A model generated the notes under the pieces. It made no database searches. It saw only the letters and a list, made by a program, of their open reading frames with translations, and was not told the origin of the DNA. Of a stretch of 50,010 nucleotides of DNA, positions 1 through 50,010 are shown one piece after another. The stretch spans positions 1-50,010 of the forward strand of contig CALHIV010000001.1 in NCBI GenBank assembly GCA_938030895.1, in the 5' to 3' direction. Every line of letters starts with the position of its first letter. Positions within the stretch are counted from its first letter, which is position 1. The stretch is from an uncultured Nitrososphaerales archaeon (GTDB taxonomy: Archaea > Thermoproteota > Nitrososphaeria > Nitrososphaerales > Nitrosocaldaceae). Position numbers and translations under genes: made by a program.

Positions 1-83
1 TCAACGAAGTTGTCAACCTCAACACTTGCTGCAACAGAGCCCATCACTATAACCATTATCAGTATCTTCTTCAGCCTCTGCAT
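1..83 (-). CDS. N-terminus of a secreted or membrane protein, cut by the window edge
   Basis: Only the first 27 codons are in the window. They read as a signal peptide: MQRLKK, then a hydrophobic stretch (ILIMVIVMG), then small residues (SVAAS). A strong Shine-Dalgarno sequence (AAAGGAGGT) lies about six bases before this ATG, so I prefer it to the in-frame ATG 13 codons upstream (position 122). A TATA-like box near 187-197 would give a leader of roughly 80 bases, unlike most genes here, which look leaderless. The function cannot be told from this fragment. Confidence 0.6.
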   Translation of the reverse strand, partial: MQRLKKILIMVIVMGSVAASVEVDNFV

Positions 84-463
84 CTCAACCTCCTTTGGTA
101 GTAATGCTGGTATCTGAGCCATACAGCTTCAACTCTGCTACATAAGCAGGGTATATCTGCATTACCATGAAGGATATTGGATTGAACATATATTTATTAT
201 AGAGATGGAAGGAGTATAATTAATTAAATTGTAAGAAGGAAGGGAGTTCTGTAAGTTATCTTAGTAGATGTATGATGAGCATAGATGATAAGCAATGGTA
301 TTAAATATAAATGGATAGCATCAGTTGCCATTCAATTCTATTCAAACACTCTTTAGTACCTGTTAACCAGAACTCTAATCTAATCATAGCATAGGTGCTA
401 GTTAACAGATACCATCAGTATACTAACATTTATAGGCTTCTCACCCCTACCTAATATTAGATA
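84..463. other. Intergenic region between divergent genes
   Basis: This 380-base AT-rich region separates the truncated leftward gene from the rightward protease gene. I see no ORF of note. It holds a TATA-like box for the leftward gene near 187-197 and one for the protease at 427-436. Two 8-base arms (CTGTTAAC at 360-367, GTTAACAG at 401-408) form an inverted repeat 33 bases apart just upstream of the protease promoter. It might be a regulator site, but the arms are short. Confidence 0.5.
427..436 (+). promoter_or_regulatory. TATA box for the subtilisin-like protease
   Basis: CATTTATAGG centred about 32 bases before the ATG at 464. Archaeal transcription starts some 25 bases past the box, so the mRNA would have almost no leader, consistent with the lack of a Shine-Dalgarno sequence. 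Confidence 0.5.
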
Positions 464-3400
464 ATGTATAACAGTAATGGGAGGCTACTACTAGTATCAT
501 CCTTACTGCTATTACTCATATCTACTCTAGTGCCTAGAGACTCGTATCAGTACCAGCAGGTCCTTACTGCAGATAACCTCTCAATGGAGAAGGGTATCTA
601 CAACTACCCTGATCCTGATACCAATATCCAACTCATGCTATCAGGCTTGAGGAGTCAATCCATGCTTCTATCCCTGGATGGGCTAAGGTTAGAACCAGCT
701 GGTGTATCAAGGGTAATAGTGATGGGCCATGGAGATCTCGATCCCTTGCTTATAGGCAAAGTATTTAACTACATGAATATAGGAGGGGATGGCTATATTG
801 CATATGCAACCTTAAATGATGATGCAATACCACTACTAGAGGCTAAAGGGCTGAAGGTAGTTAAGGACTTCATGGTAACACTGGATAATAGTAGTAGCAG
901 CAGTAATACTAACAGTAATAGTAGTAGCAATAATGGTAATAGTAACATATCTATTCATAGATATCCATATCAATCTATAGCACAACCATCTTTATATTCT
1001 GCATGGATAGAGGTAGAGCAGCAGGGGATTAGCAGTAACAAGAGCGATAACAACGTAGGTATAGATGCCTCGAGGTTCTCCTTGATCTATGATCTTGATG
1101 CTATACATGCAAAGGGTGTATCTGGCAAGGGTGTTAGAGTAGCGATAGTTGACTCTGGTGTAGATTTTAGCAACAAGGATATGAGCAATACATTGGCAAG
1201 GGATAGTAATACTAACATGCCTATTATGCTGGATGCTGATGCACAGGGTATAGTGCTTACAACTGCAAGGTTCATAGCAAATATAGTGAATGGGAGGATA
1301 GTAAATGCACCATTGCCAAATGAGTTCAAGGATGACCAATCTGTATCCAACGTTTATGTTGATGAGACAGGTGTGTATCTTAACATAAAGAACAGGGAGA
1401 AGGGTATGAGGTTTGAGGTCTACAACCCAATATACCCCTACATATCCCCACTCAAGTTCAGCGCAACATCTAGCATGGATTGGAAGATAGGCAAGAGCGA
1501 TTCAGAGTTCATCCAGTCAAAGAGCGGGGTATACAGAATGGGCTTCTTCCTCCAGTTGAACTACCACCTTGGCAGACCATCCCTAATAATAGTGCCTATA
1601 CTCCTGGTAGATAGTAAGGAAGCAGGCGTATACGATACAGTCTATGCTGATATCTCAACGGCATGGGCTGACTTTGCCTTGTTTGAGTTGAGGAAGAGTA
1701 AGGACGAGGTTAAGTTCGACTTTGATTTCACAGATGAGAAGCCTATAAGGATAGGTGAAGGGTATGAGATGCTTCTCTATGATGCTGATAACGATGGTGA
1801 TGCAGATCTATCTGCAGGTACCCTTGGGGCATATGTTCTAGATGTTTGGGGTGCAATAGGTGATGGTAAGAGTAAGGATAAAAGCAACAACGGCAAGGAC
1901 TCCCAAGTATCTAGTGGAGAGAGTGATAGAGCAGAGATAGATGATTATCTTGGAGCAGTTAATGGTAGGCTACTGGAACCTATAGATAGAGATGGTAGAT
2001 ATGTTACGGTCATGTTCGACTTCTTTGGGCATGGTACACAATCAGCAGGCACGATAGTCTCCAGAGGTACAGTAGATTACCCTATATATGGTGAGTCAAC
2101 CAAGCATAGGATCAAGGGTGTAGCGCCAGATGTCAAGATAGTGCCAGTGAAGGCTCTCTGGTTTGGGGATATAGCATATGCATGGCTCTGGGCATCTGGA
2201 TTTGAGCAGGTGATGGATAAGGTCAAGATAAAAGAAGAAGAAGGTAAAGGAGAAGAGGGGGGAGGAGGTAATGGTAAGGTTACTAATGATATCACTATTA
2301 CTGATGCAGCAATGAGCACTAATAATAACGATGATAATGATAATAATAATGCTGGTTACGGTGATGGCTCAAATAAGAATAGTGAAGATGCTAAGACTAA
2401 GGTAAGGGTAGAGTGGAGATGGATCTATACTGGCAAGAATAGAGCAGATATAATAAATAACAGTTGGGGCATACCTTCAGTACCTATACTGGACCATGGA
2501 GCTGGTTATGATACGATAAGTATGCTTGCTACAGTACTTAGCATCCCTGGCTATCTAGATCCTAAATACCCTGGTGTACTCATGGTCAATAGTGCTGGCA
2601 ACTCAGGCCATGCCTATGGTACTGTATCATCACCAGCAGCATCACCCTTAGCACTTGCCGTTGGTGCTACTACAAACAATGTAATAGTTGGGCTAGAGTT
2701 TACCAAGAAGCAACCAAGGTTTGGGAATAGTCTAGAGTATTACGATGATATAGCAGACTTTTCAAGCAAAGGTCCTACAATATTGGGCGATGTGAAGCCA
2801 GAGTTGCTTGCAACAGGGGCCTATGGGTTCACACCATTGCCTGTGAACTCAAAGTATGCAATAGACTCTACACAAGCATTTGGTATCTTTGGAGGAACCA
2901 GCATGGCAGCACCAATAGCATCTGGCTCAGCAGCCCTATTAATACAAGCGCTCAGGGATAAGGGCGTAGAGTATGATCCCTCGCTGGTTAGAGCAATACT
3001 CATCTCTACAGCAAGGGACCTCAAGTACGATCCATTCACTCAGGGTTCAGGGAGGATAGACCCTCTGAAGGCTATAGAGTACGTTGATGGGAGAGAGGGC
3101 TCATTCATCGTCTACACATATGATACATATAGGAACTATCTGGATGTGCTAAAGAGTGTAGCAGAGAGGCAGAACCTTGCACTTGATGAGAAGAGTAAGG
3201 ACGGTGAGAAGTACGGGTTCAGATTGGCAATACCTGAGGCAGATATCATATCAAGCAAGTGGTATGCAGGATATATCGCAAAAGGTGGTAAGAAGAGTGC
3301 AGAGTTTACAATAGTTAACAGTACGGATGAGAGGCTCAAGGTGACCGTAGAACCAACAGCGCTCAGACTCATCTCTATAAGCAGTATTGATGGGAAGACC

Positions 3401-6079
3401 TCACCAAGGGAGAAGGATCCATCATTCAATGGTGAGGATTATGGTTATATACCAAACTACTTCAAGGTGGGTAAGGATGCTAGTACTGCTATGGCTGTAA
3501 GCAAGTATGAAGGGAGCAAGAGCAGTACTACTACTGCTGATGATAATGATGATAAAAAGTCCAAAGATAACAACGATGGAGACAAAGACAAAGATAGAAT
3601 AAGTATAGGTTCGATAGATCTTGATATAGATAGTGTTAAGGATGCAGACCTCATGATAGCAAAGGTATACTATCCATTCGATAAGTTCATGAACCTCAAG
3701 GACCAGTTATATGCAAATGAACTCAGGATAGCATCTCTCTATGCATACGATTGGAGGGATGAGGATAAGGACTCCAAACTAACATACACAGAGACAGCTA
3801 TGATAAATCGTGCTGGAGCCTGGGGCACTGTACAGCATCTAGTTGTTAGGGAACCGTTCAAGCGTATACAAGGCGATCTCCTGCTAGGTGTATACCCTGT
3901 TCCAAACACCATATCTTACTGGTTCGGTAACACGCAGAAGGATGCAGATCCATTTGAGTACAAGCTGGTTACAGCATTCTACAAGAAGGATTCATGGGAT
4001 ATGATCGATATAGATGGAGGTATTGTGATGAGGGATGATGATGGAAGGGTTAAGAACGTTATGTTCATTGGACCAAGGAGTAGCGTAACATTCAAAGCAT
4101 CTATAGATGTGAAGGATGCTAGAGAAGGGATATACCAAGGCTTCATAACTGTGAGTAGCGATACACAGGTTACAAACATACCTGTATCGTTTGTAGTTCC
4201 AATTGATATAGGTAGCAAGGATAAGGATGTACCTATTGTTATAGGAAGTAACGAGATGATGGATAAGGATATAGGGGTTAATGGTGGCGATGGAGATAGT
4301 AACAGCAATAACAGCAATAACAATAATAACAGCAATAACAACAGCGATAGCAGCGCTAAGAACAACCATAATCATAGTAGAGGTGACAGCAGAGGCCGTG
4401 AGAGTATGATAGATCTAACCGCTAGGTATAGAGAGAATGGTATAACCTTACTCTACGATAACTCCGTCATAGTAGGGGCATTTGATATGCTCGGTAGATA
4501 CAACTCTGGCGAGTGGAAGTATTATCACCTCAACGTGACAGATCCAAGCATAAATGTTCTAAGCATGAAACTAACATGGAAGAGCAGATGGAGCAGTGTG
4601 GATATATTCGTAGTGGATCCTAACGGAAGGATAATAGCCACGAACGTGCCTGGAGGTGTATTCAAGGCATTCATAAACTGGCCTAGCAATGACTGGCTCG
4701 GAAGGACAAGGGCGAGTGGTGGAGGAGGATTCTATCCATCGCAGAATAGTGGTGAGAACTCTACTGTACTCTACATACCTATAGAATCTACAGGGGTATA
4801 CTCGATAATGCTACATACAACGCTATTTGGTGCTGAGCAGGATGCTTATGAACCATTGAGGATAGAGATAAAACCAGCAACGATAATACCTGATCCTGAA
4901 CCACCAAGGCTCAAGATAGATGTGGCAAGTTATGTGAAAGGCATGATAGATGTAGTTATAGAGGTTGCTGATGAGAATATAGAGGAGGTTTTATACAGCC
5001 TGGATGACTCTAGACCATCACCACTTCCTATAGATAATGGTAAGGATGTAAAGGGAGAGTGGCAAGGTCATCTCACCAGTAGCAGTAGTATTGGTAGTAC
5101 TAGCAGCAGTAGTAGCAAGGATGCTATTATAGGCATCACAACCATCGATAGAGATAGCATCAATATAGATAAAAATAGCAGTAACAGTAGTATTACAGGT
5201 AATACCTCTTCAAGAACTGTTAGGATAAGCATAGATACGAGCAGGTTGGTGGATGGGCCACATACAATCACAGTAACAGCGAAGGATAGTGCAGGTCATA
5301 GATCGCTCAGCAGTGCAAAGTTCATAGTTGATAATACGCCTCCACTCATACTTGTCAATGGGCTGGATAGGCTGGATGATAGTGCTGGAGCTGGTATTGG
5401 GGATGGTATTGGGGATGAAGGTAATGACAGTAACCATACTAGACCAGTAACAGGTATACTTAGATTCAGTGTTAGCATGAAGGATGCCAACCCTAGCTCA
5501 TTGAAGATCATCCTCCCAGATGGAAGCATAGTAGAGGATGTAGGGGATGTGATAAGTATAGATACAACAAGGCTGGATGATGGCATGCATGAGGTTAGGA
5601 TAGTTGCAGAGGATAAAGTGGGCAATGTATCTGAAGAGGTGAGGAGGTTCAAGGTAGATAACACACCCCCAAGCATATCTATACTGGAGGAGGATGGCAA
5701 GACGGTATCTGGCATATTAGAGTTGAGGTACTCCATAGTTGAGGAGAACCTTAGGCAATTGCTAGTAGCAGTAGACGGTAATGCTAGAGCGATAGAGAAT
5801 ACAGGTTCTATAGCAATAGATACCAAGGATCTAGTAGATGGTAGGCATAAGGTTGAGATAATAGCAGAGGACCTTGCAGGGCATAAGGCAAGTGCTGGTA
5901 TAGAGTTCGTAGCCATGAACTATGAACCAGTTATAAGGGCTCAGATAGAGGATGCTAGAGTGAGTGCACAGAACACAGGCTTAGTGATTGGGCTTGCCAT
6001 AGGTGCTGGTGTAGCAACAGCAGCTGTTATTGTTCTAATGAGGCAGAGGGCTAGTAGCAGTAATAAGGTACAGGGATGA
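464..6079 (+). CDS. Giant secreted subtilisin-like (S8) serine protease, membrane-anchored
   Basis: An 1871-residue S8 family protease, far longer than a typical subtilase (300-700). A hydrophobic signal segment lies at residues 8-22. The catalytic triad is recognisable: Asp230 (VAIVDSGVD), His523 (FFGHGT) and Ser813 (GGTSMAAP), with oxyanion Asn713 (SAGNSG). About 290 residues separate Asp and His, so a large domain is inserted in the catalytic core. Several low-complexity tracts rich in Asn, Ser and Asp sit between domains (for example near residues 143-163, 600-645 and 1280-1310). The last 400 residues contain three or more Ig-like repeats, each with a motif like DGxHxxxxxAxDxxG. A single membrane segment at 1838-1859 followed by a basic tail anchors it, so the protease would face outward. 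Substrate unknown; S-layer or surface-protein processing is a guess. Confidence 0.93.
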   Translation: MYNSNGRLLLVSSLLLLLISTLVPRDSYQYQQVLTADNLSMEKGIYNYPDPDTNIQLMLSGLRSQSMLLSLDGLRLEPAGVSRVIVMGHGDLDPLLIGKVFNYMNIGGDGYIAYATLNDDAIPLLEAKGLKVVKDFMVTLDNSSSSSNTNSNSSSNNGNSNISIHRYPYQSIAQPSLYSAWIEVEQQGISSNKSDNNVGIDASRFSLIYDLDAIHAKGVSGKGVRVAIVDSGVDFSNKDMSNTLARDSNTNMPIMLDADAQGIVLTTARFIANIVNGRIVNAPLPNEFKDDQSVSNVYVDETGVYLNIKNREKGMRFEVYNPIYPYISPLKFSATSSMDWKIGKSDSEFIQSKSGVYRMGFFLQLNYHLGRPSLIIVPILLVDSKEAGVYDTVYADISTAWADFALFELRKSKDEVKFDFDFTDEKPIRIGEGYEMLLYDADNDGDADLSAGTLGAYVLDVWGAIGDGKSKDKSNNGKDSQVSSGESDRAEIDDYLGAVNGRLLEPIDRDGRYVTVMFDFFGHGTQSAGTIVSRGTVDYPIYGESTKHRIKGVAPDVKIVPVKALWFGDIAYAWLWASGFEQVMDKVKIKEEEGKGEEGGGGNGKVTNDITITDAAMSTNNNDDNDNNNAGYGDGSNKNSEDAKTKVRVEWRWIYTGKNRADIINNSWGIPSVPILDHGAGYDTISMLATVLSIPGYLDPKYPGVLMVNSAGNSGHAYGTVSSPAASPLALAVGATTNNVIVGLEFTKKQPRFGNSLEYYDDIADFSSKGPTILGDVKPELLATGAYGFTPLPVNSKYAIDSTQAFGIFGGTSMAAPIASGSAALLIQALRDKGVEYDPSLVRAILISTARDLKYDPFTQGSGRIDPLKAIEYVDGREGSFIVYTYDTYRNYLDVLKSVAERQNLALDEKSKDGEKYGFRLAIPEADIISSKWYAGYIAKGGKKSAEFTIVNSTDERLKVTVEPTALRLISISSIDGKTSPREKDPSFNGEDYGYIPNYFKVGKDASTAMAVSKYEGSKSSTTTADDNDDKKSKDNNDGDKDKDRISIGSIDLDIDSVKDADLMIAKVYYPFDKFMNLKDQLYANELRIASLYAYDWRDEDKDSKLTYTETAMINRAGAWGTVQHLVVREPFKRIQGDLLLGVYPVPNTISYWFGNTQKDADPFEYKLVTAFYKKDSWDMIDIDGGIVMRDDDGRVKNVMFIGPRSSVTFKASIDVKDAREGIYQGFITVSSDTQVTNIPVSFVVPIDIGSKDKDVPIVIGSNEMMDKDIGVNGGDGDSNSNNSNNNNNSNNNSDSSAKNNHNHSRGDSRGRESMIDLTARYRENGITLLYDNSVIVGAFDMLGRYNSGEWKYYHLNVTDPSINVLSMKLTWKSRWSSVDIFVVDPNGRIIATNVPGGVFKAFINWPSNDWLGRTRASGGGGFYPSQNSGENSTVLYIPIESTGVYSIMLHTTLFGAEQDAYEPLRIEIKPATIIPDPEPPRLKIDVASYVKGMIDVVIEVADENIEEVLYSLDDSRPSPLPIDNGKDVKGEWQGHLTSSSSIGSTSSSSSKDAIIGITTIDRDSINIDKNSSNSSITGNTSSRTVRISIDTSRLVDGPHTITVTAKDSAGHRSLSSAKFIVDNTPPLILVNGLDRLDDSAGAGIGDGIGDEGNDSNHTRPVTGILRFSVSMKDANPSSLKIILPDGSIVEDVGDVISIDTTRLDDGMHEVRIVAEDKVGNVSEEVRRFKVDNTPPSISILEEDGKTVSGILELRYSIVEENLRQLLVAVDGNARAIENTGSIAIDTKDLVDGRHKVEIIAEDLAGHKASAGIEFVAMNYEPVIRAQIEDARVSAQNTGLVIGLAIGAGVATAAVIVLMRQRASSSNKVQG

Positions 6080-6143
6080 TGTTAACATTACTATCATCAT
6101 TATAAGAGTTGATCTAGAGTCCAGTTAACCTAGATGGATATAA

Positions 6144-6172
6144 ATAGAGATATAGATAGAGATATAGATAGG
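6144..6172. repeat. Short GATATA-type tandem repeat
   Basis: Intergenic stretch with two copies of a unit close to AGATATAGATAG. Similar runs recur near 8515-8533 and 42122-42175, always between genes. Confidence 0.6.
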
Positions 6173-6217
6173 TAAGTAGATATCTAGCCAGGCACTATCC
6201 TTATTCTCATCAATAGA

Positions 6218-6226
6218 TTTAAAATA
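6218..6226 (+). promoter_or_regulatory. TATA box for the Rieske-cytochrome b operon
   Basis: TTTAAAATA about 25-30 bases before the start codons at 6246/6249, predicting a leaderless transcript. Confidence 0.5.
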
Positions 6227-6248
6227 AGGTATATCGAAATATCTAGTG

Positions 6249-6869
6249 ATGGTAGGGGGAGGAGAGGCTCGGGAGGAGAGGATATCCCGTAGAGAGTTCC
6301 TCAAACTTATGGCTGCTGCTGGTACAGTGTTATCATTCACACCATTCATAGACTGGGGTAAGTTCATGCCCCGTGCTGCCTCTGGCAAGATAGAGAAGAC
6401 TGCAGTTGAACTGCCAGATGGCACACATGCCAATGTTAAGACATTCCCCCCGAACCATGCTGAGACTGTCATATACCCAAAGACTGGCGATAGGGTTCTT
6501 GATCAGGAGCCATTCAGGGTATGGAAGGTTGTAAGATTACCGGAGGAGATGGGAGGTGCAAGGAACGACGCATCTGCATTCAGATGCTATAGCGATGTAT
6601 GCCTTCATCTCTGGTGTCTATGGACATATAGGTCAGAGGAGGATAAGAAGAGGGGAGAGTGCCCATGCCATGGTAGCATATACGATATGAGGACTGGGAA
6701 GGCCATAGCAGGACCGGCATTCTTCCAGTCGCCTCCAGCAAACCTTCTGCCCAAACTTGATCTTGAGGTTGATTCTAACGGCTACCTATGGATACTACCT
6801 CCAACATTCTCTCTAGATAAGAATGGTATAATAGGCTTCGGTAGGTTTGAGAAGGGAGTGAATGCGTGA
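6249..6869 (+). CDS. Rieske iron-sulfur protein of a cytochrome bc-type complex, Tat-exported
   Basis: This would be the high-potential 2Fe-2S subunit passing electrons from quinol oxidation to a periplasmic-side carrier. The N-terminus carries a twin-arginine signal (ISRREFLKLMAAAG). Cluster ligands are Cys118/His120 and Cys138/His141. The two extra cysteines (123 and 140) match the disulfide of bc1-type Rieske proteins (CxHxxC...CPCHGS). The ATG at 6249 follows an in-frame GTG at 6246; either could be used. The stop codon overlaps the start of the cytochrome b gene, so the two are co-transcribed. In ammonia-oxidising archaea the pair serves as a complex III analogue. Confidence 0.92.
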   Translation: MVGGGEAREERISRREFLKLMAAAGTVLSFTPFIDWGKFMPRAASGKIEKTAVELPDGTHANVKTFPPNHAETVIYPKTGDRVLDQEPFRVWKVVRLPEEMGGARNDASAFRCYSDVCLHLWCLWTYRSEEDKKRGECPCHGSIYDMRTGKAIAGPAFFQSPPANLLPKLDLEVDSNGYLWILPPTFSLDKNGIIGFGRFEKGVNA

Positions 6870-8470
6870 TGAGTATCCAGAAGGGGGATAATGGACTGGT
6901 AAGGTTCTTCAAGTGGCTCTGGCAAGGGCTTGAGCGTACCATATTCGTAGGTATAAAGTTCACATATCCATCAAGGTTTGTGAGTCCTATGGGCTTCCTA
7001 GGCATGTTAACATTCATAGTATTCATCATACTGGGCATAACTGGTGCACTCCTCATGTTCTACTATGAGCCTATACTGGATAGGGCATGGGATAGTGTAA
7101 AATCTATAAATGATACAATACCATATGGCTTCCATATAAGGAATATACATTATCATGCATCAAATGCAATGGTCTTCCTTGCTCTAGCACATATGTACTA
7201 CCAGTACTTCTCTGGGAGGTACAAGATAAGGAACGAGGTTCTGTGGGTTACAGGGGTTATACTTGGTACTGTAACTATCCTTGAGGCATTCACTGGCTAC
7301 GATATAATATACAATGAGAGGGCAGAGTTGGCAATAAGCATAGCCTCTTCTCTAACCAATTCCATACCAGTGATAGGACCTGAGTTAAGGGAGATGGTAT
7401 TCGGCGCTGGTTTTGCTGACTTTGTGCTCAGATTCTACGCTCTTCATGTCTTCATACTCCCGATTGTGATGTTAGGGCTTATGGCTGTACACTTCCCCCG
7501 CTTCCTTGTGTTCGATGTACCGATGGTCATGGCTGTAGCAGGGATGATATTCATAGTTGCAGGTGTATTCCCTGTAGAGTTGGGTAATAAGTTCGATCCC
7601 ACAGTTGCTCCAGATATAACAGTCCCGGAGTGGTATCTCTCTGGAATATACGCATTCCTTAGGACACAGTATGACAAGTTCGTTACTGGTGTGCTCTGGC
7701 CAGGACTCTTCATAGCAGCGTTAGCTATGATCCCATTCATAGACAGGTACAAGAAGCTCTCGTGGAAGGATAGACCATTGATAACAGCAATAGGCATAAC
7801 AAGTCTAGCACAGATAATAGTTACCACATACTGGGGCTTCTATATCGATCCAGACTTCAGAAAACCACTGTTGGATAGGATAGTCATAGATCCAATCCTA
7901 TTCTATACTGTGATGCTACTTCTAGTACCTTTGTCATTTGGCTTCACATATATGATGATCAAACTTGCAAAGCACTTCGAGGAGTTGAACAAGAAGGAGG
8001 CAGCAGCAAGGAAGGCCAAAGGCAGTTCTGGTCTGAATATACCCATAAAGTGGGGCTGGTGGCTCCTTGTAGTGCTCCTAGTATTCCAAGTCTATCTGAA
8101 TATAGCAGCATACTATGCTGGCATAAACGGTTTCAAGAACGTTCAATTGTTCATAATCGGGTTAGTGCTTGTAACATTTGCTGGGGTATTCCACCTCTAC
8201 AGATACCTTAATGAGCAGGTGAAGAAGGCTAAGCCCATCGCAAAGCCAGCTCCAAAGGAGCCTACACCAAGGCCGGTGATAGAGCATAAGGAAGAGAAGA
8301 AGGAGGTAAGGCCTGTGGTAGAGGCAAAGGTGCAGACAAGTACCATAGATACGATAGGTAAGACTCCAACAACAGCAACTACTACTGCTACTGTAACTAC
8401 GTCATCATCTCCCCCTACATCATCTCCATCTTCATCAACATCTGGTAGTACAAGTTCCAATACTGGCTAG
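6869..8470 (+). CDS. Cytochrome b (b6 plus subunit-IV type fusion)
   Basis: Quinol-oxidising di-heme membrane subunit. Heme ligand pairs are His94/His108 and His193/His208. The second pair is 15 apart, as in cytochrome b6, not 14 as in mitochondrial cytochrome b. The Qo-site motif PEWY is at 253-256, in the part equivalent to subunit IV. Three helices follow it, then two further predicted membrane segments around residues 392-450. The last 80 residues form a soluble tail rich in Lys/Glu/Pro, then Thr/Ser, probably cytoplasmic or surface linker. Start chosen at the ATG overlapping the Rieske stop (TGATG); a GTG one codon earlier is possible. A GGGAGTGA ribosome site precedes it. Confidence 0.93.
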   Translation: MSIQKGDNGLVRFFKWLWQGLERTIFVGIKFTYPSRFVSPMGFLGMLTFIVFIILGITGALLMFYYEPILDRAWDSVKSINDTIPYGFHIRNIHYHASNAMVFLALAHMYYQYFSGRYKIRNEVLWVTGVILGTVTILEAFTGYDIIYNERAELAISIASSLTNSIPVIGPELREMVFGAGFADFVLRFYALHVFILPIVMLGLMAVHFPRFLVFDVPMVMAVAGMIFIVAGVFPVELGNKFDPTVAPDITVPEWYLSGIYAFLRTQYDKFVTGVLWPGLFIAALAMIPFIDRYKKLSWKDRPLITAIGITSLAQIIVTTYWGFYIDPDFRKPLLDRIVIDPILFYTVMLLLVPLSFGFTYMMIKLAKHFEELNKKEAAARKAKGSSGLNIPIKWGWWLLVVLLVFQVYLNIAAYYAGINGFKNVQLFIIGLVLVTFAGVFHLYRYLNEQVKKAKPIAKPAPKEPTPRPVIEHKEEKKEVRPVVEAKVQTSTIDTIGKTPTTATTTATVTTSSSPPTSSPSSSTSGSTSSNTG

Positions 8471-8514
8471 CAAGCAATCACTTTTTATGTGGCAAAGGGG
8501 CAAGCGATATATAG

Positions 8515-8533
8515 ATATAGATATAGACTATAT
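8515..8533. repeat. Short GATATA-type tandem repeat
   Basis: About three copies of ATATAG in the spacer after the cytochrome b gene, similar to the runs near 6144 and 42122. The rest of this 257-base spacer (8471-8727) is AT-rich, with a T5 run just after the cytochrome b stop (8482-8486) that could end transcription. Confidence 0.5.
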
Positions 8534-8697
8534 CATAAGGCAGATAGATACACTTATTTAATTACCTCTTATTAGGTTTCTACTACAATATTTACCTTTA
8601 AAAGTAAATAAAGAGACTATATACCAAAATCAATGTTATTCATAAATTTATCCCACTATATGGTCTATAATTCCCTATAATATCAATATACGGAACA

Positions 8698-8705
8698 TTT
8701 ATATG
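8698..8705 (+). promoter_or_regulatory. TATA box for the secreted protein at 8728
   Basis: TTTATATG 23-30 bases before the ATG, predicting a leaderless mRNA. Confidence 0.5.
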
Positions 8706-8727
8706 ATTCTACTCCTATTTAGATATA

Positions 8728-10038
8728 ATGACGAATACACATATAATATGGGTGATAAGTTTACTTTTATTACCCATATTGGTAATAAACGCGTATGCAG
8801 CAGATATGGACCAAGTGAAAGAGCAGGTAGGCAAACCAGTAAAGATAAGGACGGATAAGGATGCATACCATTGTGAGAAGGATAAGCAGGTTGTAGTATC
8901 AGTATCAGGAAGTCCAAACACAACATATACTCTAGTTGTAACCAAACCAGATAATACAACGCTAACCTATACCATTACTACCGATGCATCTGGCAACGCT
9001 TCCATCAGCATACCACTATCAGCATCAGAACCATCAGGTACATGGCTTCTAACACTTTATGATGCAAATAGAAGACCAGTAGCAGAGTGGAAGTTCATGG
9101 TAAAGTGCGAGGTATCACCTCCACCACCAGAGCCTATGGAGCCATGCTTGACCGTTGTTAGCGATACATCAACGTTTGTGGATAGAGGTAATACAGTTCT
9201 AATCAACTATACATGGCCAGCACCGATAAATGGCAATGATCTAGGTGTTCCAGGGGTAAAGACCATATGGTCAAGCAATGGCTTAGATACCAATAATCCA
9301 TATACCTTCACAAGGTACTTCCTTCTACCTTCAGGGAATGTGTATTCTGGTACATTAACCATAAATGCAGATGATCAGTGGATGGACCTGAAGATTAATG
9401 GCCAATTCGTGGCAAGCGAACCCTTCCCAGGTTGGGGCAATGTGCATACATACAATGTATCAGCATATCTGCAGCCAGGGCTTAATACACTAGAGGTCAA
9501 GGCTGTTGATATAGGGAGGGCGGTTGCAGCACTTGCATACAAGTTGGATGTCAATTGCAAACCAGTACAAGGATCAACACACTGGGATAAGATAATCTTT
9601 ACCATAGATGTTAGAGAGGTTCAACCTTCTCCAACGCAACCAGGGAATGAGGAGCTAGTTAAGAAGTTAAGGCCTTTAATAGGCAAGACTCTAGACATAA
9701 AGGTTAGGGATGAGCCGAGCGAGATTGTTGCACTAGAGGATACAGTGAAGGCATTCCTTGCAGCAAAGTATAACCTTACCAAGCAGGATCTTACATACAT
9801 AACTGTAAAGATAGTTGAGGTTGAGTACGCCATAGATCCTAACATACATGGTAAGATTGTGCCTCAAGAGCCACAGAAGCCTACTGAAGCAGGTAGTAGT
9901 AAAGGAAATCGCATGAACGCTGATATAGATGGTAAGATAGGCGATGGGGTATACTATGCACTACCCCTGGGTATAGGCATAGCAGGAGGATTGGGAGCAT
10001 TCATAGCGATGAGGTATAGAAGAGGGCAGAACTACTGA
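8728..10038 (+). CDS. Secreted, C-terminally anchored protein of unknown function
   Basis: A 436-residue protein I cannot assign to a family with confidence. It has a signal peptide (residues 1-24, likely cut after AYA), then a beta-rich domain (about 35-130) like the macroglobulin/Ig-type domains of surface proteins (TYTLVVTKPDNTT, GTWLLTLYDANRRP). A second beta-rich domain covers roughly 135-290; it contains a segment like carbohydrate-binding or PA14-type folds (LTINADDQWMDLKINGQ). A charged region follows, then one membrane helix near 409-429 with a basic tail. Two Cys pairs may form disulfides. It lies between the cytochrome b and cupredoxin genes but has its own promoter, so a role in electron transport is not shown. 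A surface or S-layer-associated role is my guess. Confidence 0.85.
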   Translation: MTNTHIIWVISLLLLPILVINAYAADMDQVKEQVGKPVKIRTDKDAYHCEKDKQVVVSVSGSPNTTYTLVVTKPDNTTLTYTITTDASGNASISIPLSASEPSGTWLLTLYDANRRPVAEWKFMVKCEVSPPPPEPMEPCLTVVSDTSTFVDRGNTVLINYTWPAPINGNDLGVPGVKTIWSSNGLDTNNPYTFTRYFLLPSGNVYSGTLTINADDQWMDLKINGQFVASEPFPGWGNVHTYNVSAYLQPGLNTLEVKAVDIGRAVAALAYKLDVNCKPVQGSTHWDKIIFTIDVREVQPSPTQPGNEELVKKLRPLIGKTLDIKVRDEPSEIVALEDTVKAFLAAKYNLTKQDLTYITVKIVEVEYAIDPNIHGKIVPQEPQKPTEAGSSKGNRMNADIDGKIGDGVYYALPLGIGIAGGLGAFIAMRYRRGQNY

Positions 10039-10048
10039 TCCAATAACA

Positions 10049-10131
10049 ACCTTTTTTATTTTTTTATTTCTTTTTTATTTATTTATTTATTTTTTATTTA
10101 TCTTATTTATTATCTTTATTTTTATCTCCAT
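10049..10131 (+). terminator. Long T-rich terminator between convergent genes
   Basis: An 80-base stretch made almost only of T runs broken by single A bases, starting ten bases after the stop at 10038. Archaeal RNA polymerase terminates on T-rich non-template strands, so this would stop rightward transcription before the opposing gene at 10132-10365. Confidence 0.7.
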
Positions 10132-10365
10132 TCATATATCTATACATGGCAGTATCCTTGTATCGCTAACCCCCTTGATTATCTGTATCTTCCTCATCAC
10201 TATGTTGTAGATACCCTTGAAGTCCCTAGCCTCTATTATCGCTAGGATATCGCAATGCTCAGATACAGCATGTGCCTCTTTAACACCATCTATCTGCCTT
10301 ATTATATTGGCAGAGGCTATAACATCCCTCCCAGGCTCAAGATCTATCTCTATGTATGCACGCAT
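10132..10365 (-). CDS. Stand-alone Lrp/AsnC-type RAM (effector-binding) domain protein
   Basis: A 77-residue protein that is only the ligand-binding half of an Lrp/AsnC regulator, with no helix-turn-helix. The beta-alpha-beta-beta-alpha-beta pattern is clear (AYIEIDLEPG, IRQIDGVKEAHAVSEHCDIL, IIEARDFKGI). Such proteins assemble into oligomers that bind small molecules, often amino acids, and may modify full-length Lrp proteins. It is closely similar to the protein at 41840-42073 and more distantly to the one at 16257-16499. It is transcribed divergently from the cupredoxin gene. The ligand is unknown. Confidence 0.87.
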   Translation of the reverse strand: MRAYIEIDLEPGRDVIASANIIRQIDGVKEAHAVSEHCDILAIIEARDFKGIYNIVMRKIQIIKGVSDTRILPCIDI

Positions 10366-10410
10366 ACTTGCATTACTATACTAGTGATAAAAGCAGTTAG
10401 GTCTACTAAC

Positions 10411-10420
10411 CTTTATAAGT
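10411..10420 (+). promoter_or_regulatory. TATA box for the cupredoxin gene
   Basis: CTTTATAAGT about 30 bases before the ATG at 10448. The divergent RAM-domain gene starts at 10365, so both promoters share this 82-base spacer. Confidence 0.55.
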
Positions 10421-10447
10421 ATGGTAAAGTAGAGTAGATAACGCAGT

Positions 10448-10945
10448 ATGGCTGTAGCAAAGGAGCAGAGTCCATTCGTTATAGGCGCAATAGCATTCGT
10501 GCTAATGATAGGCGTAGCTATATCCTACTACCTCTTCTCCTACCTGCCAGAGATAAACAGTAAACCTACATTCCCTGCAGAGTGGATAAATCCTCCAAAT
10601 GAGACTGTGATAAAGATAGTTAATGGTGCATTCGATCCAAACCAACCAAACAATTACGTACCAAAGAGGGTTACAGTTAACATAGGTATAGACAACAAGG
10701 TTGTATGGATCAATGAGGATATAACTGCTCATACTGTCACATCAGATACAGATTACCATGATCATTACAGTGGTCCATTCGACTCAACTGCAAAGGAGCA
10801 TTGGGAGAAGTTGCCACCAAATGGTTATCTTAAGCCTGGCGATAGATGGGAGTTCGTATTCGTTGAGCCTGGAGAGTATCCATACCACTGCATACCTCAT
10901 CCATGGATGCAAGGTACCATAGTTGTGAAGAAGCCTACAGCATAA
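10448..10945 (+). CDS. Membrane-anchored cupredoxin (plastocyanin-like blue copper protein)
   Basis: A 165-residue protein with one N-terminal membrane helix (residues 9-33) and a type 1 copper domain exposed outside. Copper ligands are His95 (ITAHTV), then Cys148, His151 and Met154 in YHCIPHPWM. It would accept electrons one at a time, most simply from the Rieske/cytochrome b complex encoded 2 kb upstream, and pass them to a terminal oxidase or other partner. Ammonia-oxidising archaea use many such copper proteins instead of c-type cytochromes. The partner in this cell cannot be read from the sequence. Confidence 0.93.
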   Translation: MAVAKEQSPFVIGAIAFVLMIGVAISYYLFSYLPEINSKPTFPAEWINPPNETVIKIVNGAFDPNQPNNYVPKRVTVNIGIDNKVVWINEDITAHTVTSDTDYHDHYSGPFDSTAKEHWEKLPPNGYLKPGDRWEFVFVEPGEYPYHCIPHPWMQGTIVVKKPTA

Positions 10946-10995
10946 CATAGTAGAGCAGCATAGCCATAGTCTATAACTAAATATTATATCCTATC

Positions 10996-12471
10996 TCAGC
11001 CGGTAGTGAACGATATATTATCCACTGCGATATAAGGTAACAAGGAGTCTAGAATGAGCCTCCTCTCCTTGGATACCATAGAGATATCCTTCAGGGCATC
11101 GTATATGTTTCCTGCAACCATCATCTCCCTTACAGGGTATGCAACCTCTCCATTCACTACCATATGGCCTCCCTTAACTACGCCAGAGAAGGTACCATCT
11201 ACAGCATTAACATTCCCAGAGAACCTGTTTATCACTATACCATATTTAACCTCCCTTATCATATCCTCATACTTCACATCTCCTCCATCAACTATCAGGT
11301 TTGTAGTATCTATGGATGGTGGTGATGCTATACCCCCTGCTGCATTTCCAGTACTCTCTATTCCAGCCTTGCTTGCTGTATACATGTTATGTATGAATGT
11401 CTTGAGTATACCCTTCTCCACTATGACATTCCTTCTGTGAGCAATACCCTCCCTATCGAAACTACTTGCACCTATACCCTCTATGTATGTTGCATCATCA
11501 ACTATGGTTACTGCATCTGCTGCAACCCTCTTGCCGAGCATCCTAGCGAATCTACTTGCACCTCTCTGCACATTGAATGCATTTATTGCAAAGGCTATTG
11601 GATCCTTGAAGAGTTCTAGGAATGCATTTGGCGTCACTATCATAGTGCCCTTGAAGTTCTCGCCCTTCCTGCTGTTGAGCGAACTTACAACATTCCTAGC
11701 AAACTCCTTAGCAGTTGTTATAGTATCCACACCCTTTATGCTATGGCTAGAACCCATCTGGACATCAAAGTTAGATACCATACCACTACTACCACTACTA
11801 CCACCATTATCCCTAGCCATGCCCATTATACTCCATGAGATTACACTAATCCTCTCCCAGGCCTCTATACCATTAGAGTTGCATAAGGCATGCTCCATAG
11901 ATGATGACTCGAATAGCCCACTATCAACGGTAACCCTTGGATCGTACTCCTTTGCAGTACTAAGCATATCATTGGCATACCTTGCAACATCCTCTACAGT
12001 AAGGTTATCAACCTCTTCATCATATATACCATCGAGTGTAGGTATCCTGTACCTGTTGGTTGGTAGCCTCTGATATCTATCTGCTGGGCATGCCCTTGCT
12101 ATACTTATAGCAGTATAGATTGCATCCTTCACCTTCTCAACACCTAACGTGTTAACTGAGGCAAAGCCTACTGCCCTGTTAAGTACAACCCTTATCCCGA
12201 TACCTAGAGGCTCATTGGTCTTTACATGCTTAAGGTCGTTGCTCTCTATGTATGCTGTTATATGCCTGCTCCTGCTAGCATAGGCCTCAACCTCGCTTGC
12301 GCCTAGCCTTAGAGCCTCATCAACTGCTAACGAGCATACCTCTAGAAGATCTGCATCGCTATCTGGATCTTTACCTCTACCTTTACCTCTACCTCTACTC
12401 CTAGCCTTCCTCTTATTACCCTTACCATCGTTACTATTATTACTAGCAATACCCCTCTTCTTGCTACTCAC
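10996..12471 (-). CDS. pmbA: TldE/PmbA-family protein, partner of TldD
   Basis: Partner subunit of the TldD/TldE zinc protease, which trims unfolded peptides and matures some modified peptides in bacteria. It has the PmbA/TldD fold but lacks the HExxxH zinc motif, as TldE should. I place the start at the GTG at 12471, whose GTGA overlaps the tldD stop and follows a GGTGGT ribosome site. The in-frame ATG at 12498 would add nine residues and a 31-base overlap. The first 40 residues are strongly basic (KRKARSRGRGKGRGK), which is unusual for the family and resembles a nucleic-acid-binding tail. The archaeal substrate is unknown. Confidence 0.9.
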   Translation of the reverse strand: MSSKKRGIASNNSNDGKGNKRKARSRGRGKGRGKDPDSDADLLEVCSLAVDEALRLGASEVEAYASRSRHITAYIESNDLKHVKTNEPLGIGIRVVLNRAVGFASVNTLGVEKVKDAIYTAISIARACPADRYQRLPTNRYRIPTLDGIYDEEVDNLTVEDVARYANDMLSTAKEYDPRVTVDSGLFESSSMEHALCNSNGIEAWERISVISWSIMGMARDNGGSSGSSGMVSNFDVQMGSSHSIKGVDTITTAKEFARNVVSSLNSRKGENFKGTMIVTPNAFLELFKDPIAFAINAFNVQRGASRFARMLGKRVAADAVTIVDDATYIEGIGASSFDREGIAHRRNVIVEKGILKTFIHNMYTASKAGIESTGNAAGGIASPPSIDTTNLIVDGGDVKYEDMIREVKYGIVINRFSGNVNAVDGTFSGVVKGGHMVVNGEVAYPVREMMVAGNIYDALKDISMVSKERRLILDSLLPYIAVDNISFTTG

Positions 12472-13883
12472 TGTACACCACCTACTATTGCGGTACACCT
12501 TATGTATGGTCCTCCACCATCAACCTTCATGGGCTGATACTTACCACAGTACCCAGTACCTATATCGTATCTAAAGTCCCTGCTACTACTAACAGCATCA
12601 ACACTCTTTAGAACATCCATAGTTATTCCAGATATGCTCACCCCTTTGAAGAGTCCCTTTACTTCTCCATGCTCTATCAGGTAAGCCTCCTCTGCACCAA
12701 ACATGAACTCACCATTGGCATCAGCCTGCCCATTCCTTGCTCCTTTTAGAATATAGCCATGCTTAACCTCTCTGATCATCTCATCTAGATTATAGTCTCT
12801 AGGCTCAATGTATGTATTCCTCATCCTTATCAATGGCTCATCATCATACTCAAATGCTCTTGCATTACCAGTAGGTTCTACACCGAATATGTATGCACTC
12901 TCCCTGTTGTGCAGATACGAACTTAGCATACCATCATCTATTATCCTTACACTCCTTGCTATAACACCCTCATCATCCACTAGAGTAGTGCCGGCAGCAT
13001 TTGGTGCTATATTGGATGCTCCACTATCGAGAAGTGTAACCAGTTCGCTTGCTACCTGCTCACCTAGAAGATCCTTTGCTATCGAACCTGAGAGCACAAA
13101 GTCAGCCTCAACGAGATGCCCTATAGCCTCATGTGATAGCAATCCTACCATTGCAGGGTCAAGGATGACTGTTGTACGCTCACCCTTGGGCTGCTTTGCA
13201 TTCAGTAGTCTAACGGCCTTCTCTGCTGCCTCCTCCGCTATAGTAAGATGGTCCCTATCCCTGAAGAGATCGCTCCATCCTCCTGTAACGCATACACCCT
13301 CGCTTGCACTAACCTTCCTGCTACCCTTACCTGCTATAGCAGTAACAACAAGTTCAGGCTTTGAGTCATACAACTCAGCAAGGGCACCATCACTACTAAC
13401 TATAACCTTCTCATCTATAATCTCCCTATAAAGGCATGATGAGGATCTGATCTCCCCATTATGCTTCCTTGCTTCTTGCTCAGCCTCCCTTGCTACCTTG
13501 ATCTTCTCTTCTATATCACGATCCTCTAGACTACCATGGATATCTGGTTTGAATACACCTGTAGCAAGTTTTGTATCACCAAGGCCCTCAACCCTCTTCT
13601 TATTTGAGTTGGATAACGCTCTAGATGATCTCAACGCCTGTTCTAATGCGTAAAGTAGTCCCTCTCTAGTAATGATGCTGGTACTGCTGAACCCCCACTG
13701 ACCATTATTAAGAACCCTTATACCCACACCTATCTTCTTGACAGCCCTAGCCCTCTCAACCCTGCCATTCACAAATCTAACCTCGTTGAGTATCCTAGCA
13801 TGGTATCTAACCTCTGTGTAACCTGCAGTGGATGTATTGAGTACCAACTTGAGTGTATCTATATCCACATGTGCAAGTCGCAC
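12468..13883 (-). CDS. tldD: TldD metalloprotease subunit
   Basis: Catalytic subunit of the TldD/TldE heterodimer (471 residues, normal length). The zinc motif HEAIGHLVEAD is present, with His251, Glu252 and His256; downstream cysteines and histidines near the C-terminus probably complete the metal site. The start is GTG at 13883, about 24 bases after a TATA-like box (near 13906-13914 on the opposite strand), so the message would be leaderless. It overlaps the tldE gene, giving a two-gene operon. Confidence 0.93.
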   Translation of the reverse strand: MRLAHVDIDTLKLVLNTSTAGYTEVRYHARILNEVRFVNGRVERARAVKKIGVGIRVLNNGQWGFSSTSIITREGLLYALEQALRSSRALSNSNKKRVEGLGDTKLATGVFKPDIHGSLEDRDIEEKIKVAREAEQEARKHNGEIRSSSCLYREIIDEKVIVSSDGALAELYDSKPELVVTAIAGKGSRKVSASEGVCVTGGWSDLFRDRDHLTIAEEAAEKAVRLLNAKQPKGERTTVILDPAMVGLLSHEAIGHLVEADFVLSGSIAKDLLGEQVASELVTLLDSGASNIAPNAAGTTLVDDEGVIARSVRIIDDGMLSSYLHNRESAYIFGVEPTGNARAFEYDDEPLIRMRNTYIEPRDYNLDEMIREVKHGYILKGARNGQADANGEFMFGAEEAYLIEHGEVKGLFKGVSISGITMDVLKSVDAVSSSRDFRYDIGTGYCGKYQPMKVDGGGPYIRCTAIVGGVQ

Positions 13884-14141
13884 GTACTCTGCTATAGTGA
13901 CGCTCTTTATTAACTATAACTTGCTCTGCTCTTAGCGCAACTAAAGATAGGTTAGGTATGAATATAGGTATCACCATAAATGGATACAGATGGTAAATCT
14001 AACTATATGGTATGATCTATGGTCTATGTAACTACTATGAGGAGGGATATCTTCAGGTTATTAAAGCATAAAACAGTAATTGTATTCAATCATGTAATTC
14101 TTTTTATATATTATACATTACAGTATTAAACCCCATAAAGC

Positions 14142-14150
14142 TTTTATAAT
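14142..14150 (+). promoter_or_regulatory. TATA box for the PEF-tailed surface protein
   Basis: TTTTATAAT-type box centred 25 bases before the ATG at 14171. The rest of the 287-base spacer 13884-14170 holds the leftward tldD promoter and nothing else I recognise. Confidence 0.5.
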
Positions 14151-14170
14151 AATTATAAGGTTGATACGCG

Positions 14171-14893
14171 ATGGAGGTTAGAGAAAATATATTGATCATA
14201 ATGGCTGCACTATTGCTACTAGGTGCAGTTAACGCATATGCTTATGGTGACGGCCCTGAAGAAGAGCTTACACCTGGAGATGGAGATCCTGGAGGTTCTG
14301 ATCCACCTACAATAGATTCACCTCCACCACCTCCAGACGATATATGTGAAGGGCAGGGACCACGACCTAATCCAATAATATGTGGTGGAGATATTCCTAT
14401 AGCATTAGAGAATGATGCTGCTGTCGAAGCATACCATACTAACGGTGCTTTGGTAACCAACTCAAACCCATTAATACTCAATGAGGATGTTGATTGCGTG
14501 GCAGGGATAGACTTGAATCCAGTACCACTTCCAGGCAATCAGATAGAGATGGTCTGCTATATACTCCCTCCAGGATCGGATCCAACGCAGTATGAGAGAG
14601 ATGGATTGGCTAAGCTCTCATCATCTACACCCATACCATGCCCTTCAGAGCTTTCAGGGATGGATCAGTGTTTCTCTGTGAGTTGGGACGGCAGTTATAT
14701 AAATCAGGTTGGTGAATGGTACTTCGTAGCAGTCTTCTTCCTAAACGGTGATCCAGTCGCATTAGCAGGTGATGACTTTAGGATAGATCCGTTCATGGTG
14801 GTACCGGAGTTCATGGTTGGAGGTATAGCATCTGTAGCAAGCATGTTTGCTCTCTTGACATATAAGAGGTATAGTAGGCAGAGATGCAGGTAG
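14171..14893 (+). CDS. Secreted protein with a PEF-type C-terminal sorting signal
   Basis: A 240-residue exported protein. It has a signal peptide (1-25), an acidic Pro/Gly-rich linker (about 29-57, including five prolines in a row) and one beta-rich domain with several cysteines. The tail is Val-Pro-Glu-Phe (PEF at 212-214), a hydrophobic helix and a basic end (KRYSRQR). That tripartite tail resembles the PEFG-CTERM signal processed by thaumarchaeal archaeosortases, although the fourth residue is Met, not Gly. If processed, the protein would be attached to the cell surface. The function of the main domain is unknown; I see no enzyme motif. Confidence 0.85.
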   Translation: MEVRENILIIMAALLLLGAVNAYAYGDGPEEELTPGDGDPGGSDPPTIDSPPPPPDDICEGQGPRPNPIICGGDIPIALENDAAVEAYHTNGALVTNSNPLILNEDVDCVAGIDLNPVPLPGNQIEMVCYILPPGSDPTQYERDGLAKLSSSTPIPCPSELSGMDQCFSVSWDGSYINQVGEWYFVAVFFLNGDPVALAGDDFRIDPFMVVPEFMVGGIASVASMFALLTYKRYSRQRCR

Positions 14894-14938
14894 ATTATGA
14901 TCGACGTTAGGCAGGCGACGAGGCACATCCTTTAATTC

Positions 14939-14949
14939 AACTTTTTTGA
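14939..14949 (+). terminator. T-run terminator after the surface protein
   Basis: CAACTTTTTTG, with six T bases, about 50 bases after the stop codon at 14893. Confidence 0.4.
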
Positions 14950-15025
14950 CAACGATCTTCATAGTTGGGCAGCATCTTAGATTGAGAAGGAATAATATGA
15001 ATAATATGATATCATCTCTCTATTC

Positions 15026-15043
15026 AGATACATATATGTATCT
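15026..15043. promoter_or_regulatory. 18-base perfect palindrome upstream of the DedA-type gene
   Basis: AGATACATATATGTATCT is its own reverse complement. It is followed by two near-identical copies of GTATCTTTTATAA (15038-15050 and 15057-15070), the second of which contains the probable TATA box. The arrangement looks like a dimeric regulator site touching the promoter. Confidence 0.45.
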
Positions 15044-15061
15044 TTTATAAGGTGACGTATC

Positions 15062-15072
15062 TTTTTATAATA
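15062..15072 (+). promoter_or_regulatory. TATA box for the DedA-type gene
   Basis: TTTTTATAATA about 30 bases before the TTG start at 15099, supporting that unusual start as leaderless. Confidence 0.45.
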
Positions 15073-15098
15073 CACGTGTATAGGCGTACTGATAAAGT

Positions 15099-15707
15099 TT
15101 GGGTATAGTTGAGGATCTACTGAAATGGACTAGGGAGGTGTTCATGCCAATAGGCGATGCTGGTCTATTCATACTTGCATTCCTTGAATCATCTGTATTC
15201 CCTGTACCTCCAGATGTACTACTGATAGCATTGGCATTGGCAAACCCTGCATTAGCACTCTACTATGCTACTATAGCAACCATAGGCTCTGTGCTTGGAG
15301 GGGTAGCAGGCTACTATATAGGTCTGAAGGGAGGTAGAAGGGTAGCAAGGAGGATATTCTCTGAGCATATGCTAGAGAGGGCAGATGACTACTTCAAGGA
15401 GTACGGGGTATGGGCAGTGCTGATAGCAGCATTCTCCCCTATACCATACAAGGTATTCACTATAGCATCTGGTATATTCAGGTTGAATCTGAGGGGGTTC
15501 ATAGTGGCATCGATGATAGGAAGGGGCGCAAGGTTCTACGCTGAAGCAGTATTGATAATGCTATGGGGAGAGCAGATACTTTCATTCATAGATGAGAACC
15601 TTGAGTTGGTATCTATAGTAGTTGCATTAGCAATAATCGCATACATTGTACTTAGAAGAAGAAGGCTTGCAAAGGTAGGAGGGTCTAGCGATAGCAAGAG
15701 CAAATAA
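15099..15707 (+). CDS. DedA/VTT-family membrane protein (YqaA type)
   Basis: A 202-residue membrane protein of the SNARE-associated/VTT group. It shows the family features: FLESSVFPVPPDVLL near residues 29-43, a glycine-rich helix (GSVLGGVAGYYIGLKGG) and the re-entrant motif FSPIPYKVFTIASGIF. Such proteins are implicated in lipid scrambling or membrane homeostasis, so an envelope role is likely but the substrate is unknown. The start is a TTG: it is preceded by a well-placed TATA box and no upstream in-frame start avoids a stop. A basic cytoplasmic tail ends the protein. Confidence 0.88.
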   Translation: MGIVEDLLKWTREVFMPIGDAGLFILAFLESSVFPVPPDVLLIALALANPALALYYATIATIGSVLGGVAGYYIGLKGGRRVARRIFSEHMLERADDYFKEYGVWAVLIAAFSPIPYKVFTIASGIFRLNLRGFIVASMIGRGARFYAEAVLIMLWGEQILSFIDENLELVSIVVALAIIAYIVLRRRRLAKVGGSSDSKSK

Positions 15708-15765
15708 TAAAGGTGATAATAGCAATTGGTGGTATGAATATATTCGCCACCAAGCTTTATAGATC

Positions 15766-16143
15766 TCACATCCCAAGTAGTACTGCATTTGCCTCTCTAA
15801 CTATCCTCTCTATATCATTATATGATAGACCCTTATCCAGGCTTATGTATACTATATACCTATTATCGTACAGGAAGGATATAATATCCACCTTCTCGTG
15901 TACTGTAAGTGTGAATGAAGACTTGCCTAGAGAGTTGTAGAACCTTTCACGCATAGACTCTCTCACTGCAGTAAGGAAGAACTCATCCCTCGCCTCTTCA
16001 GGCTTGAATAATGGTTTAACACCATTCCTGATGCTCCCTGCTATGGTCTTACCGAATCTGTTCACTATACCAGCATACCTTATCTTTGGGTTCAGTCCAA
16101 GTATCCTATCGCATGCATCCTTGTAGTTGTTACTCTTGCTCAT
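15766..16143 (-). CDS. Conserved-looking hypothetical protein, possibly DUF6659
   Basis: A 125-residue soluble protein. From memory it resembles a small family found mainly in Thaumarchaeota (DUF6659), but I cannot confirm that here. The sequence looks like a mixed alpha/beta domain: a helix at the start, a strand-turn-strand (AGIVNRFGKTIAGSI), a helix (EEARDEFFLTAVRES), then alternating strands (FTLTVHEKVDIISFLY, RYIVYISLD) and a final helix. The pattern recalls roadblock/profilin-like sensor folds. It is transcribed divergently from the RAM-domain gene at 16257. Function unknown. Confidence 0.75.
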   Translation of the reverse strand: MSKSNNYKDACDRILGLNPKIRYAGIVNRFGKTIAGSIRNGVKPLFKPEEARDEFFLTAVRESMRERFYNSLGKSSFTLTVHEKVDIISFLYDNRYIVYISLDKGLSYNDIERIVREANAVLLGM

Positions 16144-16256
16144 CAGTCATGATATAAATATAGGGTTGATAAACTTATTGCATTATCCCATAGTACTGAC
16201 ATATAATCTCATTATCATAGGTAAACCACTAAATATAGCAGCAATGAATAAAGTCT

Positions 16257-16499
16257 ATGCCATCAGCATACGTACTAATAAACTGTGACCTAGGATCAGA
16301 GGACGAGATAATAAGGGAGATAAAGTCGATAAGAGGGGTTAAAGAGGTGAAGGGCACTTACGGGGTCTATGATATAGTTGTAAAGGTTGATGGGAGTAAC
16401 ATGGAGGAGCTGAAGGATACAATAACATGGAAGATAAGGAGGTTACCCAAGGTACGCTCAACTGTAACGCTGATAGTAATAGAAGGACAGGGAGAGTAA
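16257..16499 (+). CDS. Stand-alone Lrp/AsnC-type RAM domain protein
   Basis: An 80-residue effector-binding domain without a DNA-binding domain, the second of three in this window. It keeps the RAM strand-helix pattern (AYVLINCDLGSE, IKSIRGVKEVKGTYGVYDIVV) but is divergent from the other two, having KVDGSNMEEL where they have EARDFKG or EASDLKG. It may sense a metabolite and regulate a full-length Lrp protein by co-assembly. A TATA-like box (ACTAAATATA) lies near 16228-16236. Confidence 0.83.
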   Translation: MPSAYVLINCDLGSEDEIIREIKSIRGVKEVKGTYGVYDIVVKVDGSNMEELKDTITWKIRRLPKVRSTVTLIVIEGQGE

Positions 16500-16727
16500 G
16501 AGAGAGGTAGATAATAGATATAGTGATAGTGATAGTGATAGCGGTAGTGGTAGCGGTGCGATAAACAAGCAGCGGCTAATATAATAGTAGGTATAGAGGG
16601 AAAGATAATAGAGGTATAGCGGCTATGAGGGTCTACTATCGAATAAACTCAATCAGTGTGTAAATGAGTGAGCCAGATACAAACTATAACAAAAATTAAG
16701 TTAGATCGGATGGAAATGAAATATTAT

Positions 16728-16755
16728 TTTAACTTTAACTTTAACTTTAACTTTA
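16728..16755. repeat. Hexamer repeat (TTTAAC)n
   Basis: Four to five tandem copies of TTTAAC just past the stop of the alcohol dehydrogenase gene (which is on the opposite strand). The same 258-base spacer (16500-16757) also has a run of GATAGT/GGTAGC repeats near 16515-16558. I see no gene in it. Confidence 0.75.
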
Positions 16756-16757
16756 TT

Positions 16758-17810
16758 CTATGGGTTAAGTACAGCCCTACCCATTATCTTACCCTCTCTG
16801 AGTTGGTTTAGAGCATCATTGACCTCATCCAGTCTGAACCTCTTCCCTATAACGCTCTTTATCATACCTCTCCTAGCAAGTGCAACTAGCTCGACTAGAT
16901 CAGCATACTTGCCAGTGTATGAGCCTATTATCCTGAATGCTCTAAGGGGCATGAGTGCAAGGTTTAGTTCTACAGAGCCACCAAACAACCCTACCAGCAC
17001 TAGCCTACCTCTCTTCCTTAGCATATCAAGATCCTTTGCTACGGTCTTGGATGAGTTGACAAAGTCTATGACCGCATCTGCACCAAGCCCATCTGTAAGG
17101 TCCTTCACCTCCTTGATAGGATCGCTCTTACCCGAGTTTATTACGTGATCTGCACCAAGCCTCTTCGCCTCCTCAAGCCTCTTATCATCTAGATCTATGA
17201 CTGCTATGGTTGAGCCTATTATCGCCCTTGCTATCTGCACCCCGATAAGCCCAAGGCCTCCAGCACCAACTATAACAAGGAACTCCTGAGCCTTCACCGA
17301 TGAGTTCTTGAGCGCTGTGTATGCTGTAAGGCCAGAGCATGCTAGAGAAGCAACATCTTCATGCTTCTGCCCATCTATCTTGATGAGGTACCTCTCACTT
17401 GGTACTAGTATGTACTCAGCGTAGCCCCCATCCTGAAATATGCCTAGGGACCTTGGTCTATCGCATAGGTTCTCCTCACCTACTGCACATGCTGGGCATG
17501 CACCATCCCCTATCCATGGATATACTAGAACGTTCTCACCCCTCGCTATATTGCTCACCTCATCCCCAATCTCCTCAACCCTTCCTGCTACTTCATGACC
17601 AGGGGTTAGAGGGAACCTAACACCTCTATCCTCAACCCTCATGAACATATCCCTAGGTCCAGCGTAACCCCCTTCCCAGAGGTGTAGATCGCTATGGCAT
17701 ACCCCGCTTGCAACTACCCTTACAAGAACCTGCTTCCCTCTTGGCTTTGGCAGTGGAAGGTCATCTATCTGCAGTGGTTCTTTAGGCTTAACTATACGAG
17801 CAGCCTTCAT
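16758..17810 (-). CDS. Zinc-dependent alcohol dehydrogenase (MDR family)
   Basis: A 350-residue NAD(P)-dependent medium-chain dehydrogenase. Catalytic zinc ligands are Cys38 (SGVCHSD) and His72 (GHEVAG). Structural zinc ligands are Cys105, Cys108 and Cys116, with Asp102 in place of the usual first cysteine; the Sulfolobus solfataricus enzyme has Glu there. The dinucleotide fold motif VGAGGLGLIG is intact. I start it at the ATG at 17810, 25 bases after a TATA box, rather than the longer frame from 17855, because MKAARIVKP is the normal start of the family. The physiological alcohol is unknown. Confidence 0.92.
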   Translation of the reverse strand: MKAARIVKPKEPLQIDDLPLPKPRGKQVLVRVVASGVCHSDLHLWEGGYAGPRDMFMRVEDRGVRFPLTPGHEVAGRVEEIGDEVSNIARGENVLVYPWIGDGACPACAVGEENLCDRPRSLGIFQDGGYAEYILVPSERYLIKIDGQKHEDVASLACSGLTAYTALKNSSVKAQEFLVIVGAGGLGLIGVQIARAIIGSTIAVIDLDDKRLEEAKRLGADHVINSGKSDPIKEVKDLTDGLGADAVIDFVNSSKTVAKDLDMLRKRGRLVLVGLFGGSVELNLALMPLRAFRIIGSYTGKYADLVELVALARRGMIKSVIGKRFRLDEVNDALNQLREGKIMGRAVLNP

Positions 17811-17831
17811 GCATATTGTATGAATAGGCAA

Positions 17832-17840
17832 GTTATTATA
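17832..17840. promoter_or_regulatory. TATA box between divergent genes
   Basis: TTATTATAC reads as a TATA box on both strands. It lies about 25 bases before the dehydrogenase ATG (17810, leftward). Rightward it would give a start near 17861, which favours the internal ATG at 17876 for the membrane protein gene. Confidence 0.45.
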
Positions 17841-17845
17841 CTTTG

Positions 17846-18295
17846 ATGGCCCCAATAGGTATTGGGAGAGAAGGGATGAGGTATACGTTCATGGTACTGG
17901 TTGCTATAGCAGTGGTAGGGTTACTAGGCATACCATTGGGCGATCCTAGGTTTCTGTACACTGCTATAATGCTAGAGTGTATATACATAGGACTTGCAGT
18001 ACTCTCGCTCAAGCTAGTTATGAGCAATGGTGGGAAGAACGAGAATGGTATGAGGATGATGAGGCTGATGAGGATGACTAGGATGGTTACAATACCATCC
18101 ATAGCTGTAGCATCCATGGTTATTGTGGCAAATACACTATCGAGTACGCATGTGAGTATAATGATTAGCCTAACCCCACTCTACAATGCGTTGATACTAA
18201 TTGTAGGTGGTTATGTACTGCAACTGCTCCTAATTGTAAGCAGCCTCTACGAGTATAGAAGGGTTATGAGGGTTACAGATCTAAATGCTAGATAG
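17846..18295 (+). CDS. Small membrane protein of unknown function
   Basis: About 149 residues with four predicted membrane helices: two near the N-terminus (MVLVAIAVVGLLGI, FLYTAIMLECIYIGLAVL), a Met/Arg-rich loop (RMMRLMRMTRM), then two more (SIAVASMVIVANTL, ALILIVGGYVLQLLLIV). I do not recognise a family. The ATG at 17846 gives the longest frame; an ATG at 17876 (MRYTFMVLV) fits the nearby TATA box better. It ends only a few bases from the scpA frame, so it may be co-transcribed with scpA and scpB. Confidence 0.65.
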   Translation: MAPIGIGREGMRYTFMVLVAIAVVGLLGIPLGDPRFLYTAIMLECIYIGLAVLSLKLVMSNGGKNENGMRMMRLMRMTRMVTIPSIAVASMVIVANTLSSTHVSIMISLTPLYNALILIVGGYVLQLLLIVSSLYEYRRVMRVTDLNAR

Positions 18296-18327
18296 ATGGC
18301 ATGGGAGAGGTGTGGGGAGGGAGGGTA

Positions 18328-19059
18328 ATGAATAGCAGTAGCAGCAATAATGATAATGATAATGATGGTGAGTTGCACCCATCGTTATCAAAACCCCCAG
18401 TGAACCTACTCTTCAACCCTACCCTAGTGAGCAAGAAGGGTATATGGAGTATAAGCATATCATACCTACTTGAACGCTTCCTTGCTATACTTGAGAGTAT
18501 GAAGAGTAAGGACCTTAGGCTGTGCGGGGTAGCAGCGCTATCATCAGCAGTGATATTCAGACTGAAGGTTGAGAGTATATTCTTGCTAGAGAGGATAGCG
18601 AATCAGCGCAAGCAAGTGAGCAGAGAAGGTCTTAGTGCATCAGATGTTAGCCTAACCCTCTCGGATATGCCGTATAGGCATGTAGCAACATATGATCTCA
18701 CCCTTGAGGATCTTCTAGAGATGCTCTCAAGCATAGTAGAGAAGATATATAGTAAGCAGGGGAGAGAGATTGATGTTAGCATAGAACCTGTAGCATCCAG
18801 TGTAGACTCTTACCTTATCACACTGGAGAATATTATAGATGAGTACAAGTCAAGGCTGTATGCACTTGTAATGGAACAGGGCAACGTATCATTCAACCAT
18901 CTAACCCTTGGTCTAGAACCCATAGAGGTTGCAAGATATCTCATAGCATTACTCCACCTATGCATTGAAGGTAAGGTTGACATCGTAGAGGTTAGCAACG
19001 ATGATAGTGCTGATAATAACGATATAACCATCATGAGGGCAACTAGTGATCAATCGTAG
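18328..19059 (+). CDS. scpA: ScpA-like segregation and condensation protein
   Basis: Kleisin subunit that links the heads of an SMC dimer in chromosome condensation. The C-terminal winged-helix part (ARYLIALLHLCIEGKVDIVEV) and the N-terminal helical part (GIWSISISYLLERFLAILES) fit the ScpA pattern, and the next gene is scpB. I favour the ATG at 18328 because a GGAGGG ribosome site precedes it; the frame is open to an ATG at 18301. A short Asn/Asp/Ser tract follows the start and the C-terminus ends in Asp/Asn-rich sequence. No SMC gene is in the window. The sequence is divergent from bacterial ScpA. Confidence 0.8.
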   Translation: MNSSSSNNDNDNDGELHPSLSKPPVNLLFNPTLVSKKGIWSISISYLLERFLAILESMKSKDLRLCGVAALSSAVIFRLKVESIFLLERIANQRKQVSREGLSASDVSLTLSDMPYRHVATYDLTLEDLLEMLSSIVEKIYSKQGREIDVSIEPVASSVDSYLITLENIIDEYKSRLYALVMEQGNVSFNHLTLGLEPIEVARYLIALLHLCIEGKVDIVEVSNDDSADNNDITIMRATSDQS

Positions 19060-19124
19060 TTGATCATCTTGTTAAGTGTATATGAATTGTCCATTTAAAT
19101 TCCCCATGCAAGGGATGAGTCTGC

Positions 19125-19718
19125 ATGCAACGAGAGGATGAGATGCTTGCTAGGCTGGAGGCTGCACTCTACGCATCTGGAAGACCTTTAAGTATAGAGG
19201 AGATACAGAGTGCTATAGGTACAGATAGTAGGAGTAAGGCACTTAGGATAGCGAGGATGCTAGCAGAGAGGGTTAACTCAACATTTCATGCATTGGAGAT
19301 AGTAGAGTCTCCATCAGGCTCATTCGTACTCCAGACGAAGCCCTCCTATTACAACATAGTTAGAAGGTTCTCGAGCAGACCTCTACTATCCAAGGCTGTA
19401 CTTAGAACCCTAGCATATATAGCATATATGCAACCTATAAATGCAAAGAGGCTAGCAGAGGTTAGAGGCTCTCAGGTATATGAGCATCTTAAGGAGTTGA
19501 GGGACCAAGGCTTCATATCATACAGGGTTGAGGGTAGGAGCAAGGTGTATTACACCACTACAAAGTTCTCTGAGTACTTTGGTCTAGATGGCAATTCCAA
19601 TGGTAATGGTAGTGAGAGCATAAGATCATTACTCGTCAAGAGAGCCTCTGTAAATCGTGTTGCCATCAATACATCAACAGATGCCAACGTAACTACCATG
19701 GTTGCTCAAACGATTTAG
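19125..19718 (+). CDS. scpB: ScpB segregation and condensation protein
   Basis: A 197-residue winged-helix protein that binds ScpA and completes the SMC-ScpAB condensin. The start region (ARLEAALYASGRPLSIEEI) and the second winged helix (RTLAYIAYMQPINAKRLAEV, LRDQGFISYRVEGRSKVYYT) are typical. The last 40 residues are a low-complexity Asn/Ser tail. A TATA-like box (CATTTAAATT near 19091-19100) suggests it also has its own leaderless promoter besides read-through from scpA. Confidence 0.9.
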   Translation: MQREDEMLARLEAALYASGRPLSIEEIQSAIGTDSRSKALRIARMLAERVNSTFHALEIVESPSGSFVLQTKPSYYNIVRRFSSRPLLSKAVLRTLAYIAYMQPINAKRLAEVRGSQVYEHLKELRDQGFISYRVEGRSKVYYTTTKFSEYFGLDGNSNGNGSESIRSLLVKRASVNRVAINTSTDANVTTMVAQTI

Positions 19719-19754
19719 AAAAGACTTAATTATGCTGCAGAGAGGAATGATGGT

Positions 19755-20138
19755 ATGAAGAAGAGCGTTGAGAACCTATTGAAGAGGAAGCCTACTGGGG
19801 GTAAGAGGAAGGCTTACAGGGGGAGGAGGAAGTATGAAATTGATGGGTATCCAGCGGAGACGGTCTTAGGCAAGGAGGAGAGGATCGTGAAGAGTGTTAG
19901 AGGAGGTAATAGGAAGGTAGCATGTAAGAGTGTAGAGTATGCAAATGTGGCTGATAGTAGAGAGGGGAAGGTTGTGAAGGCAAAGATACTCCGTGTAGTT
20001 AGGAACCTAGCAGATAAGGATTATGATAGGAGAGGCGTTATAACCAAGGGGGCGTTGATAGAGACCGAGGTTGGGACAGCAAGAGTAGTCTCCAGACCAG
20101 GACAGGATGGTACCATCAATGCAGTAAAGATGCCATAA
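19755..20138 (+). CDS. rps8e: Ribosomal protein S8e
   Basis: A 127-residue small-subunit protein of archaea and eukaryotes, full length. Clear family motifs are KRKAYRGRRKYEIDGYPAET near the start, VRGGNRKV in the middle and ITKGALIETEVGTARVVSRP near the end. It binds rRNA of the 30S subunit. It begins 36 bases after scpB; the SRP19 gene follows after a 97-base spacer. Confidence 0.97.
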   Translation: MKKSVENLLKRKPTGGKRKAYRGRRKYEIDGYPAETVLGKEERIVKSVRGGNRKVACKSVEYANVADSREGKVVKAKILRVVRNLADKDYDRRGVITKGALIETEVGTARVVSRPGQDGTINAVKMP

Positions 20139-20235
20139 CCATCAATTATTTATATGATTATGGGGTAATGATCACTATCACGAGTGTGGTGATGATATAT
20201 ATTATGAACTGCTATACTCTCTACAGGTAAAGTGC

Positions 20236-20538
20236 ATGAAGGACTATGAATACTATATAATCTGGTTAGAGTACTTTAACAAGAACCTGAGTAAGAGCAA
20301 GGGCAGGAAGGTCAGCAAGGGTAGATCTGTGTTTGATCCAAGTATCGACGAACTCATAGAGGCAGCAAGGTTGGCCGGTTATGAGCCGAACGATGTCAAT
20401 GACAAGGCACACTATCCTAGGAGGGCATATACAAGATCAGGCTACATCATGGTTAAGAAGGAGGAGGGGGGTAGCAAGTCAAGAGTCCTTAACAAGATAG
20501 CAGATGCATTACTACAGATAAGGAGCAAGAAGAAGTAG
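20236..20538 (+). CDS. srp19: Signal recognition particle protein SRP19
   Basis: A 100-residue RNA-binding protein that clamps helices 6 and 8 of SRP RNA so that SRP54 can bind. The N-terminal YYIIWLEYFNKNLSKSKGRKV, the central helix region (IDELIEAARLAGYEP) and the HYPRRAYTRSGYIMVKK segment are characteristic. The basic C-terminal tail is normal for the family. It lies in an information-processing cluster (S8e, SRP19, Gar1, TFB), all on the same strand. Confidence 0.95.
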   Translation: MKDYEYYIIWLEYFNKNLSKSKGRKVSKGRSVFDPSIDELIEAARLAGYEPNDVNDKAHYPRRAYTRSGYIMVKKEEGGSKSRVLNKIADALLQIRSKKK

Positions 20539-20597
20539 CGATGATAATATTATAAAGAAAGATTGACAGTAATGGTGATAATCATGGTGAGTCTTGG

Positions 20598-20996
20598 ATG
20601 AGGGAGGATAGAGAGGTGGGGGAGGTCTTGCATATATCAAAGAGTGGGAGGATGATAATAAAGTGCAGTAACAGTAGAGACGTTGCAGGCTTGAGTAGAG
20701 GTACTATACTAGTAGACTCCAAGGCTAAGAGTGTTGCTAAGGTCATCGAACTTATAGGACCTGTAGAGTCTCCATATATATCGGCTCTACCCCTAACCGA
20801 TAGGGTAAAGAAGTATATTGGTGCAAGGCTGTATGCTGTAATAGATAGTGGTATCAGCAGCAGTAGTAGTAGCAAGAAGGTTAGAAGGGAGTATAGCAAG
20901 AAGGGAGAGAAGGTAAGTGTTAGAAGAGTCAGGGCTAAAGAGAAGGAGAAGGGGAAGGAGAAAGAGAAAGGGAAGGAGAAAGGGAAGGAGGAGTAG
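20598..20996 (+). CDS. Gar1-like H/ACA ribonucleoprotein subunit
   Basis: Resembles archaeal Gar1, the subunit that assists Cbf5 in guide-directed pseudouridine formation. The beta-barrel core (about residues 5-82) shows GEVLHISKSGRMIIKC, the hairpin RGTILVDSKAKSVAKVIELIGPV and YISALPLTD. After it comes a 50-residue tail: a serine run, then repeated Lys-Glu-Lys-Gly units encoded by a purine-only stretch (20935-20996). Archaeal Gar1 normally ends near the core, so this tail is an extra and may bind RNA. Its length could vary between strains. Confidence 0.85.
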   Translation: MREDREVGEVLHISKSGRMIIKCSNSRDVAGLSRGTILVDSKAKSVAKVIELIGPVESPYISALPLTDRVKKYIGARLYAVIDSGISSSSSSKKVRREYSKKGEKVSVRRVRAKEKEKGKEKEKGKEKGKEE

Positions 20997-21122
20997 AAGG
21001 AGGATGGGAGAGGGGGAGGGAGAAGAATGATGGTTACGATGTTAGTTATAGTGTAGAGGTATAGAAGAGGAGGGAAGATAAAAGAAGAGAGTAGAAGATG
21101 ATGGGAGTGGTTGGTGGTTGCT

Positions 21123-22109
21123 ATGGTTGCTATAACACATCGGTCATGTCCAGAGTGTGGTTCTATACTGATAGAGGATCAGAGTAGTGGGGAGTGCTTC
21201 TGCTCATCCTGTGGGTATGTTGCTATAGAGCATATACCAAGTCTGCTACCAGAGAGTATAGCAAGGGAGCCTGAGGAGAGGCTGAAGATCTCAAGGAGTA
21301 GTGGATATACCAGTTATGCCTACCATGATCTAGGGATATCAACAGAGATACCATATGTTAATAAAGACTTTACAGGGAAGAGGATAGGCTCTAACATGGT
21401 AGAACAGTTAACAAGTATAAGGAGGTGGCATACCAGACTGAGGGTATCATCAAGTAGGGAGAGAAGGTTATACAACGTACTAAGCAAGATAAACGAGATA
21501 TGCTCCATACTCTCATTGCCAAGAATAGTGTGTGAGACAGCATCACTACTCTACAGGAACTTTGAGAGCAAGGCAAAAGGTAGGTCTATAGCATGTATGG
21601 CAGCTGCAAGCATATACATAGCATGTAAGAGATGCTCTATTGTAAGGTCCATGGATGAGATAATAGAGGCAGCAAACTGTATGCGTAATAGGAAGTTGGT
21701 CTACAGATATTATAGGATGATGGCTATAGAGGGGCAGGATGCTGATGGTAGTGGAGATGCTAAAGCATTAGATAGGCAGAGATGTGAAGGGTATACGCAG
21801 TTAACACTTGATAGATACATATCCAAGCTCTCAAATCTATCAAGGATAGATACGAAGGTTGAGAAGCTGGCTATAGAGATAGCAAGGAAGATAGAGCATG
21901 AGGATAGTAATGCTATGGTAGATGGCAAGGCACCAAGTGGTCTTGCAGCAGCATACTTGTACATAGCAGCTATACTCCTTGGCATAAAGATCCTCCAGCA
22001 TGATATCTCTAGTGTATCAAAGGTGACAGAGGTTACTGTAAGGAATAGGTGTAGGGAGATACTGAGCAACTACAGGATAAGGTTACTGCTAAAACCAGCA
22101 CAGCCATGA
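21123..22109 (+). CDS. tfb: Transcription initiation factor TFB
   Basis: Archaeal TFIIB homologue that bridges TBP-bound promoter DNA and RNA polymerase. The N-terminal zinc ribbon has CPEC and CSSC (residues about 9-31). A B-finger/linker region follows (EERLKISRSSGYTSYAYHDLG), then two cyclin-like repeats (IARAS-type helix pairs around residues 105-200 and 225-325). The sequence is divergent: the linker is unusual and an insertion with GQDADGSGDAKALDRQ splits the cyclin repeats. Archaea with several TFBs often have one such divergent copy, so this may be an alternative rather than the main TFB. I start it at the ATG at 21123, though TTG/GTG codons lie just upstream. Confidence 0.9.
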   Translation: MVAITHRSCPECGSILIEDQSSGECFCSSCGYVAIEHIPSLLPESIAREPEERLKISRSSGYTSYAYHDLGISTEIPYVNKDFTGKRIGSNMVEQLTSIRRWHTRLRVSSSRERRLYNVLSKINEICSILSLPRIVCETASLLYRNFESKAKGRSIACMAAASIYIACKRCSIVRSMDEIIEAANCMRNRKLVYRYYRMMAIEGQDADGSGDAKALDRQRCEGYTQLTLDRYISKLSNLSRIDTKVEKLAIEIARKIEHEDSNAMVDGKAPSGLAAAYLYIAAILLGIKILQHDISSVSKVTEVTVRNRCREILSNYRIRLLLKPAQP

Positions 22110-22200
22110 TGCCTTCTCTATGATTTTTATTGAATATCCATGGATTGATCATGATTAACTAAGATGTTCTAACCAACTGTTATTGGAGTTAGTATCTTAA

Positions 22201-22209
22201 TATTTATAT
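22201..22209 (+). promoter_or_regulatory. TATA box for sufC
   Basis: TATTTATAT about 25-30 bases before the ATG at 22233; predicted leaderless. Upstream, a T5 run at about 22123-22128 may end the TFB transcript. Confidence 0.5.
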
Positions 22210-22232
22210 AAGATCCCTCTTATAACGGTGTT

Positions 22233-23021
22233 ATGAGGCTGGAGATAGATGATCTACACGTCAGCATAGACTCAAGGGAGATAATCAAGGGTCTTAACTT
22301 GACCGTTGCTAGCAACGAGGTGCATGCTGTAATGGGTCCTAATGGCTCTGGCAAGAGTACTCTAGCATATACACTGCTTGGGCACCCAAGGTATACAGTA
22401 AGCAAGGGCGATATAAGGCTTGATGGGGAGAGCATCCTTGAACTCTCAACGGATGAGAGGGCTAGGAAGGGTCTCTTCTTGGGCTTCCAGTACCCAGTCG
22501 AGATCTCTGGCGTTAGTTTCAGCAACTTCCTTAGGAATGCGTACAACATCATGAACAAGTCTTATCAGGATAAGAAGAGGGAGGTCTTCTTAACAGTAAG
22601 AGAGTTCCATGATTACATGAGGAGGCAGATAGATCTGGTTGGGTTAGATGGTTCGTTTCTTACAAGGTACCTTAACGAAGGCTTCTCTGGAGGGGAGAAG
22701 AAGAGGTCTGAGGTGCTCCAGATGCTAGTACTAAGGCCTAGACTTGCTATACTGGATGAGCCAGACTCTGGTCTAGATATAGATGCTGTGAAGGCAGTCG
22801 CAAATGCAATAAACAACTTTATAAGCAATGATACCGCTGTTCTGGTCATAACGCATTACGCTAGGATACTGAGGTATCTGAAGAGGTTGGATTACGTGCA
22901 TGTGATGGCAGAAGGTAAGATCGTTAGATCCGGAGGGAAGGAACTTGCAGAGATGCTTGAGGAGAAGGGCTATGGCTGGATAGAGAGGGAGGTAAAAGAG
23001 AGAGCAGATAGCAGTAGTTGA
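22233..23021 (+). CDS. sufC: SufC ATPase of Fe-S cluster assembly
   Basis: ABC-type ATPase that binds SufB and SufD and drives their rearrangement during Fe-S cluster assembly in the cytoplasm. Walker A is at residues 35-43 (GPNGSGKST), the signature is FSGGEKKRSE and Walker B is LAILDEPDSGLD; the final switch histidine is in VITHYAR. Full length (262). It is separated from the sufBD operon by 11 kb of heme genes and has its own promoter. Confidence 0.97.
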   Translation: MRLEIDDLHVSIDSREIIKGLNLTVASNEVHAVMGPNGSGKSTLAYTLLGHPRYTVSKGDIRLDGESILELSTDERARKGLFLGFQYPVEISGVSFSNFLRNAYNIMNKSYQDKKREVFLTVREFHDYMRRQIDLVGLDGSFLTRYLNEGFSGGEKKRSEVLQMLVLRPRLAILDEPDSGLDIDAVKAVANAINNFISNDTAVLVITHYARILRYLKRLDYVHVMAEGKIVRSGGKELAEMLEEKGYGWIEREVKERADSSS

Positions 23022-23076
23022 GAGATCTATCTATATAATATATAATTATAGGCATGTTAGGATAGATTAGGGTAGA

Positions 23077-23217
23077 ATGATAGCATCTGTACTGGTTAGG
23101 CTTGCAGTAATGACCAATAACAAACCAGTGCAGATAAAGATGCTGATACTGTTTATGCTAGTTATATGTTATATAATACCCATCATACACACCTCTGGTA
23201 GAGTTATATATTATTGA
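23077..23217 (+). CDS. Possible 46-residue membrane peptide
   Basis: A short frame starting at the ATG at 23077 would encode a peptide with one hydrophobic helix (MLILFMLVICYIIPII). It fills about half the 258-base spacer between sufC and the HemQ-like gene. An AT-rich TATA-like stretch lies near 23033-23046. There is no clear ribosome site and I do not recognise the sequence, so it may be chance. Confidence 0.2.
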   Translation: MIASVLVRLAVMTNNKPVQIKMLILFMLVICYIIPIIHTSGRVIYY

Positions 23218-23279
23218 TAAGTAGAGATCATAGTAGAATAGAGTAGAGTAGAGGAACAGATCATTCATCCCTTTCATGT

Positions 23280-24041
23280 ATGATAAGCAGTAAGGTAAAT
23301 ATGTCTATACGTACTCTAGCAGTACGTATGAGTAATGTACAGAGCAGCGCCCAAGCCAATGCTCAGTACTTGACCCAACATACATTCTTCAACTTCTCAT
23401 TCTTCAAGGTTGATCAGAAGTGGAGATGGCTCAATGATCTTACAAAGCAAGAGTCAGCAAAGGAGTTCATCTCCATACTTGAGTCAGCATCCTCAGATAA
23501 TGTAAGGTACAGATCATACTCTCTAGTTGGTTTAAGGGAGGATGCGGACTTTATGCTCTGGTTTGCATCAGATACAATAGATAAGGTTCAGAACGTAGTA
23601 GCAAGGTTGTACAGAACCGTTCTAGGCAAGTACATAAATCCAGCATATGTATACATCTCTGTACTCAAACCCTCTACATACACAGGTAAGGCAGAGTCAT
23701 CATTCCTAAAGGGCGAGAAGCCATGCAAGTATGTTGTTGTATACCCATTCATAAAGAGTAGAGAATGGTATCTCTTACCATTTGAGGAGAGGAAGAGGAT
23801 GATGGAGGAGCATGCTATGGTTGGTAGAAGATTCCCTATGGTAAGGCTCAACACATCCTATTCCTTCGGGCTCGACGATCAGGACTTTATGCTTGCATTT
23901 GAGACAGATGATATATATGCGTTCCATGAACTCGTTATGCAGTTGAGGGAGACACAGGTCAGCAGGTACGTTGTTAAGGATACCCCTATGCTAGTAAGTA
24001 TATATAAACCAATAGAAGAGGTGATAAGGGACATTGGCTAA
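23280..24041 (+). CDS. hemQ: HemQ/chlorite dismutase-family protein, likely coproheme decarboxylase
   Basis: Full-length member (253 residues) of the Cld/HemQ fold. The family core is clear: YVVVYPFIKSREWYLLP, ERKRMMEEH and SYSFGLDDQDFMLAFE. By alignment from memory with bacterial HemQ, Tyr155 and Lys159 match the catalytic Tyr-Lys pair and His178 matches the heme-binding histidine. True chlorite dismutation is unlikely in this context. The neighbours (AhbAB, SirC, HemA-D) make oxidation of coproheme to heme b the best guess. The first 30 residues look unconserved, so the real start may be one of several internal ATGs (for example residue 8 or 17). Confidence 0.85.
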   Translation: MISSKVNMSIRTLAVRMSNVQSSAQANAQYLTQHTFFNFSFFKVDQKWRWLNDLTKQESAKEFISILESASSDNVRYRSYSLVGLREDADFMLWFASDTIDKVQNVVARLYRTVLGKYINPAYVYISVLKPSTYTGKAESSFLKGEKPCKYVVVYPFIKSREWYLLPFEERKRMMEEHAMVGRRFPMVRLNTSYSFGLDDQDFMLAFETDDIYAFHELVMQLRETQVSRYVVKDTPMLVSIYKPIEEVIRDIG

Positions 24042-24069
24042 TGTCATCAACACTAAAGGTAACAATGTG

Positions 24070-24642
24070 ATGGACTGGCATGCACTCAAGGAATGGGCTA
24101 TAGTAGTTAGAGCAGTTGAGCAAGGCAAGCATTTCATCCTATTCAGGAAGGGTGGTATACTGGATGATGGGTTCTCTGTAGCAAGCAATCAATTCCTGTT
24201 ATTCCCAACATTCGAGCATCAGAGTAAGCAGTACATAAAGGATGAGTACAGGTTAGAGTATGATGCGCTAGAGGTTCATGCCCCAGTCGATAAGGTTGTG
24301 ATAAGGTCTGCAGCAAGGGTAGCATCTTACTATGAGAGTGGTGACAAGGCTAAACTACTCAGTCTCGATAGATACCATATATACAACGATCTATTCATAG
24401 ACTACAGGATGCAGTGGAATAGAGATAAGCCTGTTAGTGTCATGCTCGTTAGAGCCTATAGGCTTGAAGAACCAATAGTCCTTGATATGGCTGCAGAGTA
24501 CTATGGGTGCAGATCTTGGATAAGGCTCAGAGATACAGGGTTGAAGATTAAGATAGATAAACCGATAGTTGATGACTATACGTTTGAGCATATAAAGAGT
24601 AGTGTAGATAAGATAATGAGTATGGATGGAGGGGCGAGTTAG
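24070..24642 (+). CDS. DUF1802 family protein
   Basis: A 190-residue soluble protein with the DUF1802 look: ALKEWAIVVRAVEQGKHFIL, FRKGGILDDGF and FLLFPTFEHQ. The function of this family is not known to me. I start it at the ATG at 24070, preceded by AAAGGT; the frame is open back to a TTG at 24034, overlapping the hemQ stop. It sits between the hemQ-like gene and an aldo/keto reductase with almost no spacing, so all three are probably one transcript. Whether it takes part in heme synthesis is inference from position only. Confidence 0.85.
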   Translation: MDWHALKEWAIVVRAVEQGKHFILFRKGGILDDGFSVASNQFLLFPTFEHQSKQYIKDEYRLEYDALEVHAPVDKVVIRSAARVASYYESGDKAKLLSLDRYHIYNDLFIDYRMQWNRDKPVSVMLVRAYRLEEPIVLDMAAEYYGCRSWIRLRDTGLKIKIDKPIVDDYTFEHIKSSVDKIMSMDGGAS

Positions 24643-24644
24643 TG

Positions 24645-25634
24645 ATGAGGTATAGAAGGTTAGGTAAGAGTAACATACTAGTCTCTGAGATAGGCTTTGG
24701 TGCATGGACCATAGCACTAGATTGGTGGGGTAAGAAGATTGATGATGATTATGCAGTGAAGATGCTCAAGCATGCATATGATCTTGGCATAAACTTCTTC
24801 GATACTGCAGATATATACGGTAAGGGTAAGAGTGAGATGCTGATAGCAAAGGCATTCAAGGATATGAGGGATGAGGTTGTGATATCAACAAAGTTCGGCT
24901 ACGATATCTACTCTAATGTAGAGCAGATAGGGCATAGTGAGTTACCTCAGAGGTTCGATGCCAAATATGCTAGATACGCTTTAGAGAAGAGTTTAGAGCG
25001 TTTAGAGAGTAGTTATGTGGATGTGTTTAACCTTCATAACCCAAAGATGTATGCATTAACACACAACCCATTGTTCCTTACACTAGAGCAGTTGAGGGCA
25101 GAGGGGAAGATAAGGCACTACGGTGCTGCCCTAGGTCCAGCGATAGGATGGAAGGATGAGGGTATATATGCAATGGAGAGGAGAGGCATCACTGCTCTAC
25201 AGACCGTATACAATATACTGGAGCAGGAGCCAGCAAGGCAGTTCTTCCCCTATGCTAAAGCAAACGATGTTGGTATACTGGTTAGGGTACCAGATGCATC
25301 TGGAGTGCTCACAGGTAAACTAACACCAAATACACATTTGGATAAGAACGATCATAGAGCGTTTAGGAAGAGAGCATGGATAGAGGAGGCTATAAAGAGG
25401 CTAGAGATCCTCAAACCGATAGCAGATGCAAAGGGATGGAGCATAAACGAACTTGCTATAAAGTTCATCCTATCGGAGCAGTGTGTATCATCTGTACTAC
25501 CAACGGTAACCAGCATAGATGAGTTGGATTCCTATGCAGCGATCTCAGATGGCAAGTATCTCAGCAGTGATGAGTTGAAGGCAATAAGCGAGATGTATGA
25601 TAAGGACTTTGTAATGCTACAGAGCATACAATGA
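24645..25634 (+). CDS. Aldo/keto reductase
   Basis: NADPH-dependent oxidoreductase of the AKR barrel family (329 residues). The catalytic tetrad is present: Asp53 and Tyr58 (DTADIYGKGKSE), Lys83 (ISTKFG) and His131 (FNLHNP). The N-terminal MRYRRLGKSNILVSEIGFG is typical of the group that includes YajO/Tas-like reductases. The start is the ATG three bases after the DUF1802 stop, preceded by GGAGGGG. Substrate unknown. Its operon with a HemQ-like gene is unusual, but I know of no AKR step in heme synthesis. Confidence 0.93.
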   Translation: MRYRRLGKSNILVSEIGFGAWTIALDWWGKKIDDDYAVKMLKHAYDLGINFFDTADIYGKGKSEMLIAKAFKDMRDEVVISTKFGYDIYSNVEQIGHSELPQRFDAKYARYALEKSLERLESSYVDVFNLHNPKMYALTHNPLFLTLEQLRAEGKIRHYGAALGPAIGWKDEGIYAMERRGITALQTVYNILEQEPARQFFPYAKANDVGILVRVPDASGVLTGKLTPNTHLDKNDHRAFRKRAWIEEAIKRLEILKPIADAKGWSINELAIKFILSEQCVSSVLPTVTSIDELDSYAAISDGKYLSSDELKAISEMYDKDFVMLQSIQ

Positions 25635-25691
25635 TAGTAAAAGTCTATCAAGCCTCTCTTCTCCATGATGCTATCTCCAATTCTACCAGTT

Positions 25692-26714
25692 CTATCTGGA
25701 GCCAAGATAGTTATCCTCTACGAAGTACCTAACCCTCTCCTTCTTGAATTCCCTGGTTGAGAATAGTATCCTGTACTCATCTATGCCAATGCGAGAAGCA
25801 AACTCCCTTGCTATACCCTCACACACCTCCCTACTCCTTGCATGGACCATACTGTAGAGGTTGTATGGCCAGTCTGGATATGTTGGTCTCCTATAGCAGT
25901 GTGTAACCTGAGGGAATGAAGCAAGTAGCGTACCAACCTCATCTACCCTTGCCTCTGGAACTATCCATACTATCATCCCATTGGCTATGAATCCTGCATT
26001 CCTATGCCTTAGTATTGCTGCAAACCTGCGCATAACACCTATACTCTCATAGTACTTTGCTCTAGCAAGATACTCCTCAACACTTACCCCAAGCCTCTTC
26101 GCAGGTTCATCGAACGGTTCACTAACCACCTCTATATCCTTCTGCAACTCCCTTATGAACCTCTTATCGGTCTCATCTGGCTCAAAGTTGGTATATGTAA
26201 CAGGCCTTGTATTGGCTTCTGTTGGCTTGATATCTATCGAGTCATCATCGCCACTCATATCTAGTCTAACGCCTATCTTATACAACTTTACTGTAGGTAG
26301 TATCATGTACCTCTTAACCCCCTCTAAGCTGGCGAACCTCTCAACCTCATGCTTGACATTACCGTATGGGGGCACTGCTATAGTGAACCATAGATTATAG
26401 TTTGCATCATCCCTCTCGTAGTTATGGCTAACGCCAGGATGCTTATTTACTGCCTCTGCCACATCTTCTATCCTATCTTCTTCTACACTCATTGCAACTA
26501 GAGCACTCTTGTACTTTAACCTCCTGGTATCGAATATCGCATCTATCTCCCTTATTATCTGCCCATCCTTGAGCCTCCTTATTCTTGATATAACCTCCTC
26601 TTCGCCTATACCTAACCTCTCCCCTATAGCAAGGAACGGCCTTCTAACTAGAGGGAACTCCCACTGTATTATGTTGAGTATCTCTCTATCAATCGCATCG
26701 AGTTGTTGTAACAT
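25692..26714 (-). CDS. ahbAB: Fused siroheme decarboxylase AhbA-AhbB
   Basis: Two Lrp/AsnC-like units in one 340-residue chain. The first (about 1-160) has a helix-turn-helix, then a RAM-type domain containing HNYERDDANYNLWF. The second (about 180-335) repeats the plan with THCYRRPTYPDWPYNLYSM. These His-Tyr-Arg and YNL motifs mark AhbA and AhbB, which together remove two acetate carboxyls from siroheme to give 12,18-didecarboxysiroheme. They are normally separate proteins forming a heterodimer; here they are fused. It would often be misannotated as an Lrp regulator. It is divergent from the tetrapyrrole operon at 26856 and adjacent to the HemQ cluster, which supports the assignment. A TATA-like box lies near 26738-26748. 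Confidence 0.88.
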   Translation of the reverse strand: MLQQLDAIDREILNIIQWEFPLVRRPFLAIGERLGIGEEEVISRIRRLKDGQIIREIDAIFDTRRLKYKSALVAMSVEEDRIEDVAEAVNKHPGVSHNYERDDANYNLWFTIAVPPYGNVKHEVERFASLEGVKRYMILPTVKLYKIGVRLDMSGDDDSIDIKPTEANTRPVTYTNFEPDETDKRFIRELQKDIEVVSEPFDEPAKRLGVSVEEYLARAKYYESIGVMRRFAAILRHRNAGFIANGMIVWIVPEARVDEVGTLLASFPQVTHCYRRPTYPDWPYNLYSMVHARSREVCEGIAREFASRIGIDEYRILFSTREFKKERVRYFVEDNYLGSR

Positions 26715-26818
26715 ATATCTTCTATACCATTCTTAGCAGTGTTTAATATTGGTAACTGTATATGATCTACCGTTACCATCTAACTATACAGTTAGCCAGT
26801 TAGTACTATGGCTCAATC

Positions 26819-26826
26819 TATAAATA
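26819..26826 (+). promoter_or_regulatory. TATA box for the tetrapyrrole operon
   Basis: TATAAATA 30-37 bases before the TTG start at 26856. It supports the TTG as the real start and marks the likely head of the seven-gene run. Confidence 0.5.
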
Positions 26827-26855
26827 AGATGCTAGCATATGCTAGATGAGTCATC

Positions 26856-27539
26856 TTGATAGTTGACCTCAACATCCAGGGCAAGGATATTCTGGTCATA
26901 GGTGCTGGCGTTGAGGGTACTAGGAAGGTTAGAGCATTACTTGGTCAGGGTTGTAAGAGTATAATTGTTATGAGCAGTAGGTTCAACAGATCTCTGCTAG
27001 ATCTTGCAAGGGAAGGCAAGATAACCCTGATTAGGAAGAGCGTAAAGGATGCATCTATACTCGATGAGTTCGGAGGGGAGAGACCATTCATAGTCATGGC
27101 AGCAACCAATGATAGATCATTGAATAGAGGTATAGTTGAGAAGGCTAAGGCTATGGGCATACTTGCATATGCTGCAGATGACCCAGCGATAAGCGACTTT
27201 ATACACCCTGCTGTTATAAATATCCATGACACACTATTCATCGCTATATCAACTAGAGGGAGTAGCCCTGCTATGGCAAGAGTTCTAAGGATAAAGGCTG
27301 AGAGGGTGCTCAAGAGGCTTATAAGGGAAGAGGATATAGAGATGATAAGGCTAGCAGATTATGCTAGGAGCATGGCCATGAAGCATATAAACGATATCCA
27401 TGCTAGAAAGGATTACATATACTCAGTTATAAAGGATAGGGAGATAGTAGAGATGCTCAAGGTTAAGAGGTTTGAAGAGGCTAAAGCAAGGGCTCTAAGC
27501 CTATTGAGTAGTTATAGTTATGGGGGTAATGTTGAATGA
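26856..27539 (+). CDS. Precorrin-2 dehydrogenase (SirC/Met8 type)
   Basis: NAD-dependent oxidation of precorrin-2 to sirohydrochlorin; related Met8/CysG proteins also insert iron. The Rossmann motif is VIGAGVEGTRKV near the start. The family signature with the catalytic aspartate is in AADDPAISDFIHPAV. 227 residues, usual length. Start is TTG (ttgatagttgacctc), supported by a TATA box and by the expected DLNIQGKDILVIGAG opening. The stop overlaps the hemA start by four bases (ATGA). It leads the operon that makes siroheme from glutamyl-tRNA. Confidence 0.9.
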   Translation: MIVDLNIQGKDILVIGAGVEGTRKVRALLGQGCKSIIVMSSRFNRSLLDLAREGKITLIRKSVKDASILDEFGGERPFIVMAATNDRSLNRGIVEKAKAMGILAYAADDPAISDFIHPAVINIHDTLFIAISTRGSSPAMARVLRIKAERVLKRLIREEDIEMIRLADYARSMAMKHINDIHARKDYIYSVIKDREIVEMLKVKRFEEAKARALSLLSSYSYGGNVE

Positions 27540-28924
27540 CGAAGAAGCATATCCTTAATGCTAGGGTAACTTACAAGAGCATACCTATACATATGCTTGA
27601 GCGCTTCACATTCAAGGATACAGCAACTGTGTACAAGATGAAGGATAGGTACAAGTTGGATGAGCTCATCATAGTCCAGACATGCAATAGGGTAGAACTC
27701 TATGCAGTAAGCAGTGATGTTGATGATCCCTCATCCTTACTAGATATATGGTTAGAGCACCTCAACCTCGATAGATCTATGCTTGAGAAGAGTGTAGAGT
27801 TGGGCAAGGAGAAGGATGCAATACACCATCTATTCAGGCTTGCATCTGGGCTTGACTCACTCGTAGTAGGGGAGGATCAGATACTTGGGCAAGTGAAGCG
27901 TGCATTAGATAATGCAAGGAGGAGTAATGCAGTTGGAATGTACTTAGGCATGCTATTCGAGAAGGCTGTGAGGGTTGGGAGCAAGGTTAGGGCAAACACA
28001 AACATAAACAAGGGGAGCATCTCATATGGCTCTATAGCGATTAGACTCGCAGAGGAGTACCTCCATGGGCTTGATGGGAGTAAGAGGATAATGTTGATAG
28101 GCTCAGGAGAGGCAGCTGCCATGGTAGCAAAGCCCCTCCTCAACAAGGGTATAGAGTTCCTGGTGACGAGTAGAACCACGGCTAGGGCAAGGGCATTCTC
28201 TGAGAGCATTGGTGGTAAACCAATAGAGTTTGAATATGCTATGCAGGAGGAGTTGAGTAATATCGATGTGCTGTTCATAGCTACTACAGCACCATACTGG
28301 CTCATAACATATGAGAGGATGGTAGAGGTTATGGAGAAGAAGGGTCGTATCAGTAAAGAGAGAGGGATGGGGAGGAGAGGCTATATCTATGAGAATGATG
28401 GGAGAGGGTATAGGGATGAGCAAGCACGACTACTCATAGTGGACCTCTCCAATCCAAGCACTGTAGAACCTAGAGTAGATAGCATAGATGGTGTGAAGGT
28501 AATAAGGTTCGATGAGATATCAAGTATGGCAGAGAGGAACATCACTACAAGGATGCAGGAGGTTAGTGAGGCTGAGCGTATAGTTAGAGAGGAGGTAGAG
28601 GCTATGGAGTCTAGGTTGAGGAGGTTCGAGGTCGAACCTATAATAGACTCGCTCTTTAGGAGTGTAGATAGGGTAAGAAAGAGGGAGTTGGATAAGGCGC
28701 TGAGTATGCTCAAGATAGATGAGAGTAGCAGACAAGTCGTTGAGCAGATGAGTTATGCCATAGTTGAGAGCATACTATCCATACCTATGGATGAGTTGAG
28801 GAAGGCATCAGAGCGTGGAGATGTGGAGTTGATAAAGGCTGCTAGTAGGCTATTCAAGTATGATCTAGAGGTGGAAGAGCAGGAGGGAAGGAAGAGCATG
28901 GAGATGAGTGCAGAAGAGAGATAG
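27536..28924 (+). CDS. hemA: Glutamyl-tRNA reductase
   Basis: First committed step of tetrapyrrole synthesis: glutamyl-tRNA(Glu) to glutamate-1-semialdehyde using NADPH. The catalytic cysteine is Cys50 (VQTCNRVEL). Also visible are the substrate-binding GLDSLVVGEDQILGQV, the NADPH domain (IMLIGSGEAAAM) and the C-terminal helical dimerisation domain. At 462 residues it is somewhat longer than average because of an insertion near 275-300 (GRISKERGMGRRGYIYENDG). Translationally coupled to the upstream gene; hemB follows after 29 bases. Confidence 0.96.
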   Translation: MTKKHILNARVTYKSIPIHMLERFTFKDTATVYKMKDRYKLDELIIVQTCNRVELYAVSSDVDDPSSLLDIWLEHLNLDRSMLEKSVELGKEKDAIHHLFRLASGLDSLVVGEDQILGQVKRALDNARRSNAVGMYLGMLFEKAVRVGSKVRANTNINKGSISYGSIAIRLAEEYLHGLDGSKRIMLIGSGEAAAMVAKPLLNKGIEFLVTSRTTARARAFSESIGGKPIEFEYAMQEELSNIDVLFIATTAPYWLITYERMVEVMEKKGRISKERGMGRRGYIYENDGRGYRDEQARLLIVDLSNPSTVEPRVDSIDGVKVIRFDEISSMAERNITTRMQEVSEAERIVREEVEAMESRLRRFEVEPIIDSLFRSVDRVRKRELDKALSMLKIDESSRQVVEQMSYAIVESILSIPMDELRKASERGDVELIKAASRLFKYDLEVEEQEGRKSMEMSAEER

Positions 28925-28953
28925 AATAAAGTAAGGTATGATAGAATGAGGGG

Positions 28954-30033
28954 ATGTATATGCACGATCCACAACCTCAACCCCAAAGATCATCCTCATC
29001 GCCTCAACCACTAGATCTCTCTATGAAGGTTATGGATGTAGATGGCTCAGTATCACTATTCCCATCCCCAAGGCTTAGGAGGCTTAGGAGGAGTAATGCA
29101 ATAAGGCATATGCTTAAAGAGAGTAGGATAGATCTAGAGAGTCTTGTATACCCTGTATTCGTGCAGGATGGTATAAGAGGTAAGGAACCCATCCAGTCGA
29201 TGCCAGGGTTGAGTAGGCTTCCCCTCTCAATGCTAGTAGATGAGGTTAGAGATCTGATCGATCTAGGCATAAGGGCAATCCTACTATTCGGTATACCAAG
29301 CAGGAAGGATGAGTATGCATCATCAGCATATGATGACTCTGGTATAGTGCAGAGGGCAGTATCAGCACTAAGGAAGGAGTTCAATAGCGATGACCTTACG
29401 ATAGTAACTGATGTATGTACATGCCAGTACACAAGCCATGGCCACTGTGGGATGCTCAAAGGTAACAGGATAGATAATGATAGTACTCTTGATATCTTGG
29501 CAAAGATAGCGGTTAGCCATGCCAATGCTGGTGCAGATATAGTTGCCCCCTCAGCAATGATGGATGGTCAGGTGAAGGCAATAAGAGATGCGCTGGATGA
29601 TCACGGATTCAAGGATACCCTTATAATGTCATACTCTGCAAAGTACTCTTCATCCCTCTACACCCCGTTTAGAAGTGCAGCAGATTCAGCACCAAGGTTC
29701 GGGGATCGTATGAGTTACCAACTATACTATGCGAATGCTAGAGAGGCAATGAGAGAGATAGAGCAGGATATACTTGAGGGTGCTGATATAGTTATGGTGA
29801 AGCCAGCTATAGCATATCTGGATATCATAAGGCTTGCAAGGGATAGGTTCAAGCATCCGTTGGCAGCGTACAGTGTCTCTGGAGAATATGCACTGGTAAA
29901 GGCAGCCTCATTGCAAGGCCTAATAGATGAGGATGCTGTGATCATGGAGTTGTTAACGTGTATAAGGCGTGCTGGTGCAGATATAATAATAACGTACTTT
30001 GCAAAACAGGTAGCAGAGATAACAAACAAGTGA
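28954..30033 (+). CDS. hemB: Porphobilinogen synthase (delta-aminolevulinic acid dehydratase)
   Basis: Condenses two 5-aminolevulinate molecules to porphobilinogen. The active-site lysines are Lys230 (SYSAKYSSS) and Lys283 (MVKPAIAY). The zinc site is Cys155, Cys157 and Cys165 in DVCTCQYTSHGHC, so it is the zinc-dependent type. The first 30 residues (Pro/Gln/Ser-rich) are an extension beyond the usual start near FPSPRLRRLRRS. A later start is possible, but ATG at 28954 is preceded by a GAGGGG ribosome site. Confidence 0.96.
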   Translation: MYMHDPQPQPQRSSSSPQPLDLSMKVMDVDGSVSLFPSPRLRRLRRSNAIRHMLKESRIDLESLVYPVFVQDGIRGKEPIQSMPGLSRLPLSMLVDEVRDLIDLGIRAILLFGIPSRKDEYASSAYDDSGIVQRAVSALRKEFNSDDLTIVTDVCTCQYTSHGHCGMLKGNRIDNDSTLDILAKIAVSHANAGADIVAPSAMMDGQVKAIRDALDDHGFKDTLIMSYSAKYSSSLYTPFRSAADSAPRFGDRMSYQLYYANAREAMREIEQDILEGADIVMVKPAIAYLDIIRLARDRFKHPLAAYSVSGEYALVKAASLQGLIDEDAVIMELLTCIRRAGADIIITYFAKQVAEITNK

Positions 30034-30095
30034 TGTGCTTGTTAAGCACTATAAGATAAATAAAATTATAGAGCATTATAGCATATGATTGTGAT

Positions 30096-31421
30096 ATGCG
30101 AAGATCCTCTAGGATTGGAGAGATCGGTAGCGAGAGTATTGGTGATGCTAGCGTCAGACTCTTTGATAAGGCTTCAAGGCTAATGGTTAAAGGTGTAAAT
30201 AGCCCTATAAGGTACTTTGAGCCATACCCATTCTTCGTTAAGCATGCTAGAGGATGCAAGGTCTACGATGTTGATGGGAGTCCATACATAGACTACTGTA
30301 TGGGCTATGGGGCACTACTCCTTGGGCATGCATTCAAAGGCGTTATAGATGCTGTTAGGGCACAGTTAGCAAGAGGTTCTCTATACTGTATACCAAGTGA
30401 GCATGAGGTTGAACTTGCAGAACTACTCAATACCTGCATACCATGTGCAGAGGCTGTGAGGCTTGTTAACACTGGTATGGAGGCTACCTATCATGCGATA
30501 AGGATAGCAAGGGCATACACGAGGAGGAGGAAGATCGTCAGGTTTGATGGCTGTTACCATGGCTCCCATGATTACACTCTAGCAAGGAATAACATGGATA
30601 GAGACGCTAGAGTAGATAATGCTATACTCGATTGCGTTGCAGATAACACCTTGGTTCTTCCATATAATGATCCAGATGCCTTGAAGGATCTGATGCAGAG
30701 GGAGGGTAACGATGTTGCCGCAGTTATAGTAGAACCTGTGATGGCAAATGCTGGACTGATACCTCCAGATCCTGGATACCTTGCTACATTGAGCAGTATA
30801 TGCAGAGAGTATGGCTCATTGCTCATATTCGATGAGGTCGTTACAGGGTTCAGACTTGCATTGGGGGGTGCACAGGAGTACTATGGTATCAAACCGGATC
30901 TGGCAACATTTGCAAAGGCTATGGCTAATGGTTTTGTGATAGCATGTATTGCAGGTAGAAGGGATGTCATGAGCGTACTTGCACCAGAGGGTAGATTGTA
31001 TCAAGGTAGTACCTTTGCTGGCAACCCTGTCTCTGTCACTGCATCAATAGCAACCATAAGGTATCTAATCAGGCATAGATCACTCTACAAGATTATAGCA
31101 GAGAGGTGCAGTAGATTGGCAGATGCGGTGAAGGACATCTTACATGATAGAGGTCTTGAGGCTATAGTCCATAATATTGCATCGATGCTACAGGTATTCT
31201 TCACTGATAAGGATGTTAGAGACTACGCTACAGCAAAGAGATCAGATACAGGACTCTTCAAGTTGTACTTTAAAGCACTGCTCAAGCAGGGCGTATTCAT
31301 ACCACCATCGCAGTTCGAGGTCTGCTTCCTATCACTTGCGCATAGCGATGCAGTAATAAGGGATACTGTGGAGAGGATGGATAGAGCGATAAGAGAGTTG
31401 GGAGAGTTGAGCAAGGGTTGA
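30096..31421 (+). CDS. hemL: Glutamate-1-semialdehyde 2,1-aminomutase
   Basis: PLP enzyme converting glutamate-1-semialdehyde to 5-aminolevulinate (441 residues). The PLP lysine is Lys274 (TFAKAMANG) and the cofactor aspartate is in LLIFDEVVTGFR. GSTFAGNPVS matches the family's phosphate-binding loop. The position between hemB and hemC strongly supports hemL over other class III aminotransferases, though the segment after the lysine (FVIACIAG) is divergent. A TATA-like stretch (GATAAATAAAATTATAG, about 30055-30071) suggests an additional internal promoter. The stop overlaps the hemC start by four bases. Confidence 0.93.
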   Translation: MRRSSRIGEIGSESIGDASVRLFDKASRLMVKGVNSPIRYFEPYPFFVKHARGCKVYDVDGSPYIDYCMGYGALLLGHAFKGVIDAVRAQLARGSLYCIPSEHEVELAELLNTCIPCAEAVRLVNTGMEATYHAIRIARAYTRRRKIVRFDGCYHGSHDYTLARNNMDRDARVDNAILDCVADNTLVLPYNDPDALKDLMQREGNDVAAVIVEPVMANAGLIPPDPGYLATLSSICREYGSLLIFDEVVTGFRLALGGAQEYYGIKPDLATFAKAMANGFVIACIAGRRDVMSVLAPEGRLYQGSTFAGNPVSVTASIATIRYLIRHRSLYKIIAERCSRLADAVKDILHDRGLEAIVHNIASMLQVFFTDKDVRDYATAKRSDTGLFKLYFKALLKQGVFIPPSQFEVCFLSLAHSDAVIRDTVERMDRAIRELGELSKG

Positions 31422-32350
31422 GGCTACTGGTAGGGAGTAGAGGCAGCAGACTCTCATTGGTGCAGACTGATCACGTACTATCACTCCTTAAGGGCATCGA
31501 TGATAGCCTAGAGTTTGAGGTGGTTGCGATAAGAACGAAGGGGGATATCGATGCTAGACCGCTCTACAAGATAGATGGCAAGGGTGTATTTGAGAAGGAG
31601 GTTGACCAAGCAGTGCTCTCTGGCAATGTGCACTTTGCTGTGCATAGCATGAAGGATGTGCCATCGGATCTCCATGATGATCTCATCATAGCATCGGTAC
31701 CTAAAAGGGATAGCCCTTATGATATGTTGATATGCAAGGGCAATGGTAGCCTCATGAGCCTCCCAAGCAACAGTATAGTAGGCACTAGTAGCCTTAGGAG
31801 GTTAGTACAACTCAAGAGGGTTAGAAGCGATATAACTGTCAAGCCGATAAGGGGCAATATAGATACAAGGCTAGCAAAGATGCTAAATGGTGAATATGAT
31901 GCAGTAGTGTTAGCTGAGGCTGGGCTCTCTAGGCTAGGGTTATCAGGACTCTATATGGGTGAGAGGCTAAGCAAGGATATCATGATGCCAGCTCCTGGAC
32001 AGGGTGCGCTGGCAGTGGTAACAAGGAAGGATAGCACTGAACTTATAAGGCTCTTGAAGAGGATAGAGGATAGAGCATCAAGGGCAGAGATCGATGCTGA
32101 GAGGATGTTGTTGAGGATGATGGATGCTGGATGCAGGATGCCTCTAGGCGCACTCGCTAGAGCCCATCCCTCAAATCTGCTCACTCTAGAGGCATGTATA
32201 CTATCTATAGATGGTAAGCATGTTATAAGAGCAGGGTTATCATCAAGCATGGATGATGCTGAAGGATTGGGAGCAAGAGTTGCCAGATCCCTAATGGAGC
32301 AAGGGGCATCAAGCATATCTGAGGAATGGAGATCGATCCCACTAGAATAA
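31418..32350 (+). CDS. hemC: Hydroxymethylbilane synthase (porphobilinogen deaminase)
   Basis: Joins four porphobilinogens into hydroxymethylbilane. The dipyrromethane cofactor would be attached at Cys239 (MMDAGCRMPLGAL); the catalytic aspartate is Asp80 in HSMKDVPSDL. 310 residues, normal. The start is TTG, overlapping the hemL stop as TTGA; the following codons (RLLVGSRGSRLSLVQT) are the canonical beginning of the family, so the TTG is well supported. Confidence 0.96.
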   Translation: MRLLVGSRGSRLSLVQTDHVLSLLKGIDDSLEFEVVAIRTKGDIDARPLYKIDGKGVFEKEVDQAVLSGNVHFAVHSMKDVPSDLHDDLIIASVPKRDSPYDMLICKGNGSLMSLPSNSIVGTSSLRRLVQLKRVRSDITVKPIRGNIDTRLAKMLNGEYDAVVLAEAGLSRLGLSGLYMGERLSKDIMMPAPGQGALAVVTRKDSTELIRLLKRIEDRASRAEIDAERMLLRMMDAGCRMPLGALARAHPSNLLTLEACILSIDGKHVIRAGLSSSMDDAEGLGARVARSLMEQGASSISEEWRSIPLE

Positions 32351-32410
32351 ATTGATGAATTATATGTTTGCTCTGCCATCGCTATATACCATCTAGCAGG
32401 TGAGTTGGTT

Positions 32411-33217
32411 ATGAGTAGTACAGGTGATGAGGAGTTGGGTAGTACAAGTGGTAAGAAGGGCAAGGTATACATAGTAGGCTCTGGTCCAGGGGATCCAGGG
32501 CTACTAACTCTCAAGGCACTAAAGGTTATAGAGCAAGCAGATGTCGTACTCTACGATAGACTTGTAAGCGATGATATACTTGCACTTATACCTGAGCATG
32601 TAGAGAGGATTTATGTTGGTAGAGATGTTGGAGATGACTATGCACATCAGGATACAACCAATACGCTGATGCTCAAGTATGCCAAAGAGGGTAAGATGGT
32701 TGTAAGGCTGAAGGGTGGGGACCCATTCATATTTGGGAGAGGGGGTGAGGAGGCCGAGTTCTTGAGAGAGCATGGCGTAGAGTTTGAGATAGTGCCTGGG
32801 ATAACATCTGCGATAGGTGCACCAGCATACGCTGGTATACCCCTAACCCATAGATCCTACTCATCCTCTCTAGCAATAGTGACTGGGCATGAGGATGCTA
32901 TGAAGGATAGGCAGAGGGTAGATATAGTAGGTATAGCAAGGGCTGTAGATACAATTGTGGTACTGATGGGGGTATCAAACCTCAAGAGTATAGTAGATAC
33001 GCTCTTGAGCAATGGTATGCAAGAGGATACAGGCATTGCTATAATAGAGTATGGAACGATAAGAGGCAAGCAGAGGGTTACAATATCAGACCTTAAGCAT
33101 GTACTGGATGATGCAGGTGATGTTAAACCTCCTGCTGTGATAGTGATAGGGGGGACTGTCAAGTTGGCAGAGAAGTTGAGATGGTATAAAGAGGGTGTGT
33201 ATAGGTTATTCAGGTAG
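32411..33217 (+). CDS. cobA: Uroporphyrinogen-III C-methyltransferase
   Basis: Adds two SAM methyl groups to uroporphyrinogen III, giving precorrin-2, the branch point to siroheme and cobalamin. SAM-binding motifs are VYIVGSGPGDPGLLTLKA, VRLKGGDPFIFGRGGEE and VPGITSAIGAPAYAGIPLTHR. I start it at the ATG at 32411, preceded by GGTGAG; a TTG at 32405 is also in frame. About 18 residues precede the methyltransferase core. hemD begins seven bases downstream. No CysG-type fusion: dehydrogenase and methyltransferase are separate here. Confidence 0.95.
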   Translation: MSSTGDEELGSTSGKKGKVYIVGSGPGDPGLLTLKALKVIEQADVVLYDRLVSDDILALIPEHVERIYVGRDVGDDYAHQDTTNTLMLKYAKEGKMVVRLKGGDPFIFGRGGEEAEFLREHGVEFEIVPGITSAIGAPAYAGIPLTHRSYSSSLAIVTGHEDAMKDRQRVDIVGIARAVDTIVVLMGVSNLKSIVDTLLSNGMQEDTGIAIIEYGTIRGKQRVTISDLKHVLDDAGDVKPPAVIVIGGTVKLAEKLRWYKEGVYRLFR

Positions 33218-33224
33218 ATACTAT

Positions 33225-34145
33225 ATGGGAATAGCAAGCAAGAAGGGGAAGGATAGGAAGGGGGAGAATAAGAAGGAGAATAAGAAGGAGAAGGAGAAGG
33301 AGAAGAATATATTAGTAACGAGGAGTAGCAGATGGGAAGATACTGCTAGCATAGATAGCGATAGCGGTAGCGAGATATACACTCTAATTACAGCCTTGAA
33401 GGGTAAGGGGTACAATCTGATACTCCATAAGACTATAGATGTTGTAAGGGATGATGAGAAGGTAGCTAAGGCATTAACAAGGCTGCTATCATCAGACTAC
33501 AACTTTATAGTATTCATGAGTGTTAGTGCTGTAAGGTTCATGCTCGATGCTATGAGCAGTAACAGCCTTGATCCTAGCATCTTGAATAGGTACAATGTCG
33601 TTGCTGTAGGCCCAAGCACTAGGGACGAATTGATTAGTAATGGGGTAGATGTAAGGTTCATCCCTCCAAGGTACTCCTCATATGGGCTCATAGAACTCTT
33701 CAGTTCCCTCAAGCATGATGAGAGGTATAGAGGGGCAAGGATATTCATACCTAGAAGTGGTGAGGCTACTAGCCTACTTGCTGATGCCCTAACATCTCTA
33801 GGCTTTAAGGTCGATGAGGAGTATATATACAGGATAGTGCCTAGCAGACATGAGGGATGGAAGGATGTTGTAGAACATCTTGTAAAAGGCAGTTTACACT
33901 ACATCATCTTCACGAGTTCATCATCTGTAAATGCCTTCTTCACTATACTGGATGAGTACTTGGGTAGGGATAAGGCTATAGATACTATTATGAGCAATGA
34001 TATTGTTACAATAGCGATAGGACCACTCACCTCCGATACACTGAAGGCCTATGGCCTTAGTTCTTATGTTGCCGATGAGCATACACTGCAAGGCACGTTT
34101 AAATTATTGCTAAAGATGATCGAGGATGCAGAAGATAATCTATGA
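33225..34145 (+). CDS. hemD: Uroporphyrinogen-III synthase
   Basis: Closes hydroxymethylbilane with inversion of ring D. The HemD fold is weakly conserved, but NILVTRSSRWED, YNFIVFMSVSAVRFML, VAVGPSTRDELISNGVDVRFIPP, IFIPRSGEATSLLADAL and HYIIFTSSSSVNAFF fit well, and its place after cobA agrees. The ATG at 33225 seems better than a GTG at 33195 inside cobA. The first 26 residues are almost all Lys, Glu, Gly and Asn (encoded by a purine-only stretch, 33238-33305), an added basic/acidic leader not expected for the family. Confidence 0.92.
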   Translation: MGIASKKGKDRKGENKKENKKEKEKEKNILVTRSSRWEDTASIDSDSGSEIYTLITALKGKGYNLILHKTIDVVRDDEKVAKALTRLLSSDYNFIVFMSVSAVRFMLDAMSSNSLDPSILNRYNVVAVGPSTRDELISNGVDVRFIPPRYSSYGLIELFSSLKHDERYRGARIFIPRSGEATSLLADALTSLGFKVDEEYIYRIVPSRHEGWKDVVEHLVKGSLHYIIFTSSSSVNAFFTILDEYLGRDKAIDTIMSNDIVTIAIGPLTSDTLKAYGLSSYVADEHTLQGTFKLLLKMIEDAEDNL

Positions 34146-34182
34146 TTCATGTACGTATTAAGCAATATAAGGGGATAGAATG

Positions 34183-34191
34183 TTTAAATAT
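34183..34191 (+). promoter_or_regulatory. TATA box for the suf operon
   Basis: TTTAAATAT 22-30 bases before the sufB ATG at 34213, predicting a leaderless start. Confidence 0.5.
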
Positions 34192-34212
34192 GTATAACAG
34201 GGTTATAATGCT

Positions 34213-35613
34213 ATGACTAGTCAAGATGTGATCAGGGATTACAGCAAGTACGACTTTAAGGACCCAGTAGATATGTATGTTTACATAAGCAGGAAAGGCT
34301 TATCGAGGGAGACTATAGAGGAGATAAGCAGGATAAAGAATGAGCCTGAGTGGATGCTGAAGTTTAGGCTCAATGCTTATGAGACGTTCTTGAAGATGCC
34401 AATGCCAAAGTGGGGAGGTGATCTCAGCAAGGTTGACTTTGATAACATCTACTACTATGCAAAACCAACGGATAAGAAGGGTAGGAGTTGGGATGAGGTA
34501 CCAGAGAAGATAAGGAACACATTTGAGCGTTTAGGCATACCAGAGGCTGAGCGAAAGTTCCTTGCTGGTGTTGGTGCACAGTATGAGTCTGAGACCGTAT
34601 ACCATAAGTTGAGAGAAGATTTAGAGAAGAAGGGCGTGATCTTCTGCGATACAGATACAGCATTGAAGGAGCATGAGGATATATTCAGGAAGCACTTCGC
34701 AAAGGTTGTACCCCCAAACGATAACAAGTTTGCAGCATTGAATAGTGCTGTGTGGAGTGGAGGCTCGTTCGTGTACATACCTGAGGGGGTTGAGGTGGAT
34801 ATGCCCCTTAATGCATACTTTAGGATAAATGCACAGAATATGGGTCAGTTCGAGCGCACACTGATAATAGCGGAGCCATACAGTAAGGTACACTATATAG
34901 AGGGATGCACCGCACCAATATACTCAACGGAGTCACTGCACTGTGCAGTTGTAGAGGTTATAGCAAAGAAGGGTGCAACTGTACGATACACAACGCTCCA
35001 GAATTGGAGTAACGATGTCTACAATCTAGTTACCAAAAGGGCATACGCTTACGAGGATGCTGTAGTTGAATGGGTCGATGCAAACATAGGTAGCAGGTTG
35101 ACCATGAAGTACCCCTCAGTATACCTTCTTGGCAAGAACGCAAGGGCAGATCTTCTAAGTGTTGCCTTCGCTGGTAAAGGGCAGCATCAGGATACTGGGG
35201 CGAAGGCTGTGCATCTTGCACCCAACACAACCTCAAAGATAATCTCAAAGTCAGTAAGCAAGGATGGGGGTAGAACATCCTATAGAGGTTTACTGCATGT
35301 TGCAAAAGGGGCAACCAATGTAAAGTCGACTGTAAGGTGTGATGCCCTCCTCGTTGATGAGATCTCTAGGACAGATACCTACCCATACATAGAGGTCAAT
35401 GAGGATGATGCTACGATTACCCATGAGGCAAGCGTAGGTAAGATAGGAGAGGATCAGATCTTCTACATAATGAGTAGAGGCTACACTGAGCAAGAGGCGT
35501 TGAGCCTCATAGTCTCAGGCTTCTTAGAGGTATTCACTAAGGAACTACCCATGGAGTATGCAGTAGAGTTCAACAGGTTGATAAAGATGGAGATGGAAGG
35601 GGCAGTAGGTTAG
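34213..35613 (+). CDS. sufB: SufB Fe-S cluster scaffold
   Basis: Core scaffold subunit of the SufBCD complex (466 residues). Conserved segments include [51 protein letters not shown] and the C-terminal [20 protein letters not shown]. Assembly takes place in the cytoplasm with SufC (encoded at 22233) and SufD. It has its own TATA box and heads the operon sufB-sufD-ferredoxin-sufS-sufU. Confidence 0.97.
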
Positions 35614-35634
35614 GCAAGTAGTGATAGGAGGAAG

Positions 35635-35670
35635 AGAGTAAGAAGAAGAGTAAGAAGAAGAGTAAGAAGA
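35635..35670. repeat. Three 12-base purine repeats between sufB and sufD
   Basis: Three exact tandem copies of AGAGTAAGAAGA fill most of the 65-base gap. The last copy runs into AAAGGGAAG just before the sufD ATG, so the repeats may affect sufD ribosome access. Confidence 0.8.
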
Positions 35671-35678
35671 AAGGGAAG

Positions 35679-37121
35679 ATGAATATGAGCGATACATTAC
35701 CCATCTCATCTTTTGATGATCAGATCATAAAGAAGATCGGCTCAAGGTATAATGAGCCAGAATGGTTGATAGAGTCTAGGGTAAGATCACTCTATAACTA
35801 CAAAACACTTCCAGATGAGACATCTCCTCTCTTCAACAAGTATACTATAGCAAATATTCTAGATTCTAGCAGGTTTACAGTAGCACTCGATCTTACTACT
35901 CATGAGTTGGATGATGAGTTGAGAAGGAGGAGGGATGAGATAAGGCATGGCATAGTTATTACACAGATAGGTAAGAGCATAGAGGTTAAGGGTCTGAGTA
36001 AGAGCCTAGAGAGGGAGGGATTGGTTATAAGGGATGTTATGAGTGCACTTGCAGATAAGGAGTATGGAGAGATCATAAGGATAGCATCGAGCAGGATGGA
36101 TACCTCTGAGGATAGGTTCCTTGCATTAGAGCATGCGTTATTCAACTCTGGCCTCTTCATATACATACCAAGGGATATGGTACTCGATGAGCCTATAACC
36201 ATAATACGCTCATTACCATATGACTGCTCTATAGTTGAGAGGAATATAATATACGCTGGAGGGTCTAGTAGGGTAAGGATAGTACAGGAGCTTTATGCAA
36301 GGGATATCAATGATAGTGATGAGAGTAGGGATGCCATAAAAGAGGCATACTTTGAGTCTAATGAGTGCTATATAGCAGAGAATGCAGATGTAGAGGTTAT
36401 AACTACACAGGGGATGAGCGATGGTATAGCATACTTTACAAACAGGAAGGCATTCATAGCAAGGGATGCAAGGTTCAAGTCTTACCTAGGATTGTTTGGA
36501 GGCTCATTGAGTAGATGTAAGGTAGATAACATGCTGGATGGCTTTGGTGCAAACGCTGAACACTTTAATGTGCTCTTTGGTAGCAATGCTCAAGCATTCG
36601 ATGTTACAGCAAACATGATCCATCTGAAGGCAAACACCAGAGGCAGGGTTCTATCAAAGGCTATAGTTAGGGATACAGCAAGATCACTATTCAAGGGCAT
36701 GATAAATATAAAGAAGGATGGGAAGGGCTCAGAGTCCTATCTTGCTGGTCATGCTATACTACTCAACAAGGGTGCAAGGGCAGATTCGATACCAGCATTA
36801 GAGATAGAGACCAATGAGGTGAAGGCTACACATTCTGCATCAGTTGCACAGATGGATGAGGAGCAGATATTCTACATGATGAGTAGAGGTATGAGTAGGG
36901 AAGAGGCTAAGAGGGCAATAGTGTTTGGGTTCATAGAGCCATTACTCAAGAGGTTGAGTATCGATGCAAGGATATACACTATATACCTCGTAGACTGCAA
37001 GTGGAGAGGCAGACCATTGCTGCTTAGATCTGACGATGTGATGAGAGAGATATGGGAGGTTGAGGAGGAGTCTAGGAGGATAGAGAGCGATATATTCGAG
37101 AAGCACTACAAGTACAGATGA
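35679..37121 (+). CDS. sufD: SufD Fe-S assembly protein
   Basis: A SufB paralogue (480 residues) that pairs with SufB to form the scaffold. The typical C-terminal block is present (ATHSASVAQMDEEQIFYMMSRGMSREEAKR). The N-terminal half is much more divergent than SufB. An acidic segment near 205-215 (ARDINDSDESRDA) is an insertion. The stop overlaps the start of the next gene (ATGA), indicating coupled translation. Confidence 0.94.
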   Translation: MNMSDTLPISSFDDQIIKKIGSRYNEPEWLIESRVRSLYNYKTLPDETSPLFNKYTIANILDSSRFTVALDLTTHELDDELRRRRDEIRHGIVITQIGKSIEVKGLSKSLEREGLVIRDVMSALADKEYGEIIRIASSRMDTSEDRFLALEHALFNSGLFIYIPRDMVLDEPITIIRSLPYDCSIVERNIIYAGGSSRVRIVQELYARDINDSDESRDAIKEAYFESNECYIAENADVEVITTQGMSDGIAYFTNRKAFIARDARFKSYLGLFGGSLSRCKVDNMLDGFGANAEHFNVLFGSNAQAFDVTANMIHLKANTRGRVLSKAIVRDTARSLFKGMINIKKDGKGSESYLAGHAILLNKGARADSIPALEIETNEVKATHSASVAQMDEEQIFYMMSRGMSREEAKRAIVFGFIEPLLKRLSIDARIYTIYLVDCKWRGRPLLLRSDDVMREIWEVEEESRRIESDIFEKHYKYR

Positions 37122-37480
37122 TAGGGATAGATAATGATAAAGATAGGGATAGCAGTATAGATCGATTGGGTATGAACTGGATCAAGGTATGCAGTAGGCA
37201 TGATCTTAAGGAGAATGAGATACTTGGCATAGATTTTGATGGTATAAAGTTGATGCTAATCCTCCAGAATGATACCATATATGCCCTTGATAGGATATGC
37301 ACACATATGGATGCCGATCTTAGTATGGGCTTCCTTGCAGAAGGTGAGGTAACATGCCCACTACATCTATCAAGGTTTAGGCTTGAGGATGGTGTAGCAT
37401 TAAACCCTCCGGCAGATAAGCCATTGAGGAGATACAATGTTAAAATAGATGGCGATGATATATATGTGCAGGTGGGCTAG
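37118..37480 (+). CDS. Rieske-type 2Fe-2S ferredoxin in the suf operon
   Basis: A 120-residue soluble Rieske protein. The cluster ligands are Cys61/His63 (CTHMDADLSMG) and Cys80/His83 (CPLHLSRF). It lacks the extra disulfide cysteines of bc-type Rieske proteins and has no signal peptide, so it is a cytoplasmic ferredoxin like those serving dioxygenases or nitrite reductase NirD. The start codon overlaps the sufD stop by four bases and sufS begins three bases after its stop. It may donate electrons during Fe-S assembly, but that is inferred from position. Confidence 0.93.
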   Translation: MIGIDNDKDRDSSIDRLGMNWIKVCSRHDLKENEILGIDFDGIKLMLILQNDTIYALDRICTHMDADLSMGFLAEGEVTCPLHLSRFRLEDGVALNPPADKPLRRYNVKIDGDDIYVQVG

Positions 37481-37483
37481 TAG

Positions 37484-38785
37484 ATGCTAAGCATGTTAGA
37501 TATTGAGAGGATAAGGGCCGATTTCCCGATACTGGGTAGAAAGGTTAGGAATGGTAAGAGGTTGATCTACTTCGATAACGCTGCTACAACACAGAAGCCC
37601 AAGCAGGTTATAGACGCGATATATAACTACTATATGAACTACAATGCAAATATACATAGAGCAGTACACCAGCTCTCTGAGGAGGCCACTGAAGCATACG
37701 AGGGCTCGAGGGCAAAGGTTGCTAGGTTCATAAATGCAAAGAGTGATGAGATCATCTTTGTGAGGAATGCTACGGAAGCAATAAACCTTGTAGCATATGC
37801 GTGGGGAAGGGCAAACATAAGGGCTGGGGATACTATAGTGGTTAGCGAGATGGAGCACCACAGCAACATAGTGCCGTGGCAGATACTTGCTAGGGAGAAG
37901 GGAGCCAGATTACACTATATAAGGATAGATCATGATACCAACACGAGTAGAGATGATCATGAGAAGGGAGAAGGAGGAGATAGTGGTGGTGATGGCTCAC
38001 TCATACTAGATGATCTATATCATGCTATATCCCATGGTAATGTTAAACTACTCGCTATAAGCCATATGTCCAATGTCCTAGGCAATATAAACCCTGTCAA
38101 GGAGATGGTTGAGATATGTAGGGATAAGGGTATAAGGGTTCTAGTCGATGGTGCCCAATCCGCACCCCATATGCCAGTAGATGTTAAGGATATCGATTGT
38201 GATTTCTTTGCATTCTCTGCACACAAGATGCTTGGTCCAACCGGTGTTGGCATACTCTATACCAAAAGGGAGATACTTGATGCTATGGACCCATTCCTAG
38301 GAGGAGGGGATATGATAAGGGAGGTACACAAGTACGATGCGGTATGGAACGATCTCCCATGGAAGTTTGAGGCTGGTACACCAAACATAGCAGATGTTAT
38401 AGGTTTTGGGGCAGCAGTAGATTACCTTAATACAATAGGGATGGAGAATGTTAGGCTCTATGAAGATGAACTCACAAGGTATATGCTATCAAGGTTAACG
38501 GAGGTTAAGGGTCTGAGGCTCTATGGGAGCATGGATGCAGATAGACGTGGAGCGGTATTCTCATTCAACCTAGCAGATATACACCCTCACGATCTAGCAA
38601 CTATACTGGATGAGGATGGCATAGCGATAAGATCTGGGCATCACTGTGCCCAACCATTGATGGAGAGGTTAGGGGTTGCAGCAACATCTAGAGCAAGTTT
38701 ATACATATATAATACAAAGGAGGAGATAGACAGGTTCATAGACTCGCTAGAGAGGGCAAGGTTGATATTCAAGGTAGGAGGATGA
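37484..38785 (+). CDS. sufS: SufS-type cysteine desulfurase
   Basis: PLP enzyme releasing sulfur from cysteine for cluster assembly (433 residues). PLP lysine is Lys248 (FSAHKMLGPTG); the persulfide-carrying cysteine is Cys388 in RSGHHCAQP, the group II (SufS) form. A Gly/Asp/Glu-rich insert at about 151-171 is not part of the family core and probably forms a surface loop. The start (MLSMLDIERIRADFPIL) fits well. The downstream sufU is nearly contiguous. Confidence 0.96.
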   Translation: MLSMLDIERIRADFPILGRKVRNGKRLIYFDNAATTQKPKQVIDAIYNYYMNYNANIHRAVHQLSEEATEAYEGSRAKVARFINAKSDEIIFVRNATEAINLVAYAWGRANIRAGDTIVVSEMEHHSNIVPWQILAREKGARLHYIRIDHDTNTSRDDHEKGEGGDSGGDGSLILDDLYHAISHGNVKLLAISHMSNVLGNINPVKEMVEICRDKGIRVLVDGAQSAPHMPVDVKDIDCDFFAFSAHKMLGPTGVGILYTKREILDAMDPFLGGGDMIREVHKYDAVWNDLPWKFEAGTPNIADVIGFGAAVDYLNTIGMENVRLYEDELTRYMLSRLTEVKGLRLYGSMDADRRGAVFSFNLADIHPHDLATILDEDGIAIRSGHHCAQPLMERLGVAATSRASLYIYNTKEEIDRFIDSLERARLIFKVGG

Positions 38786-38788
38786 TTG

Positions 38789-39232
38789 ATGGATATGAGT
38801 AGTGCAGATATCTATAGGGAGATAATACTTGACTACTACAGGAACCCAAGGAACTATGGAAGGCTTGAGGCGCCAGATGTGGTAGTTAGGGATACAAATC
38901 CCCTCTGTGGAGATGAGGTTGAGATGCATATAAAGTTCGAGGATGGGAGGATAAAGGATATAAGGTTCAATGGCAAGGGCTGTGCTATAAGCCAAGCAAG
39001 TGCATCCATGCTCACAGAGATGGTTATGGGCAAGAGTCTGGAAGAGGTTAAAGGTTTAGGGAGACAGGATATATTGGAGGCTCTTGGCTTACCTAACCTT
39101 GGACCGGCAAGGATAAAGTGTGCTCTACTCTCTCTGAAGGTATTCAAACTTGGTATATACTCATACCTTGCAGAGAAGATTGGCGAGGATGAAGCCTCAA
39201 GCATAAAAGATGAGGCAACAAAGCTCTTTTAA
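38789..39232 (+). CDS. sufU: SufU/IscU-type Fe-S scaffold or sulfur carrier
   Basis: A 147-residue zinc/Fe-S protein that accepts sulfur from SufS. The three conserved cysteines are Cys40 (NPLCGDEV), Cys65 (GKGCAISQAS) and Cys111 (RIKCALLSLK), with Asp42 next to the first. Only 45 residues separate the last two cysteines, so it lacks the insertion of bacterial SufU and is closer to IscU in that region. The LPPVK chaperone motif of IscU is absent. Start at ATG 38789, preceded by GGAGGATGA overlapping the sufS stop. Confidence 0.93.
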   Translation: MDMSSADIYREIILDYYRNPRNYGRLEAPDVVVRDTNPLCGDEVEMHIKFEDGRIKDIRFNGKGCAISQASASMLTEMVMGKSLEEVKGLGRQDILEALGLPNLGPARIKCALLSLKVFKLGIYSYLAEKIGEDEASSIKDEATKLF

Positions 39233-39285
39233 AGCTCTTTTGAGTTTAGCATCATCTACCATCATTTAGTATTTACCATTTAGTA

Positions 39286-39324
39286 TCTATTCACGTAATC
39301 TATTCACGTAATCTATTTACGCAT
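39286..39324. repeat. 13-base tandem repeat between sufU and pgk
   Basis: Two exact copies and one degenerate copy of TCTATTCACGTAA lie between the convergent sufU and pgk genes. Confidence 0.75.
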
Positions 39325-39346
39325 AGAGGATATAGTTACAACTGTT

Positions 39347-40558
39347 TCATGCCTTCGCTGCTACCTTCTCATATGCCATCTCTAGTACCTCCATCATAGG
39401 CAGCTTCTTCCCTGCAAGGTATAGCACCAATGCACCGCCAGCAGTGCTTATATGGTCAACCTTATCACTCAACCCAAACCTCTGGAGTGCTGCAGTCATA
39501 TGCCCTCCACTAACTATTGTAGTACTCAACGATCTTGCAACTATCTCTAGCAATGTTCTTGTACCGTATGCGAACTGCTCCCTCTCAAATGCACCAGCAG
39601 GCCCGCTCATGAATACAGTTCCAGCACCGCTTATAATCCTCTCATAACTCTCTATGGTCTTGCTACCTATGTCTAGGATGATATCATCATCCTTGAACTC
39701 ATCCAGATCCTTCTCAACCCTCTTACCATTCTTCTCTGTAGCGTAATCTACAGGGAGCATGAATACATTTGGGTACTTCTGCATAAGCCTCCTAGCCTTC
39801 TCCACCAATGCCTCTTCCTTTATACCTAGTTTGTTTGCCTTGAACCTTCCTTGGGCCATAAGGAATATTATTGAGATTAGTCCAGTGAGGAGCACCTTAT
39901 CGGCCCTTCCGCCCTGTATGAGCGTCTCTATAGCCTCTAACCTATCAGAGATCTTTGAACCCCCAAGTATGACTATGTAAGGTCCCTTTGCAACAGTGAG
40001 CACCCTATCTAGAGATTGTACCTCTTTAGCAACTAGCCTCCCAGCAGATGCTGGAAGCAGATAGGGGAAGCCTACTATCGATGGATGTGCTCTATGGGCA
40101 GATGGGAAGCAGTCTAGTATACATGCATCCATGAGTTTAGCAAGCCTCCTAACCATGACTGTGTTTGCTGCATCCTTTGGAGCAAACTCATAATTCTCCT
40201 CTGCGCAGAACCTAAGGTTATCAAGGAGTAGTACATCTCCATCCTTCATCCTCTCTATACTCCTCCTAGCCTCTGGACCTATAACATCATCAACAAACAT
40301 AACCCTTCTGCCTATCCTCTCTTCAAGTATCTCAGCATGCTGACTTAGATCTATGTAGTCGTAGCGCCCAACCCTCCCTTGATGGGAACCAACCACAACC
40401 TTCGAGTGCTCCAACTCCTTTATCGTAGTGCTTGCCTCGTCGATCCTTATACTCTCTATTATCTTCAGAGTATCTGGATGGATTGGAACGTTCATATCGA
40501 CCCTGATGAATACTGTTCTGCCCTTCAGATCTATATCATCTACTGTTAACATATTCAT
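39347..40558 (-). CDS. pgk: Phosphoglycerate kinase
   Basis: Interconverts 3-phosphoglycerate plus ATP and 1,3-bisphosphoglycerate (403 residues, archaeal length). N-terminal substrate-binding motif KGRTVFIRVDMNVPI, the basic-patch SHQGRVGR, DCFPSAHRAHPS, the nucleotide-domain VILGGSKISDRLEAI and the hinge/ATP segment TIVSGGHMTAAL are visible. In autotrophic archaea it would mainly serve gluconeogenesis. It starts at the ATG at 40558. It is convergent with the suf operon and divergent from the PAP2 gene. Confidence 0.97.
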   Translation of the reverse strand: MNMLTVDDIDLKGRTVFIRVDMNVPIHPDTLKIIESIRIDEASTTIKELEHSKVVVGSHQGRVGRYDYIDLSQHAEILEERIGRRVMFVDDVIGPEARRSIERMKDGDVLLLDNLRFCAEENYEFAPKDAANTVMVRRLAKLMDACILDCFPSAHRAHPSIVGFPYLLPASAGRLVAKEVQSLDRVLTVAKGPYIVILGGSKISDRLEAIETLIQGGRADKVLLTGLISIIFLMAQGRFKANKLGIKEEALVEKARRLMQKYPNVFMLPVDYATEKNGKRVEKDLDEFKDDDIILDIGSKTIESYERIISGAGTVFMSGPAGAFEREQFAYGTRTLLEIVARSLSTTIVSGGHMTAALQRFGLSDKVDHISTAGGALVLYLAGKKLPMMEVLEMAYEKVAAKA

Positions 40559-40706
40559 ATGCTTCTCCCTCTCCTACCCTCCTCCCTCTACACTGTTAGA
40601 CCTTCTAGTGATAGTGATAAAAACTTTATTTTGTACTACTCTTATCATCCATAATTACTCATCCCTACAGTAATGATAATATTGTTTCTACTCTGATCTG
40701 TTATAC

Positions 40707-41369
40707 GTGCTTGGTAGAACGGCATTGGTGCCTCTACGCTCTACAAGATTCTTATCACTGCTCATAACCTTTGTTATAGTGAGCGTATTGGTAGCCTCTG
40801 GCATAACCGATGATCTTGATACTAGCATATTCGATGCAGTAACTGGTTCTAGATCACATACGATGGATCTTATAATGGTTGGGATAACCACTACAGCAGA
40901 TATATTCCCTGTCTACTTCTCTCCATTACTCATCATAGCATTTATACTCTTAGTTAGGAGGAGGAGTAGAAGGGTAGGGGCAATACTCATCCTTATTATA
41001 CTCGTTACCACACTGGCATCTCTGCAGGTGAAGAGCATAGTATATAGAGATAGGCCAAGCTATGAGTTCAATGTAGAGGGTTTAGAGTACAATGTTGAGT
41101 TGGATGCTATAACACCCAAGTCAAGTTCTTACCCATCTGGTCATGCTGCTAGGAGTGCTGCATTTGCACTCGTGATGAGTTATATACTTAGGGATAGGCG
41201 TATAAGCGGGGTAAACATAGGGATGCTCCTCTGGCTCTACCCCTTGCTCATCTCATTCAGTAGGGTGTATATAGGAGAGCATTATCCTATAGATGTGCTT
41301 GGGGGTACACTGTTGGGACTCATAGTTAGTAACTTTATGGCCAGAATATTTAGGTTGCATGAGTTATGA
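40707..41369 (+). CDS. PAP2-family membrane phosphatase
   Basis: A 220-residue integral membrane protein with the three PAP2 motifs: KSIVYRDRPS (motif 1), PSGHAARSAA (motif 2) and SRVYIGEHYPIDVLGG (motif 3). The catalytic histidines lie in motifs 2 and 3. About six membrane helices. It probably dephosphorylates a lipid phosphate such as an isoprenyl diphosphate, but the substrate cannot be assigned. The start is GTG at 40707, with an AT-rich TATA-like stretch about 30 bases before it; no ATG lies near the expected N-terminus. Confidence 0.92.
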   Translation: MLGRTALVPLRSTRFLSLLITFVIVSVLVASGITDDLDTSIFDAVTGSRSHTMDLIMVGITTTADIFPVYFSPLLIIAFILLVRRRSRRVGAILILIILVTTLASLQVKSIVYRDRPSYEFNVEGLEYNVELDAITPKSSSYPSGHAARSAAFALVMSYILRDRRISGVNIGMLLWLYPLLISFSRVYIGEHYPIDVLGGTLLGLIVSNFMARIFRLHEL

Positions 41370-41434
41370 TAAGCTCAATAACACCCAAATAGAGATAAAC
41401 AGGCAAGTAAAGAAATTAGGTGAAGCAAGAAGAT

Positions 41435-41734
41435 CTAGCCTATTAAGGTATTGGCGGATTCATCATCTAAGAGGAGCAATGCATAATGGTTACTATCATG
41501 ATGGTATACGATGTATCTTATATTACCCTTGAATGTATACCTTATCCTTAGATTAAGTTCATTCAGTAGAATGTAACCTATACTCCTTGCAGTATTAGCC
41601 TTTGGTAGTAGTATCCTGAACCTTACTGTGTTATGCTGCTCATAGAGTTGGAGCATGATATCTACAGCATCAATAGCATCCCTTACATCGTTAACAATGA
41701 ATGAGTGTATTACTGGTACCTGTGATGGATGCAT
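41435..41734 (-). CDS. Small hypothetical protein
   Basis: A 99-residue frame starting at the ATG at 41734. A TATA-like box (CTTTATTTACG, near 41758-41769 on this strand) is well placed. The composition is normal for a soluble protein: a strand (VPVIHSFIVND), a helix (RDAIDAVDIMLQLYEQH), then strands (VRFRILLP, RIRYTFKGNIRYIVYH). I do not recognise it. It is divergent from the RAM-domain gene at 41840 and may be an alpha/beta fold of ligand-binding type. Confidence 0.65.
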   Translation of the reverse strand: MHPSQVPVIHSFIVNDVRDAIDAVDIMLQLYEQHNTVRFRILLPKANTARSIGYILLNELNLRIRYTFKGNIRYIVYHHDSNHYALLLLDDESANTLIG

Positions 41735-41810
41735 TACTAGTCTACTGTATCTAGACGTAAATAAAGTAATCTAATTGGGTTGTAGATGTTTATTCTATTG
41801 GATTCAAATA

Positions 41811-41818
41811 TTTATAAG
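41811..41818 (+). promoter_or_regulatory. TATA box for the RAM-domain gene at 41840
   Basis: TTTATAAG 22-29 bases before the ATG at 41840. It excludes the longer frame from 41786, which would begin upstream of the promoter. Confidence 0.6.
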
Positions 41819-41839
41819 CATATTACTTCTAGCACATCT

Positions 41840-42073
41840 ATGAAGGCATTCGTGGAGATAAAGATAGAGGCTGGTACAAACGTGGAGAGGATAATACGGT
41901 CGTTGAGGAGTATTGAGGGGGTTAAGGAGGCGTTCGCTGTTACTGGGCATACAGATATAATAGCTAGTATAGAGGCTAGCGATCTCAAGGGTATAGCAGA
42001 TATAGTTACGCAGAAGATACACGCAATAAAGGGGATAGAGAATACAGAGACCATGCTATGCGTTGAGGACTAA
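41840..42073 (+). CDS. Stand-alone Lrp/AsnC-type RAM domain protein
   Basis: A 77-residue RAM domain, third in the window. MKAFVEIKIEAGTNVERIIR, IEGVKEAFAVTGHTDIIASI and ASDLKGIADIVTQKIHAIKG line up with the protein at 10132-10365 almost segment by segment, so the two are probable paralogues. I use the ATG at 41840 because a TATA box at 41811 would give a leaderless mRNA starting there. It is probably a small-molecule sensor working with full-length Lrp proteins. Confidence 0.88.
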   Translation: MKAFVEIKIEAGTNVERIIRSLRSIEGVKEAFAVTGHTDIIASIEASDLKGIADIVTQKIHAIKGIENTETMLCVED

Positions 42074-42548
42074 TTAAAAATATGTTGATCTATAACAAGC
42101 ACTCATCTAGAGGAGAGAATAATCTATCTATATCTATATCTATATAGAGCTATATAGAGCTATATAGAGTAGAGATAGGGTATCAGTATTATATGTAAAA
42201 TTAAGGGAATGATGATAACCTAGGGTATAGATGTAAGTGAGTTAATACAAGCATCTAACAGCAGTTAATACCTATAGATCTGGAGAGGGTTAAGGCTTAT
42301 CTGATCCAGATAGGTTGCAAGTCTTTACCTTACTGTAAGTTACTGCTCAACCACAATCTCGAGAAGATCTCAACCTATCCTAAATCATCTCTTAGCCTAT
42401 CCTAGATCAAGCCATCAATAATGTAGGCAATCTATCATATTATCACATGAACATAAAGCATGTACTCAATCGAACATTCTTATGCTCATGCATATATCTC
42501 ATTTAACACTTAAATTGGTAGTTGTGGTAGAGCAGTTGAGTAGCAAGT
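42074..42548. other. 475-base intergenic region without a recognisable gene
   Basis: The longest gap in the window. It begins with a tandem tract of CTATAT/TATATAGAGC units (42122-42175). From about 42230 to 42480 the sequence is less repetitive, with a pair of related segments (AACCTATCCTAAATCA and AGCCTATCCTAGATCA near 42380-42408). No convincing ORF. A TATA-like box for the PAC2 gene lies near 42508-42516. A non-coding RNA cannot be excluded. Confidence 0.6.
42122..42175. repeat. Tandem CTATAT / TATATAGAGC repeat
   Basis: About three copies of CTATAT followed by three copies of TATATAGAGC, an imperfect inverted relative of the first part. Related to the GATATA runs near 6144 and 8515. Confidence 0.75.
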
Positions 42549-43367
42549 ATGCATGAGTACATAAAGGTTGTGTATGTTGATGATCTTCCAAGACTCAACG
42601 AACCTTACATGATATGCGGGTTTCCAGGGAGTGGGTACGTTGGTAAGCTTGCTGTAGAGCATCTAGTACAGGAACTTAGAGCAAAACCCCTTATCGATAT
42701 ATACTCCTACTCATTCCCTCCACAGGTTGTGATAAGGCAGAATGGTACAGTTGAACTCATGAGGAACACTATATACTATTGGCAGAGTAGTGGTAAGGGG
42801 AATGATGGTAATAGCAATGGTACAAACGATCTACTACTGCTTACTGCAGATGCACAACCTCTAACCCCAGAGGGAGGGCATCTCCTTGCTGAGGCTATAA
42901 TAGATATAGTCGGTAGGTTAAACGCAAAGATGGTATTCACGTTAGCAGCGTACATAACAGGTGTATTCATGGATAAACCAAGGGTATATGCTACAGCAAC
43001 TACCACCGATGTAATTGAGTGGTTCAAGAGTAGAGGGATAGCAACTATGGATGGTGGTAGCATAACAGGCATGAATGGTCTACTGCTTGGCATGGCTAGA
43101 CTAAAGGGGATCAAAGGTGTATGTCTCCTTGCTGAGACATCTGGCTATGTTGTAGATGCAAAGGCATCGCAAGCAGTATTAAAGTCACTTTTGGAGTTGG
43201 TCAACATAAGCATAGATATGAGTAGTTTAGAAAAGAGGGCGAAGGATACAGAGATGATAATAAAGGCTCTCGAGCAGCAGGTAAGGAGAGGTGGTATGGG
43301 AGGTATCATGCAGGAGCAGGTTAGAGAGGAACAGGATAAGGATAGGGAGCTGGGCTACATAAGTTAG
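42549..43367 (+). CDS. PAC2-family protein (proteasome assembly chaperone-like)
   Basis: A 272-residue member of the PAC2/PbaA group, whose eukaryotic members help assemble the 20S proteasome. Conserved features are ICGFPGSGYVGKLAVEHLV near the start, SFPPQVVI, LLLLTADAQPLTPEGGH, and MDGGSITGMNGLLLGMARL followed by VCLLAETSGYVVDAKAS. The C-terminal 60 residues are helical and charged, likely for oligomerisation. A short Gly/Asn insert at about 80-90 is low complexity. Archaeal members do not all act on proteasomes, so the exact job is open. Confidence 0.9.
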   Translation: MHEYIKVVYVDDLPRLNEPYMICGFPGSGYVGKLAVEHLVQELRAKPLIDIYSYSFPPQVVIRQNGTVELMRNTIYYWQSSGKGNDGNSNGTNDLLLLTADAQPLTPEGGHLLAEAIIDIVGRLNAKMVFTLAAYITGVFMDKPRVYATATTTDVIEWFKSRGIATMDGGSITGMNGLLLGMARLKGIKGVCLLAETSGYVVDAKASQAVLKSLLELVNISIDMSSLEKRAKDTEMIIKALEQQVRRGGMGGIMQEQVREEQDKDRELGYIS

Positions 43368-43415
43368 AATCTAAATTAAATGAGGACCCCTTCTAGCAAG
43401 AGTGATCTGTATTAT

Positions 43416-43712
43416 TTAGTATTCTAAAACATCCAACCTACCATATCTGCCTATATTAAGCGTATTCTCTCCCTTGAACTCTTTAGTATATCCATTTGTT
43501 ATAGAGATCTTTGAACCCTTTCTAACCATATCTATCTGCTCATTCCATAGCGTTAACTTTATACTGCCTGAATCATCCTGGATTATACAATCTGCAACCC
43601 TTGCCTTACTACCATCCTTCAGCCTAACCTCCCTAGCCTCTGATACACTAACGACCTCTACATCATCTATAGATACTCTGCTCATCCCACCCTTTATATC
43701 TGATATTCGCAT
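43416..43712 (-). CDS. Small OB-fold nucleic-acid-binding protein
   Basis: A 98-residue single OB-fold domain related to the N-terminal domains of archaeal RPA/SSB proteins. The barrel strands read VEVVSVSEAREVRLKDGS, ARVADCIIQDDSGSIKLTLW and GSKISITNGYTKEFKGENTL. It would bind single-stranded DNA or RNA. The start at ATG 43712 lies 24 bases past a TATA box; the frame is open to a GTG at 43730, but that lies almost at the promoter. It shares its promoter region with tRNA-Leu on the other strand. Confidence 0.87.
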   Translation of the reverse strand: MRISDIKGGMSRVSIDDVEVVSVSEAREVRLKDGSKARVADCIIQDDSGSIKLTLWNEQIDMVRKGSKISITNGYTKEFKGENTLNIGRYGRLDVLEY

Positions 43713-43728
43713 AAAGGGGGAGAGTAAC

Positions 43729-43742
43729 ACATTATAATAAAG
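43729..43742. promoter_or_regulatory. Bidirectional TATA element for tRNA-Leu and the OB-fold gene
   Basis: CATTATAATAAAGG reads as a TATA box on either strand. Its centre is 24 bases from the OB-fold ATG (43712, leftward) and 29 bases from the tRNA 5' end (43765, rightward), both at the normal archaeal distance. Only 52 bases separate the two genes. Confidence 0.55.
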
Positions 43743-43764
43743 GTTACCTTACATATGGTAGCAG

Positions 43765-43884
43765 GCGGGGGTAGCAGAGCCTGGTCAAATGCGCGGGACT
43801 CAAGATCATTCTCTGCAGAGGTAGAATTCGTCATGGGTGATCCCGTCCCTTAGGGGTTCGTGGGTTCAAATCCCACCCCCCGCA
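43765..43884 (+). tRNA. tRNA-Leu (anticodon CAA) with an intron
   Basis: Class II tRNA with a 7-bp acceptor stem (GCGGGGG/CCCCCGC), D stem GCA/TGC, anticodon stem CGGGA/TCCCG and loop CTCAAGA with anticodon CAA at 43801-43803. The long variable arm has a CCC-TTA-GGG stem and the T arm is GTGGG-TTCAAAT-CCCAC. A 35-base intron (43805-43839) sits at the canonical place after base 37. GATCA at its left edge can pair with TGATC at the right, as expected for a bulge-helix-bulge. No CCA is encoded; the discriminator is A. Confidence 0.93.
43805..43839 (+). other. Intron of tRNA-Leu(CAA), position 37/38
   Basis: 35 bases that interrupt the anticodon loop. Removing them restores a seven-base loop and an unbroken 5-bp anticodon stem. 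Confidence 0.85.
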
Positions 43885-43920
43885 CCTTGCATGCTAGTAT
43901 ATAGTGTGCTAAATCGTACA

Positions 43921-45198
43921 TTAAACCTCCCTTAACGCATTGTACATCAACTCTACACCCTCATGAACCTCCTCTTCTCTTATTATAAGAGGAGGTATGA
44001 CCCTTATAACCTTGAGACCAGCAGGAAGAAGTAATAGCCCCTTTTTGAATGCATGAAGTATGAACCTGTCTCTAACATCTTTGCTAGTGAACTCAACTCC
44101 TATCATGAGTCCTATACCCCTAACATCTACTACCTTACCATTGCTATCATCTCTGATATCCTTAAGTGCTTTGAGTAGCATATAGCCCATCCTCTCTGCA
44201 TTGCTTAGAAGGTTATCCCTCTTTATAACATCTATTATCCTTGAACCTATGGCAAGGTCTATCCTGTTACCACCTCCCCATGTACTTGATAGCACTCCCT
44301 GCTTCCCTGGATCTAACTCCCTTCTGTATAGCGTTGCCCCAACATACAGTGCCTTTGCTACAGCCATAATATCTGGCTCTATATCATAGTGTTCGTATGC
44401 CCACCATCTACCTGTCCTTCCCATACCAGATTGGACCTCATCTATTATGAGTGGTATACCATATGCATCAGCACATGATCTTAGCGTTTTGATGAACCTC
44501 CTACTTGCTATATTGTAACCTCCTTCACCCTGTATAACCTCGGTTATGATGAATGCGACTCTGTTCTCCTTCAGTAGGTTCTCAATAGCATCTATCTCGG
44601 GATCATCATCACTAGTGCAGAACTTTATCCTCTTCACAGGGAGTTCGGGGAAGTTGCTCTTCTGCACCGGCTTGCTGAATGTGAATGTTAATGCGCCCAA
44701 CGTCCTCCCATGGAATGCGTTTATGCATGATACGCCTGGGAGCGCACCCATCTTCCTATATGCAATCTTTATAGCATTCTCTACAGCCTCTGCACCACTG
44801 TTTATCAAGAATGCCTTGAATCCCTTTGGTACTATTGAGAGTAGCCCCTCTGCTAGCTCAGCATGTTCTTTACAGTAAAAGTCTTGCCCAGCGATCTTGT
44901 GTACTCCCATACTAGAGTACTTATTTAGCACATCGATCACATCTGGATGCTTGTAGCCTAGAGGGGATGAGCCTATATTGGATGTGAAATCAAGGTATAT
45001 GTTACCGTCAACATCCCTTATGTAGCACCCCTCACCATCATCTATGACCAATGGGTATACAAATGTGGAGTTGTAACAGTTTCTGTTCATCATATCTATT
45101 ATCATTTGGGCATTCCTTCCTGGTGGTTCAACAACTATCCTATGTCTCACACCTGTCCTATGGCATATATGTAAAATAAGCATATCTTGTATACACAT
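43921..45198 (-). CDS. Class III PLP-dependent aminotransferase
   Basis: A 425-residue fold-type I aminotransferase of the ornithine/4-aminobutyrate group. PLP-binding features are INSGAEAVENAIKIAY, the stacking region AFHGRTLGALTFTFSK, the cofactor aspartate in PLIIDEVQSGMGRTG and the Schiff-base lysine in IMAVAKALYVG. The segment after the lysine (ATLYRRELDPGKQGVLSSTWGGG) differs from well-known acetylornithine or GABA enzymes, so the donor is uncertain. It could use 4-aminobutyrate, lysine or ornithine. It starts at the ATG at 45198; a GTG at 45150 is an alternative. It lies between the two oppositely oriented tRNA-Leu genes. Confidence 0.9.
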   Translation of the reverse strand: MCIQDMLILHICHRTGVRHRIVVEPPGRNAQMIIDMMNRNCYNSTFVYPLVIDDGEGCYIRDVDGNIYLDFTSNIGSSPLGYKHPDVIDVLNKYSSMGVHKIAGQDFYCKEHAELAEGLLSIVPKGFKAFLINSGAEAVENAIKIAYRKMGALPGVSCINAFHGRTLGALTFTFSKPVQKSNFPELPVKRIKFCTSDDDPEIDAIENLLKENRVAFIITEVIQGEGGYNIASRRFIKTLRSCADAYGIPLIIDEVQSGMGRTGRWWAYEHYDIEPDIMAVAKALYVGATLYRRELDPGKQGVLSSTWGGGNRIDLAIGSRIIDVIKRDNLLSNAERMGYMLLKALKDIRDDSNGKVVDVRGIGLMIGVEFTSKDVRDRFILHAFKKGLLLLPAGLKVIRVIPPLIIREEEVHEGVELMYNALREV

Positions 45199-45231
45199 AA
45201 GGTAATCGAAGAGTTAGGATCCTTAAGTTTT

Positions 45232-45289
45232 GTATACTATAATATAGGATCCTAATCGTTATAGTATAATATAAATCGTTATAGTATAC
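45232..45289. promoter_or_regulatory. Operator-like triple repeat at the HOD-like pseudogene promoter
   Basis: AATCGTTATAGTATA occurs twice in direct orientation (45254-45268 and 45274-45288), exactly 20 bases apart, and its core occurs inverted at 45232-45242 (GTATACTATAA). The direct copies flank the probable TATA box (about 45265-45275), so a bound regulator would block or assist the promoter. Confidence 0.6.
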
Positions 45290-45294
45290 CTATT

Positions 45295-46085
45295 ATGAAA
45301 GTAACTTCAGGAGGAGTAGAAATAGTATACGATGATTTTGGTAATGGAGAACCTTCATTGCTCTTCATGCCTGGTTGGTGTTGTGATAGAAGAGTCTTTG
45401 ATGACCTCGTGTTACGTTCTCGTGTACATCATCGCATACTTGCCCTAGACTTGCTGGACATGGAGGGTCAGGATCATCTAATGATGATTTCGGTAATGAG
45501 GCTCTTGTATCAGATGCCTTGGCTGTAATAGAGGCTAGCGGGTCGAGACAGGTTATTCCAGTTGCACTCGCACATAGTGGATAGATTGCTATTGAGTTAC
45601 GTTAGAGATTAGGGATACGGGTTCCAAAACTTGTCTTGATTGATTGGATACTTACTGAACCATCTCAATCATTCCTTGCAGCTCTGAAGGGAATGCAGGA
45701 TCCATATAGGTGGAGGATTACTGTAGAAGATATATTCTCACTCTGGTTACAGGATGTTGATAATCCTAGGTTGATCAATTTCGTGCACCAAGTAATGGGA
45801 TCCTATGGTTTTGATATATGGGCTAGAGCAGCACGAGAGATAGGTAGGGCATATGCAGAGTCAGTAAGTCCTCTCTCTGTTCTTTCCTTGTTGAGACCAC
45901 CTGTACCTGTGTTGCATATTTATGCACAGCCACACGATCCTAATTATCATACCGTTCTACAGGAATTTGCATCTTCACATCCTTGGTTCAGCGTATATAG
46001 GTTGGAAGCGCACAGTCACTTCCCAATGTTTGAGGTTCCTGATGAGATGGTGACTGCTATAGAGCAATTTATCAAACAGCGCTGA
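45295..46085 (+). pseudogene. Broken alpha/beta-hydrolase gene of the HOD type (quinolone 2,4-dioxygenase fold)
   Basis: Three fragments of one alpha/beta-hydrolase. The first frame (45295 to about 45450) has SLLFMPGWCCDRRVF. A one-base loss at about 45450 shifts the frame, after which translation reads LAGHGGSGSSNDDFG and is stopped by TAG at 45582 and TAG at 45603. The rest continues in that frame to 46085 (LIDWILTEPSQSFLAALKGM, PYRWRITVEDIFSLWL, HPWFSVYRLEAHSHFP). Length and block order match, from memory, the cofactor-free 3-hydroxy-4-quinolone 2,4-dioxygenases (HOD) of soil bacteria. The aspartate of IDW and the histidine of SHFP agree with its active site. Codon use (CGT, less AGG/ATA) differs from the neighbours, suggesting transfer from elsewhere. 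Confidence 0.85.
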
Positions 46086-46157
46086 GATCATTATATTATA
46101 CTAGCATACAAGTGCGGGGGGTGGGATTTGAACCCACGAACCCCTGAGGGACGGGAT

Positions 46158-46174
46158 GTCCCCCATATGCGTGG
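46158..46174 (-). other. Anticodon-loop intron of tRNA-Leu(UAA)
   Basis: 17 bases after position 37. Its removal leaves the loop CUUAAGA between intact stems. It is short for an archaeal tRNA intron. Confidence 0.75.
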
Positions 46175-46188
46175 CTTAAGTCCCGCGC

Positions 46189-46210
46189 ATCCACTGCCAA
46201 CATCTAGCAT
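46189..46210 (-). other. Non-canonical D-arm intron of tRNA-Leu(UAA)
   Basis: 22 bases within the 3' side of the D stem. GATGC occurs at both ends (one copy includes flanking exon bases), so the exact edges are uncertain by a few bases. The proposed edges are those that restore a GCC/GGC D stem. Confidence 0.7.
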
Positions 46211-46328
46211 CTTTGGCCAGGCTTGGCTACCCCCGCATACATGTTAGAGTTTACTCCTGGTATCATATTAAACCTTAGGAAGGAAGGAAGGTTAATAAGC
46301 GCTCTAGATAGGATAGCATTTATCGAGC

Positions 46329-46403
46329 GCCTCGGTAGCTCAGCCTGGTCAGAGCGCTTCCTTGGTAAGGAAGAGGTCGCGGGTTCGAATCCCGCCCGAG
46401 GCT
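46329..46403 (+). tRNA. tRNA-Thr (anticodon GGU)
   Basis: A 75-base intronless tRNA. Acceptor GCCTCGG/CCGAGGC, D arm GCTC/GAGC, anticodon stem CTTCC/GGAAG with loop TTGGTAA (anticodon GGU), T arm GCGGG-TTCGAAT-CCCGC, discriminator T. No CCA is encoded. Confidence 0.96.
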
Positions 46404-46417
46404 CTCTATATATTTTA

Positions 46418-46696
46418 TTAGGAAGAGTCAAGTAGCCTTGTAAGCTCATCATACATGTTAAGGAACTCCCTACCCTTTTCAGTTAGCCTTAGCATATATC
46501 TACCTTCATCACTTCTATTCTCCTCAACAGCTACAAGGTTCGTTCTCTGGAGCAGATCAACATACTTCTTCATGGTTCTGCTATCTAGTCTTGTCTTATG
46601 TGCAAGCGTGGTCTTGTACATACTATTCTCTGCTAATATGGTAAGAATCTCATATACTATATCAAGCCTCTCCCTTCTTCGACCTTTTTTATACAC
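46418..46696 (-). CDS. Winged-helix transcriptional regulator
   Basis: A 92-residue winged-helix protein of the small archaeal type (HTH_45-like). A helix-turn-helix (IVYEILTILAENSMYKTTLA, DSRTMKKYVDLLQRTNLV) is followed by a wing (RYMLRLTEKGREFL). The start is GTG at 46696, about 20 bases from an AT-rich TATA-like stretch (46711-46724), so it may be leaderless. It neighbours tRNA-Thr and aconitase; its target genes are unknown. Confidence 0.88.
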   Translation of the reverse strand: MYKKGRRRERLDIVYEILTILAENSMYKTTLAHKTRLDSRTMKKYVDLLQRTNLVAVEENRSDEGRYMLRLTEKGREFLNMYDELTRLLDSS

Positions 46697-46783
46697 AGAA
46701 AGGGTTACTTATGATATAATTTAACCTTAACGTGGTTCAAACATGTAATTTATAGTATATAATAGTGTAAATATATAGTAAAT

Positions 46784-49390
46784 CTACTGTAAGCGATCCC
46801 TTATGATCTCTGATAGTACGTAATGTAGTATGCCCCCTACCATGTAGTATCTCAACTCCATCTCAGTATCTATCCTTGCCATGAGCCTTGCTCTTGCTAC
46901 GCTACCATCCCTTCTATGTATAACAAGTTCCACAACCTTCCTAGGCTTCAGGTCATCCAAGAGTATATCGAACGTCTCATCACCTGTTATGCCAAGGGTA
47001 TCTGCATTATCATCGATGAACTGGAGAGGTAGTATACCCATCTCTACAAGGTTACTCCTGTGTATCCTCTCGAAACTCTCTGCTATCACTGCTCTAACAC
47101 CTAGAAGTCGAGGACCCTTTGCTGCCCAGTCTCTAGAACTGCCGGCACCATAGTTCTTACCCGCTATTATCACTAGCGGTACACCCTCGCCCTTGTAACG
47201 CATAGCAGCATCATAGACACTCATAACATCACCGCTAGGATGGTGTACTGTATATCCTCCTCTCCTCTCTATACCTTTGTACTTGAGCATCTTATTCTCT
47301 AATCTACCTGTGAATGTTCCCCTGACCATAACCTCCCAGTTGCCTCTCCTTGCACCAAAGGTGTTCAATTTAGCCATATTAACTCCAAGCGCAAGAAGGT
47401 ATCTACCAGCATCAGAGTCTGGTGTTATCGGACCTGCTGGTGATATATGATCTGTAGTAACGTTATCCCCTAGGATCAGTAGCGCTCTAGCATTTGCTAT
47501 ATTATTAATACTCTTGTTAGCTTCTGGAAGGTCATCCAGGAATGGAGGCCTCCTTATGAAGGTATTACCATCATCCCATTCGTATACGTCAGATGCCTTT
47601 ACATCAATCGTCTTCCACTCAGGCACTAGATCACCAAACATCAAGTATCCTGCAAAATCATCCCTACTTATCTTGCTCAGCACATCATAAACCTCTCTGC
47701 TAGATGGCCATACATCCCTAAGGTATACAGCACTACCATTGCTAGAGTAGCCCAATGGTTCCCTGCTTAGATCCTTGATCCTCCCTGCTATAGCATAGGC
47801 GACTACCAGTGGAGGGGACATGAGGTAGTTTGCTCTAACATCTGGATGAACTCTACCCTCGAAGTTCCTATTGCCTGAGAGTACAGCAGTTACCACTAGC
47901 CCATTCCTCTTTATAGCATCACTTACTGCAGAAGGTAAGGGACCACTATTCCCTATACACGTTGTACAACCATAACCAACTATATTGAAGCCTAACACCT
48001 CCAGATAGTTTAGTAGCCCAGTCTTGTTAAGATAAACCTCTACCGCCCTTGAGCCTGGAGCCAGGCTAGTCTTCACATACCTTGGAACTCTAAGCCCAAG
48101 TTCGTATGCCTTCTTTGCTAATAGTGCAGAAGCAACCATGAGATAAGGGTTGCTCGTGTTTGTACAACTGGTTATAGATGCTATAACTATACTACCATCT
48201 GTAAGGGTATACTCTTCACCATCATCTATCTTTACAACTGCGCTCTTACTCTTACCCTTGGTTAGTTGTACTATACCATCGTATGCGTCCCTGAACGTTC
48301 TCCTCTCCCAGGGGAGTGATGGCCCAGCAATACTAGGTTCAACACTGCTAAGATCGAACTCTATCACCTTACTGTAATGGGCGTCATCTTTGCTAGAAGA
48401 ACCATACATACCCTGTAACTTGTAGTATGCCTTTACCACATCAACATGATGCCCATCCCTTCCTGTTAGCAGTAGATACTTTATAGTCTCATCATCAACA
48501 GGGAAGAGTGCTGTAGTAGCACCATACTCTGGGGCCATGTTTGCTATTGTAGCCCTATCTGGTACGGATAGCGAGTCTACACCCTCTCCAAAGAACTCAA
48601 TGAATCTATCAACCACGTTATGCCTTCTAAGAGTATCAGCCATCGTTAGTACTATATCTGTAGCAGTCACACCCTCTCTTGGCTCATTGTATAATTTAAC
48701 CCCTACAACCTCTGGCACTATACTAACCGGCTGGCCCAGTATAGCAGCCTCAGCCTCTATGCCCCCAACACCCCACCCCAATACCCCTAAGCCATTGATC
48801 ATTGTGGTATGAGAGTCCATACCAAGACATGTATCAAAGTATACAGTATCAGAGTCTACTATGGCAACCTTTGCGATATACTCAAGGTTGACCTGATGGA
48901 TTATCCCAGTGCCTGGAGGGAAGAGTCTAAAGTTCTTGAATGCCTGTTCAGCCCATTTGAGGAACTCATACCTCTCCCTGTTCCTCTCCAACTCTAGCCT
49001 CATGTTTAGTTCTAGTGCTTCTCTGCTACCCCAATGATCAACCTGTATGCTATGATCTATGACGAGATCTACAGGTACCAATGGATTAACGAGTCTAGGA
49101 TCTAAACCATGCCTTGCAACTATCTCCCTCATCAATGCCAGATCAACGAGTGCAGGAACCCCAGTGTAATCTTGCATTATAACCCTTGCAGGCTTGAATG
49201 GGACCTCCACTGCTCTGCCTGGCTCCCACTCCTTTATATTGTTCAGATCATCCTCTGTTATGCTCTTACCATCCATGTTTCTGGCTATATTCTCCATCAG
49301 TATGCGTATAGTATATGGCATCCAGGAGTACATGCTAACATCGTAGTACCTTAGAGATCTACCATTCAGGTCTACTCTTCCAACTTGCAT
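46784..49390 (-). CDS. acn: Aconitate hydratase
   Basis: 4Fe-4S enzyme interconverting citrate and isocitrate (868 residues, AcnA/IRP-type layout). The cluster cysteines are Cys409 (SCTNTSNP), Cys475 and Cys478 (GYGCTTCIGNSGPL); their spacing (66 and 3) equals that of the IRP/AcnA group. The swivel domain has AGKNYGAGSSRDWAAKGP and the active-site IAESFERIHRSNLVEMGILP. Its cluster would depend on the Suf system encoded upstream. A TATA-like TTAAAATT lies near 49411-49418, about 25 bases before the ATG at 49390. Confidence 0.96.
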   Translation of the reverse strand: MQVGRVDLNGRSLRYYDVSMYSWMPYTIRILMENIARNMDGKSITEDDLNNIKEWEPGRAVEVPFKPARVIMQDYTGVPALVDLALMREIVARHGLDPRLVNPLVPVDLVIDHSIQVDHWGSREALELNMRLELERNRERYEFLKWAEQAFKNFRLFPPGTGIIHQVNLEYIAKVAIVDSDTVYFDTCLGMDSHTTMINGLGVLGWGVGGIEAEAAILGQPVSIVPEVVGVKLYNEPREGVTATDIVLTMADTLRRHNVVDRFIEFFGEGVDSLSVPDRATIANMAPEYGATTALFPVDDETIKYLLLTGRDGHHVDVVKAYYKLQGMYGSSSKDDAHYSKVIEFDLSSVEPSIAGPSLPWERRTFRDAYDGIVQLTKGKSKSAVVKIDDGEEYTLTDGSIVIASITSCTNTSNPYLMVASALLAKKAYELGLRVPRYVKTSLAPGSRAVEVYLNKTGLLNYLEVLGFNIVGYGCTTCIGNSGPLPSAVSDAIKRNGLVVTAVLSGNRNFEGRVHPDVRANYLMSPPLVVAYAIAGRIKDLSREPLGYSSNGSAVYLRDVWPSSREVYDVLSKISRDDFAGYLMFGDLVPEWKTIDVKASDVYEWDDGNTFIRRPPFLDDLPEANKSINNIANARALLILGDNVTTDHISPAGPITPDSDAGRYLLALGVNMAKLNTFGARRGNWEVMVRGTFTGRLENKMLKYKGIERRGGYTVHHPSGDVMSVYDAAMRYKGEGVPLVIIAGKNYGAGSSRDWAAKGPRLLGVRAVIAESFERIHRSNLVEMGILPLQFIDDNADTLGITGDETFDILLDDLKPRKVVELVIHRRDGSVARARLMARIDTEMELRYYMVGGILHYVLSEIIRDRLQ

Positions 49391-49420
49391 AATATGCGTA
49401 AGATAGTATAGAATTTTAAC

Positions 49421-49462
49421 CTATCTGATCCGATCTATCTGATCCGATCTATCTGATCTAAT
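49421..49462. repeat. 14-base tandem repeat upstream of aconitase
   Basis: Two exact copies and one near copy of CTATCTGATCCGAT, directly upstream of the aconitase promoter. Confidence 0.8.
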
Positions 49463-49525
49463 ATAGAGCAGATAGGACACTCGTTATCTGGCGTAGTGTG
49501 AAGAGATTGTTATCCTAACCGTTGT

Positions 49526-49553
49526 CGGATAGTTAACATTTTATAACTATCCG
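49526..49553. repeat. Hairpin at the 3' end of the TnpB-type gene
   Basis: CGGATAGTTA and TAACTATCCG form a 10-bp perfect stem around an 8-base loop. It overlaps the stop codon of the transposon gene. IS200/IS605 elements carry subterminal hairpins at their ends, and the RNA guide of TnpB is made from this part of the element. Confidence 0.6.
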
Positions 49554-50010
49554 TTCCACCTCAGCCTTGAAGGCATCATTGAGGGCTTTCGCCGCCAACG
49601 GTAAAGGACGGCACATCGGGAGTTTTGCTTCTGCTTCTGCTTCTGCTTCTGCTTTTACAGCTATGTTCCAAGCAGCAACTAAATGTCTATCCGCTTGGAA
49701 GCTGCATCTACACTTAAAGATATGCCCATTCGGCTTACTCAATTCGCCACATATCGGGCATATCCTGGAAGTATTCTTTGCATCAACAATCTCTGGTTTG
49801 AAACCTTTCTCTATTGCTTTATAGAGGATGTAGAATTGGATCTTTCTAAATGGTAGGCTGTGAAGCCTCCTATTCATCTTCTTTCCATAACGGATCCTCT
49901 TTCTAATATAGCTTAGATTCTCCATGATAGGTTTAACACTCTCTTCTACTACAATTCTGGCTATAATCTTTGATGCTTTATGAAGCATATTGTTGATTCT
50001 CTGTCTCTCT
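49533..50010 (-). mobile_element. tnpB: TnpB-type (IS200/IS605 family) gene, 3' part only
   Basis: The frame enters from the right edge (RQRINNMLHKASKIIARIVV) and runs to the stop at 49533, about 158 codons. It has the C-terminal RuvC and zinc-finger parts of TnpB, an RNA-guided nuclease: IVDAKNTSRICPICGELSKP, then CRCSFQADRH with the third RuvC aspartate. The second cysteine pair is C-x-C instead of the usual C-x2-C, and NxA-rich ADRHLVAAWNIA follows. The tail has an (Glu-Ala)n run from a TTCTGC microsatellite. No tnpA is in view. Whether it is active cannot be judged from the fragment. Confidence 0.88.

Follow-up and report, generated by a model that had tools for sequence, protein, structure and literature searches.

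What does a small Rieske-type ferredoxin do in an archaeal suf operon, and which partner does it serve? The question is raised by a 50,010-nucleotide stretch of DNA from an uncultured Nitrososphaerales archaeon (hereafter the window), where a gene for such a protein lies between sufD and sufS. Cluster assembly depends on electrons. The accessible text of a 2021 review gives the electron donor to SufBC2D as unknown (PMC8593673), and a ferredoxin that stands beside sufD across archaea, recurs in some bacterial suf loci and is fused to SufD in one family is a concrete donor candidate to test. On balance, we think that the Rieske protein is probably a small, soluble carrier of electrons that works for SUF specifically and would dock on SufBCD at the side of SufD.

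The suf locus of the window

The suf genes of the window all run on the forward strand. sufB (34213-35613; 711.8 bits against TIGR01980, cut-off 346.4) is followed by sufD (35679-37121), whose protein ends in FEKHYKYR and matches SUFBD_core at E 1.9e-58, with 211.2 bits against the sufD model TIGR01981, slightly below the cut-off of 222. Past the Rieske gene come the cysteine desulfurase gene sufS (37484-38785; TIGR01979, 590.8 bits, cut-off 475.1) and sufU, for a sulfur-transfer protein (38786-39232; TIGR01994, 119.6 bits, cut-off 92.5). sufC is absent from the operon itself; a frame for a sufC-like ATPase instead occupies 22233-23021 on the same strand, about 11 kb upstream of sufB, and its sequence, used as a query, matches the gene adjoining sufB or sufD in other loci at 48-60% identity. 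The neighbours of the Rieske gene are suf genes, and neither an oxygenase nor a reductase gene adjoins it. From the sufC-like gene through a run of tetrapyrrole genes to the suf block, the region 22233-34145 is on one strand; HemD and a tetrapyrrole methylase in this run are confirmed by Pfam and the remaining genes were read by eye, and hem genes adjoining sufB are common to the window and its relatives (for example loci L107, L168 and L172). The translation of the window's sufS (37484-38785), also read by eye, contains a Gly/Asp-rich low-complexity stretch.

The first-pass annotation described a soluble Rieske protein between sufD and sufS, overlapping sufD by four bases and separated from sufS by three. 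The protein and its place are borne out by the Pfam match, the four ligands and the flanking suf genes, and so is the downstream gap, with the Rieske stop at 37480 and the sufS ATG at 37484. The overlap is probably a start-codon artefact. It stems from the longest open frame (37118-37480, forward strand), which encodes 120 residues and holds both ligand pairs, CTH and CPLH, but no frame in the five congeners opens there. Four of the five do have an ATG at the end of sufD, followed in all four by a stop codon that interrupts the frame ahead of the Rieske sequence, and this ATGA recurs only because sufD ends in AGA-TGA; in the fifth, G005, the ATG is missing. Residues 1-18 of the long frame show no conservation in the congeners. 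Conservation starts at 37172, at an ATG common to all six genomes (the window's and the five congeners), which lies 50 bases past the sufD stop in the window and 21-66 bases past it across the six. The comparison makes M19 of the long frame the most likely start, giving a suf-linked Rieske [2Fe-2S] ferredoxin at 37172-37480 (forward strand), and the gene product is likely to have 102 residues and to start those 50 bases beyond sufD.

A Rieske ferredoxin with the predicted fold of oxygenase ferredoxins

The Rieske frame scores 63.6 bits against Pfam PF00355 (E 1.6e-17; gathering score 20.3) and 49.1 bits against PF13806. Its two Cys and two His ligands, in the CxH and CxxH motifs, are all intact, and the ligand positions are invariant across 30 aligned proteins. 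The AlphaFold2 model has a mean pLDDT of 96.5 and superposes on the dioxygenase Rieske ferredoxins 5bok and 2qpz with Foldseek TM scores of 0.95 and 0.96, the best twenty structures falling at TM 0.90-0.96 and rmsd 0.8-1.3 Å; 2qpz is also the nearest solved structure by sequence (E 1.3e-16). Ten NCBIfam models match the protein and none attains its cut-off, HcaC, AndAb, MocE, NirD and sulredoxin being among the families represented: the HcaC models score 81.6 against a cut-off of 113 and 78.2 against 150, and other named-ferredoxin models score 65.2 against 150, 61.3 against 136.15, 48.6 against 74.65 and 32.7 against 170. As far as this predicted anatomy shows, the protein would be a one-electron carrier. 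It is not an ISC-type Fdx: its ligands and fold are of Rieske type, and the Pfam scan gave no match to the four-cysteine Fer2 family (PF00111). ISC Fdx resembles the role we propose in delivering electrons to a cluster-assembly machine from within that machine's operon (PMC8593673, accessible text); it differs in having an unrelated fold, Fer2, with four Cys ligands.

Dioxygenase Rieske ferredoxins of the NdoA/BphA3/CarAc class share the fold, ligands and size of the window's protein. They differ at the residue two positions beyond the ligand His (H+2), which is Gly in the NdoA-type sequences compared and Ser (105 of 119) or Ala (14 of 119) in the suf-linked sequences that bear the motif, and in context, since the window's gene has no oxygenase or reductase neighbours and its relatives include SufD fusions. 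Ser at H+2 also occurs in 22 of 49 unlinked sequences (206 Rieske domains were reduced to 172 for this comparison), so it is not exclusive to suf-linked proteins and we rejected it as a marker of the suf link.

The main rival reading starts from oxygenase ferredoxins being the closest structures: the gene might encode a general-purpose ferredoxin that serves other redox enzymes and, as an Fe-S client, sits in the suf operon for co-regulation with cluster assembly. We regard this as unlikely in the window's archaeon, whose genome is 98.66% complete. No P450 match was found in it, and its five Rieske matches all fall in frames too short for an oxygenase (107-213 residues). Action only with an unrelated oxygenase, which the first-pass annotation had set against its own proposal, is therefore, judging by these P450 and Rieske-frame searches, unlikely in this organism. 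The single Fer2 match (24.4 bits, cut-off 21) belongs to a longer frame of 254 residues, and a free ferredoxin of the ISC (plant/adrenodoxin) type is thus not seen in this genome. Flavin reductases are represented by eleven Pyr_redox_2 matches, five of them strong and none on the window's contig. Elsewhere in the genome, at G000:C11:211323-212483, another small Rieske gene adjoins a Pyr_redox_2 flavoprotein gene on the opposite strand; the two are possibly a separate ferredoxin-reductase pair.

Distribution in the order

We searched 141 genomes of the window's order, 120 of which have SufB at E 1e-80 or better. By coordinates, 93 of the 120 carry a Rieske match less than 6 kb downstream of SufB on the same strand; this count used 132 Rieske match rows, with about 17 weaker second matches omitted (none near SufB), and 125 SufB rows, with further pieces of split SufB omitted. 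Inspection added eight genomes. In G341 the match is partial, in G350 it is broken and in G340 it is at a contig end; in G029 the Rieske gene and its neighbour sufD are on a contig separate from SufB; and in G307, G324, G328 and G336, whose SufB is likewise on a different contig, the Rieske gene is directly behind sufD with no adjoining sufS match. Absence from the suf operons of all relatives, which would have told against the first-pass proposal, is thus not what the order presents: the gene is beside sufD in 101 of the 120 SufB genomes. That it stays with sufD when sufB is on another contig speaks against a general-purpose ferredoxin.

Other genomes depart from this pattern. Contig ends leave the arrangement in G033, G319 and G041 unscorable. 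Four genomes of family f7 (G012, G043, G330 and G348) have a homologue 50-52% identical and away from suf genes, standing alone in G043, as a general-purpose ferredoxin might. The linked gene is missing in 12 of the 120: all six SufB genomes of family f8, each locus having been read, both of f13, and G021, G156, G204 and G240. The last three belong to family f9 and are 99% complete; they give no Rieske match at E 1e-13 and have sufD and sufS adjacent, which looks like gene loss. Since these twelve genomes manage without a linked gene, SUF can work without the Rieske protein, which is dispensable there. In two f13 loci, L086 and L087, two SufB-like genes follow sufC, and a clear SufD and the Rieske gene are absent. 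G050 has a second Rieske copy, preceded by a gene that by eye looks like a further ferredoxin. The presence of COX1, taken as an aerobic marker and searched for in the 141 genomes, does not track that of the Rieske gene (counts of 89, 15, 13 and 3 across the 120 SufB genomes, Fisher p 0.71, with Rieske presence scored from long-frame query matches and G341 scored absent), and we rejected this association.

Gene order in named archaeal loci

Scanning named genomes for motifs taken from suf-linked Rieske proteins gave 94 relatives, of which 80 loci were kept. sufD is the immediate upstream neighbour in 71 of these, followed downstream of the Rieske gene by sufS in 45, no gene in 21, sufC in three and sufU in two; of the rest, one has sufS downstream only and eight are unlinked. 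The query motifs came from suf-linked proteins and the scan partly overlaps the order search, so these figures describe the arrangement and are not an independent frequency. By title, the linked loci include Thaumarchaeota, Nitrososphaerales, Bathyarchaeota, Marsarchaeota and Thermoplasmata. Named loci such as those of Marine Group I thaumarchaeotes suggest that the window's order is that of the ammonia oxidisers. Of the order sufD-ferredoxin-sufS that had been put forward for checking, the upstream half holds well and the downstream half is variable.

This variability bears on whether the electrons might instead go to the sulfur side, to release persulfide from SufS/SufU as ISC ferredoxin does on IscS. 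The three-base spacing ahead of sufS in the window would suit such a role, as would three loci in the Thermomicrobium phylum, which we take to be Chloroflexota, with the order sufS-sufU-Rieske-sufT, where the Rieske gene is behind sufS-sufU rather than sufD. In archaea, however, the Rieske gene usually adjoins sufD, and fusions to SufD are the only ones found; sufC takes the place of sufS downstream in family f12 and in one Marsarchaeota locus, the four order genomes with SufB on another contig have no sufS match beside the Rieske gene, and the potential expected of a Rieske protein is mild. Delivery to SufS/SufU is the least probable of the readings we weighed.

The C-terminal HYKYR of SufD looked like a possible docking element for the Rieske protein. 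The motif is nearly invariant in archaeal SufD: where a Rieske gene is next to sufD it occurs in 49 of the 60 distinct tails, and where there is none, in four of six, but it is missing from all six distinct fused tails; as it persists without the Rieske protein it is not specific to it, and we rejected this role. In four of the loci (L131:2032-4548, L106:910-4527, L125:1992-4526 and L114:6286-8985) we noticed enlarged frames with inserts, of 839-1206 residues for SufB and, in one case, 900 residues for SufS. The two inserts tested, in L131 SufB and L114 SufS, match the Pfam LAGLIDADG domain and, at a score under its curated cut-off, the intein-splicing domain, and L106 SufB appears to contain two inserts.

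SufD-Rieske fusions

Six genomes of family f14, spanning three genera (G019, G032, G048, G301, G306 and G314), encode SufD and the Rieske protein in one open frame of 549-555 residues, as read from the DNA, and so does contig G009:C62. Pfam recovers both domains, and a model of one fusion (mean pLDDT 86.1) shows SufD joined to the Rieske domain by a disordered linker (431-444). The fusion on G009:C62 shares 84% identity with L162, an f14 fusion, and G009 has a second, unfused suf locus; this contig may have been misbinned. In G055 (L044) and G310 (L242), which belong to the genus of two of the fused forms, sufD and the Rieske gene share a frame and are separated only by stop codons, so the step from unfused to fused is short. 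Several Rieske matches had been assigned to frames of 521-559 residues; those in G115, G122, G246, G053, G313, G325 and G333 were rejected as fusions, their translations being separate genes, and translation likewise ruled out a Rieske-SufS fusion that frame arithmetic had suggested.

A physical link to a Suf protein thus exists in some relatives, although the window's own protein is unfused, and SufD is the only fusion partner found in the archaeal loci. Together with the absence of a P450 match, the fusions weigh against a ferredoxin for general use in this archaeon, not in Streptomyces. Taken with the Rieske gene's staying beside sufD when sufB is elsewhere, they make the strongest case for SufD, and hence SufBCD, as the partner rather than SufS. 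Proximity to SufD, as neighbour or as fusion, would also suit early loading of a cluster carrier or reservoir, in which a His-ligated [2Fe-2S] cluster assembled on SufBCD is handed to targets in place of SufA, an A-type carrier reported in accessible text to be absent in most archaea (PMC2946596). We consider this quite improbable, as the ligands and fold match those of Rieske ferredoxins that transfer electrons.

Bacterial suf loci and the Rieske tree

The association extends to bacteria. In the actinomycete Nonomuraea gerenzanensis, the translations give the row SufR-like regulator, sufB, sufD, Rieske, sufC, sufS, sufU, sufT, with the Rieske gene and sufT identified by Pfam; the suf operon of Tsukamurella has no Rieske gene. 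The Nonomuraea Rieske protein has matches at E 1e-13 in 57 of 101 genomes of the Thermomicrobium phylum, and 24 of the best 30 loci there are suf-linked, in varying gene orders. One locus of the phylum, L202:1-3285, holds a 546-residue frame with a C-terminal Rieske domain and no suf linkage. With synteny, SufD-Rieske fusions and these bacterial parallels in hand, the claim that the ferredoxin is embedded in the suf locus is strongly supported as an association.

In a tree of 108 Rieske domains (drawn from 206; 102 columns), the suf label clusters, with 13 changes compared with 33.8 in shuffles and none of 500 shuffles as low. Archaeal and bacterial suf-linked members lie apart, and oxygenase ferredoxins are placed among the bacterial ones. 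A single origin of the suf link was considered and dropped, as this tree fails to separate one recruitment from several.

Discussion

We propose that the [2Fe-2S] cluster of the Rieske protein would be reduced by a putative flavin reductase, that the protein would dock on SufBCD at the side of SufD, and that single electrons would then pass to the nascent cluster at the SufB-SufD site. They would most likely serve to reduce ferric iron or to couple [2Fe-2S] units reductively, rather than to free sulfur from SufS. We prefer reduction of iron or of the cluster to that of persulfide because Rieske potentials are mild: Rieske ferredoxins of the BphA3-type fold are near -0.15 V and ISC ferredoxin is near -0.4 V. 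The title of one paper calls BphF a low-potential Rieske ferredoxin. Against a carrier dedicated to SUF stand the twelve genomes without a linked gene and the four with a homologue elsewhere, as well as a fold and sequence that are those of oxygenase ferredoxins and the lack of an adjoining reductase gene. So do the mixing of bacterial suf-linked members with oxygenase ferredoxins in the tree, the three Chloroflexota loci where the gene is behind sufS-sufU, and the lack of association with COX1. A broader proposition is that across much of the order, and in parts of the phyla Chloroflexota and Actinomycetota, this protein is the physiological source of electrons that the SUF scaffold has lacked, docking on SufD and hard-wired as a fusion in f14; we put it forward tentatively, as plausible rather than probable. 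The natural fusion holds the two partners close together and at a fixed ratio, which makes it a convenient probe: in the presence of SufB and SufC, reduction of a forming cluster could be followed on a single chain. Annotation as an oxygenase ferredoxin in genomes of this kind may conceal a part in Fe-S assembly.

Streptomyces already offers a published case of a Rieske ferredoxin encoded within a suf cluster. SpFdx4 of S. peucetius, as described in the accessible text (PMC12979805), resembles the window's protein in being a Rieske-type [2Fe-2S] ferredoxin with Cys2His2 ligands whose gene belongs to a suf cluster, with which it is up-regulated; it has the expected spectrum and takes electrons from a ferredoxin reductase. 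It differs in being bacterial and in having been studied as a P450 redox partner, and our likening of the two is by description (PMC12979805). With SpFdR3 it drives the P450 DoxA (PMC12979805, same text), which supports the general-purpose reading directly, and in the literature surveyed, as far as its text was accessible, this sole characterised suf-linked relative was assayed with a P450 rather than with SUF. The open-access literature, which leaves subscription journals mostly outside, yielded no description of the archaeal suf Rieske protein, its spread or the SufD-Rieske fusions.

Another electron source proposed for SUF, according to accessible text, is FADH2 on E. coli SufBC2D, in a role given as unproven (PMC6006206); there the donor is a flavin bound to the complex, as opposed to a separate or tethered Rieske ferredoxin (PMC6006206). 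In the accessible part of another paper, a figure legend names fdx in both suf and isc clusters and the text puts fdx in isc (PMC9628965). Among archaeal proteins, arf (SSO2080) of Sulfolobus solfataricus is, by its accessible account, a Rieske-type ferredoxin strongly induced by H2O2, with a proposed role in stress metabolism (PMC2739297). It is like the window's protein in being archaeal and of Rieske type, a comparison made by description, and differs in that its gene is beside dpsl, outside a suf operon (PMC2739297).
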